Origin: Zhengitettix transpicula
Taxonomy: Eukaryota > Arthropoda > Insecta > Orthoptera > Tetrigidae
Assembly (NCBI GenBank): GCA_037074705.1
Contig: JAYJMR010000032.1
Span: 124,001 to 188,000 of the forward strand
Direction of reading: 5' to 3'
Length of the DNA: 64,000 bases
Made by a program: the position numbers and the translations under genes. A model generated the notes under the pieces. That model was given only the letters and a program-made list of their open reading frames with translations, was not told where the DNA came from and did not search any database. Positions 1-64,000 of the stretch are shown one piece after another. Position 1 is the first letter of the stretch. The number at the start of each line of letters is the position of its first letter.

Positions 1-3000
1 GCATTCCGTGTCCCTGCACACAGTGTCCCTGCACACATTGTCCCCGCACACAGTGTCCCCGCACACAGTGTCCTCGCACTCCGTGTCCCCGCACACAGTG
101 TCCCCGCATTCCGTGTCCCCGCACACAGTGTCCCCGCACACAGTGTCCCCGCACACAGTGTCCCCGCACACAGTGTCCCCGCACTACGTGTCCCCGCACA
201 CAGTGTCCCTGCACACAGTGTCCCCGCACACAGTGTCCCCGCACACAGTGTCCCCGCACTCCGTGTCCCCGCACTCCGTTTCCCCGCACTCCGTGTCCCC
301 GCACAAAGTGTCCCTGCACACAGTGTCCCCGCACACAGTGTCCCTGCACACAGTGTCCCCGCACACAGTGTCCCCGCACACAGTGTCCCTTCACACAGTG
401 TCCCTGCACACAGTGTCTCCGCACACAGTGTCCCCGCACACAGTGTCCCCGCACACAGTGTCCCCGCACACAGTGTCCCCGCATTCCGTGTCCCCGCTTT
501 CCGTGTCCCCGCACACAGTGTGTCCGCACACAGTGTCCCTGCACACAGTGTCCCTGCACACAGTGTCCTCGCACACAGTGTCCCCGCACACAGTGTCCCC
601 GCACACAATGTCCCCGCACTCCGTGTCCCCGCACACAGTGTCCCCGCACACAGTGTCCCCGCACTCCGTGTCTCTGCACACAGTGTCCCCGCACACAGTG
701 TCCCCGCACACAGTGTCCCCGCACACAGTGTCCCCGCACACAGTGTCCCCGCACACAGTGTCCCCGCACACAGTGTCCCCGAACACAGTGTCCCCGCACT
801 CTGTGTCGCCGCACTCCGTGTCCCTGCACACAGTGTCCCCGCACACAGTGTCCCCGCACACAGTGTCCCTGCATACAGTGTCCCCGCACACAGTGTCCCC
901 GCACAAAGTGTCCCCGCACACAGTGTCCCCGCACACAGTGTCCCCGCTCTCCGTGTCCCCGCACTCCGTGTCTCCGCACACAGTGTCCCTGCACACAGTG
1001 TCCCTGCACACAGTGTCCACGCACACAGTGTCCCCGCACACAGTGTCCCCGCACAGTGTCCCCGCACTCCGTGTCCTCGCACTCCGTGTCCCCGCACTCA
1101 GTGTCCCTGCACACAGTGTCCCCGCACACAGTGTCCCCGCACTCCGTGTCCCTGCACACAGTGTCCCCGCACACAGTGTCCCCGCACACAGTGTCCCCGC
1201 ACACAGTGTCCCTGCACACAGTGTCCCCGCACACAGTGTCCCCGCACTCCGTGTCCCTGCACACAGTGTCCCCGCACACAGTGTCCTCGCACTCAGTGTC
1301 TCCGCACACAGTGTCCCCGCACACAGTGTCCCCGCACACAGTGTCCCCGCATTCCGTGTACCCGCACACAGTGTCCCCGCACACAGTGTCCTCGCACACA
1401 GTGTCCCTGCACACAGTGTCCCTGCACACAGTGTCCCTGCACACAGTGTCCCTGCACACAGAGTCCCCGCACACAGTATCCCCGCACACAGTATCCCCGC
1501 ACTCCGTGTCCCCGCACACAGTGTCCCTGCACACAGTGTCCCCGCACACACTGTCCCCGAACACAGTGTCCCCGCATTCCGTGTCCCCGCACACAGTGTC
1601 CCCGCATTCCGTGTCCCCGCACTCCGTGTTCTTCGCACACAGTGTCCCCGCACACTGTGTCCCCGCATTCCGTGTCCCTGCACACAGTGTCCCTGCACAC
1701 ATTGTCCCCGCACACAGTGTCCCTGCACACAGTGTCCCCGCACTCCGTGTCCCCGCACACAGTGTCCCCGCTTTCCGTGTCCCCGCAAAAAGTGTCCCTG
1801 CACACAGTGTCCCCGCACACAGTGTCCCCGCACTCCGTGTCCCCGCACACAGTGTCCCTGCACACAGTGTCCCCGCACACACTGTTTTCGCACACAGTGT
1901 CCCCGCATTCCGTGTCCCCGCACACAGTGTCCCCGCATTCCGTGTCCCCGCACTCAGTGTCTCCGCACACAGTGTCCCCGCACACAGTGTCTCCGCACAC
2001 AGTGTCCCCGCATTCCGTGTCCCTGCACACAGTGTCCCTGCACACATTGTCCCCGCACACAGTGTCCCCGCACACAGTGTCCTCGCACTCCGTGTCCCCG
2101 CACACAGTGTCCCCGCATTCCGTGTCCCCGCACACAGTGTCCCCGCACACAGTGTCCCCGCACACAGTGTCCCCGCACACAGTGTCCCCGCACACAGTGT
2201 CCCCGCACACAGTGTCCCCGCACTCCGTGTCCCCGCACACAGTGTCCCCGCACTCCGTGTCCCCGCACTCCGTGTCTCCGCACACAGTGTCCCTGCACAC
2301 AGTGTCCCTGCACACAGTGTCCCTGCAAACAGTGTCCTCGCACACAGTGTCCCCGCACACAGTGTCCGCGCACATAGTGTCCCCGCACACAGTGTCCCCG
2401 CACACAGTGTCCCCGCACACAGTGTCCCCGCACACAGTGTCTCCGCACACAGTGTCTCCGCACACAGTGTCCCCGCACACAGTGTCCCCGCACACAGTGT
2501 CCCCGCACACAGTGTCCCCGCTCACAGTGTCCCCGCACACAGTGTCCCCGCACACAGTGTCCGCACACAGTGTCCCCGCTCACAGTGTCCCCGCACACAG
2601 TGTCCCCGCACACAGTGTCCCCGCACACAGTGTCCCCGCACACAGTGTCCCCGCACACAGTGTCCCTGCACACAGTGTCCCTGCACACAGTGTCCCTGCT
2701 CACAGTATCCCCGCACACAGTGTCCCCGCACACAGTGTCCCCGCACACAGTGTCCCTGCACACAGTGTCCCTGCACACAGTGTCTCTGCACACAGTGTCT
2801 CCGCACACAGTGTCCCCGCACTCCGTGTCCCTGCACACAGTGTCCCCGCACACAGTTCCCCGCATTCCGTGTCCCCGCATTCCGTGTCCCCGCACACAGT
2901 GTCCCCGCACACAGTGTCCCCGCACACAGTGTCCCCGCACACAGTGTCCCCGCACACAGTGTCCCCGCACACAGTGTCCCCGCACACAGTGTCCCTGCAC

Positions 3001-4500
3001 ACAGTGTCCCTGCACACAGTGTCCCCGCACACAGTGTCCCCGCACACAGTGTCCCCGCACTCCGTGTCCCCGCACACAGTGTCCCTGCACACAGTGTCCC
3101 CGCACACAGTGTCCCCGCACAAAGTGTCCCCGCACTCCGTGTCCCCGCACACAGTGTCCCCGCACACAGTGACCCCACACACAGTGTCTCCGCACACAGT
3201 GTCCCCGCACACAGTGTCCCTGCACACAGTGTCCCTGCACACAGTGTCCCTGCACACAGTGTCCCTGCACACAGTGTCCCTGCACACAGTGTCCCTGCAC
3301 ACAGTGTTCCCGCACACAGTGTCCCCGCATTCCGTGTCCCTGCACACCGATTCCCCGCACACAGTGTCCCGGCACACAGTGTCCCCGCACTCCGTGTCCC
3401 CGCACACAGTATTTCCGCATTCCGTGTCCCCGCACACAGTGTCCCGCACACAGTGTCCCTGCACACAGTGTCCCAGCACACAGTGTCCCTGCACACAGTG
3501 TCCCTGCACACAGTGTCCCCGCACACAGTGTCCCCGCACACAGTGTCCCCGCACACAGTGTCCCCGCACACAGTGTCCCTGCACACAGTGTCCCGGCACA
3601 CAGTGTCCCCGCACACAGTGTCCCCGCACACAGTGTCCCCGCACACAGTGTCCCCGCACACAGTGTCCCTGCACACAGTGTCCCTGCACACAGTGTCCCT
3701 GCACACAGTATCCCCGCACACAGTGTCCCCGCACACAGTGTCCCCGCACACAGTGTCCCTGCACACAGTGTCCCTGCACACAGTGTCTCTGCACACAGTG
3801 TCTCCGCACACAGTGTCCCCGCACTCCGTGTCCCTGCACACAGTGTCCCCGCACACAGTTCCCCGCATTCCGTGTCCCCGCATTCCGTGTCCCCGCACAC
3901 AGTGTCCCCGCACACAGTGTTTTCGCACACAGTGTCCCCGCACACAGTGTCCTTGAACACAGTGTCTCCGCACACAGTGTCCCCGCACACAGTGTCCCCG
4001 CACACAGTGTCCCCGCACACAGTGTCCCCGCACACAGTGTCCCCGCACTCCGTGAACCTGCACACAGTGTCCCTGCACACAGTGTCCCCGCACACAGTGT
4101 CCCCGCACACAGTGTCCCCGCACACAGTGTCCCCGCACACAGTGTCCCCGCACACAGTGTCCTTGAACACAGTGTCTCCGCACACAGTGTCCCCGCACAC
4201 AGTGTCCCCGCACACAGTGTCCCCGCACACAGTGTCCCTGCACACAGTGTCCCTGCACACAGTGTCTCTGCACACAGTGTCTCCGCACACAGTGTCCCCG
4301 CACTCCGTGTCCCTGCACACAGTGTCCCCGCACACAGTTCCCCGCATTCCGTGTCCCCGCATTCCGTGTCCCCGCACACAGTGTCCCCGCACACAGTGTC
4401 CCCGCACACAGTGTCCTTGAACACAGTGTCTCCGCACACAGTGTCCCCGCACACAGTGTCCCCGCACACAGTGTCCCCGCACACAGTGTCCCCGCACACA

Positions 4501-5111
4501 GTGTCCCCGCACTCCGTGAACCTGCACACAGTGTCCCTGCACACAGTGTCCCCGCACACAGTGTCCCCGCACACAGTGTCCCCGCACACAGTGTCCCCGC
4601 ACACAGTGTCCCCGCACACAGTGTCCCCGCATTCCGTGTCCCCGCACTCCGTGTCCCTGCACACACTGTCCCCGCACACAGTGTCCCTCGCATTCCGTGT
4701 CCTCGCATTCCGTGTCCCCGCACACAGTGTCCCCGCACGAAGTGTCCCCGCACACAGTGTCCCCGCACACAGTGTCTCCGCACACAGTGTCTCCGCACAC
4801 AGTGTCCCCGCACACAGTGTCCCCGCACACAGTGTCCCCGCACACAGTGTCCCCGCACACAGTGTCCCCGCACACAGTGTCCCCGCACTCCGTGTCCCCG
4901 CACACAGTGTCCCTGCACACAGTGTCCCCGCACACAGTGTTTCCTCACACAGTGTCCCCGCACAAAGTGTCCCCGCACTCCGTGTCCCCGCACACAGTGT
5001 CCCCGCACACAGTGTCCCCGCACACAGTGTCCCCGCACACAGTGTCCCCGCACACAGTGTCCCCGCACACAGTGTCCCCGCACACAGTGACCCCACACAC
5101 AGTGTCTCCGC
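4501..5111 (+). repeat. 611-bp module, copy 1 (1321-bp spacing)
   Basis: This stretch of variant units recurs at 5822-6432. It includes the GTGAACCTGCAC unit (4514 and 5835) and the phase-breaking CCCTCGCATTCC (4681 and 6002). One substitution is visible: CCGTGTCCCC at 4893 against CCGTATCCCC at 6214. Confidence 0.75.
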
Positions 5112-5821
5112 ACACAGTGTCCCCGCACACAGTGTCCCTGCACACAGTGTCCCTGCACACAGTGTCCCTGCACACAGTGTCCCTGCACACAGTGTCCCTG
5201 CACACAGTGTCCCTGCACACAGTGTTCCCGCACACAGTGTCCCCGCATTCCGTGTCCCTGCACACCGATTCCCCGCACACAGTGTCCCGGCACACAGTGT
5301 CCCCGCACTCCGTGTCCCCGCACACAGTATTTCCGCATTCCGTGTCCCCGCACACAGTGTCCCCGCACACAGTGTCCCTGCACACAGTGTCCCTGCACAC
5401 AGTGTCCCTGCACACAGTGTCCCCGCACACAGTGTCCCCGCACACAGTGTCCCCGCACTCCGTGTCTCCGCACACCGAGTACCCGCACTCCGTGTCCCCG
5501 CACACAGTGTCCCCGCACACAGTGTCCCCGCACACAGTGTCCCTGCACACAGTGTCCCTGCACACAGTGTCCCCGCACACAGTGTCCCCGCACACAGTGT
5601 CCCCGAACACAGTGTCCCAGCACACAGTGTCCCCGCACACAGTGTCCCCGCACACAGTGTCCCCGCACACAGTGTCCCCGCACACAGTGTCCCTGCACAC
5701 AGTGTCCCTGCACACAGTGTCCCCGCACTAAGTGTCCCCGCAAACAGTGTCCCCGCACACAGTGTCCCCGCTTACAGTGTCCCTGCACACAGTGTCCCTG
5801 CACACAGTGTCCCTGCACACA

Positions 5822-6432
5822 GTGTCCCCGCACTCCGTGAACCTGCACACAGTGTCCCTGCACACAGTGTCCCCGCACACAGTGTCCCCGCACACAGTGT
5901 CCCCGCACACAGTGTCCCCGCACACAGTGTCCCCGCACACAGTGTCCCCGCATTCCGTGTCCCCGCACTCCGTGTCCCTGCACACACTGTCCCCGCACAC
6001 AGTGTCCCTCGCATTCCGTGTCCTCGCATTCCGTGTCCCCGCACACAGTGTCCCCGCACGAAGTGTCCCCGCACACAGTGTCCCCGCACACAGTGTCTCC
6101 GCACACAGTGTCTCCGCACACAGTGTCCCCGCACACAGTGTCCCCGCACACAGTGTCCCCGCACACAGTGTCCCCGCACACAGTGTCCCCGCACACAGTG
6201 TCCCCGCACTCCGTATCCCCGCACACAGTGTCCCTGCACACAGTGTCCCCGCACACAGTGTTTCCTCACACAGTGTCCCCGCACAAAGTGTCCCCGCACT
6301 CCGTGTCCCCGCACACAGTGTCCCCGCACACAGTGTCCCCGCACACAGTGTCCCCGCACACAGTGTCCCCGCACACAGTGTCCCCGCACACAGTGTCCCC
6401 GCACACAGTGACCCCACACACAGTGTCTCCGC
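5822..6432 (+). repeat. 611-bp module, copy 2
   Basis: This is the counterpart of 4501-5111 at +1321. It ends where the copies part after GACCCCACACACAGTGTCTC. The module's CACCCCACAC-type unit also appears near 3171, so at least part of it exists in a third, shorter form. Confidence 0.7.
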
Positions 6433-7530
6433 ACTCCGTGTCCCTGCACACAGTGTCCCCGCACACAGTGTCCCCGCACACAGTGTCCCCGCACACAGTG
6501 TCCACGCACACAGTGTCCCTGCACACAGTGTCCCTGCACACAGTGTCCCCGCACACAGTGTCCCCGCACAGAGTGTCCCCGCACACAGTGTCCCCGCACT
6601 CAGTGTGACCGCATTCCGTGTCCCCGCACACAGTGTCCCCGCACACAGTGTCTTCGCACACAGTGTCCCCGCACACAGTGTCCCTGCACACAGTGTCCCT
6701 GCACACAGTGTCCCTGCACACAGTGTCCCCGCACACAGTGTCCCCGCAAACAGTGTCCCCGCACACAGTGTCCCCGCTTACAGTGTCCCTGCACACAGTG
6801 TCCCTGCACACAGTGTCCCTGCACACAGTGTCCCAGCACACAGTGTCCCCGCACACAGTGTCCCCGCACACAGTGTCCCCGCACACAGTGTCCCCGCACA
6901 CAGTGTCCCCGCATTCCGTGTCCCCGCACACAGTGTCCGCACTCCGTGTCCCCGCACTCCGTGTCGCCGCACAAAGGTGTCCCCGCACACAGTGTCCCCG
7001 CTTACAGTGTCCCTGCACACAGTGTCCCTGCACACAGTGTCCCCGCACACAGTGTCCCCGCACACAGTGTCCCCGCACACAGTGTCCCCGCACACAGTGT
7101 CCCCGCTCTCCGTGTCCCCGCACTCCGTGTTTTTCGCACACAGTGTCCCCGCACACAGTGTCCCCGCACACAGTGTCCCCGCACTCCGTGTCCCTGCACA
7201 CAGTGTCCCCGCACACAGTGTCCCCGCACACAGTGTCCCCGCACACAGTGTCCCCGCACACAGTGTCCCCGCACACAGTGTCCCCGCACTCAGTGTCTCC
7301 GCACTCCGTTTCCCCGCACTCAGAGTCCCTGCACACAGTGTCCCTGCACACAGTGTCCCTGCACACAGTGTCCCCGCATTCCGTGTCCCTGCACACAGTG
7401 TCCCTGAACACAGTGTCTCCGCACACAGTGTCCCCGCACACAGTGTCCCCGCACACAGTGTCCCCGCACACAGTGTACCCGCTCTCCGTGTCCCCGCATT
7501 CCGTGTCTCCACACACAGTGTCCCCGCACA
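6430..7530 (+). repeat. GTTTTTCGC module, copy 1
   Basis: This module carries GCACTCAGTGTGACCGC (near 6597), the cassette GTCGCCGCACAAAGGTGT (6969) and the phase-breaking GTTTTTCGCACAC (7129). The same landmarks recur at about 10078, 10521 and 10681 (offset 3477 rising to 3552, five units gained). A third partial copy has its cassette at 11406 and GTTTTTCGC at 11566, 885 bp further on. Confidence 0.75.
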
Positions 7531-7580
7531 CAGTGTCCCCGCTCACAGTGTCCCCGAAAACAGTGTCCCCGCACACAGTG

Positions 7581-9430
7581 TCCCCGCTTACAGTGTTTCT
7601 GCACACAGTGTCCCTGCACACAGTGTCCCTGCACACAGTGTCCCCGCACTCCGTGTCCCTGCACACAGTGTCCCTGCACACAGTGTCCCCGCACACAGTG
7701 TCCCCGCACACAGTGTCCCCGCACACACTGTCTTCGCACACAGTGTCCCCGCACACAGTGTCCCCGCATTCCGTGTCCCCGCACATAGTGTCCGCACTCC
7801 GTGTCCCCGCACTCCGTGTCCCCGCACAAAGGTGTACCCGCACACAGTGTCCAAGCACACAGTGTCCCTGCACACAGTGTCCCTGCACACAGTGTCCCCG
7901 CACACAGTGTCCCCGCACACAGTGTCCCCGCACACAGTGTCCCCGCTCTCCGTGTTCCCGCACTCCGTGTCTCCGCACACAGTGTCCCCGCACACAGTGT
8001 CCCCGCATTCCGTGTCCCCGCACTCCGTGTCCCCGCACACAGTGTCCCTGCACACAGTGTCCCCGCACACAGTGTCCCCGCACACAGTGTCTCCGCACAC
8101 AGTGTCCCGGCACACAGTGTCCCCGCACACAGTGTCCCCGCTCTCCGTGTCCCCGCACTCCGTGTCTCCGCACACAGTGTCCCCGCACACAGTGTCCCCG
8201 CACTCCGTGTCCCTGCACACAGTGTACCCGCACACAGTGTCCCTGCACACAGTGTCCCTGCACACAGTGTCCCCGCACACAATGTCCCCGCACACAGTGT
8301 CCCCGCACACAGTGTCCCCGCACTCCATGTCCCCGCACTCCGTGTCCCTGCACACAGTGTCCCCGCACACAGTGTCCCCGCACACAGTGTCCCCGCACAC
8401 ATTATCCCTGCACACAGTGTCCCCGCACACAGTGTCCCCGCACACAGTGTCCCCGCACACTTTGTCCCCGCACACAGTGTCCCCGCACACAGTGTCCCCG
8501 CACACAGTGTCCCCGCACACAGTGTCCCCGCTCTCCGTGTCCCCGCACACAGTGTCCCTGCACACAGTGTCCCCGCACTCAGTGTCCCCGCTATCCGTGT
8601 CCCCGCACTCCGTGTCCCCGCACTCCGTGTCCCCGCACACAGTGTCCCCGCACACAGTGTCCCCGCACTCAGTGTCCCCGCACACAGTGTCCCCGCACAC
8701 AGTTACCCCGCTCTCCGTGTCCCCGCACTCCGTGTCTCCGCACACAGTATCCCCGCACACAGTGTCCCCGCACACAGTGTCCCTGCACACAGTGTCCCTG
8801 CACACAGTGTCCCCGCACACAGTGTCCCCGCACACAGTGTCCCCGCATTCCGTGTCCCCGCACTCCGTGTCCCCGCACACAGTGTCCCTGCACACAGTGT
8901 CCCCGCACACAGTGTTCCCGCACACAGTGTCTCCGCACACAGTGTCCCGGCACACAGTGTCCCCGCACACAGTGTCCCCGCCCTCCGTGTTCCCGCACTC
9001 CGTGTCTCCGCACACAGTGTCCCCGCACACAGTGTCCCCGCACACAGTGTCCCCGCACACAGTGTCCCCGCACACAGTGTCCCCGCACTCAGTGTCTCCG
9101 CACTCCGTTTCCCCGCACTCAGTGTCCCTGCACACAGTGTCCCCGCACACAGTGTCCCCGCACTCCGTGTCCCTGCACACAGTGTCCCCGTACTCCGTGT
9201 CTCCGCACTCCGTGTCCCCGCACTCAGTGTCCCTGCACACAGTGTCCCCGCACACAGTGTCCCCGCACTCCGTGTGCCTGCACACAGTGTCCCCGCACAC
9301 AGTGTCCCCGCACACAGTGTCCCCGCACACAGTGTGTCCGCACACAGTGTGTCCGCACACAGTGTCTATGCACACAGTGTCCCCGCACACAGTGTCCCCG
9401 CACTCCGTGTCCCCGCACTCAGTGTCCCCG
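7581..9430 (+). repeat. Long module in block A, copy 1 (7181-bp spacing)
   Basis: The variant-unit order here matches 14762-16540. The private landmark is the pairing of GCACAAAGGTGTACCC with a CCAAGCACAC unit, at 7824 and 15005 (+7181). Later landmarks drift to +7196, a 15-bp indel. Boundaries are estimates. Confidence 0.7.
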
Positions 9431-9899
9431 CACACAGTGTCCCCGCACTCCGTGTCCCCGCACACAGTGTCCCCGCACACAGTGTCCCCGCACACAGTGT
9501 CTCCGCACACAGTGTCCCCGCACACAGTGTCCCCGCACTCCGTGTCCCTGCACACAGTGTCCCTGCACACAGTGTCCCCGCACTCCGTGTCCCCGCACAC
9601 AGTGTCCCTGCACACAGTGTCCCCGCACAATGTCCCCGCGCACAGTGTCCCCGCACTCCGTGTCTTCACACTCCGTGTCCCCGCACACAGTGTCCCCGCA
9701 CACAGTGTCCCCGCACACAGTGTCTCCGCACACAGTGTCCCCGCACACAGTGTCCCCGCACACAGTGTCCCCGCACACAGTGTCTCCGCACACAGTGTCC
9801 CGGCACACAGTGTCCCCCCACACAGTGTACCCGCTCTCCGTGTCCCCGCATTCCGTGTCTCCACACACAGTGTCCCCGCACACAGTGTCCCCGCACACA

Positions 9900-11100
9900 G
9901 TGTCCCCGCACTCCGTGTCCCTGCACACAGTGTCCCCGCACACAGTGTCCCCGCACACAGTGTCCCCGCACACAGTGTCCACGCACACAGTGTCCCTGCA
10001 CACAGTGTCCCTGCACACAGTGTCCCCGCACACAGTGTCCCCGCACAGAGTGTCCCCGCACACAGTGTCCCCGCACTCAGTGTGACCGCATTCCGTGTCC
10101 CCGCACACAGTGTCCCCGCACACAGTGTCTTCGCACACAGTGTCCCCGCACACAGTGTCCCTGCACACAGTGTCCCTGCACACAGTGTCCCTGCACACAG
10201 TGTCCCCGCACACAGTGTCCCCGCAAACAGTGTCCCCGCACACAGTGTCCCCGCTTACAGTGTCCCTGCACACAGTGTCCCTGCACACAGTGTCCCTGCA
10301 CACAGTGTCCCCGCATTCCGTGTCCCTGCACACAGTGTCCCTGAACACAGTGTCCCCGCACACAGTGTCCCCGCACACAGTGTCCCAGCACACAGTGTCC
10401 CCGCACACAGTGTCCCCGCACACAGTGTCCCCGCACACAGTGTCCCCGCACACAGTGTCCCCGCATTCCGTGTCCCCGCACACAGTGTCCGCACTCCGTG
10501 TCCCCGCACTCCGTGTCGCCGCACAAAGGTGTCCCCGCACACAGTGTCCCCGCTTACAGTGTCCCTGCACACAGTGTCCCTGCACACAGTGTCCCCGCAC
10601 ACAGTGTCCCCGCACACAGTGTCCCCGCACACAGTGTCCCCGCACACAGTGTCCCCGCTCTCCGTGTCCCCGCACTCCGTGTTTTTCGCACACAGTGTCC
10701 CCGCACACAGTGTCCCCGCACACAGTGTCCCCGCACTCCGTGTCCCTGCACACAGTGTCCCCGCACACAGTGTCCCCGCACACAGTGTCCCCGCACACAG
10801 TGTCCCCGCACACAGTGTCCCCGCACACAGTGTCCCCGCACTCAGTGTCTCCGCACTCCGTTTCCCCGCACTCAGAGTCCCTGCACACAGTGTCCCTGCA
10901 CACAGTGTCCCTGCACACAGTGTCCCCGCATTCCGTGTCCCTGCACACAGTGTCCCTGAACACAGTGTCTCCGCACACAGTGTCCCCGCACACAGTGTCC
11001 CCGCACACAGTGTCCCCGCACACAGTGTACCCGCTCTCCGTGTCCCCGCATTCCGTGTCTCCACACACAGTGTCCCCGCACACAGTGTCCCCGCACACAG
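9900..11100 (+). repeat. GTTTTTCGC module, copy 2
   Basis: This is the second copy of the module at 6430-7530, distinguished by 75 extra bases (five units) between the TGTGACCGC landmark and the cassette. A third copy of its right half follows at +885. Confidence 0.7.
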
Positions 11101-14100
11101 TGTCCCCGCACTCCGTGTCCCTGCACACAGTGTCCCCGCACACAGTGTCCCCGCACACAGTGTCCCCGCACACAGTGTCCACGCAAACAGTGTCCCTGCA
11201 CACAGTGTCCCTGCACACAGTGTCCCCGCACACAGTGTCCCCGCACACAGTGTCCCAGCACACAGTGTCCCCGCACACAGTGTCCCCGCACACAGTGTCC
11301 CCGCACACAGTGTCCCCGCACACAGTGTCCCCGCACACAGTGTCCCCGCATTCCGTGTCCCCGCACACAGTGTCCGCACTCCGTGTCCCCGCACTCCGTG
11401 TCCCCGCACAAAGGTGTCCCCGCACACAGTGTCCCCGCTTACAGTGTCCCTGCACACAGTGTCCCTGCACACAGTGTCCCCGCACACAGTGTCCCCGCAC
11501 ACAGTGTCCCCGCACACAGTGTCCCCGCACACAGTGTCCCCGCTCTCCGTGTCCCCGCACTCCGTGTTTTTCGCACACAGTGTCCCCGCACACAGTGTCC
11601 CCGCACACAGTGTCCCCGCACTCCGTGTCCCTGCACACAGTGTCCCCGCACACAGTGTCCCCGCACACAGTGTCCCCGCACACAGTGTCCCCGCACACAG
11701 TGTCCCCGCACACAGTGTCCCCGCACTCAGTGTCTCCGCACTCCGTTTCCCCGCACTCAGTGTCCCTGCACACAGTGTCCCCGCACACAGTGTCCCCGCA
11801 CTCCGTGTCCCTGCACACAGTGTCCCCGTACTCCGTGTCTCCGCACTCCGTGTCCCCGCACTCAGTGTCCCTGCACACAGTGTCCCCGCACACAGTGTCC
11901 CCGCACTCCGTGTGCCTGCACACAGTGTCCCCGCACAAAGTGTCCCCGCACACAGTATCCCCGCACACAGTGTCCCCGCACACAGTGTGTCCGCACACAG
12001 TGTCCATGCACACAGTGTCCATGCACACAGTGTCCCCGCACACAGTGTCCCCGCACTCCGTGTCCCCGCACTCAGTGTCCCCGCACACAGTGTCCCCGCA
12101 CTCCGTGTCCCCGCACACAGTGTCCCCGCACACAGTGTCCCCGCACACAGTGTCTCCGCACACAGTGTCCCCGCACACAGTGTCCCCGCACACAGTGTCT
12201 CTGCACACAGTGTCCCCGCACACAGTGTCCCCGCACACAGTGTCCCCGCACACAGTGTCCCCGCACACAGTGTCCCCGCACACAGTGTTCCCGCTCTCCG
12301 TGTCCCCGCACTCCGTGTCTCCGCACACAGTGTCTCCGCACACAGTGTCCCCGCACACAGTGTCCCCGCACACAGTGTCCCCGCATTCCGTGTCCCCGCT
12401 TTCCGTGTCCCCGAACACAGTGTCCCTGCACACAGTGTTCCCGCGCACAGTGTCCCCGCACACAGTGTCCCCGCACACAGTGTCTCCGCACACAGTGTCC
12501 CGGCAAACAGTGTCCCCGCACACAGTGTACCCTCTCTCCGTGTCCCCGCACTCCGTGTCTCCGCACACAGAGTCCCCGCACACAGTGTCCCCGCACACAG
12601 TGTCCCCGCACTCCGTGTCCCTGCACACAGTGTCCCCGCACACAGTGTCCCCGCACACAGTGTCCCCGCACACAGTGTCCACGCACACAGTGTCCCCGCA
12701 CACAGTGTCCCCGCACACAGTGTCCCTGCACACAGTGTCCCTGCACACAGTGTCCCCGCACTCCGTGTCCCCGCACAGAGTGTCCCCGCACACAGTGTCC
12801 CCGCACTCTGTGTCTTCGCACTCCGTGTCCCCGCACACAGTGTCCCCGCACACAGTGTCCCCGCACTCCGTGTCTTCGCACTCCGTGTCTTCGCACTCCG
12901 TGTCCCCGCACACAGTGTCCCTGCACACAGTGTCCCCGCACACAGTGTCCGCGCACTCAGTGTCCCTGCACACAGTGTCCCTGCACACAGTGTCCCCGCA
13001 CACAGTGTCCCTGCACACAGTGTCCCTGCACACAGTGTCTCCGCACACAGTGTCCCCGCACACAGTGTCCCCGCACACAGTGTCCCCGCATTCCGTGTCC
13101 CCGCACTCCGTGTCCCCGCACACAGTGTCCCCGCACACAGTGTCCCTGCACACAGTGTCCCATCACACAGTGTCCCCGCACACAGTGTCCCCGCACACAA
13201 TGTCCCCGCACTCCGTGTCCCCGCACACAGTGTCCCCGCACACAGTGTCCCCGCACTCAGAGTTTCTGCACACAGTGTACCCGCACACAGTGTCCCCGCA
13301 CACAGTGTCCCCGCACACAGTGTCCCCGCACACAGTGTCCCCGCACACAGTGTCCCCGCACACAGTGTCCCCGCACACAGTGCTCCGCACTCCGTGTCCC
13401 CGCACTTCGTGTCCCCGCACACAGTGTCCTTGCACACAGTGTCCCCGCACACAGTGTCCCCGCACTCAGTGTCTCCGCACTCCGTGTTCCCGCACTCAGT
13501 GTCCCTGCACACAGTGTCCCCGCACTCCGTGTCCCCGCACTCCGTGTCCCTGCACACAGTGTCCCCGCACTCCGTGTCTCCCCACTCCGTGTCCCCGCAC
13601 TCATTGTCCCTGCACACAGTGTCCTTGCACACAGTGTCCCCGCACTCCGTGTCCCTGCACACAGTGTCCCCGCACACAGTGTCCCCGCACACAGTGTCCC
13701 CGCACACAGTGTCCCCGCACACAGTGTCCCCGCACTCCGTGTCCCCGCACACAGTGTCCCTGCACACAGTGTCCCCGCACTCCGTGTCCCCGCACACAGT
13801 GTCCCCGCACACAGTGTCCCCGCACTCCGTGTCCCCGCACACAGTGTCCCCGCACACAGTGTCCCCGCACACAGTGTCCCCGCACTCCGTGTCCCCGCAC
13901 ACAGTGTCCCTGCACACAGTATCCCCGCACACAGTGTCCCCGCACTCAGTGTCCCCGCACACAGTGTCCCCGCACACAGTGTCCCCGCACACAGTGTCCC
14001 CGCACTCCGTGTCTCCGCACTCCGTGTCCCTGCACTCAGTGTCCCTGCACACAGTGTCCCCACACACAGTGTCCCCGCACTCCGTGTCCCTGCACACAGT

Positions 14101-14761
14101 GTCCCCGCACACAGTGTCCTCGCACACAGTATCCCCGCACACAGTGACCCCGCACACAGTGTCCCCGCACACAGTGTCCCCGCACACATTGTCCCCGCAC
14201 ACAGTGTCCCCGCACTCCGTGTCCCCGCACTCCGTGTCCCTGCACACAGTGTCCCCGCACAAAATGTCCCCGCACACAGTGTCCCCGCACACAGTGTCTC
14301 TGCACACAGTGTCCCCGAACACAGCGTCCCCGAACACAGTGTCCCCGCACACAGTGTCCCCGCACTTAGTGTCCCCGCACACAGTGTCCCCGCTCTCCGT
14401 GTCCCCGCACTCCGTGTCTCCGCACACAGTGTCCCCGCACACAGTGTCCCCGCACACAGTGTCCCCGCACACAGTGTCCCCGCATTCCGTGTCCCCGCAC
14501 TCCGTGTACCCGCACACAGTGTCCCTGCACACAGTGTCCCCGCACACAGTGTCCCCGCACACAGTGTCTCCGCACACAGTGTCCCGGCACACAGTGTTCC
14601 CGCACACAGTGTACCCGCCCTCCGTGTCCCCGCACTCCGTGTCTCCGCACACAGTGTCCCCGCACACAGTGTCCCTGCACACAGTGTCCCTGCACACAGT
14701 GTTCCTGCACACAGTGTCCCCGCTCACAGTGTCCCCGCAAACAGTGTCCCCGCACACAGTG

Positions 14762-16540
14762 TCCCCGCTTACAGTGTTTCTGCACACAGTGTCCCTGCAC
14801 ACAGTGTCCCTGCACACAGTGTCCCCGCACTCCGTGTCCCTGCACACAGTGTCCCTGCACACAGTGTCCCCGCACACAGTGTCCACGCACACAGTGTCCC
14901 CGCACACACTGTCTTCGCACACAGTGTCCCCGCACACAGTGTCCCCGCATTCCGTGTCCCCGCACACAGTGTCCGCACTCCGTGTCCCCGCACTCCGTGT
15001 CCCCGCACAAAGGTGTACCCGCACACAGTGTCCAAGCACACAGTGTCCCTGCACACAGTGTCCCTGCACACAGTGTCCCCGCACACAGTGTCCCCGCACA
15101 CAGTGTCCCCGCACACAGTGTCCCCGCTCTCCGTGTTCCCGCACTCCGTGTCTCCGCACACAGTGTCCCCGCACACAGTGTCCCCGCATTACGTGTCCCC
15201 GCACTCCGTGTCCCCGCACACAGTGTCCCTGCACACAGTGTCCCCGCACACAGTGTCCCCGCACACAGTGTCTCCGCACACAGTGTCCCGGCACACAGTG
15301 TCCCCGCACACAGTGTCCCCGCTCTCCGTGTCCCCGCACTCCGTGTCTCCGCACACAGTGTCCCCGCACACAGTGTCCCCGCACACAGTGTCCCCGCACT
15401 CCGTGTCCCTGCACACAGTGTACCCGCACACAGTGTCCCTGCACACAGTGTCCCTGCACACAGTGTCCCCGCACACAATGTCCCCGCACACAGTGTCCCC
15501 GCACACAGTGTCCCCGCACTCCATGTCCCCGCACTCCGTGTCCCTGCACACAGTGTCCCCGCACACAGTGTCCCCGCACACAGTGTCCCCGCACACATTA
15601 TCCCTGCACACAGTGTCCCCGCACACAGTGTCCCCGCACACAGTGTCCCTGCACACAGTGTCCCCGCACACAGTGTCCCCGCACACAGTGTCCCCGCACA
15701 CAGTGTCCCCGCACTCAGTGTCCCCGCACACAGTGTCCCCGCACACAGTTACCCCGCTCTCCGTGTCCCCGCACTCCGTGTCTCCGCACACAGTGTCCCC
15801 GCACACAGTGTCCCCGCACACAGTGTCCCTGCACACAGTGTCCCTGCACACAGTGTCCCCGCACACAGTGTCCCCGCACACAGTGTCCCCGCATTCCGTG
15901 TCCCCGCACTCCGTGTCCCCGCACACAGTGTCCCTGCACACAGTGTCCCCGCACACAGTGTTCCTGCACACAGTGTCTCCATACACAGTGTCCCGGCACA
16001 CAGTGTCCCCGCACACAGTGTCCCCGCTCTCCGTGTTCCCGCACTCCGTGTCTCAGCACACAGTGTCCCCGCACACAGTGTCCCCGCACACAGTGTCCCC
16101 GCACACAGTGTCCCCGCACTCCGTGTCCCTGCACACAGTGTCCCCGCACACAGTGTCCCCGCACACAGTGTCCCCGCACACAGTGTCCCCGCACACAGTG
16201 TCCCCGCACACAGTGTCCCCGCACTCAGTGTCTCCGCACTCCGTTTCCCCGCACTCAGTGTCCCTGCACACAGTGTCCCCGCACACAGTGTCCCCGCACT
16301 CCGTGTCCCTGCACACAGTGTCCCCGTACTCCGTGTCTCCGCACTCCGTGTCCCCGCACTCAGTGTCCCTGCACACAGTGTCCCCGCACACAGTGTCCCC
16401 GCACTCCGTGTGCCTGCACACAGTGTCCCCGCACACAGTGTCCCCGCACACAGTGTCCCCGCACACAGTGTGTCCGCACACAGTGTCTATGCACACAGTG
16501 TCCCCGCACACAGTGTCCCCGCACTCCGTGTCCCCGCACT
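14762..16540 (+). repeat. Long module in block A, copy 2
   Basis: This is the counterpart of 7581-9430 at +7181 and more. The two copies are not adjacent; the sequence between them (about 9.4-14.8 kb) is made of other 15-bp modules, which suggests amplification of a larger unit followed by deletion. Confidence 0.65.
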
Positions 16541-17287
16541 CAGTGTTCCCGCACACAGTGTCCCCTCACTCCGTGTCCCCGCACACAGTGTCTCCGCACA
16601 CAGTGTCCCCGCACACAGTGTCCCCGCACACAGTGTCTCTGCACACAGTGTCCCCGCACACAGTGTCCCCGTACACAGTGTCCCCGCACACAGTGTCTCC
16701 GCACACAGTGTCCCCGCACACAGTGTTCCCGCTCTCCGTGTCCCCGCACTCCGTGTCTCCGCACACAGTGTCTCCGCACACAGTGTCCCCGCACACAGTG
16801 TCCCCGCACACAGTGTCCCCGCATTCCGTGTCCCCGCTTTCCGTGTCCCCGCACTCAGTGTCCCTGCACACAGTGTCCCCGCGCACAGTGTCCCCGCACA
16901 CAGTGTCCCCGCACACAGTGTCTCCGCACACAGTGTCCCGGCAAACAGTGTCCCCGCACACAGCGTACCCGCTCTCCGTGTCCCCGCACTCCGTGTCTCC
17001 GCACACTGTGTCCCCGCACACAGTGTCCCCGCACACAGTGTCCCCGCACTCCGTGTCCCTGCACACAGTGTCCCCGCACACAGTGTCCCCGCACACAGTG
17101 TCCCCGCACACAGTGTCCACGCACACAGTGTCCCCGCACACAGTGTCCCCGCACACAGTGTCCCTGCACACAGTGTCCCTGCACACAGTGTCCCCGCACT
17201 CCGTGTCTTCGCACTCCGTGTCCCCGCACACAGTGTCCCCGCACACAGTGTCCCCGCACTCCGTGTCTTCGCACTCCGTGTCCCCGC

Positions 17288-18366
17288 ACACAGTGTCCCT
17301 GCACACAGTGTCCCCGCACACAGTGTCCGCGCACTCAGTGTCCCCGCACACAGTGTCCCCGCACACAGTGTCCCCGCACTCCGTGTCTCCGCACTCCGTG
17401 TCCCCGCACTCCGTATCCCCGCACACAGTGTCCCCGCACACAGTGTCTCTGCACACAGTGTCCCCGCACACAGTGTCCCCGCACACAGTGTCCCCGCACA
17501 CAGTGTCCCCGCACACAGTGTCCCCGCATTCCGTGTCCCCACACACAGTGTCCGCACTCCGTGTCCCCGCACTCCATGTCCCCGCACAAAGGTGTCCCCG
17601 CACACAGTGTCCCCGCACACAGTGTCCCTGCATATAGTGTCCTTGCGCACAGTGTTCCCGCACACAGTGTCCCCGCACACAGTGTCCCCGCTTACAGTGT
17701 CCCCGCACACAGTGTCCCCGCTCTCCGTGTCCCCGCACTCCGTGTCTCCGCACACAGTGTCCCCGCACACAGTGTCCCCGCATTCCGTGTCCCCGCACTC
17801 CGTGTCCCCGCACACAGTGTCCCTGCACACAGTGTCCTCGCACACAGTGTCCCCGCACACAGTGTCTCCGCACACATTGTCCCGGCACACAGTGTCACCG
17901 CACACAGTGTCCCCGCTCTCCGTGTCCCCGCACTCCGTGTCTCCGCACACAGTGTACCCGCACACAGTGTCCCCGCACACAGTGTCCCCGCACTCCGTGT
18001 CCCTGCACACAGTGTCCCCGCACACAGTATCCCCGCACTCCGTGTCCCTGCACACAGTGTCCCCGCACACAGTGTCCTCGCACACAGTGTCCCCGCACAC
18101 AGTGTCCCTGCACACAGTGTCCCTGCACACAGTGTCCCTGCACACAGTGTCCCCGCACACAGTGTCCCCGCACACAGTGTCCCCGCACACAGTGTCCCCG
18201 CACACAGTGTCCCTGCACACAGTGTCCCCGTACACAGTGTCCCCGCACTCCGTGTCCCCGCACACAGTGTCCCTGCACACAGTGTCCCCGCACTCAGTGT
18301 CCCCGCTATCCGTGTCCCCGCACTCCGTGTCCCCGCACTCCGTGTCCCCGCACACAGTGTCCCTGC
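17288..18366 (+). repeat. 1079-bp tandem duplication, copy 1
   Basis: This is a direct tandem copy within block A. GCACAAAGGTGT (17584, 18663) and the CATATAGTGTCCTTGC variant (17631, 18710) repeat at +1079. The stretch contains the CTTGCGCACAG variant, which reads CTTGCACACAG in copy 2. Confidence 0.8.
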
Positions 18367-19595
18367 ACACAGTGTCCCTGCACACAGTGTCCCCGCACAC
18401 AGTGTCCGCGCACTCAGTGTCCCCGCACACAGTGTCCCCGCACACAGTGTCCCCGCACTCCGTGTCTCCGCACTCCGTGTCCCCGCACTCCGTATCCCCG
18501 CACACAGTGTCCCCGCACACAGTGTCTCTGCACACAGTGTCCCCGCACACAGTGTCCCCGCACACAGTGTCCCCGCACACAGTGTCCCCGCACACAGTGT
18601 CCCCGCATTCCGTGTCCCCACACACAGTGTCCGCACTCCGTGTCCCCGCACTCCATGTCCCCGCACAAAGGTGTCCCCGCACACAGTGTCCCCGCACACA
18701 GTGTCCCTGCATATAGTGTCCTTGCACACAGTGTTCCCGCACACAGTGTCCCCGCACACAGTGTCCCCGCTTACAGTGTCCCCGCACACAGTGTCCCCGC
18801 TCTCCGTGTCCCCGCACTCCGTGTCTCCGCACACAGTGTCCCCGCACACAGTGTCCCCGCACACAGTGTCCCCGCATTCCGTGTCCCCGCACTCCGTGTC
18901 CCCGCACACAGTGTCCCTGCACACAGTGTCCTCGCACACAGTGTCCCCGCACACAGTGTCTCCGCACACATTGTCCCGGCACACAGTGTCCCCGCACACA
19001 GTGTCCCCGCTCTCCGTGTCCCCGCACTCCGTGTCTCCGCACACAGTGTACCCGCACACAGTGTCCCCGCACACAGTGTCCCCGCACTCCGTGTCCCTGC
19101 ACACAGTGTCCCCGCACACAGTGTCCCCGCACACAGTGTCCCCGCACACAGTGTCCCTGCACACAGTGTCCCTGCACACAGTGTCCCTGCACACAGTGTC
19201 CCCGCACACAGTCTCCCCGCACACAGTGTCCCCGAACACAGTGTCCCCGCACACAGTGTCCCCGCACACAGTGTCCCCGCACTCCGTGTCCCCGCACTCC
19301 GTGTCCCTGCACACAGTGTCCCCGCACACAGTGTCCCCGCACACAGTGTCCCCGCACACAGTGTCCCTGCACACAGTGTCCCCGCACACAGTGTCCCCGC
19401 ACACAGTGTCCCCGCACACAGTGTCCCCGCACACAGTGTCCCTGCACACAGTGTCCCCGCACACAGTGTCCCCGCACTCCGCGTCCCCGCACACAGTGTC
19501 CCTGCACACAGTGTCCCCGCACTCAGTGTCCCCGCTATCCGTGTCCCCGCACTCCGTGTCCCCGCACTCCGTGTCCCCGCACACAGTGTACCCGC
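18367..19595 (+). repeat. 1079-bp tandem duplication, copy 2 with 150-bp gain
   Basis: This is copy 2 of the 1079-bp duplication. The CGCTATCCG landmark lies at 18305 in copy 1 and 19534 here, a spacing of 1229. Copy 2 has therefore gained 150 bp, equal to ten 15-bp units. The right end is approximate. Confidence 0.7.
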
Positions 19596-22214
19596 ACACA
19601 GTGTCCCCGCACTCAGTGTCCCCGCACACAGTGTCCCTGCACACAGTGTCCCCGCTCTCCGTGTCCCCACACTCCGTGTCTCCGCACACAGTGTCCCCGC
19701 ACACAGTGTCCCCGCACACAGTGTCCCCGCACTCCGTGTCCCGCACTTCGTGTCCCTGCACTCCGTGACCCTTCACACAGTGTCCCCGCACTCAGTGTCC
19801 CCGCACTCCGTGTTCCTGCACACAGTGTCCCTGCACACAGTGTCCCCGCACACAGTGTCCCCGCACACAGTGTCCCCGCACACAATGTCCCCGCACACAG
19901 TGTCCCCGCACTCCGTGTCCCCGCACTCCGTGTCCCCGCACTCCGTGTCCCCGCACAAAGTGTCCCTGCACACAGTGTCCCCGCACACAGTGTCCCTGCA
20001 CACAGTGTGTTCGCACACAGTGTCCCCGCACACAGTGTCCCTGCACACAGTGTCCCTGCACACAGTGTATCCGCACACAGTGTCCCCGCACACAGTGTCC
20101 CCGCACACAGTGTCCCCGCATATCGTGTCCCCGCTTTCCGTGTCCCCGCACACAGTGTCACCGCACACAGTGTCCCTGCACACAGTGTCCCTGCACACAG
20201 TTTCCCCGCACACAGTGTCCCCGCACACAGTGTCCCCGCACACAGTGTCCCCGCACACAATGTCCCCGCACTCCGTGTCCCCGCACACAGTGTCCCCGCA
20301 CACAGTGTCCCCGCACTCCGTGTCTCTGCACACAGTGTCCCCGCACACAGTGTCCCCGCACACAGTGTCCCCGCACACAGTGTCCCCGCACACAGTGTCC
20401 CCGCACACAGTGTCCCCGCACTCCGTGTCGCCGCACTCCGTGTCCCCGCACACAGTGTCCCCGCACAAAGTGTCCCCGCACACAGTGTCCCCGCACACAG
20501 TGTCCCCGCTCTCCGTGTCCCCGCACTCCGTGTCTCCGCACCCAGTGTCCCTGCACACAGTGTCCCCGCACACAGTGTCCACGCACACAGTATCCCCGCA
20601 CACACTGTCCCCGCACTCCGTGTCTCCGCACTCCGTGTCCCCGCACTCAGTGTCCCTGCACACAGTGTCCCCGCACACAGTGTTCCCGCACTCCGTGTCC
20701 CTGCACACAGTGTCCCCGCACACAGTGTCCCCGCACACAGTGTCCCCGCACACAGTGTCCCCGCACACAGTGTCCCTGCACACAGTGTCCCTGCACACAG
20801 TGTCCCTGCACACAGTGTCCCCGCACACAGTGTCCCTGCACACAGTGTCCCCGCACACAGTGTCCCTGCACACAGTGTCCCCGCACACAGTGTCCCCGCA
20901 CTCCGTGTCCCTGCACACAGTGTCCCCGCACACAGTGTCCCCGCACACAGTGTCTCCGCACACAGTGTCCTCGCACACAGTGTCCCCGCACACAAGGACC
21001 CCGCATTCCGTGTCCCCGCACACAGTGTCCCCGCACACAGTGTCCTCGCACACAGTGTCCCTGCACACAGTGTCCCTGCACACAGTGTCCCTGCACACAG
21101 TGTCCCTGCACACAGTGTCCCTGCACACAGTGTCCCCGCACACAGTGTCCCCGCACTCCGTGTCCCCGCACACAGTGTCCCTGCACACAGTGTCCCCGCA
21201 CACACTGTCCCCGCACACAGTGTCCCCGCATTCCATGTCCCCGCACACAGTGTCCCCGCATTCCTTGTCCCCGCACTCCGTGTCTCCGCATACAGTGTCC
21301 CCGCACACAGTGTCCCCGCACACAGTGTCCCCGCATTCCGTGTCCCTGCACACAGTGTCCCTGCACACATTGTCCCCGCACACAGTGCCCCGCACACAGT
21401 GTCCCCGCACTCCGTGTCCCCGCACACAGTGTCCCCGCATTCCGTGTCCCCGCACACAGTGTCCCCGCACACAGTGTCCCCGCACACAGTGTCCCCGCAC
21501 ACAGTGTCCCCGCACACAGTGTCCCCGCACTCCGTGTCCCCGCACACAGTGTCCCCGCACTCCGTGTCTACGCACTCCGTGTCTCCGCACACAGTGTCAC
21601 CGCACACAGTGTCCCTGCACACAGTGTCCCTGCACACAGTGTCCCCGCACACAGTGTCCCCGCACACAGTGTCCCCGCACACAGTGTCCCCGCACACAGT
21701 GTCCGCGCACACAGTGTCCCCGCACACAGTGTCCCCGCACACAGTGTCCCCGCACACAGTGTCTCCGCACACAGTGTCTCCGCACACAGTGTCCCCGCAC
21801 ACAGTGTCCCCGCACACAGTGTCCCCGCACACAGTGTCCCCGCATTCCGTGTCCCTGCACACAGTGTCCCTGCACACATTGTCCCCGCACACAGTGTCCC
21901 CGCACACAGTGTCCCCGCACTCCGTGTCCCCGCACACAGTGTCCCCGCATTCCGTGTCCCCGCACACAGTGTCCCCGCACACAGTGTCCCCGCACACAGT
22001 GTCCCCGCACACAGTGTCCCCGCACACAGTGTCCCCGCACACAGTGTCCCCGCACTCCGTGTCCCCGCACACAGTGTCCCCGCACTCCGTGTCCCCGCAC
22101 TCCGTGTCTCCGCACACAGTGTCCCTGCACACAGTGTCCCTGCACACAGTGTCCCCGCACACAGTGTCCCCGCACACAGTGTCCCCGCACACAGTGTCCC
22201 CGCACACAGTGTCC

Positions 22215-25200
22215 GCGCACACAAGTGTCCCCGCACACAGTGTCCCCGCACACAGTGTCCCCGCACACAGTGTCCCCGCACACAGTGTCCCCGCACACAG
22301 TGTCCCCGCACACAGTGTCCCCGCACTCCGTGTCTCCGCACACCGAGTACCCGCACTCCGTGTCCCGGCACACAGTGTCCCCGCACACAGTGTCCCCGCA
22401 CACAGTGTCCCTGCACACAGTGTCCCTGCACACAGTGTCCCCGCACACAGTGTCCCCGCACACAGTGTCCCCGAACACAGTGTCCCAGCACACAGTGTCC
22501 CCGCACACAGTGTCCCCGCACACAGTGTCCACGCACACAGTGTCCCCGCACACAGTGTCCCCGCATTCCGTGTCCCCGCACACAGTGTCCCCGCATTCCG
22601 TGTCCCCGCACACAGTGTCCCCGCATTCCGTGTCCCCGCACTCCGTGTCTCCGCACACAGTGTCCCCGCACACAGTGTCCCCGCACACAGTGTCCCCGCA
22701 CACAGTGTCCCTGCACACAGTGTCCCTGCACACAGTGTCCCCGCACTAAGTGTCCCCGCAAACAGTGTCCCCGCACACAGTGTCCCCGCTTACAGTGTCC
22801 CTGCACACAGTGTCCCTGCACACAGTGTCCCTGCACACAGTGTCCCCGCACTCCGTGAACCTGCACACAGTGTCCCTGCACATAGTGTCCCCGCACAAAG
22901 TGTCCCCGCACACAGTGTCCCAGCACACAGTGTCCCCGCACACAGTGTCCCCGCACACAGTGTCCCCGCACACAGTGTCCCCGCATTCCGTGTCCCCGCA
23001 CACAGTGTCCGCACTCCGTGTCCCCGTACTCCGTGTCCCCGCACAAAGGTGTCCCCGCACACAGTGTCACCGCACACAGTGTCCCTGCACACAGTGTCCC
23101 CGCACACAGTGTCCCCGCACACAGTGTCCCCGCACACAGTGTCCCCGCACACAGTGTCCCCGCACACAGTGTCCCTGCACACAGTGTCCCTGCACACAGT
23201 GTCCCCGCACACAGTGTCCCCGCACACAGTGTCCCTGCACACAGTGTCCCCTGCACACAGTGTCCCTCCACACAGTGTCCCTGCACACAGTGTCACCGCA
23301 CACAGTGTCCCCCGCACTCCGTGTCCCTGCACACAGTGTCCCCGCACACAGTGTCCCCGCACACAGTGTCCCCGCACACAGTGTCCCCGCACAAAGTGTC
23401 CCCGCACACAGTGTCCCCGCATTCCGTGTCCCCGCACTCCGTGTCCCTGCACACAGTGTCCCCGCACACAGTGTCCCCGCATTCCGTGTCCCCGCATTCC
23501 GTGTCCCCGCACACAGTGTCCCCGCACAAAGTGTCCCCGCACACAGTGTCCCCGCACACAGTGTCTCCGCACACAGTGTCTCCGCACACAGTGTCCCCGC
23601 ACACAGTGTCCCCGCACACAGTGTCCCCGCACACAGTGTCCCCGCACACAGTGTCCCCGCACTTGGTGTCCCCGCACTCCGTGTCCCCGCACACAGTGTC
23701 CCTGCACACAGTGTCCCCCGCACACAGTGTTTCCTCACACAGTGTCCCCGCACAAAGTGTCCCTGCACACAGTGTCCCTGCACACAGTGTCCCTGCACAC
23801 AGTGTCCCTGCACACAGTGTCCCTGCACACAGTGTCCCCGCACACAGTGTCCCCGCATTCCGTGTCCCTGCACACCGATTCCCCGCACACAGTGTCCCGG
23901 CACACAGTGTCCCCGCACTCCGTGTCCCCGCACACAGTATCCCCGCATTCCGTGTCCCCGCACACAGTGTCCCCGCACACAGTGTCCCTGCACACAGTGT
24001 CCCTGCACATAGTGTCCCTGCACACAGTGTCCCCGCACACAGTGTCCCCGCACACAGTGTCCCCGAACACAGTGTCCCCGCACACAGTGTCCCTGCACAC
24101 AGTGTCCCTGCACACAGTGTCCCCGCACACAGTGTCCCCGCACACAGAGTCCCCGCACACAGTGTCCCCGCACACAGTGTCCCCGCACACAGTGTCTTCG
24201 CACACAGTGTCCCCGCACACAGTGTCCCCGCACTCCGTGTCCCCGCACACAGCGTCCCTGCACATAGTGTCCCCGTACACAGTGACTCCGCACACAGTGT
24301 CCCCGCACTCCGTGTCTCTGCACACAGTGTCCCCGCACACAGTGTCCCCGCACAGTGTCCCCGCACACAGTGTCCCCGCACTCCGTGTCCCCGCACACAG
24401 TGTCCCCGCACACAGTGTCCCCGCACTCAGTGTCCGCGCACACAGTGTCCCCGCACACTGTGTCCCCGCACTCCGTGTCTCCGCACTCCGTGTCCCAGCA
24501 CTCAGTGTCCCTGCACACAGTGTCCCCGCAAACAGTGTCCCCGCATTCCGTGTCCCTGCACACAGTGTCCCTGCACACAGTGTCCCCGCACACAGTGTCC
24601 CCGCACTCCGTGTCCCCGCACACAGTGTCCCCGCATTCCGTGTCCCCGCACACAGTGTCCCCGCACACAGTGTCCCGGCACACAGTGTCCCCGCACACAG
24701 TGTCCCCGCACACAGTGTCCCCGCACTCCGTGTCCCCGCACACAGTGTCCCCGCACTCCGTGTCCCCGGACTCCGTGTCTCCGCACACAGTGTCCCTGCA
24801 CACAGTGTCCCTGCACATAGTGTCCCCGCACACAGTGTCCCCGCACACAGTGTCCCCGCACACAGTGTCCCCGCACACAGTGTCCCCGCACACAGTGTCC
24901 TCGCACACAGTGTCCCCGCACACAGTGTTATCGCACACAGTGTCCCCGCACACAGTGTCCCCGCACACAGTGTCCCCGCACACAGTGTTCCCGCACTCCG
25001 TGTCCCCGCACACAGTGTCCCCGCACACAGTGTCCCTGCACACAGTGTCCCTGCACACAGTGTCCCTGCACACAGTGTCCCCGCACACAGTGTCCCTGCA
25101 CACAGTGTCCCCGCACACAGTGTCCCTGCACACAGTGTCCCCGCACACAGTGTCCCCGCACTCCGTGTCCCTGCACACAGTGTCCCCGCACACAGTGTCC

Positions 25201-25500
25201 CCGCACACAGTGTCTCCGCACACAGTGTCCTCGCACACAGTGTCCCCGCACACAGTGTCCCCGCACACAGTGTCCCCGCACACAGTGTCCCCGCACACAG
25301 TGTCCCCGCACACAGTGTCCCCGCACACAGTGTCCCCGCACACAGTGTCCCCGCACACAGTGTCCCCGCACTCCGTGTCCCCGCACTCCGTGTCTCCGCA
25401 CACAGTGTCCCTGCACACAGTGTCCCTGCACACAGTGTCCCCGCACACAGTGTCCCCGCACACAGTGTCCCCGCACACAGTGTCCCCGCACACAGTGTCC
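22215..25500 (+). repeat. 3286-bp higher-order repeat, copy 1
   Basis: This is copy 1 of a tandem higher-order repeat in block A. Landmarks are the 16-bp unit GCGCACACAAGTG (22215, 25501), GCACTAAGTG (22743, 26029), GCACAAAGGTGT (23041, 26327), CACCGATTCC (23873, 27141), the 11-bp unit GCACAGTGTCC (24350, 27603) and GTTATCGC (24926, 28195). Spacings drift from 3286 to 3253-3269, which shows small gains and losses of units after duplication. Confidence 0.85.
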
Positions 25501-28500
25501 GCGCACACAAGTGTCCCCGCACACAGTGTCCCCTCACACAGTGTCCCCGCACACAGTGTCCCCGCACACAGTGTCCCCGCACACAGTGTCCCCGCACACA
25601 GTGTCCCCGCACTCCGTGTCTCCGCACACCGAGTACCCGCACTCCGTGTCCCTGCACACAGTGTCCCCGCACACAGTGTCCCCGCACACAGTGTCCCTGC
25701 ACACAGTGTCCCTGCACACAGTGTCCCCGCACACAGTGTCCCCGCACACAGTGTCCCCGAACACAGTGTCCCAGCACACAGTGTCCCCGCACACAGTGTC
25801 CCCGCACACAGTGTCCCCGCACACAGTGTCCCCGCACACAGTGTCCCCGCATTCCGTGTCCCCGCACACAGTGTCCCCGCATTCCGTGTCCCCGCACACA
25901 GTGTCCCCGCATTCCGTGTCCCCGCACTCCGTGTCTCCGCACACAGTGTCCCCGCACACAGTGTCCCCGCACACAGTGTCCCCGCACACAGTGTCCCTGC
26001 ACACAGTGTCCCTGCACACAGTGTCCCCGCACTAAGTGTCCCCGCAAACAGTGTCCCCGCACACAGTGTCCCCGCTTACAGTGTCCCTGCACACAGTGTC
26101 CCTGCACACAGTGTCCCTGCACACAGTGTCCCCGCACTCCGTGAACCTGCACACAGTGTCCCTGCACATAGTGTCCCCGCACAAAGTGTCCCCGCACACA
26201 GTGTCCCAGCACACAGTGTCCCCGCACACAGTGTCCCCGCACACAGTGTCCCCGCACACAGTGTCCCCGCATTCCGTGTCCCCGCACACAGTGTCCGCAC
26301 TCCGTGTCCCCGCACTCCGTGTCCCCGCACAAAGGTGTCCCCGCACACAGTGTCACCGCACACAGTGTCCCTGCACACAGTGTCCCCGCACACAGTGTCC
26401 CCGCACACAGTGTCCCCGCACACAGTGTCCCCGCACACAGTGTCCCTGCACACAGTGTCCCTGCACACAGTGTCCCCGCACACAGTGTCCCCGCACACAG
26501 TGTCCCTGCACACAGTGTCCCTGCACACAGTGTCCCTCCACACAGTGTCCCTGCACACAGTGTCACCGCACACAGTGTCCCCGCACTCCGTGTCCCTGCA
26601 CACAGTGTCCCCGCACACAGTGTCCCCGCACACAGTGACCCCGCACACAGTGTCCCCGCACAAAGTGTCCCCGCACACAGTGTCCCCGCATTCCGTGTCC
26701 CCGCACTCTGTGTCCCTGCACACAGTGTCCCCGCACACAGTGTCCCCGCATTCCGTGTCCCCGCATTCCGTGTCCCCGCACACAGTGTCCCCGCACAAAG
26801 TGTCCCCGCACACAGTGTCCCCGCACACAGTGTCTCCGCACACAGTGTCTCCGCACACAGTGTCCCCGCACACAGTGTCCCCGCACACAGTGTCCCCGCA
26901 CACAGTGTCCCCGCACACAGTGTCCCCGCACACAGTGTCCCCGCACTCCGTGTCCCCGCACACAGTGTCCCTGCACACAGTGTCCCCGCACACAGTGTTT
27001 CCTCACACAGTGTCCCCGCACAAAGTGTCCCTGCACACAGTGTCCCTGCACACAGTGTCCCTGCACACAGTGTCCCTGCACACAGTGTCCCTGCACACAG
27101 TGTCCCCGCACACAGTGTCCCCGCATTCCGTGTCCCTGCACACCGATTCCCCGCACACAGTGTCCCCGCACTCCGTGTCCCCGCACACAGTATCCCCGCA
27201 TTCCGTGTCCCCGCACACAGTGTCCCCGCACACAGTGTCCCTGCACACAGTGTCCCTGCACACAGTGTCCCTGCACACAGTGTCCCCGCACACAGTGTCC
27301 CCGCACACAGTGTCCCCGAACACAGTGTCCCCGCACACAGTGTCCCTGCACACAGTGTCCCTGCACACAGTGTCCCCGCACACAGTGTCCCCGCACACAG
27401 AGTCCCCGCACACAGTGTCCCCGCACACAGTGTCCCCGCACACAGTGTCTTCGCACACAGTGTCCCCGCACACAGTGTCCCCGCACTCCGTGTCCCCGCA
27501 CACAGCGTCCCTGCACACAGTGTCCCCGCACACAGTGACTCCGCACACAGTGTCCCCGCACTCCGTGTCTCTGCACACAGTGTCCCCGCACACAGTGTCC
27601 CCGCACAGTGTCCCCGCACACAGTGTCCCCGCACTCCGTGTCCCCGCACACAGTGTCCCCGCACACAGTGTCCCCGCACTCAGTGTCCGCGCACACAGTG
27701 TCCCCGCACACAGTGTCCCCGCACTCCGTGTCTCCGCACTCCGTGTCCCAGCACTCAGTGTCCCTGCACACAGTGTCCCCGCAAACAGTGTCCCCGCATT
27801 CCGTGTCCCTGCACACAGTGTCCCTGCACACAGTGTCCCCGCACACAGTGTCCCCGCACACAGTGTCCCCGCACTCCGTGTCCCCGCACACAGTGTCCCC
27901 GCATTCCGTGTCCCCGCACACAGTGTCCCCGCACACAGTGTCCCGGCACACAGTGTCCCCGCACACAGTGTCCCCGCACACAGTGTCCCCGCACTCCGTG
28001 TCCCCGCACACAGTGTCCCCGCACTCCGTGTCCCCGGACTTCGTGTCTCCGCACACAGTGTCCCTGCACACAGTGTCCCTGCACATAGTGTCCCCGCACA
28101 CAGTGTCCCCGCACACAGTGTCCCCGCACACAGTGTCCCCGCACACAGTGTCCCCGCACACAGTGTCCTCGCACACAGTGTCCCCGCACACAGTGTTATC
28201 GCACACAGTGTCCCCGCACACAGTGTCCCCGCACACAGTGTCCCCGCACACAGTGTCCCCGCACACAGTGTCCCCGCACACAGTGTCCCCGCACTCCGTG
28301 TCCCCGCACACAGTGTCCCCGCACACAGTGTCCCCGCACACAGTGTCCCCGCACTCCGTGTCTCCGCACTCCGTGTCCCCGCACTCCGTGTCCCTGCACA
28401 CAGTGTCCCCGCACTCAGTGTCCCCGCACTCCGTGTCCCTGCACACATTGTCCCCGCACACAGTGTCCCCGCACACAGTGTCCCCGCACACAGTGTCCCC

Positions 28501-28780
28501 GCACACAGTGTCCCTGCACACAGTGTCCCCACACACAGTGTCCCTGCACACAGTTTCCCCGCACACAGTGTCCCCGCACACAGTGTCCCTGCACACAGTG
28601 TCCCTGTACACAGTGTCCCCGCACACAGTGTCCCCGCACATAGTGTCCCCGCACACAGTGTCCCCTCTTACAGTGTCCCTGCACACAGTGTCCCTGCACA
28701 CAGTGTCCCTGCACACAGTGTCCCCGCACACAGTGTCCCCGCACTCCGTGTCGCCGCACTCCGTGTCCCCGCACACAGTG
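25501..28780 (+). repeat. 3286-bp higher-order repeat, copy 2
   Basis: This is copy 2 of the repeat that starts at 22215, in direct tandem. Copy 1 has three off-phase events near 23250, 23309 and 23715 (an extra C in each) that copy 2 lacks. Copy 2 lacks the CCCGG unit next to CACCGATTCC. The right end is approximate, because the landmarks run out after 28.3 kb. Confidence 0.75.
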
Positions 28781-30017
28781 TCCCCGCACACAGTGTCCCC
28801 GCACTCAGTGTCCCCGCACACAGTGTCCCCGAACACAGTGTCCCCGCACTCCGTGTCTCCGCACTCCGTGTCCCCGCACTCAGTGTCCCTGCACACAGAG
28901 TCCCCGCACACAGTGTCCCCGCACTCCGTGTCCCTGCACACAGTGTCCCCGCACACAGTGTCCCCGCACCCAGTGTCCCCGCACACAGTGTCCTCGCACA
29001 CAGTGTCCCTGCACACAGTGTCCCTGCACACAGTGTCCCTGCACACAGTGTCCCCGCACACAGTGTCCCTGCACACAGTGTCCCCGCACACAGTGTCCCT
29101 GCACACAGTGTCCCCGCACACAGTGTCCTCGCACTCCGTGCCCTGCACACAGTGTCCCCGCACACAGTGTCCCCGCAAACAGTGTCCCCGCACACAGTGT
29201 CTCCGCACACAGTGTCCCCGCACACAGTGTCCCCGCACACAGTGTCCCCGCATTCCGTGTCCCCGCACACAGTGTCCCCGCACACAGTGTCCCTGCACAC
29301 AGTGTCCCTGCACACAGTGTCCCTGCACACAGTGTCCCTGCACACAGTGTCCCTGCACACAGTGTCCCCGCACACAGTGTCCCCGCACTCCGTGTCCCCG
29401 CACACAGTGTCCCTGCACACAGTGTCCCCGCACACACTGTCCCCGCACACAGTGTCCCCGCATTCCGTGTCCCCGCACACAGTGTCCCCGCATTCCGTGT
29501 CCCCGCACTCCGTGTCTCCGCACACAGTGTCCCCGCACACAGTGTCCCCGCACACTGTGTCCCCGCATTCCGTGTCTCTGCACACAGTGTCCCTGCACAC
29601 AGTGTCCCTGCACACAGTGTCCTCGCACACAGTGTCCCCGCAAACAGTGTCCCCGCACACAGTGTCCCCGCTTACAGTGTCCCTGCACACAGTGTCCCTG
29701 CACACAGTTTCCCTGCACACAGTGTCCCCGCACTCCGTGAACCTGCACACAGTGTCCCTGCACACAGTGTCCCCGCACACAGTGTCCCCGCACACAGTGT
29801 CCCAGCACACAGTGTCCCAGCACACAGTGTCCCCGCACACAGTGTCCCCGCACACAGTGTCCCTGCACACAGTTTCCCTGCACACAGTGTCCCTGCACAC
29901 AGTGTCCCCGCACACAGTGTCCCCGCACACAGTGTCCCCGCACACAGTGTCCCCGCACACAGTGTCCCTGCACACAGTGTCCCTGCACACAGTGTCCCCG
30001 CACACAGTGTCCCCGCA

Positions 30018-30182
30018 GAAAAACGCTTTTAGCTCCTTAAGGCTCCAGCTAGCGATTTGCTGGTGACGTCATCCTCTTCAGCGGAAACGCTTCTATTAAA
30101 TGAGACGCATAACTGACGCGAAAGGACGCACATTCTGGAGAAAACAAGCAAAAAGTGAAAAAAACAGAAAAAAACGTAAAAA
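30018..30182 (+). repeat. Divergent edge monomer at junction 1
   Basis: This is the first 149-bp-family monomer of array 1, joined directly to the 15-bp satellite after CCCCGCA. It is the most diverged monomer in the array: it reads CTCCTTAAGGCTCCAGC where others read CTCCTAAACGGCTGCAGC, GATTTGCTGG instead of GACCTGCGGG, and CTATTAAATGAGACGCATAAC instead of CCATAGGATGAGACCCATAAC. It still keeps TGACGTCA. Edge divergence is typical of satellite arrays, where exchange homogenises the middle better than the ends. Confidence 0.9.
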
Positions 30183-30968
30183 CGGTTTTAGCTCCTAAAC
30201 GGCTGCAGTTAGCGACATGCAGGTGACGTCATCGTTATCCGATTGAACGCTTCCATAGCATGAGACCCATAACTCACGCGAAAAGACGCACATTTTGGAG
30301 AAAACAAGCAAAAAACGAAAAATACAGAAAAACGCCTTTAGCTCCTAATCAACTGCAGATAGTGACCTGCGGGTGACGTCATCGTCTTCAGTGGGAACGT
30401 TTCCATAGGATGAGACCAATAACTCACGAGAAAAGACGTACATTTTTGAGAAAATAAGCAAAAATTGAAAAAACAGAAAAACGCCTGTAGCTCCTAAACG
30501 GCTGCTGCTAGCGACCTGCGGGTGACGGCATCGTATTGAGCGGGGACGCTGCTATAGAATGAGACCCATAACTCACGCGAAAAGACGCACGTTTGGGAAA
30601 AACAAGCAAAAAGTAAAAAAACAGAAAAACGTCTTCAGCTTCTAAACGGCTGCAGCAAGTGACCTGCAGGTGACGTCATCGTCTTCAGCGGGAACGCTTT
30701 AATAGGATTAGACCCATACCTCACGCGAAAAGACGCACATTTGAGCGAAAAGAAGCATAAAGTGAAAAAAACAGAAATCGCCTGTAGCTCCTAAACGACT
30801 GCTGCTAGCGACCTGCGCTTGACGTCATCGTCTTCAAAGGGGACGCTTCTATAAGATGAGACCAGTAACTCACGCAAAAAGACGCACATTTGGGAAAAAA
30901 CAAGCAAAAAGTAAAGAAACAGAAAAACGCCTTCAGCTCCTAAACGGCTGCAGCTAGCGACCTGCGGG

Positions 30969-30976
30969 TGACGTCA
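30969..30976. other. TGACGTCA palindrome in a 149-bp monomer (representative)
   Basis: The 8-bp palindrome TGACGTCA equals the full cAMP-response element bound by CREB/ATF bZIP proteins. It occurs at the same place in 16 of the 29 monomers of array 1 by my reading. Most of the others have TGACGGCA or a TTTGGTCA form. The same monomer has CTGCAG at 30948-30953 and the dyad GGAA-CGC-TTCC at 30989-30999. Whether any protein binds here is unknown; the match to the motif is visible, the function is inference. Confidence 0.3.
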
Positions 30977-33900
30977 TCGTCTTCAGCGGGAACGCTTCCA
31001 TAGGATAAGATCCATAACGGAAGCGAAAAGACGCACATTCTGAAAAAAACAAGCAAAAAGTGAAAAAAACAGAAAAAAACGGAAAAACGCCTTTAGCTCC
31101 TAAACGGCTGCAGTTAGTGACATGCAGGTGACGGCATCGTCTTCAGCTGCAACGCTTCAATAGGATGAGACCCATAACTCATGCGAAAAGACGCACATTT
31201 GGAAGAAAACAAGCAAAAAACGAAAAATACAGAAAACGCCTTTAGCTAATAAACAACTGCAGATATTGACCTGCGGGTTTGGTCATCATCTTCAGCCGGA
31301 ACGCTTCCATAGGATGAGACCCATAAATCATGCGAAAAGACGTACATTTTTGAGAAAACAAACAAAAAGTGAAAAAAACAGAAAAACGCCTTTAGCTCCT
31401 AAACAACTGCAGCTAGCGACCTGCGGGTGACGTCATCGTCTTCAGCTGGAAAGCTTCCATAGGATGAGAGATATTTAACTTACGCGAAAAGACGCACATT
31501 TTGGAGAAAACAAGCAAAATGTTAAAAAACATAAAAACGCCTGTAGCTCCTAAACGGCTGCATCTAGCGACCTGCGGGTGACGTCATCGTCTGCAGCGGG
31601 AAATCTTTCATAGGATTAGACCCATAACTCACTCGAAAAGCCGCACATTTGAGCGAAAAGAAACATAAAGTGAAAAAAACAGAAAAACGCCTGTAGCTCT
31701 TAAACGGCTGCTGCTAGCGACCTGCGGGTGACGTCATCGTATTCAGCGGGGACGCTTCTATAAGATGAGACCCATAACTCACGCGAAAAGACGCACATTT
31801 GGGAAAAAATAAGCAAAAAGTAAAAAAAACAGAAAAACGCCTTCAGCTTTTAACGGCTGCAGCTATTGACCTGCGGGTGACGTCATCGTTTCAACTGGAA
31901 CGCTTCCATAGGACGCGAACCATAACTGACGAGTAAAGACCCACATTCTGGAGAAAACAAGCAAAAAGTGAAAAAAAACAGAAAAAAAACAGAAAAACGC
32001 CTTTAGCTCCAAAACGGCTGCAGCTAACGACATACAAGTGACGGCATCGTATTCAGCTGGAACGCTTCCATATTATGAGAGATATAACTCACGCAAAAAG
32101 ACGCACATTTGGGAGAAAACAAGCAAAAGTAAAAAAAACCAGAAAAACGCCTGTAGCTCCTAAACGGCTGCAGCTAGCGATCTGCGGGTGACGTCACCGT
32201 CTTCAGCGGGAACGCTTTTATTTGATTAGACCCATAACTCACGCAAAAAACGCACATTTGGGAGAAAACAAGCAAAAAGTGAAAAAAACAGAAAAAAGCC
32301 TTTAGCACCTTAACAACTGCAGCTTGCGACCTGCGGGTGACGTCATCGTCTTCAGCGTGAACGCTTTCATAGGATGAGAACCATAGCTCACGCGAAAAGA
32401 CGCACATTTGAGCGAAAAGAAGCATAAAGTGAAAAAAACAGAAAAACGCCTGTAGCTCCTAAACACCTGCAGCTAGCGACCTGCGGGTGACGGCAACGTC
32501 TTCAGCGGCAACGCTACCACAGGATGAGACCCATAACTGACGCGAAAGGACACACATTTTGGAGAAAACAAGCAAAAAGTAAAAAAAAACAGAAAAACGC
32601 CTTTAGCTCCTACACGGCTGCTGCTAGCGACCTGCGGGTGACGTCATCGTCTGCAGCGGGAACGCTTTCATAGGATTGGACCCATAACTCACGCGAAAAG
32701 ACGCACATTTGAGCGAAAAGAAGCATAAAGTGAAAAAAACAGAAAAACGCCTGTAGCTCCAAAACAGCTGCAGCTAGCGACCTGCGGGTGACGGCATCGT
32801 CTTCAGCGGCAACGCTACCATACGATGAAACCGATAACTGACGAGAAAGGACGCACATTTTGGAGAAAACAAGCAAGAAGTGAAAAAAACAGAAAAACGC
32901 CTTAAGCTTCTAAACAACTGCAGCTAGGGACCTGCGGGTGACGTCATCGTCTTCAGCGGGAACGCTTTAATAGGATTAGACCCATACCTCACGCAAAAAG
33001 ACGCACATTTGGAAGAAAACAAGCAAAAAACAAAAAATACAGAAAAACGCCTTTAGCTCCTAAACAACTGCAGATATTGACCTGCGGGTGACGTCATCGT
33101 CTTCAGCGGGAACGCTTCCACAGGATGAGAACCATAAATCATGCGAAAAGACGTACATTTTTGAGAAAAAAAACAAAAAGTGAAAAAAACTAAAAAACGC
33201 CTTTAGCTCCTAAACGGCTGCAGCTAGCGACCTGCGGGTGACATCATCGTCTTCAGCGGGAAAGGTTTTATAGGATTAGACCAATAACTCACGCGAAAAG
33301 ACGCACATTTGAGCGAAAAGAAGCATAAAGTGAAAAAAACAGAAAAACGCCTCTAGCTCCTAAACGACTGCTGCTAGCGACCTGTGGTTGACGGCATCGT
33401 CTTCAGGGGGGACGCTTCTATAGGAGGAGACCCATAACTCACGCAAAAAGACGCACATTTGGGGAAAACAAGCAAAAAGTGAAAAAAACAGAAAAACGCC
33501 TTTAGCTCCTAAACGGCTGCAGTTAGCGACATGCGGGTGACGGCATCGTCTGCAGCGGGAAATCTTTCATAGGATTAGACCCATAACTCACTCGAAAAGA
33601 CGCACATTTTAGCGAAAAGAAACATAAAGTGAAAAAAACAGAAAAAAACAGTAAAACACCTTTAGCTCCTAAACGGCTGCAGTTAGCGACATGCAGGTGA
33701 CGTCATCGTCTTCAGCTGCAACGCTTCCATAGGATGAGACCCATAACTCACGCGAAAAGACGCACATTTGGAAGAAGACAAGCAAAAAACGAAAAATACA
33801 GAAAAACGCCTTTAGCTCCTAAACAACTGAGGATATTGACCTGCGGGTTTGGTCATCGTCTTCAGCCGGAACGCTTCCATAGGATGAGACCCATAAATCA

Positions 33901-34403
33901 TGCGAAAAGACGTACATTTTTGAGAAAAAAAACAAAAAGTGAAAAAACAGAAAAACGCCTTAAGCTTCTAAACGGCTGCAGCTAGCGACCTTCGGGTGAC
34001 ATAATCGTCTTCAGCGGGAAAGCTTTTATAGGATTAGACCCATAACTCACGCGAAAAGACGCACATTTGAGCGAAAAGAAGCATAATGTTAAAAAAACCG
34101 AAAAACGCCTGTAGCTCCTAAACGACTGCTGCTAGCGATCTGCGGTTGACGGCATCGTCTTCAGCGTGGTCGCTTCTATCGGAGGAGACCCACAACTCAC
34201 GCAAAAAGACGCACATTTGGGGAAAACAAGCAAAAAGTGAAAAAAACAGAAAAACGCCTTTAGCTCCTAAACGGCTGCAGTTAGCGACATGCGGGTGACG
34301 GCATCGTCTGCAGCGGGAAATCTTTCATAGGATTAGACCCATAACTCACTTGAAAAGACGCACATTTTAGCGAAAAGAAACATAAAGTGAAAAAAACAGA
34401 AAA

Positions 34404-34440
34404 ACGCCTTTAGCTCTTAAACGGCACACAGTGTGCCCGC
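34404..34440 (+). repeat. Junction 3: 149-bp array to 15-bp block
   Basis: The last monomer of array 1 stops about 20 bases after its CGCC landmark, within TCTTAAACGG, and continues straight into CACACAGTGTGCCCGC. The bases CGGC can belong to either satellite: monomers read AAACGGCTGCAG, and a known 15-bp variant reads CCCGGCACACAG. The exact breakpoint is therefore ambiguous by about four bases. Confidence 0.9.
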
Positions 34441-35450
34441 ATTCCATGTCCCCGCACACAGTGTCCTCGCACACAGTGTCCCCGCACACAGTGTCCCTGC
34501 ACACAGTGTCCCTGCACACAGTGTCCCTGCACACAGTGTCCCCGCACACAGTGTCCCCGCAAACAGTGTCCCCGCACACAGTGTCCCCGCTTACAGTGTC
34601 CCTGCACCCAGTGTCCTTGCACACAGTGTCCCTGCACACATTGTCCCCGCATTCCGTGTCCCTGCACACAGTGTCCCTGCACACAGTGTCCCCGCACACA
34701 GTGTCCCCGCACACAGTTTCCCAGCACACAGTGTCCCCGCACACAGTGTCCCCGCACACAGTGTCCCCGCACACAGTGTCCCCGCACACAGTGTCCCCGC
34801 ATTCCGTGTCCCCGCACACAGTGTCCGCACTCCGTGTCCCCGCACTCCGTGTCCCCGCACAAAGGTGTCCCCGCACATAGTGTCCCCGCACACAGTGTCC
34901 CTGCACACAGTGTCCCTGCACACAGTGTCCCCTCACACAGTGTCCCCGCACACAGTGTCCCCGCACACAGTGTCCCCGCACACAGAGTCCCCGCTCTCCG
35001 TGTCCCCGCACTCCGTGTCTCCGCACACAGTGTCCCCGCACACAGTGTCCCCGCATTCCGTGTCCCCGCACTCCGTGTCCCCGCACACAGTGTCCCTGCA
35101 CACAGTGTCCCCGCACACAGTGTCGCCGCACACAGTGTCTCCGCACACAGTGTCCCGGCACACAGTGTCCCCGCACACGGTGTCCCCGCTCTCCGTGTCC
35201 CCGCACTCCGTGTCTCCGCACACAGTGTCCCCGCACACAGTGTCCCCGCACTCCGTGTCCCTGCACACAGTGTCCTAGCACACAGTGTCCCCGCACACAG
35301 TGTCCCCGCACACAGTGTCCCCGCACACAGTGTCCCCGCACTCAGTGTCTCCGCACTCCGTGTCCCCGCACTCAGTGTCCCTGCACACAGTGTCCCCGCA
35401 CACAGTGTCCCCGCACTCCGTGTCCCTGCACACAGTGTCCCCGCACTCCA

Positions 35451-37533
35451 TGTCTCCGCACTCCGTGTCCCCGCACTCAGTGTCCCTGCACACAGTGTCC
35501 CCGCACACAGTGTCCCCGCACTCCGTGTCCCTGCACACAGTGTCCCCGCACACAGTGTCCCCGCACACAGTGTCCCCGCACACAGTGTCCCCGCACACAG
35601 TGTCCCCGCACACAGTGTCCATGCACACAGATTCCCCGCACACAGTGTCCCCGCACTCCGTGTCCCCGCAGTCAGTGTCCCCGCACACAGTGTCCCCGCA
35701 CTCCGTGACCCCGCACACAGTGTCCCCGCACACAGTGTCCCCGCACAAAGTGTCCCCGCACACAGTGTCCCCGCACACAGTGTCCCCGCACACAGTGTCC
35801 CTGCACACAGTGTCCCCGCACACAGTGTCCCCGCACACAGTGTCCCCGCACACAGTGTCCCCGCACACAGTGTCTCCGTACACAGTGACCCGGCACACAG
35901 TGTCCCCGCACACAGTGTATCCGCTTTCCGTGTCCACGCACTCCGTGTCTCCGCACACAGTGTCCCCGCACACAGTGTCCCCGCACACAGTGTCCCCGCA
36001 CTCTGTGTCCCTGCACACAGTGTTCACGCACACAGTGTCCCCGCACACAGTGTCCCCGCACACAGTGTCCACGCGCACAGTGTCCCTGCATTCAGTGTCC
36101 CTGCACACAGTGTCCCCGCACACAGTGTCCCCGCACACAGTGTTCCCGCACACAGTGTCCCCGCACACAGTGTCCCCGCACACAGTGTCCCCGCACACAG
36201 TGTGCCCGCATTCCGTGTCCCCGCACACAGTGTCCCCGCACACAGTGTCCCCGCACACAGTGTCTCCGCACACAGTGTCCCGGCACACAGTGTCCCCGCA
36301 CACAGTGTCCCCGCTCTCCGTGTCCCCGCACTCCGTGTCTCCGCACACAGTGTCCCCGCACACAGTGTCCCCGCACACAGTGTCCCCGCACTCCGTGTCC
36401 CTGCACACAGTGTCCCCGCACACAGTGTCCCCGCACACTGTGTCCCCGCACACAGTGTCCCCGCACACAGTGTCCCCGCACTCAGTGTCTCCGCACTCCG
36501 TGTCCCCGCACTCAGTGTCCCTGCACACAGTGTCCCCGCACACAGTGTCCCCGCACTCCGTGTCCCTGCACACAGTGTCCCCGCACTCCGTGTCTCCGCA
36601 CTCCGTGTCCCCGCACTCAGTGTCCCTGCACACAGTGTCCCCGCACACAGTGTCCCCGCACTCCGTGTCCCTGCACACAGTGTCCCCGCACACAGTGTCC
36701 CCGCACACAGTGTCCCCGCACACAGTGTCCCCGCACACAGTGTCCCCGCACACAGTGTCCGTGCACACAGTGTCCCCGCACACAGTGTCCCCGCACTCCG
36801 TGTCCCCGCACTCAGTGTCCCCGCACACAGTGTCCCCGCACTCCGTGACCCCGCACACAGTGTCCCCGCACACAGTGTCCCCGCACACAGTGTCCCCGCA
36901 CACAGTGTCCCCGCACACAGTGTCCCCGCACACAGTGTCCCCGCACTCCGTGTCCCCGCACTCCGTGTCTCTGCACACAATGTCCCCGCACACAGTGTCC
37001 CCGAACACAGTGTCTCTGCACACAGTGTCCCCGCACACAGTGTCCCCGCACACAGTGTCCCCGCACACTGTCCCCGCACACAGTGTCCCCGCACACAGTG
37101 TCCCCGCTCTCCTTGTCCCCGCACTCCGTGTCTCCGCACACAGTGTCTCCGCACACAGTGTCCCCGCACACAGTGTCCCCGCACACAGTGTCCCCGCATT
37201 CCGTGTCCCCGCACACAGTGTCTCCGCACACAGTGTCCCTGCACACAGTGTCCCCGCGCACAGTGTCCCCGCACACAGTGTCCCCGCACACTGTGTTTCC
37301 GCACACAGTGTCCCGGCACACAGTGTCCCCGCACACAGTGTACCCGCTCTCTGTGTCCCCGCACTCCGTGTCCTTGCACACAGTGTCCCCGCACACAGTG
37401 TCCCCGCACACAGTGTCCACGCACACAGTGACCCTGCACACAGTGTCCCTGCACACAGTGTCCCCGCACACAGTGTCCCCGCACACAGTGTCCGCGCACA
37501 CAGTGTCCCCGCACACAGTGTGCCCGCATTCCG
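35451..37533 (+). repeat. 2083-bp tandem duplication, copy 1
   Basis: This is copy 1 of a 2083-bp direct tandem duplication inside block B. Landmarks that repeat at exactly +2083 are the 13-bp unit GCACACTGTCCCC (37063, 39146), the GTCCGTGCACACAG variant (36758, 38841) and the TGTCTCCGCACTCC start (35451, 37534). The length is one less than a multiple of three and is not a multiple of 15, because off-length units lie inside. Boundaries are good to within a few units. Confidence 0.85.
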
Positions 37534-39616
37534 TGTCTCCGCACTCCGTGTCCCCGCACTCAGTGTCCCTGCACACAGTGTCCCCGCACACAGTGTCCCC
37601 GCACTCCGTGTCCCTGCACACAGTGTCCCCGCACACAGTGTCCCCGCACACAGTGTCCCCGCACACAGTGTCCCCGCACACAGTGTCCCCGCACACAGTG
37701 TCCATGCACACAGATTCCCCGCACACAGTGTCCCCGCACTCCGTGTCCCCGCAGTCAGTGTCCCCGCACACAGTGTCCCCGCACTCCGTGACCCCGCACA
37801 CAGTGTCCCCGCACACAGTGTCCCCGCACAAAGTGTCCCCGCACACAGTGTCCCCGCACACAGTGTCCCCGCACACAGTGTCCCTGCACACAGTGTCCCC
37901 GCACACAGTGTCCCCGCACACAGTGTCCCCGCACACAGTGTCCCCGCACACAGTGTCTCCGTACACAGTGACCCGGCACACAGTGTCCCCGCACACAGTG
38001 TATCCGCTTTCCGTGTCCACGCACTCCGTGTCTCCGCACACAGTGTCCCCGCACACAGTGTCCCCGCACACAGTGTCCCCGCACTCTGTGTCCCTGCACA
38101 CAGTGTTCACGCACACAGTGTCCCCGCACACAGTGTCCCCGCACACAGTGTCCACGCGCACAGTGTCCCTGCATTCAGTGTCCCTGCACACAGTGTCCCC
38201 GCACACAGTGTCCCCGCACACAGTGTTCCCGCACACAGTGTCCCCGCACACAGTGTCCCCGCACACAGTGTCCCCGCACACAGTGTGCCCGCATTCCGTG
38301 TCCCCGCACACAGTGTCCCCGCACACAGTGTCCCCGCACACAGTGTCTCCGCACACAGTGTCCCGGCACACAGTGTCCCCGCACACAGTGTCCCCGCTCT
38401 CCGTGTCCCCGCACTCCGTGTCTCCGCACACAGTGTCCCCGCACACAGTGTCCCCGCACACAGTGTCCCCGCACTCCGTGTCCCTGCACACAGTGTCCCC
38501 GCACACAGTGTCCCCGCACACTGTGTCCCCGCACACAGTGTCCCCGCACACAGTGTCCCCGCACTCAGTGTCTCCGCACTCCGTGTCCCCGCACTCAGTG
38601 TCCCTGCACACAGTGTCCCCGCACACAGTGTCCCCGCACTCCGTGTCCCTGCACACAGTGTCCCCGCACTCCGTGTCTCCGCACTCCGTGTCCCCGCACT
38701 CAGTGTCCCTACACACAGTGTCCCCGCACACAGTGTCCCCGCACTCCGTGTCCCTGCACACAGTGTCCCCGCACACAGTGTCCCCGCACACAGTGTCCCC
38801 GCACACAGTGTCCCCGCACACAGTGTCCCCGCACACAGTGTCCGTGCACACAGTGTCCCCGCACACAGTGTCCCCGCACTCCGTGTCCCCGCACTCAGTG
38901 TCCCCGCACACAGTGTCCCCGCACTCCGTGACCCCGCACACAGTGTCCCCGCACACAGTGTCCCCGCACACAGTGTCCCCGCACACAGTGTCCCCGCACA
39001 CAGTGTCCCCGCACACAGTGTCCCCGCACTCCGTGTCCCCGCACTCCGTGTCTCTGCACACAATGTCCCCGCACACAGTGTCCCCGAACACAGTGTCTCT
39101 GCACACAGTGTCCCCGCACACAGTGTCCCCGCACACAGTGTCCCCGCACACTGTCCCCGCACACAGTGTCCCCGCACACAGTGTCCCCGCTCTCCTTGTC
39201 CCCGCACTCCGTGTCTCCGCACACAGTGTCTCCGCACACAGTGTCCCCGCACACAGTGTCCCCGCACACAGTGTCCCCGCATTCCGTGTCCCCGCACACA
39301 GTGTCTCCGCACACAGTGTCCCTGCACACAGTGTCCCCGCGCACAGTGTCCCCGCACACAGTGTCCCCGCACACTGTGTTTCCGCACACAGTGTCCCGGC
39401 ACACAGTGTCCCCGCACACAGTGTACCCGCTCTCTGTGTCCCCGCACTCCGTGTCCTTGCACACAGTGTCCCCGCACACAGTGTCCCCGCACACAGTGTC
39501 CACGCACACAGTGACCCTGCACACAGTGTCCCTGCACACAGTGTCCCCGCACACAGTGTCCCCGCACACAGTGTCCGCGCACACAGTGTCCCCGCACACA
39601 GTGTGCCCGCATTCCG
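37534..39616 (+). repeat. 2083-bp tandem duplication, copy 2
   Basis: This is copy 2 of the 2083-bp duplication, directly abutting copy 1. The copies are nearly identical where I compared them; one clear substitution is CCCTACAC at 38711 against CCCTGCAC at 36628. At its right end (about 39616) it diverges after GTGCCCGCATTCCGTGTC. The last roughly 0.9 kb is also the first part of the 3224-bp duplication. Confidence 0.85.
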
Positions 39617-41935
39617 TGTCCCCGCACACAGTGTCCCCGCACACAGTGTCCCCGCACTCCGTGTCCCGGCACACAGTGTCCCCGCACACAGTGTCCCCGC
39701 ACACAGTGTCCCCGCACACAGTGTCCCCGCACACAGTGTCCCCGCACACAGTGTCCCCGCACTCCGTGTCCCTGCACACAGTGTCCCTGCACACAGTGTC
39801 CCCGCACTCCGTGTCCCCGCACAGAGTGTCCCCGCACACAGTGTCCCCGCTCACAGTGTCCCCGCACACAGTGTCCCCGCACTCCGTGTCTTCGCACTCC
39901 GTGTCCCCGCACATAGTGTCCCCGCACACAGTGTCCCCGCACTCCGTGTCCCCGCACACAGTGTCCCTGCACACAGTGTCCCCGCACACAGTGTCCGCGC
40001 ACTCAGTGTCCCCGCACACAGTGTCCCCGCACACAGTGTCCCCGCACTCCGTGTCTCCGCACTCCGTGTCCCCGCACTCCGTGTCCCCGCACACAGTGTC
40101 CCCGCACACAGTGTCTCTGCACACAGTGTCCCCGCACACAGTGTCCCCGCACACAGTGTCCCCGCACACAGTGTCCCCGCACACAGTGTCCCCGCTCTCC
40201 GTGTTCCCGCACTCCGTGTCTCCTCACACAGTGTCCCCGCACACAGTGTCCCCGCACACAGTGTCCCCGAAACACAGTGTCCCCGCATTCCGTGTCCCCG
40301 CACTCCGTGTCCCCGCACACAGTTTCCCTGCACACAGTGTCCCCGCACACAGTGTCCCCGCACACAGTGTCCCCGCACACAGTGTCTCCGCACACAGTGT
40401 CCCGGCACACAGTGTCCCCGCACACAGTGTATCCGCTCTCCGTGTCCCCGCACTCCGTGTCTCCGCACACAGTGTCCCCGCACACAGTGTCCCCGCACAC
40501 AGTGTCCCCCCACTCCGTGTCCCTGCACACAGTGTTCTCGCACACAGTGTCCCCGCACACAGTGTCCCCGCACACAGTGTCCACGCGCACAGTGTCCCTG
40601 CACACAGTGTCCCTGCACACAGTGTCCCCGCACTCCGTGTCCCCGCACTCCGTGTCCCTGCACACAGTGTCCCCGCACACAGTGTCCCCGCACACAGTGT
40701 CTCTGCACACAGTGTCCCCGCACACAGTGTCCCCGCACACAGTGTCCCCGCACACAGTGTCCCCGCACACAGTGTCCCCGCACACAGTGTCCCCGCACAC
40801 AGTGTCCCCGCTCTCCGTGTCCCCGCACTCCGTGTCTCCGCACACAGTGTCTCCGCACACAGTGTCCCCGCACACAGTGTCCCCGCATTCCGTGTCCCCG
40901 CACTCCGTGTCCCCGCACACAGTGTCCCTGCACATAGTGTCCCCGCACACAGTGTCCCCGCACTCCGTGTCCCCGCACACAGTGTCCCCGCACACAGTGT
41001 CCCCGCACTCAGTGTCCGCGCACACAGTGTCCCCGCACACAGTGTCCCCGCACTCCGTGTCTCTGCACTCCGTGTCCCCGCACTCAGTGTCCCTGCACAC
41101 AGTGTCCCCGCAAACAGTGTCCCCGCATTCCGTGTCCCTGCACACAGTGTCCCTGCACACAGTGTCCCCGCACACAGTGTCTTCGCACACGGTGTCCCCG
41201 CACTCCGTGTCCCCGCACACAGTGTCCCCGCATTCCGTGGCCCCGCACACAGTGTCCCCGCACACAGTTTCCCGGCACACAGTGTCCCCGCACACAGTGT
41301 CCCCGCACACAGTGTCCCCGCACTCCGTGTCCCCGCACACAGTGTTTCCGCACTCAGTGTCCCCGGACTCCGTGTCTCCGCACACAGTGTCCCTGCACAC
41401 AGTGTCCCTGCACACAGTGTCCCTGCACACAGTGTCCCCGCACACAGTGTCCCCGCACACAGTGTCCCCGCACACAGTGTCCCCGCACACAGTGTCCCCG
41501 CACACAGTGTCCTCGCACACAGTGTCCCCGCACACAGTGTCTCCGCACACAGTGTCCCCGCACACAGTGTCCCCGCACACAGTGTCCCCGCACACAGTGT
41601 CCCCGCACACAGTGTCCCCGCACACAGTGTCCCCGCACACAGTGTCCCCGCACTCCGTGTCTCCGCACTCCGTGTCCCCGCACTCCGTGTCCCTGCACAC
41701 AGTGTCCCCGCACTCAGTGTCCCCGCACTCCGTGTCCCTGCACACATTGTCCCCGCACACAGTGTCCCCGCACACAGTGTCCCCGCACACAGTGTCCCCG
41801 CACACAGTGTCCCCGCACACAGTGTCCCTGCACACAGTGTCCCCGCACACAGTGTCCCTGCACACAGTTTCCCCGCACACAGTGTCCCCGCACACAGTGT
41901 CCCTGCACACAGTGTCCCTGCACACAGTGTCCCCG
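38712..41935 (+). repeat. 3224-bp tandem duplication, copy 1
   Basis: This is copy 1 of a second young tandem duplication in block B. Landmarks at +3224 are GCACACTGTCCCC (39146, 42370), GTCCGTGCAC (38841, 42065) and the 16-bp unit CCCCGAAACACAG. One visible substitution is AGTTTCC at 40324 against AGTGTCC at 43548. It partly overlaps copy 2 of the 2083-bp duplication, so it formed after, or together with, that event. Confidence 0.85.
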
Positions 41936-44900
41936 CACACAGTGTCCCCGCACACAGTGTCCCCGCACTCCGTGTCCCTGCACACAGTGTCCCCGCACAC
42001 AGTGTCCCCGCACACAGTGTCCCCGCACACAGTGTCCCCGCACACAGTGTCCCCGCACACAGTGTCCGTGCACACAGTGTCCCCGCACACAGTGTCCCCG
42101 CACTCCGTGTCCCCGCACTCAGTGTCCCCGCACACAGTGTCCCCGCACTCCGTGACCCCGCACACAGTGTCCCCGCACACAGTGTCCCCGCACACAGTGT
42201 CCCCGCACACAGTGTCCCCGCACACAGTGTCCCCGCACACAGTGTCTCCGCACTCCGTGTCCCCGCACTCCGTGTCTCTGCACACAATGTCCCCGCACAC
42301 AGTGTCCCCGAACACAGTGTCTCTGCACACAGTGTCCCCGCACACAGTGTCCCCGCACACAGTGTCCCCGCACACTGTCCCCGCACACAGTGTCCCCGCA
42401 CACAGTGTCCCCGCTCTCCTTGTCCCCGCACTCCGTGTCTCCGCACACAGTGTCTCCGCACACAGTGTCCCCGCACACAGTGTCCCCGCACACAGTGTCC
42501 CCGCATTCCGTGTCCCCGCACACAGTGTCTCCGCACACAGTGTCCCTGCACACAGTGTCCCCGCGCACAGTGTCCCCGCACACAGTGTCCCCGCACACTG
42601 TGTTTCCGCACACAGTGTCCCGGCACACAGTGTCCCCGCACACAGTGTACCCGCTCTCTGTGTCCCCGCACTCCGTGTCCTTGCACACAGTGTCCCCGCA
42701 CACAGTGTCCCCGCACACAGTGTCCACGCACACAGTGTCCCTGCACACAGTGTCCCTGCACACAGTGTCCCCGCACACAGTGTCCCCGCACACAGTGTCC
42801 GCGCACACAGTGTCCCCGCACACAGTGTGCCCGCATTCCGTGTCCCCGCACACAGTGTCCCCGCACACAGTGTCCCCGCACTCCGTGTCCCGGCACACAG
42901 TGTCCCCGCACACAGTGTCCCCGCACACAGTGTCCCCGCACACAGTGTCCCCGCACACAGTGTCCCCGCACACAGTGTCCCCGCACTCCGTGTCCCTGCA
43001 CACAGTGTCCCTGCACACAGTGTCCCCGCACTCCGTGTCCCCGCACAGAGTGTCCCCGCACACAGTGTCCCCGCTCACAGTGTCCCCGCACACAGTGTCC
43101 CCGCACTCCGTGTCTTCGCACTCCGTGTCCCCGCACATAGTGTCCCCGCACACAGTGTCCCCGCACTCCGTGTCCCCGCACACAGTGTCCCTGCACACAG
43201 TGTCCCCGCACACAGTGTCCGCGCACTCGGTGTCCCCGCACACAGTGTCCCCGCACACAGTGTCCCCGCACTCCGTGTCTCCGCACTCCGTGTCCCCGCA
43301 CTCCGTGTCCCCGCACACAGTGTCCCCGCACACAGTGTCTCTGCACACAGTGTCCCCGCACACAGTGTCCCCGCACACAGTGTCCCCGCACACAGTGTCC
43401 CCGCACACAGTGTCCCCGCTCTCCGTGTTCCCGCACTCCGTGTCTCCTCACACAGTGTCCCCGCACACAGTGTCCCCGCACACAGTGTCCCCGAAACACA
43501 GTGTCCCCGCATTCCGTGTCCCCGCACTCCGTGTCCCCGCACACAGTGTCCCTGCACACAGTGTCCCCGCACACAGTGTCCCCGCACACAGTGTCCCCGC
43601 ACACAGTGTCTCCGCACACAGTGTCCCGGCACACAGTGTCCCCGCACACAGTGTATCCGCTCTCCGTGTCCCCGCACTCCGTGTCTCCGCACACAGTGTC
43701 CCCGCACACAGTGTCCCCGCACACAGTGTCCCCCCACTCCGTGTCCCTGCACACAGTGTTCTCGCACACAGTGTCCCCGCACACAGTGTCCCCGCACACA
43801 GTGTCCACGCGCACAGTGTCCCTGCACACAGTGTCCCTGCACACAGTGTCCCCGCACTCCGTGTCCCCGCACTCCGTGTCCCTGCACACAGTGTCCCCGC
43901 ACACAGTGTCCCCGCACACAGTGTCTCTGCACACAGTGTCCCCGCACACAGTGTCCCCGCACACAGTGTCCCCGCACACAGTGTCCCCGCACACAGTGTC
44001 CCCGCACACAGTGTCCCCGCACACAGTGTCCCCGCTCTCCGTGTCCCCGCACTCCGTGTCTCCGCACACAGTGTCTCCGCACACAGTGTCCCCGCACACA
44101 GTGTCCCCGCATTCCGTGTCCCCGCACTCCGTGTCCCCGCACACAGTGTCCCTGCACATAGTGTCCCCGCACACAGTGTCCCCGCACTCCGTGTCCCCGC
44201 ACACAGTGTCCCCGCACACAGTGTCCCCGCACTCAGTGTCCGCGCACACAGTGTCCCCGCACACAGTGTCCCCGCACTCCGTGTCTCTGCACTCCGTGTC
44301 CCCGCACTCAGTGTCCCTGCACACAGTGTCCCCGCAAACAGTGTCCCCGCATTCCGTGTCCCTGCACACAGTGTCCCTGCACACAGTGTCCCCGCACACA
44401 GTGTCTTCGCACACAGTGTCCCCGCACTCCGTGTCCCCGCACACAGTGTCCCCGCATTCCGTGGCCCCGCACACAGTGTCCCCGCACACAGTTTCCCGGC
44501 ACACAGTGTCCCCGCACACAGTGTCCCCGCACACAGTGTCCCCGCACTCCGTGTCCCCGCACACAGTGTTTCCGCACTCAGTGTCCCCGGACTCCGTGTC
44601 TCCGCACACAGTGTCCCTGCACACAGTGTCCCTGCACACAGTGTCCCTGCACACAGTGTCCCCGCACACAGTGTCCCCGCACACAGTATCCCCGCACACA
44701 GTGTCCCCGCACACAGTGTCCCCGCACACAGTGTCCTCGCACACAGTGTCCCCGCACACAGTGTCTCCGCACACAGTGTCCCCGCACACAGTGTCCCCGC
44801 ACACAGTGTCCCCGCACACAGTGTCCCCGCACACAGTGTCCCCGCACACAGTGTCCCCGCACTCCGTGTCCCCGCACACAGTGTCCCCGCACACAGTGTC

Positions 44901-45189
44901 CCCGCACACAGTGTCCCCGCACTCCGTGTCTCCGCACTCCGTGTCCCCGCACTCCGTGTCCCTGCACACAGTGTCCCCGCACTCAGTGTCCCCGCACTCC
45001 GTGTCCCTGCACACATTGTCCCCGCACACAGTGTCCCCGCACACAGTGTCCCCGCACACAGTGTCCCTGCACACAGTGTCCCCGCACACAGTGTCCCTGC
45101 ACACAGTTTCCCCGCACACAGTGTCCCCGCACACAGTGTCCCTGCACACAGTGTCCCTGCACACAGTGTCCCCGCACACAGTGTCCCCG
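41936..45189 (+). repeat. 3224-bp tandem duplication, copy 2
   Basis: This copy follows copy 1 directly. It stays collinear for most of its length, then gains four 15-bp units near 44.87 kb and lacks two units near 45.03 kb, giving about 3254 bp. The right boundary, before CGCTTACAG, is approximate. Confidence 0.8.
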
Positions 45190-46658
45190 CACACAGTGTC
45201 CCCGCACACAGTGTCCCCGCTTACAGTGTCCCTGCACACAGTGTCCCTGCACACAGTGTCCCTGCACACAGTGTCCCCGCACTCCGTGTCTCCGCACTCC
45301 GTGTCCCCGCACTCAGTGTCCCTGCACACAGAGTCCCCGCACACAGTGTCCCCGCACTCCGTGTCCCTGCACACAGTGTCCCCGCACACAGTGTCCCCGC
45401 ACCCAGTGTCCCCGCACACAGTGTCCTCGCACACAGTGTCCCTGCACACAGTGTCCCTGCACACAGTGTCCCTGCACACAGTGTCCCCGCACACAGTGTC
45501 CCTGCACACAGTGTCCCCGCACACAGTGTCCCTGCACACAGTGTCCCCGCACACAGTGTCCCCGCACTCCGTGTCCCTGCACACAGTGTCCCCGCACACA
45601 GTGTCCCCGCACACAGTGTCTCCGCACACAGTGTCCCCGCACACAGTGTCCCCGCACACAGTGTCCCCGCATTCCGTGTCCCCGCACACAGTGTCCCCGC
45701 ACACAGTGTCCCTGCACACAGTGTCCCTGCACACAGTGTCCCTGCACACAGTGTCCCTGCACACAGTGTCCCTGCACACAGTGTCCCCGCACACAGTGTC
45801 CCCGCACTCCGTGTCCCCGCACACAGTGTCCCTGCACACAGTGTCCCCGCACACACTCTCCCGCACACAGTGTCCCCGCATTCCGTGTCCCCGCACACAG
45901 TGTCCCCGCATTCCGTGACCCCGCACTCCGTGTCTCCGCACACAGTGTCCCCGAACACAGTGTCCCCGCACACTGTGTCCCCGCATTCCGTGTCTCTGCA
46001 CACAGTGTCCCTACACACAGTGTCCCTGCACACAGTGTTTCCGCACACAGTGTCCCCGCAAACAGTCTCCCCGCACACAGTGTCCCCGCTTACAGTGTCC
46101 CTGCACACAGTGTCCCTGCACACAGTTTCCCTGCACACAGTGTCCCCGCACTCCGTGAACCTGCACACAGTGTCCCTGCACACAGTGTCTCCGGACACAG
46201 TGTCCCCGCACACAGTGTCCCAGCACAGAGTGTCCCCGCACACAGTGTCCCCGCACACAGTGTCCCCGAACACAGTGTCCCCGCACACAGTGTCCCCGCA
46301 TTCCGTGTCCCCGCACACAGTGTCCGCACTCCGTGTCCCCACACTCCGTGTCCCCGCACACAGTGTCCCTGCACACAGTGTCCCCGCACACAGTGTCCCC
46401 GAACACAGTGTCCCCGCACACAGTGTCCCTGCACACAGTGTCCCTGCACACAGTGTCCCTGCACACAGTGTCCCCGCACACAGTGTCCCCGCACACAGTG
46501 TTCCCGCACACAGTGTCCCTGCACACAGTGTCCCTGCACACAGTGTCCCCGCACACAGAGTCCCCGCACACAGTGTCCCCGCACACAGTGTCCCCGCACA
46601 CAGTGTCCCTGCACACAGTGTCCCTGCACACATTGTCCCCGCACACAGTATCTCCGCA

Positions 46659-46823
46659 GAAAAACGCCTTTAGCTCCTTAAGGCTCCAGCTAGCGATTTG
46701 CTGGTGACGTCTTCCTCTTCAGCGGAAACGCTTCTATTAAATGAGACGCATAACTGACGCGAAAGGACGCACATTCTGGAGAAAACAAGCAAAAAGTGAA
46801 AAAAACAGAAAAAAACGTAAAAA
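46659..46823 (+). repeat. Divergent edge monomer at junction 2
   Basis: This is the counterpart of the edge monomer at 30018. It shares all the distinctive changes and the same breakpoint (CCGCA followed by GAAAAACGC). I see two base differences: CGCC here against CGCT, and GACGTCTTCC here against GACGTCATCC. The second change destroys the TGACGTCA palindrome. Shared private changes plus a shared breakpoint show that the two junctions are copies of one event. Confidence 0.9.
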
Positions 46824-48204
46824 CGGTTTTAGCTCCTAAACGGCTGCAGTTAGCGACATGCAGGTGACGTCATCGTTATCAGATGGAACGCTTCCATAGC
46901 ATGAGACCCATAACTCACGCGAAAAGACGCACATTTTGGAGAAAACAAGCAAAAAACGAAAAATACAGAAAAACGCCTTTAGCTCCTAAACAACTGCAGA
47001 TAGTGACCTGCGGGTGACGTCATCGTCTTCAGCGGGAACGCTTCCATAGGATGAGACCAATAACTCACGAGAAAAGACGCACATTTGAGCGAAAAGAAGC
47101 ATAAAGTGAAAAAAACAGAAATCGCCTGTAGCTCCTAAACGACTGCTGCTAGCGACCTGCGCTTGACGTCATCGTCTTCAAGGGGGACGCTTCTATAAGA
47201 TGAGACCAGTAACTCACGAAAAAAGACGCACATTTGGGAAAAAACAAGCAAAAAGTAAAGAAACAGAAAAACGCCTTCAGCTCCTAAACGGCTGCAGCTA
47301 GCGACCTGCGGGTGACGTCATCGTCTTCAGCGGGAACGCTTCCATAGGATAAGATCCATAACGGAAGCGAAAAGACGCACATTCTGAAAAAAACAAGCAA
47401 AAAGTGAAAAAAACAGAAAAAAACGGAAAAACGGCTTTAGCTCCTAAACGGCTGCAGTTAGTGACATGCAGGTGACGGCATCGTCTTCAGCTGCAACGCT
47501 TCCATAGGATGAGACCCATAACTCATGCGAAAAGACGCACATTTGGAAGAAAACAAGCAAAAAACGAAAAAAACAGAAAAACGCCTTTAGCTCCTAAACA
47601 ACTGCAGATATTGACCTGCGGGTTTGGTCATCATCTTCAGCCGGAACGCTTCCATAGGATTAGACCCATAACTCACTCGAAAAGACGCACATTTGAGCGA
47701 AAAGAAACATAAAGTGAAAAAAACAGAAAAACGCCTGTAGCTCTTAAACGGCTGCTGCTAGCGACCTGCGGGTGACGTCATCGTATTCAGCGGGAACGCT
47801 TCTATAAGATGAGACCCATAACTCACGCGAAAAGACGCACATTTGGGAAAAAATAAGCAAAAAGTAAAAAAAAACAGAAAAACGCCTTCAGCTTTTAACG
47901 GCTGCAGCTAGTGACCTGCGGGTGACGTCATCGTTTCAGCTGGAACGCTTCTATAGGACGCGACCCATAACTGACGCGTAAAGACCCACATTCTGGAGAA
48001 AACAAGCAAAAAGTGAAAAAAACAGAAAAAAAACAGAAAAACGCCTTTAGCTCCAAAACGGCTGCAGCTAACGACATACAAGTGACGGCATCGTATTCCG
48101 CTGGAACGCTTCCATATGATGAGAGATATAACTCACGCAAAAAGACGCACATTTGGGAGAAAACAAGCAAAAGTAAAAAAAAACAGAAAAACGCCTGTAG
48201 CTCC

Positions 48205-49848
48205 TAAACGGCTGCAGCTAGCGACCTGCGGGTGACGGCAACGTCTTCAGCGGCAACGCTACCACAGGATGAGACCCATAACTGACGCGAAAGGACGCAC
48301 ATTTTGGAGAAAACAAGCAAAAAGTAAAAAAAACAGAAAAACGCCTTAAGCTTCTAAACAACTGCAGCTAGGGATCTGCGGGTGACGTCATCGTCTTCAG
48401 CGGGAACGCTTTAATAGGATTAGACCCATACCTCACGCGAAAAGACGCACATTTGAGCGAAAAGAAGCATAAAGTTAAAGTTAGCGACATGCAGATGACG
48501 TCTTCGTCTTCAGCTGCAACGCTTCCATAGGATGAGACCCATAACTCACTCGAAAAGACGCACATTTGGAAGAAAACATGCAAAAAACGAAAAATACAGA
48601 AAAACGCCTTTAGCTCCTAAACAACTGCAGATATTGACCTGCGGGTGACGTCATCGTCTTCAGCGGGAACGCTTAAATATGATGAGACCCATAACTCACG
48701 CGAAAAGACGTACATTTTTGAGAAAACAAACAAAAAGTAAAAAAAACAGAAAAACGCCTTTAGCTCCTAAACGGCTGCTGCTAGCGACCTGCGGGTGACG
48801 TCATCGTCTGCAGCGGGAACGCTTTCATAGGATTGGACCCATAACTAACGCGAAAAGACGCACATTTGAGCGAAAAGAAGCATAAAGTGAAAAAAACAGA
48901 AAAACGCCTGTAGCTCCAAAACAGCTGCAGCTAGCGACCTGCGGGTGACGGCATCGTCTCAGCGGCAACGCTACCATACGATGAGACCGATAACTGACGA
49001 GAAAGGACGCACATTTTGGAGAAAACAAGCAAAAAGTGAAAAAAACAGAAAAACGCCTTAAGCTTCTAAACAACTGCAGCTAGGGACCTGCGGGTGACGT
49101 CATCGTCTTCAGCGGGAACGCTTTAATAGGATTAGACCCATACCTCACGCAAAAAGACGCACATTTGGGAAAAAACAAGCAAAAAGTAAAAAAACAGAAA
49201 AACGCCTTCAGCTCCTAAACGGCTGCAGCTAGCGACCTGCGGGTGACGACATCGTCTTCAGCGGGAACGCTTCCATAGGATGAGACCCATAACGGAAGCG
49301 AAAGGACGCACATTCTGAAAAAAACAAGCAAAAAGTGAAGAAAACAGAAAAAAACGGAAAAACGCATTTAGCTCCTAAACGGCTGTAGTTAGCGACATGC
49401 AGATGACGTCTTCGTCTTCAGCTGCAACGCTTCCATAGGATGAGACCCATAACTCACGCGAAAAGACGCACATTTGGAAGAAAACAAGCAAAAAACGAAA
49501 AATACAGAAAAACGCCTATAGCTCCTAAACAACTGCAGATATTGACCTGCGGGTGACGTCATCGTCTTCAGCGGGAACGCTTCCACAGGATGAGACCCAT
49601 AAATCATGCGAAAAGACATACATTTTTGAGAAAAAAAACAAAAAGTGAAAAAAACTGAAAAACGCCTTTAGCTCCTAAACGGCTGCAGCTAGCGACCTGC
49701 GGGTGACATCATCGTCTTCAGCGGGAAAGGTTTTATAGGATTAGACCAATAACTCACGCGAAAAGACGCACATTTGAGCGAAAAGAAGCATAAAGTGAAA
49801 AAAAACAGAAAAACGCCTGTAGCTACTAAACGACTGCTGCTAGCGACC
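48205..49848 (+). repeat. Eleven-monomer module in array 2, copy 1
   Basis: This is a higher-order module of about eleven 149-bp monomers, repeated at 50876-52519 (+2671, about 18 monomers). It contains the GGTGACGGCAACG monomer (48235, 50906) and the shortened monomer at 48469. Confidence 0.75.
48469..48495 (+). repeat. Shortened 149-bp monomer junction, copy 1
   Basis: CATAAAGTTAAAG runs directly into TTAGCGACATGCAG, skipping about 37 bases that carry the A-tract end, the CGCC landmark and CTGCAG. The same deletion is present at 51140, so it arose once and was copied with the module. Confidence 0.85.
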
Positions 49849-50875
49849 TGCGGGTGACGTTATCGTCTTCAGCTGGAACGCTTCCATAGGATGAGAGATA
49901 TTTAACTTACGCGAAAAGACGCACATTTTGGAGAAAACAAGCAAAATGTTAAAAAACATAAAAACGCCTGTAGCTCCTAAACGGCTGCATCTAGCGACCT
50001 GCGGGTGACGTCATCGTCTGCAGCGGGAAATCTTTCATAGGATTAGACCCATAACTCACTCGAAAAGACGCACATTTGAGCGAAAAGAAACATAAAGTGA
50101 AAAAAACAGAAAAATGCCAGTAGCTCTTAAACGGCTGCTGCTAGCGACCTGCGGGTGACGTCATCGTATTCAGCGTGGACGCTTCTAAATGATGAGACCC
50201 ATAACTCACGCGAAAAGACGCACATTTGGGAAAAAATAAGCAAAAAGTAAAAAAAAACAGAAAAACGCCTTCAGCTTTTAACGGCTGCAGCTAGTGACCT
50301 GCGGGTGACGTCATCGTTTCAGCTGGAACGCTTCCATAGGACGCGACCCATAACTGACGCGTAAAGACCCACATTCTGGAGAAAACAAGCAAAAAGTGAA
50401 AAAAACATCAAAACGCCTTTAGCTCCAAAACGGCTGCAGCTAACGACATACAAGTGACGGCATCGTATTCAGCTGGAACGCTTCCATATGATGAGAGATA
50501 TAACTCACGCAAAAAGACGCACATTTGGGAGAAAACAAGCAAAAGTAAAAAAAACCAGAAAAACGCCTGTAGCTCCTAAACGGCTGCGGCTAGCGATCTG
50601 CGGGTGACGTCACCGTCTTCAGCGGGAACGCTTTTATTTGATTAGACCCATAACTCACGCAAAAAACGCACATTTGGGAGAAAACAAGCAAAAAGTGAAA
50701 AAAACAGAAAAAAGCCTTTAGCACCTTAACAACTGCAGCTTGCGACCTGCGGGTGACGTCATCGTCTTCAGCGTGAACGCTTTCATAGGATGAGACCCAT
50801 AGCTCACGCGAAAAGACGCACATTTGAGCGAAAAGAAGCATAAAGTGAAAAAAACAGAAAAACGCTTGTAGCTCC

Positions 50876-52519
50876 TAAACGGCTGCAGCTAGCGACCTGC
50901 GGGTGACGGCAACGTCTTCAGCGGCAACGCTACCACAGGATGAGACCCATAACTGACGCGAAAGGACGCACAATTTGGAGAAAACAAGCAAAAAGTAAAA
51001 AAAACAGAAAAACGCCTTAAGCTTCTAAACAACTGCAGCTAGGGACCTGCGGGTGACGTCATCGTCTTCAGCGGGAACGCTTTAATAGGATTAGACCCAT
51101 ACCTTACGCGAAAAGACGCACATTTGAGCGAAAAGAAGCATAAAGTTAAAGTTAGCGACATGCAGATGACGTCTTCGTCTTCAGCTGCAACGCTTCCATA
51201 GGATGAGACCCATAACTCACTCGAAAAGACGCACATTTGGAAGAAAACATGCAAAAAACGAAAAATACAGAAAAACGCCTTTAGCTCCTAAACAACTGCA
51301 GATATTGACCTGCGGGTGACGTCATCGTCTTCAGCGGGAACGCTTAAATATGATAAGACCCATAACTCACGCGAAAAGACGTACATTTTTGAGAAAACAA
51401 ACAAGAAGTAAAAAAAACAGAAAAACGCCTTTAGCTCCTAAACGGCTGCTGCTAGCGACCTGCGGGTGACGTCATCGTCTGCAGCGGGAACGCTTTCATA
51501 GGATTGGACCCATAACTCACGCGAAAAGACGCACATTTGAGCGAAAAAAAGCATAAAGTGAAAAAAACAGTAAAACGCCTGTAGCTCCAAAACAGCTGCA
51601 GCTAGCGACCTGCCGGTGACGGTATCGTCTTCAGCGGCAACGCTACCATACGATGAGACCGATAACTGACGAGAAAGGACGCACATTTTGGAGAAAACAA
51701 GCAAAAAGTGAAAAAAACAGAAAAACGCCTTAAGCATCTAAACAACTGCAGCTAGGGACCTGCGGGTGACGTCATCGTCTTCAGCGGGAACGCTTTAATA
51801 GGATTAGACCCATACCTCACGCAAAAAGACGCACATTTGGGAAAAAAAAAGCAAAAAGTAAAAAAACAGAAAAACGCCTTCAGCTCCTAAACGGCTGCAG
51901 CTAGCGACCTGCGGGTGACGACATCGTCTTCAGCGGGAACGCTTCCATAGGATGAGACCCATAACGGAAGCGAAAGGACGCACATTCTGAAAAAAACAAG
52001 CAAAAACTAAAGAAAACAGAAAAAAACGGAAAAACGCATTTAGCTCCTAAACGGCTGTAGTTAGCGACATGCAGATGACGTCTTCGTCTTCAGCTGCAAC
52101 GCTTCCATAGGATGAGACCCATAACTCACGCGAAAAGACGCACATTTGGAAGAAAACAAGCAAAAAACGAAAAATACAGAAAAACGCCTTTAGCTCCTAA
52201 ACAACTGCAGATATTGACCTGCGGGTGACGTCATCGTCTTCAGTGGGAACGCTTCCACAGGATGAGACCCATAAATCATGCGAAAAGACGTACATTTTTG
52301 AGAAAAAAAACAAAAAGTGAAAAAAACTGAAAAACGCCTTTAGCTCCTAAACGGCTGCAGCTAGCGACCTGCGGGTGACATCATCGTCTTCAGCGGGAAA
52401 GGTTTTATAGGATTAGACCAATAACTCACGCGAAAAGACGCACATTTGAGCGAAAAGAAGCATAAAGTGAAAAAAACAGAAAAACGCCTGTAGCTCCTAA
52501 ACGACTGCTGCTAGCGACC
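50876..52519 (+). repeat. Eleven-monomer module in array 2, copy 2
   Basis: This is the counterpart of 48205-49848. Agreement ends within a GACTGCTGCTAGCGACCTG monomer, where copy 1 continues CGGGTGACGTTATC and this copy continues TGGTTGACGGCATC. Confidence 0.75.
51140..51166 (+). repeat. Shortened 149-bp monomer junction, copy 2
   Basis: This is identical in form to 48469-48495 and lies 2671 bp further on. It is a diagnostic mark for the array 2 duplication; I did not see it in array 1. Confidence 0.85.
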
Positions 52520-53239
52520 TGTGGTTGACGGCATCGTCTTCAGGGGGACGCTTCTATAGGAGGAGACCCATAACTCACGCAAAAAGACGCACATTTGGGA
52601 AAAAAAAGGAAAAAGTAAAAAAACAGAAAACCGCCTTCAGCACCTAAACGGCTGCAGCTAGCGACATGCGGGTGACGTCATCGTCTTCAGCTGGAACGCT
52701 TCCATAGGATGAGACCCATAACTGACGCGAAAGGACGCACATTTTGGAGAAAACAAGCAAAAAGTGAAAAAAACAGAAAAAAACAGTAAAACACCTTTAG
52801 CTCCTAAACGGCTGCAGTTCGCGACATGCAGGTGACGTCATCGTCTTCAGCTGCAACGCTTCCACAGGATGAGACCCATAACTCACGCGAAAAGACGCAC
52901 ATTTGGAAGAAGACAAGCAAAAAACGAAAAATACAGAAAAACGCCTTTAGCTCCTAAACAACTGCAGATATTGACCTGCGGGTTTGGTCATCGTCTTCAG
53001 CCGGAACGCTTCCATAGGATGAGACCCATAAATCATGCGAAAAGGCGTACATTTTTGAGAAAAAAAACAAAAAGTGAAAAAACAGAAAAACGCCTTAAGC
53101 TTCTAAACGGCTGCAGTTAGCGACATGCGGGTGACGGCATCGTCTGCAGCGGGAAATCTTTCATAGGATTAGACCCATAACTCACTCGAAAAGACGCACA
53201 TTTGAGCGAAAAGAAACATAAAGTGAAAAAAACAGAAAA

Positions 53240-53276
53240 ACGCCTTTAGCACTTAAACGGCACACAGTGTGCCCGC
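53240..53276 (+). repeat. Junction 4: 149-bp array to 15-bp block
   Basis: This is the same junction as at 34404-34440, with the same truncated monomer, the same entry into CACACAGTGTGCCCGC and the same CCATG variant just downstream. One base differs in the truncated monomer (AGCACTTAAACGG here, AGCTCTTAAACGG there). It lies 18,836 bp from junction 3. Confidence 0.9.
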
Positions 53277-56200
53277 ATTCCATGTCCCCGCACACAGTGT
53301 CCTCGCACACAGTGTCCCCGCACACAGTGTCCCTGCACACAGTGTCCCTGCACACAGTGTCCCTGCACACAGTGTCCCCGCACACAGTGTCCCCGCAAAC
53401 AGTGTCCCCGCACACAGTGTCCCCGCTTACAGTGTTTTTGCACACAGTGTCCCTGCACAGAGTGTCCCTGCACACAGTGTCCCCGCATTCCGTGTCCCCG
53501 CACACAGTGTCCGCACTCCGTGTCCCCGCACAAAGGTGTCCCCGCACACAGTGTCCCCGCACACAGTGTCCCTGCAAACAGTGTCCCTGCACACAGTGTC
53601 CCCGCACACAGTGTCCCCGCACACAGTGTCCCCGCACACAGTGTCCCCGCACACAGTGTCCCCGCTCTCCGTGTCCCCGCACTCCGTGTCTCCGCACACA
53701 GTGTCCCCGCACACAGTGTCCCCGCACACAGTGTCCCCGCATTCCGTGTCCCCGCACTCCGTGTCCCCGCACACAGTGTCCCTGCACACAGTGTCCCCGC
53801 ACACAGTGTCCCCGCACACAGTGTCTCCGCACACAGTGTCCCGGCACACAGTGTCCCCGCACACAGTGTCCCCGCTCTCCGTGTCCCCGCACTCCGTGTC
53901 TCCGCACACAGTGTCCCCGCACACAGTGTCCCCGCACTCCGTGTCCCTGCACACAGTGTCCCCGAACACAGTGTCCCCGCACACAGTGTCCCCGCACACA
54001 GTGTCCCCGCACACAGTGTCCCCGCACTCAGTGTCTCCGCACTCCGTGTCCCCGCACTCAGTGTCCCCGCACACAGTGTCCCCGCACACAGTGTCCCCGC
54101 ACACAGTGTCTCCGCACACAGTGTCCCGGCACACAGTGTCCCCGCACACAGTGTATCCGCTCTCCGTGTCCCCGCACTCCGTGTCTCCGCACACAGTGTC
54201 CCCGCACACAGTGTCCCCGCACACAGTGTCCCCGCACTCCGTGTCCCTGCACACAGTGTTCACGCACACAGTGTCCCCGCACACAGTGTCCCCGCACACA
54301 GTGTCCCCGCACACAGTGTCCACGCGCACAGTGTCCCTGCACACAGTGTCCCTGCACACAGTGTCCCCGCACACAGTGTCCCCGCACACAGTGTTCCCGC
54401 ACACAGTGTCCCTGCACACAGTGTCCCCGCACACAGTGTCCCCGCACACAGTGTGCCCGCATTCCGTGTCCCCGCACACAGTGTCCCCGCACACAGTGTC
54501 CCCGCACTCAGTGTCTCCGCACTCCGTGTCCCCGCACTCAGTGTCCCTGCACACAGTGTCCCCGCACACAGTGTCGCCGCACTCCGTGTCCCTGCACACA
54601 GTGTCCCCGCACTCCGTGTCTCCGCACTCCGTGTCCCCGCACTCAGTGTCCCTGCACACAGTGTCCCCGCACACAGTGTCCCCGCACTCCGTGTCCCTGC
54701 ACAAAGTGTCCCTGCACACAGTGTCCCCGCACACAGTGTCTCCGCACACAGTGTCCCCGCACACAGTGTCCCCGCAAACAGTGTCCCCGCACACAGTGTC
54801 CCCGCACACAGTGTCCATGCACACAGTGTCCCCGCACACAGTGTCCCCGCACTCCGTGTCCCCGCACTCAGTGTCCCCGAACACAGTGTCCCCGCACTCC
54901 GTGACCCCGCACACAGTGTCCCCGCACACAGTGTCCCCGCACACAGTGTCCCCGCACACAGTGTCCCCGCACACAGTATCCCCGCACACAGTGACCCCGC
55001 ACTCCGTGTCCCCGCACTCCGTGTCCCTGCACACAGTGTCCCCGCACACAGTGTCCCCGCACACAGTGTCTCTGCACACAGTGTCCCCGCACACAGTGTC
55101 CCCGCACACAGTGTCCCCGCTCTCCGTGTCCCCGCACTCCGTGTCTCCGCACACAGTGTCTCCGCACACAGTGTCCCCGCACACATTGTCCCCGCACACA
55201 GTGTCCCCGCATTCCGTGTCCCCTTACTCAGTGTCCCCGCACACAGTGTCCCTGCACACAGTGTCCCCGCGCACAGTGTCCCCGCACACAGTGTCCCCGC
55301 ACACAGTGTCTCCGCACACAGTGTCCCGGCACACAGTGTCCCCGCACACAGTGTACCCGCTCTCTGTGTCCCCGCACTCCGTGTCTCCGCACACAGTGTC
55401 CCCGCACACAGTGTCCCCGCACACAGTGTCCCCGCACTCCGTGTCCCTGCACACAGTGTCCCCGCACACAGTGTCCCCGCACACAGTGTCCCCGCACACA
55501 GTGTCCACGCACACAGTGTCCCTGCACACAGTGTCCCCGCACACAGTGTCCCCGCACACAGTGTCCCCGCAAACAGTGTCCCCGCACACAGTGTCCCCGC
55601 ACACAGTGTGCCCGCATTCCGTGTCCCCGCACACAGTGTCCCCGCACACAGTGTCCCCGCACACAGTGTCCCCGCACACAGTGTCCCCGCACACAGTGTC
55701 CCCGCACACAGTGTCCCCGCACACAGTGTCCCCGCACACAGTGTCCCCGCACTCCGTGTCCCTGCACACAGTGTCCCTGCACACAGTGTCCCCGCACTCC
55801 GTGTCCCCGCACAGAGTGTCCCCGCACACAGTGTCCCCGCACACAGTGTCCCCGCACTCCGTGTCTTCGCACTCCGTGTCCCCGCACACAGTGTCCCCGC
55901 ACACAGTGTCCCCGCACACAGTGTCCCTGCACTCCGTGACCCCGCACACAGTGTCCCTGCACACAGTGTCCCAGCACACAGTGTCCGCGCACTCAGTGTC
56001 CCCGCACACAGTGTCCCCGCACACAGTGTCCCCGCATTCCGTGTCTCCGCACTCCGTGTCCCCGCACTCCGTGTCCCCGCACACAGTGTCCCCGCACACA
56101 GGGTCTCTGCACACAGTGTCCCCGCACACAGTGTCCCCGCACACAGTGTCCCCGCACACAGTGTCCCCGCACACAGTGTCCCCGCACACAGTGTCCCCGC

Positions 56201-59200
56201 TCTCCGTGTTTCTGCACTCCGTGTCTCCGCACACAGTGTCCCCGCACACAGTGTCCCCGCACACAGTGTCCCCGCACACAGTGTCTCCGCACACAGTGTC
56301 CCGGCACACAGTGTCCCCGCACACAGTGTATCCGCTCTCCGTGTCCCCGCACTCCGTGTCTCCGCACACAGTGTCCCCGCACACAGTGTCCCCGCACGCA
56401 GTGTCCCCGCACTCCGTGTCCCTGCACACAGTGTTCACGCACACAGTGTCCCCGCACACAGTGTCCCCGCACACAGTGTCCACGCGCACAGTGTCCCTGC
56501 ACACAGTGTCCCTGCACACAGTGTCCCCGCACACAGTGTCCCCGCACACAGTGTTCCCGCACACAGTGTCCCCGCACACAGTGTCCCCGCACACAGTGTG
56601 CCCGCATTCCGTGTCCCCGCACACAGTGCCTCCGCACACAGTGTCCCCGCACACAGTGTCCCTGCACACAGTGTCCCTGCACACAGTGTCCCTGCACAAA
56701 GTGTCCCCGCACACAGTGTCCCCGCAAACAGTGTCCTCGCACACAGTGTCCCCGCTTACAGTGTCCCTGCACACAGTGTCCCTGCACACAGTGTCCCTGC
56801 ACACAGTGTCCCCGCACTCCGTGTCCCTGCACACAGTGTCCCTGCACACAGTGTCCCTGCACACAGTGTCCCCGCACAGAGTGTCCCCGCACACAGTGTC
56901 CCAGCACACAGTGACCCCGCACAAAGTGTCCCCGCACACAGTGTCCCCGCATTCCGTGTCCCCGCACACAGTGTCCGCACTCCGTGTCCCCGCACTCCGT
57001 GTCCCCGCACAAAGGTGTCCCCGCACACAGTGTCCCCGCACACAGTGTCCCTGCACACAGTGTCCCCGCACACAGTGTCCCCGCACACAGTGTCCCCGCT
57101 CTCCGTGTCCCCGCACTCCGTGTCTCCGCACACAGTGTCCCCGCACACAGTGTCCCCGCACACAGTGTCCCCGCATTCCGTGTCCCCGCACTCCGTGTCC
57201 CCGCACACAGTGTCCCTGCACACAGTGTCCCCGCACACAGTGTCCCCGCACACAGTGTCTCCGCACACATTGTCCCGGCACACAGTGTCCCCGCACACAG
57301 TGTCCCCGCTCTCCGTGTTTCCGCACTCCGTGTCTCCGCACACAGTGTCCCCGCACACAGTGTCCCCGCACACAGTGTCCCCGCACTCCGTGTCCCTGCA
57401 CACAGTGTCCCCGCACACAGTGTCCCCGCACACAGTGTCCCCGCACACAGTGTCCCCGCACTCCGTGTCCCTGCACACAGTGTTCACGCACACAGTGTCC
57501 CCGCACACAGTGTCCCCGCACAGAGTGTCCACGCGCACAGTGTCCCTGCACACAGTGTCCCCGCACTCCGTGTCCCCGCACTCCGTGTTCCTGCACACAG
57601 TGTCCCCGCACACAGTGTCCCCGCACACAGTGTCTCTGCACACAGTGTCCCCGCACACAGTGTCCCCGCACACAGTGTCCCCGCACACAGTGTCCCCGCA
57701 CACAGTGTCCCCGCACACAGTGTCCCCGCTCTCCGTGTCCCCGCACTCCGTGTCTCCGCACACAGTGTCTCCGCACACACTGTCCCCGCACACAGTGTCC
57801 CCGCACACAGTGTCCCCGCATTCCGTGTCCCCGCACTCCGTGTCCCCGCACACAGTGTCCCTGCACACAGTGTCCCCGCGCACAGTGTCCCCGCCCACAG
57901 TGTCCCCGCACACAGTGTCTCCGCACACAGTGTCCCGGCACACACTGTCCCCGCACACAGTGTACCCGCTCTCCGTGTCCCCGCACTCCGTGTCTCCGCA
58001 CACAGTGTCCCCGCACACAGTGTCCCCGCACACAGTGTCCCCGCACTCCGTGTCCCTGCACACAGTGTCCCCGCACACAGTGTCCCCGCACACAGTGTCC
58101 CCGCACACAGTGTCCACGCACACAGTGTCCCTGCACACAGTGTCCCTGCACACAGTGTCCCCGCACACAGTGTCCCCGCACACAGTGTCCCCGCACACAG
58201 TGTCCCCGCACACAGTGTGCCCGCATTCCATGTCCCCGCACACAGTGTCCCCGCACACAGTGTCCCCGCACTCCGTGTCCCTGCACACAGTGTCCCCGCA
58301 CACAGTGTCCCCGCACACAGTGTCCCCGCACACAGTGTCCCCGAACACAGTGTTCCCGCACACAGGGTCCCCGCACTCCGTGTCCCCGCACTCCGTGTCC
58401 CTGCACACAGTGTCCCCGCACACAGTGTCCCCGCACACAGTGTCCCCGCACACAGTGTCCCCGCACACAGTGTCCCCGCACACAGTGTCCCCGCACACAG
58501 TGTCCCCGCACACAGTGTCCCCGCACACAGTGTGCCCGCATTCCGTGTCCCCGCACACAGTGTCCCCGCACACAGTGTCCCCGCACTCCGTGTCCCTGCA
58601 CACAGTGTCCCCGCACACAGTGTCCCTGCACACAGTGTCCCTGCACACAGTGTCCCTGCACACAGTGTCCCCGCACTCCGTGTCCCTGCACACAGTGTCC
58701 CTGCACACAGTGTCCCTGCACACAGTGTCCCCGCACTCCGTGTCCCCGCACACAGTGTCCCTGCACACAGTGTCCCCGCACACAGTGTCCGCGCACTCAG
58801 TGTCCCCGCACACAGTGTCCCCGCACACAGTGTCCCCGCACTCCGTGTCTCCGCACTCCGTGTCCCCGCACTCCGTGTCCCCGCACCATGTGTCCCCGAA
58901 CAGTGTCTCTGCACACAGTGTCCCCGCACACAGTGTCCCCGCACACAGTGTCCCCGCACACAGTGTCCCCGCACATAGTGTCCCCGCACTCCGTGTCCCT
59001 GCACACAGTGTTCACGCACACAGTGTCCCCGCACACAGTGTCCCCGCACACAGTGTCCACGCGCACAGTGTCCCTGCACACAGTGTCCCTGCACACAGTG
59101 TCCCCGCACACAGTGTCCCCGCACACAGTGTTCCCGCACACAGTGTCCCCGCACACAGTGTCCCCGCACACAGTGTGCCCGCATTCCGTGTCCCCGCACA

Positions 59201-62200
59201 CAGTGTCCCCGCACACAGTGTCCCCGCACACAGTGTCCCTGCACACAGTGTCCCTGCACACAGTGTCCCTGCACAAAGTGTCCCCGCACACAGTGTCCCC
59301 GCAAACAGTGTCCCCGCACACAGTGTCCCCGCTTACAGTGTCCCTGCACACAGTGTCCCTGCACACAGTGTCCCCGCACTCCGTGTTCCTGCACTTAGTG
59401 TCCCTGCACACAGTGTCACTGCATACAGTGTCCCCGCACACAGTGTCCCCGCACACAGTGTCCCAGCACACAGTGTCCCCGCACACAGTGTCCCCGCACA
59501 CAGTGTCCCCGCACACAGTGTCCCCGCATTCCGTGTCCCCGCACACAGTGTCCGCACTCCGTGTCCCCGCACTCCGTGTCCCCGCACAAAGGTGTCCCCG
59601 CACGCAGTGTCCCCGCACACAGTGTCCCCGCACACAGTGTCCCCGCACACAGTGTGCCCGCATTCCGTGTCCCCGCACACAGTGTCCCCGCACACAGTGT
59701 CCCCGCACACAGTGTCCCTGCACACAGTGTCCCTGCACACAGTGTCCCTGCACAAAGTGTCCCCGCACACAGTGTCCCCGCAAACAGTGTCCCCGCACAC
59801 AGTGTCCCCGCATACAGTGTCCCTGCACACAGTGTCCCTGCACACAGTGTCCCCGCACTCCGTGTTCCTGCACTTAGTGTCCATGCACACAGTGTCACTG
59901 CATACAGTGTCCCCGCACACAGTGTACCCGCACACAGTGTCCCAGCACACAGTGTCCCTGCACACAGTGTCCCCGCACACAGTGTCCCCGCACACAGTGT
60001 CCCCGAATTCCGTGTCCCCGCACACAGTGTCCGCACTCCGTGTCCCCGCACTCCGTGTCCCCGCACAAAGGTGTCCCCGCACGCAGTGTCCCCGCACACA
60101 GTGTCCCTGCACACAGTGTCCCTGCACACAGTGTCCCCGCACACAGTGTCCCCGCACACAGTGTCCCCGCTCTCCGTGTCCCCGCACTCCGTGTCTCCGC
60201 ACACAGTGTCCCCGCACACAGTGTCCCCGCACACAGTGTCCCCGCATTCCGTGTCACCGCACTCCGTGTCCCCGCACACAGTGTCCCTGCACACAGTGTC
60301 CCCGCACACAGTGTCCCCGCACAAAGTGTCTCCGCACACATTGTCCCGGCATTCAGTGTCCCCGCACACAGTGTCCCCGCTGTCCGTGTCCCCGCACTCC
60401 GTGTCTCCGCACACAGTGTCCCCGCACACAGTGTCCCCGCACACATTGTCCCCGCACTCCGTGTCCCTGCACACAGTGTCCCCGCACACAGTGTCCCCGC
60501 ACTCCGTGTCCCCGCACTCCGTGTCCCTGCACACAGTGTCCCCGCACACAGTGTCCCCGCACACAGTGTCCCCGGACACAGTGTCCCCGCACACAGTGTC
60601 CCCGCTTACAGTGTCCCTGCACACAGTGTCCCTGAACACAGTGTCCCTGCACACAGTGTCCCCGCACTCCGTGTCCCTGCACACAGTGTCCCTGCACACA
60701 GTGTCCCCGCACACAGTGTCCCCGCACACAGTGTCCCAGCACACAGGGTCCCCGCACACAGTGTCCCCGCACACAGTGTCCCCGCACACAGTGTCCCCGC
60801 ATTCCGTGTCCCCGCATTCCGTGTCCCCGCACACAGTGTCCGCACTCCGTGTCCCCGCACTCCGTGTCCCCGCACACAGTGTCCCCGCTTACAGTGTCCC
60901 TGCACACAGTGTCCCTGCACACAGTGTCCCCGCACTCCGTGTTCCTGCACTTAGTGTCCCTGCACACAGTGTCACTGCATACAGTGTCCCCGCACACAGT
61001 GTACCCGCACACAGTGTCCCAGCACACAGTGTCCCTGCACACAGTGTCCCCGCACACAGTGTCCCCGCACACAGTGTCCCCGAATTCCGTGTCCCCGCAC
61101 ACAGTGTCCGCACTCCGTGTCCCCGCACTCCGTGTCCCCGCACAAAGGTGTCCCCGCACGCAGTGTCCCCGCACACAGTGTCCCTGCACACAGTGTCCCT
61201 GCACACAGTGTCCCCGCACACAGTGTCCCCGCACACAGTGTCCCCGCACTCCGTGTCCCCGCACTCCGTGTCTCCGCACACAGTGTCCCCGCACACAGTG
61301 TCCCCGCACACAGTGTCCCCGCATTCCGTGTCACCGCACTCCGTGTCCCCGCACACAGTGTCCCTGCACACAGTGTCCCCGCACACAGTGTCCCCGCACA
61401 AAGTGTCTCCGCACACATTGTCCCGGCATTCAGTGTCCCCGCACACAGTGTCCCCGCTGTCCGTGTCCCCGCACTCCGTGTCTCCGCACACAGTGTCCCC
61501 GCACACAGTGTCCCCGCACACATTGTCCCCGCACTCCGTGCCCCTGCACACAGTGTCCCCGCACACAGTGTCCCCGCACTCCGTGTCCCCGCACTCCGTG
61601 TCCCTGCACACAGTGTCCCCGCACACAGTGTCCCCGCACACAGTGTCCCCGGACACAGTGTCCCCGCACACAGTGTCCCCGCTTACAGTGTCCCTGCACA
61701 CAGTGTCCCTGAACACAGTGTCCCTGCACACAGTGTCCCCGCACTCCGTGTCCCTGCACACAGTGTCCCTGCACACAGTGTCCCCGCACACAGTGTCCCC
61801 GCACACAGTGTCCCAGCACACAGGGTCCCCGCACACAGTGTCCCCGCACACAGTGTCCCCGCACACAGTGTCCCCGCATTCCGTGTCCCCGCATTCCGTG
61901 TCCCCGCACACAGTGTCCGCACTCCGTGTCCCCGCACTCCGTGTCCCCGCACAAAGGTGTCCCCGCACACAGTGTCCCCGCACACAGTGTCCCCGCACAC
62001 AGTGTCCCCGCACACAGTGTCCCCGCACTCCGTGTCCCCGCACTCCGTGTCTCCGCACACAGTGTCCCCGCACACAGTGTCCCCGCACACAGTGTCCCCG
62101 CACACAGTGTCCCCGCATTCCGTGTCCCCGCACTCCGTGTCCCCGCTCACAGTGTCCCTGCACACAGTGTTCCCGCACACAGTGTCCCCGCACACAGTGT

Positions 62201-64000
62201 CTCCGCACACATTGTCCCGGCACACAGTGTCCCCGCACACAGTGTCCCCGCTCTCCGTGTCCCCGCACTCCGTGTCTCCGCACACAGTGTCCCCGCACAC
62301 AGTGTCCCCGCACACAGTGTCACCGCACTCCGTGTTCCTGCACACAGTGTCCCCGCACACAGTGTCCCCGCACTCCGTGTCCCCGCACACAGTGTCCCCG
62401 CACACAGTGTCTCTGCACACAGTGTCCCCGCACACAGTGTCCCCGCACACAGTGTCCCCGCACACAGTGTCCCCGCTCTCCGTGTCCCCGCACTCCGTGT
62501 CTCCGCACACAGTGTCCCCGCACACAGTGTCCCCGCACACAGTGTCCCCGCATTCCGTGTCACCGCACTCCGTGTCCCCGCACACAGTGTCCCTGCACAC
62601 AGTGTCCCCGCACACAGTGTCCCCGCACAAAGTGTCTCCGCACACATTGTCCCGGCATTCAGTGTCCCCGCACACAGTGTCCCCGCTGTCCGTGTCCCCG
62701 CACTCCGTGTCTCCGCACACAGTGTCCCCGCACACAGTGTCCCCGCACACATTGTCCCCGCACTCCGTGCCCCTGCACACAGTGTCCCCGCACACAGTGT
62801 CCCCGCACTCCGTGTCCCCGCACTCCGTGTCCCTGCACACAGTGTCCCCGCACACAGTGTCCCCGCACACAGTGTCCCCGGACACAGTGTCCCCGCACAC
62901 AGTGTCCCCGCTTACAGTGTCCCTGCACACAGTGTCCCTGAACACAGTGTCCCTGCACACAGTGTCCCCGCACTCCGTGTCCCTGCACACAGTGTCCCTG
63001 CACACAGTGTCCCCGCACACAGTGTCCCCGCACACAGTGTCCCAGCACACAGGGTCCCCGCACACAGTGTCCCCGCACACAGTGTCCCCGCACACAGTGT
63101 CCCCGCATTCCGTGTCCCCGCATTCCGTGTCCCCGCACACAGTGTCCGCACTCCGTGTCCCCGCACTCCGTGTCCCCGCACAAAGGTGTCCCCGCACACA
63201 GTGTCCCCGCACACAGTGTCCCCGCACACAGTGTCCCCGCACACAGTGTCCCCGCACTCCGTGTCCCCGCACTCCGTGTCTCCGCACACAGTGTCCCCGC
63301 ACTCCGTGTCCCTGCACACAGTGTCCCTGCACACAGTGTCCCCGCACTCCGTGTCCCTGCACACAGTGTCCCTGCACACAGTGTCCCCGCACACAGTGTC
63401 CCCGCACACAGTGTCCCAGCACACAGGGTCCCCGCACACAGTGTCCCCGCACACAGTGTCCCCGCACACAGTGTCCCCGCATTCCGTGTCCCCGCATTCC
63501 GTGTCCCCGCACACAGTGTCCGCACTCCGTGTCCCCGCACTCCGTGTCCCCGCACAAAGGTGTCCCCGCACACAGTGTCCCCGCACACAGTGTCCCCGCA
63601 CACAGTGTCCCCGCACACAGTGTCCCCGCACTCCGTGTCCCCGCACTCCGTGTCTCCGCACACAGTGTCCCCGCACTCCGTGTCCCTGCACACAGTGTCC
63701 CCGCACACAGTGTCCCCGCACTCCGTGTCCCCGCACTCCGTGTCCCTGCACACAGTGTCCCCGCACACAGTGTCCCCGCACACAGTGTCCCCGGACACAG
63801 TGTCCCCGCACACAGTGTCCCCGCTTACAGTGTCCCTGCACACAGTGTCCCTGAACACAGTGTCCCTGCACACAGTGTCCCCGCACTCCGTGTCCCTGCA
63901 CACAGTGTCCCTGCACACAGTGTCCCCGCACACAGTGTCCCCGCACACAGTGTACCCGCACACAGTGTCCCAGCACACAGTGTCCCTGCACACAGTGTCC
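53260..64000 (+). repeat. 15-bp satellite, block C (cut by window end)
   Basis: This third block of the GCACACAGTGTCCCC satellite runs to the end of the window and presumably beyond. It begins with the same junction sequence as block B and keeps the same variant order for at least the first few hundred bases, then diverges by gains and losses of whole units. The right part, from about 59.6 kb, is a series of young tandem copies marked by the GCACAAAGGTGT cassette at 59584, 60063, 61140, 61949, 63178 and 63552. All six frames are open over long stretches, as in blocks A and B, and no gene is supported. Confidence 0.97.
59584..64000 (+). repeat. Series of young higher-order repeats in block C
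   Basis: Consecutive copies begin at the GCACAAAGGTGT cassette at 59584, 60063, 61140, 61949, 63178 and 63552, giving lengths of 479, 1077, 809, 1229 and 374 bp, with the last copy cut by the window end. Shared internal landmarks are the CCGAATTCC unit (GAATTC at 60005 and 61082), GCTGTCCGTG (60379, 61456, 62685), CGGACACAG and CAGCACACAGGGTCC. Length differences are whole-unit gains or losses plus off-length units. Confidence 0.8.

Follow-up and report, generated by a model that had tools for sequence, protein, structure and literature searches.

A 149-bp satellite array inside a 15-bp satellite, apparently copied together with its surroundings in nested tandem duplications

The growth of satellite DNA is usually inferred from averages, and higher-order repeats, such as those of alpha satellite, are tandem multi-monomer blocks with nested periodicities that usually comprise one family in units of a few kb. 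Satellites can also be combined with other sequence. The excerpted text of a study of Tribolium madens describes the minor satellite TmSat2 lying within the major satellite TmSat1 as cassettes, each bounded by two transition zones that recur and are sharply defined, the number of monomers between them varying (PMC13081366), and the excerpted account of African ape subterminal caps describes arrays of the 32-bp pCht satellite together with segmental-duplication spacers of 32–34 kb (PMC12758386). The locus described here is a new example of a known phenomenon. Its nested history is easy to follow; duplication of this sort is ordinary in satellite DNA, but the record left here is unusually clear.

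The window, the whole stretch of DNA analysed, is 64,000 bp of contig C32 (C32:124,001–188,000; home assembly 993.6 Mb in 337 contigs). The mitochondrial COX1 of this genome contains 7 in-frame TGA codons and translates without interruption under the invertebrate mitochondrial code. All of it is satellite DNA, with a 15-bp satellite (3,538 units in 236 distinct forms, cut end units counted) interrupted by two 149-bp arrays, laid out as follows.

1..30017, + strand: block A, 15-bp satellite, consensus GTGTCCCCGCACACA
30018..34424, + strand: 149-bp array 1, 29 monomers plus 28 bp
34425..46658, + strand: block B, 15-bp satellite, a mosaic of right-flank type and left-flank type
46659..53260, + strand: 149-bp array 2, 44 monomers plus 28 bp, with an internal duplication of about 2,671 bp (18 monomers)
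53261..64000, + strand: block C, 15-bp satellite

The initial annotation had reported that the two satellites alternate and that each kind of border is used twice at the same breakpoint. On re-reading, the borders proved identical at both arrays, with the left one running ...CCGCA / GAAAAACGC and the right one ...TTAAACGG / CACACAGTGTGCCCGCATTCC (the slash marks the border), and the border offsets that it gave, 16,641 on the left and 18,836 on the right, are exact. The letters GCA, which belong to the 15-bp satellite, flank the array on both sides (window 30,015–30,018 and 34,423–34,427), as a 3-bp direct repeat or microhomology at its edges. Because the copies have the same two borders, with this short repeat or microhomology at the edges, the 149-bp array probably first entered the 15-bp satellite in a single event. 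As to an empty site, with both flank types and no array, no 15-bp unit boundary in blocks A, B and C scored well on both flanks (five units per block end excluded).

The palindrome TGACGTCA, a putative CRE-like site, has 39 exact matches between window positions 30,064 and 52,840, all of them inside the two 149-bp arrays with their 73 full monomers; two pairs of monomers in array 2 are shortened to 131–132 bp. Searches gave no Rfam match in window 29,900–34,600, no occurrence of exact 20- and 30-base pieces of either satellite in viral contigs, and none of a 30-base dimer of the 15-bp satellite in the genome contigs searched, a set from which the window's own genome may be absent. This pair of satellites was not found in the literature by sequence-string and topic searches.

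Taken alone, identical borders could reflect a hotspot in the 15-bp satellite at which 149-bp arrays inserted twice, independently of each other. The interior of the arrays argues otherwise. Array-1 monomers are on average 97.1% identical to their best array-2 monomer, against 82.6% for all between-array pairs by the same measure, and 23 of the 29 full array-1 monomers form reciprocal best pairs, 98.2% alike when only substitutions are counted. A single increasing order holds 16 of these 23 pairs, where 20,000 permutations gave a mean of 7.2 and a maximum of 12, and 17 monomers when all 29 best matches are used. The six array-1 monomers that lack a reciprocal partner, and the seven reciprocal pairs outside the single order, make up a disorder, much of which we ascribe to the 18-monomer duplication in array 2, since with it an array-1 monomer may have two candidate partners. 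Apart from that duplication, array 2 appears to differ from array 1 mostly in which whole monomers were gained or lost, and the two arrays are best read as copies of one array.

The flanks extend the likeness. The initial annotation had noted that the first 15-bp variants beside the borders are common to both copies, as they are for 12 of the first 15 aligned units on the right and 6 of 9 on the left, and the sharing reaches well beyond them, with the left flank common to both copies for about 2.4 kb. Between 27,608–30,017 and 44,161–46,658, 118 of 143 aligned 15-bp units are identical; base identity is 94.3% over 2.4 kb with 10 gaps, compared with 89.2–91.5% in 12 random in-phase background pairs. 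On the right, 97.7% of aligned bases are identical in the first kb, with 5 gaps (181 bases). Two observations count against duplication: the 6 of 9 identical units are all that the final ~130 bp before the left border has to offer, and homology of the right flanks past about 1 kb requires large gaps. The variant GTGTGCCCGCATTCC occurs 14 times (window 34,431–59,666), always to the right of array 1 and never in block A, and so marks 15-bp sequence of the right-flank type.

Block B was painted by its best matches to block A (20–30 kb) versus block C. From 34,425 it is C-like or undecided, with an A-like patch in windows starting at 40,892–41,732; beyond the patch the C-like or undecided labels resume as far as about 44.0 kb, windows starting at 44,011–46,050 are A-like, and the last two are undecided. 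Below 20 kb, block A itself often scores C-like where B is C-like, because the second copy of a ~100-kb duplication, discussed below, begins at 6.4 kb of the window. At base level, the 270 bp of B at 43,871–44,140 differ from C (57,580–57,849) at 10 positions. B tracks A from 44,160 onward, without a mismatch as far as 44,230 and with 4 over the 180 bp that follow (0 to 2 per 90 bp); the last A-specific mismatch of B lies at 44,156 and the first C-specific one at 44,171. Such a switch is the scar to be expected if a segment that began at A 27,606 and ended at the homologue of C 57,867 had been duplicated head to tail. The features of this reading are the following.

27606..44158, + strand: putative composite copy 1, 16,553 bp, ends to about 15 bp; left flank, array 1 and right flank, the last with later 2,083- and 3,224-bp duplications
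44159..57867, + strand: putative composite copy 2, 13,709 bp, ends to about 15 bp; left flank, array 2 and right flank
44157..44170, + strand: putative junction of the founder composite duplication, left side tracking C (to about 57,867) and right side A (from about 27,606)
40933..40946, + strand: second copy of the composite junction, apparently a product of the 3,224-bp duplication
35451..39585, + strand: 2,083-bp tandem duplication in block B, 1 mismatch in 2,052
38712..44862, + strand: 3,224-bp tandem duplication in block B, 6 mismatches in a 2,927-bp core, with the composite junction in both copies
6400..6435, + strand: junction of the ~100-kb tandem duplication, from the end of copy I (contig match +105,265, then +105,250) to the start of copy II (match −100,455)

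The copies have both families and both borders in common, and at the junction the right end of one copy meets the left end of the following one. With the largely common order of monomers, the common left flank and a duplication junction between the arrays, we rejected independent insertions, which we consider barely credible. The initial observation is therefore confirmed, and its core inference, that the two-satellite block was duplicated as one piece rather than inserted twice, is upheld on the same three grounds, the block having apparently been copied again inside the ~100-kb duplication.

The size that was proposed for the unit of amplification, 17–19 kb, did not hold. The values of 16.6 and 18.8 kb measure from one border to its counterpart, a span that younger duplications inside the copies have lengthened: with the 2,083- and 3,224-bp extras subtracted, copy 1 comes to 11.2 kb, and with the extra ~2,671 bp subtracted, copy 2 comes to 11.0 kb. 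We infer a founder unit of about 11 kb, which would have run from within one 15-bp stretch to within another, and some of the differences between the copies could be losses; a shift of about 1 kb in the offset of B against C near 56.6–57.5 kb lies outside this sum. Given the assembly, the internal duplications can be placed in time. The 3,224-bp duplication carries the composite junction and is therefore later than the composite duplication, and both it and the 2,083-bp duplication are found in both ~100-kb copies, so they are older than the ~100-kb duplication. These later 3,224-bp and ~100-kb duplications predict that the composite junction should stand at four places, and its 201 bp are indeed matched at 100% at C32 168,060, 164,836, 68,059 and 64,852, with the next best of 129 reported matches at 96% (best 40 of 298 candidates scored). 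The two 2,083-bp copies differ at 1 of 2,052 positions here and at 16 in the other ~100-kb copy, 14 of these within one 200-bp stretch; low divergence here, at an age greater than that of the ~100-kb duplication, hints at later conversion.

On contig C32 (254,538 bp) the 15-bp satellite extends from about 7.5 to 240.8 kb and holds four 149-bp arrays, at 54,024–58,440, 70,644–76,681, 154,018–158,424 and 170,659–177,260; on either side it is flanked by 149-bp arrays in the orientation opposite to that of these four. At one end (C32:240,841–254,538) the 149-bp satellite flips orientation near 247,900, its arms matching at 298 of 300 bases over one 300-bp stretch, a flip that resembles the inverted arrays (macro-dyads) outlined in the excerpted Tribolium account. 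The ~100-kb tandem copies occupy C32 30.0–130.4 kb and 130.4–235.7 kb. A chain of 44 segments covers 95,634 of 100,500 bp with 230 mismatches (0.24%), which is a low estimate, as the diagonal chain takes in only segments at least 98.5% alike. A switch in 15-bp type near 6.3 kb of the window was considered as a lost 149-bp site and proved to be the junction between these two copies.

One or both duplications might be false joins of the assembly, most plausibly the ~100-kb one, for example if haplotypes were laid end to end or a repeat loop was walked twice. Along the chain the ~100-kb copies differ by a figure compatible with alleles, and C32 is labelled as one or the other satellite at every 1-kb step. 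Nevertheless, the chain shifts its offset 43 times, and the ~100-kb copies are unequal in their arrays, by 564 bp in array 2 and 10 bp in array 1. Between the composite copies, reciprocal monomers diverge by 1.8%, and whole monomers have been gained. There are also two local copies of the composite junction in each ~100-kb copy, and the 201 bp identical in all four are set in surroundings that are not identical (6 mismatches in 2,927 in one ~100-kb copy, changes of offset in the other). Taken with these differences, an assembly artefact seems to us unlikely, if still worth reckoning with.

The best explanation, to which we give a probability of roughly 0.77, would be a tandem duplication of a composite of about 11 kb, followed by smaller duplications and then by the ~100-kb duplication, each by unequal exchange or its equivalent. 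As assembled, a segment of about 11 kb, made up of 15-bp satellite, one 149-bp array and 15-bp satellite again, stands twice in tandem, with the junction that can be read between the arrays; smaller tandem duplications then lengthened the two composite copies differently, and a stretch of about 100 kb that contained the composite pair was later duplicated in tandem itself. Since the four independent junctions examined all fall within 15-bp sequence and preserve its register, each step was probably an unequal exchange between misaligned 15-bp tracts, or a break-and-copy repair to the same effect. Among the 7, 13, 8 and 22 units examined at these junctions there is none of a length other than 15 bp, versus 79 of 3,538 overall, and random joining would keep the register about one time in 15 per junction. 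Misassembly by string overlap would also keep it, so the register does not decide the question of an artefact. The 149-bp array would have been carried as a passenger, its length changing mostly by whole monomers.

Alternatively, the composite block could have been re-inserted or copied alongside itself, through circular DNA or long-tract gene conversion, rather than by simple unequal crossing-over. Single borders also occur on two other contigs, C230 and C28, and the T. madens authors, in the excerpted text, point to their own results in T. freemani for the spread of intermingled satellites by circular DNA and by meiotic exchange (PMC13081366). However, all four embedded C32 arrays have the same orientation and the junctions are tandem, with nothing specific to a circle seen, and we regard this route as improbable. 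Stepwise tandem duplication by unequal exchange remains our preferred reading.

The borders were followed through the assembly. The initial annotation had named many copies at 16–19-kb spacing as what would support a genome-scale super-repeat, and the search speaks against one. A pattern search that allowed up to 3 mismatches found five left borders, four on C32 and one on C230, with no match to a reversed control pattern. The right border has at least five full-length matches at 99–100%, four on C32 and one on C28 (DNA search, best 40 of 1,633 candidates scored). Left borders on C32 are spaced at 16,620, 83,374 and 16,641 bp, rather than in many head-to-tail copies at constant spacing. The amplification that we see is two nested single duplications and not a repeating 17–19-kb super-repeat.

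Since C28 and C230 each show one of the two borders, the borders also occur apart. On C28 the right border adjoins an array, about 8 kb long, that ends on its far side against an AT-rich repeat and not 15-bp sequence, so the composite did not always move whole; in the 15-bp flank there, likeness to the window from 34,425 lasts only about 190 bp, after which other matches lead (300-bp windows). The AT-rich repeat, which directly adjoins a 149-bp array around C28:215,800, shows near-copies of one unit in the 800 bases examined. The flank of the C230 left border, compared with block A alone, is just partly collinear with it. A second border from 149-bp to 15-bp sequence (...CCTAAACAACTG / TCCCCGCAC) occurs at C28:99,121, C28:118,465 and C87:104,354; its edge monomer and most of its first 15-bp variants are common to the three places, and the C28 pair is 19.3 kb apart.

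It could be proposed, tentatively and with more doubt than belief on our part, that the two-satellite cassette is the working growth unit of this satellite domain. The 15-bp satellite would offer in-register recombination sites, the 149-bp array would be carried along at the ~11-kb and ~100-kb scales, and at least two border lineages (the second at 19.3-kb spacing on another contig) would have spread independently, so that copying of the cassette would be a repeated process and not one accident. A further suggestion, that the arrangement is kept for a function such as a chromatin or centromere role of the cassette, would find a parallel in a similar proposal in the excerpted account of T. madens cassettes (PMC13081366), and TGACGTCA is frequent in the 149-bp monomer. 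Against this, the array length and the flanks vary between copies, few copies were found, and descent explains the common borders; we think such a role very unlikely here.

In conclusion, successive duplications at this locus can be ordered from the sequence (composite, then kb-scale, then ~100-kb), their junctions can be placed to within a few tens of bases, and the unequal-exchange model becomes testable at named sites. The locus also carries a warning that border-to-border spacing is not the same as the unit of amplification. Compared with higher-order repeats of the alpha-satellite type, it likewise consists of nested tandem blocks, but with two families per unit and at scales of ~11 kb and ~100 kb. 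The composite had been called unusual, a judgement that stands only in softened form beside published satellite-in-satellite cassettes with conserved transition zones (PMC13081366, excerpted text). Both there and here a satellite lies inside a satellite with conserved borders on both sides, one T. madens transition having a 6-nt duplication where our locus has the 3-nt GCA repeat. As in T. madens, transition zones recur, with five left and at least five right borders, only one of the two on C28 and C230, and the second right-border lineage at three places. The excerpts also bring out differences: the T. madens satellites share a 110-bp ancestor, whereas our families have different units; 3,385 of 5,764 TmSat2 arrays have both transitions and an inversion site, the inversion defining the cassette, whereas few copies were found here (PMC13081366). 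No such inversion (macro-dyad) marks the four embedded C32 arrays, all labelled + at 1-kb steps, and scars of tandem duplication can be read here, which we give as a difference from the T. madens cassettes as excerpted (PMC13081366). In Tenebrio molitor, arrays of one satellite likewise directly follow those of another in the TmSat02/TmSat04 terminal blocks, for which the excerpted source describes no common base-level borders or duplication junctions (PMC13192020). The ape caps, finally, are alike in that a short-unit satellite and an unrelated block were amplified jointly into a higher-order arrangement; according to the excerpted text, their spacer is euchromatic in origin and present in about 413 to 700 copies per haplotype (PMC12758386), whereas the block carried here is itself a satellite array, in few copies.
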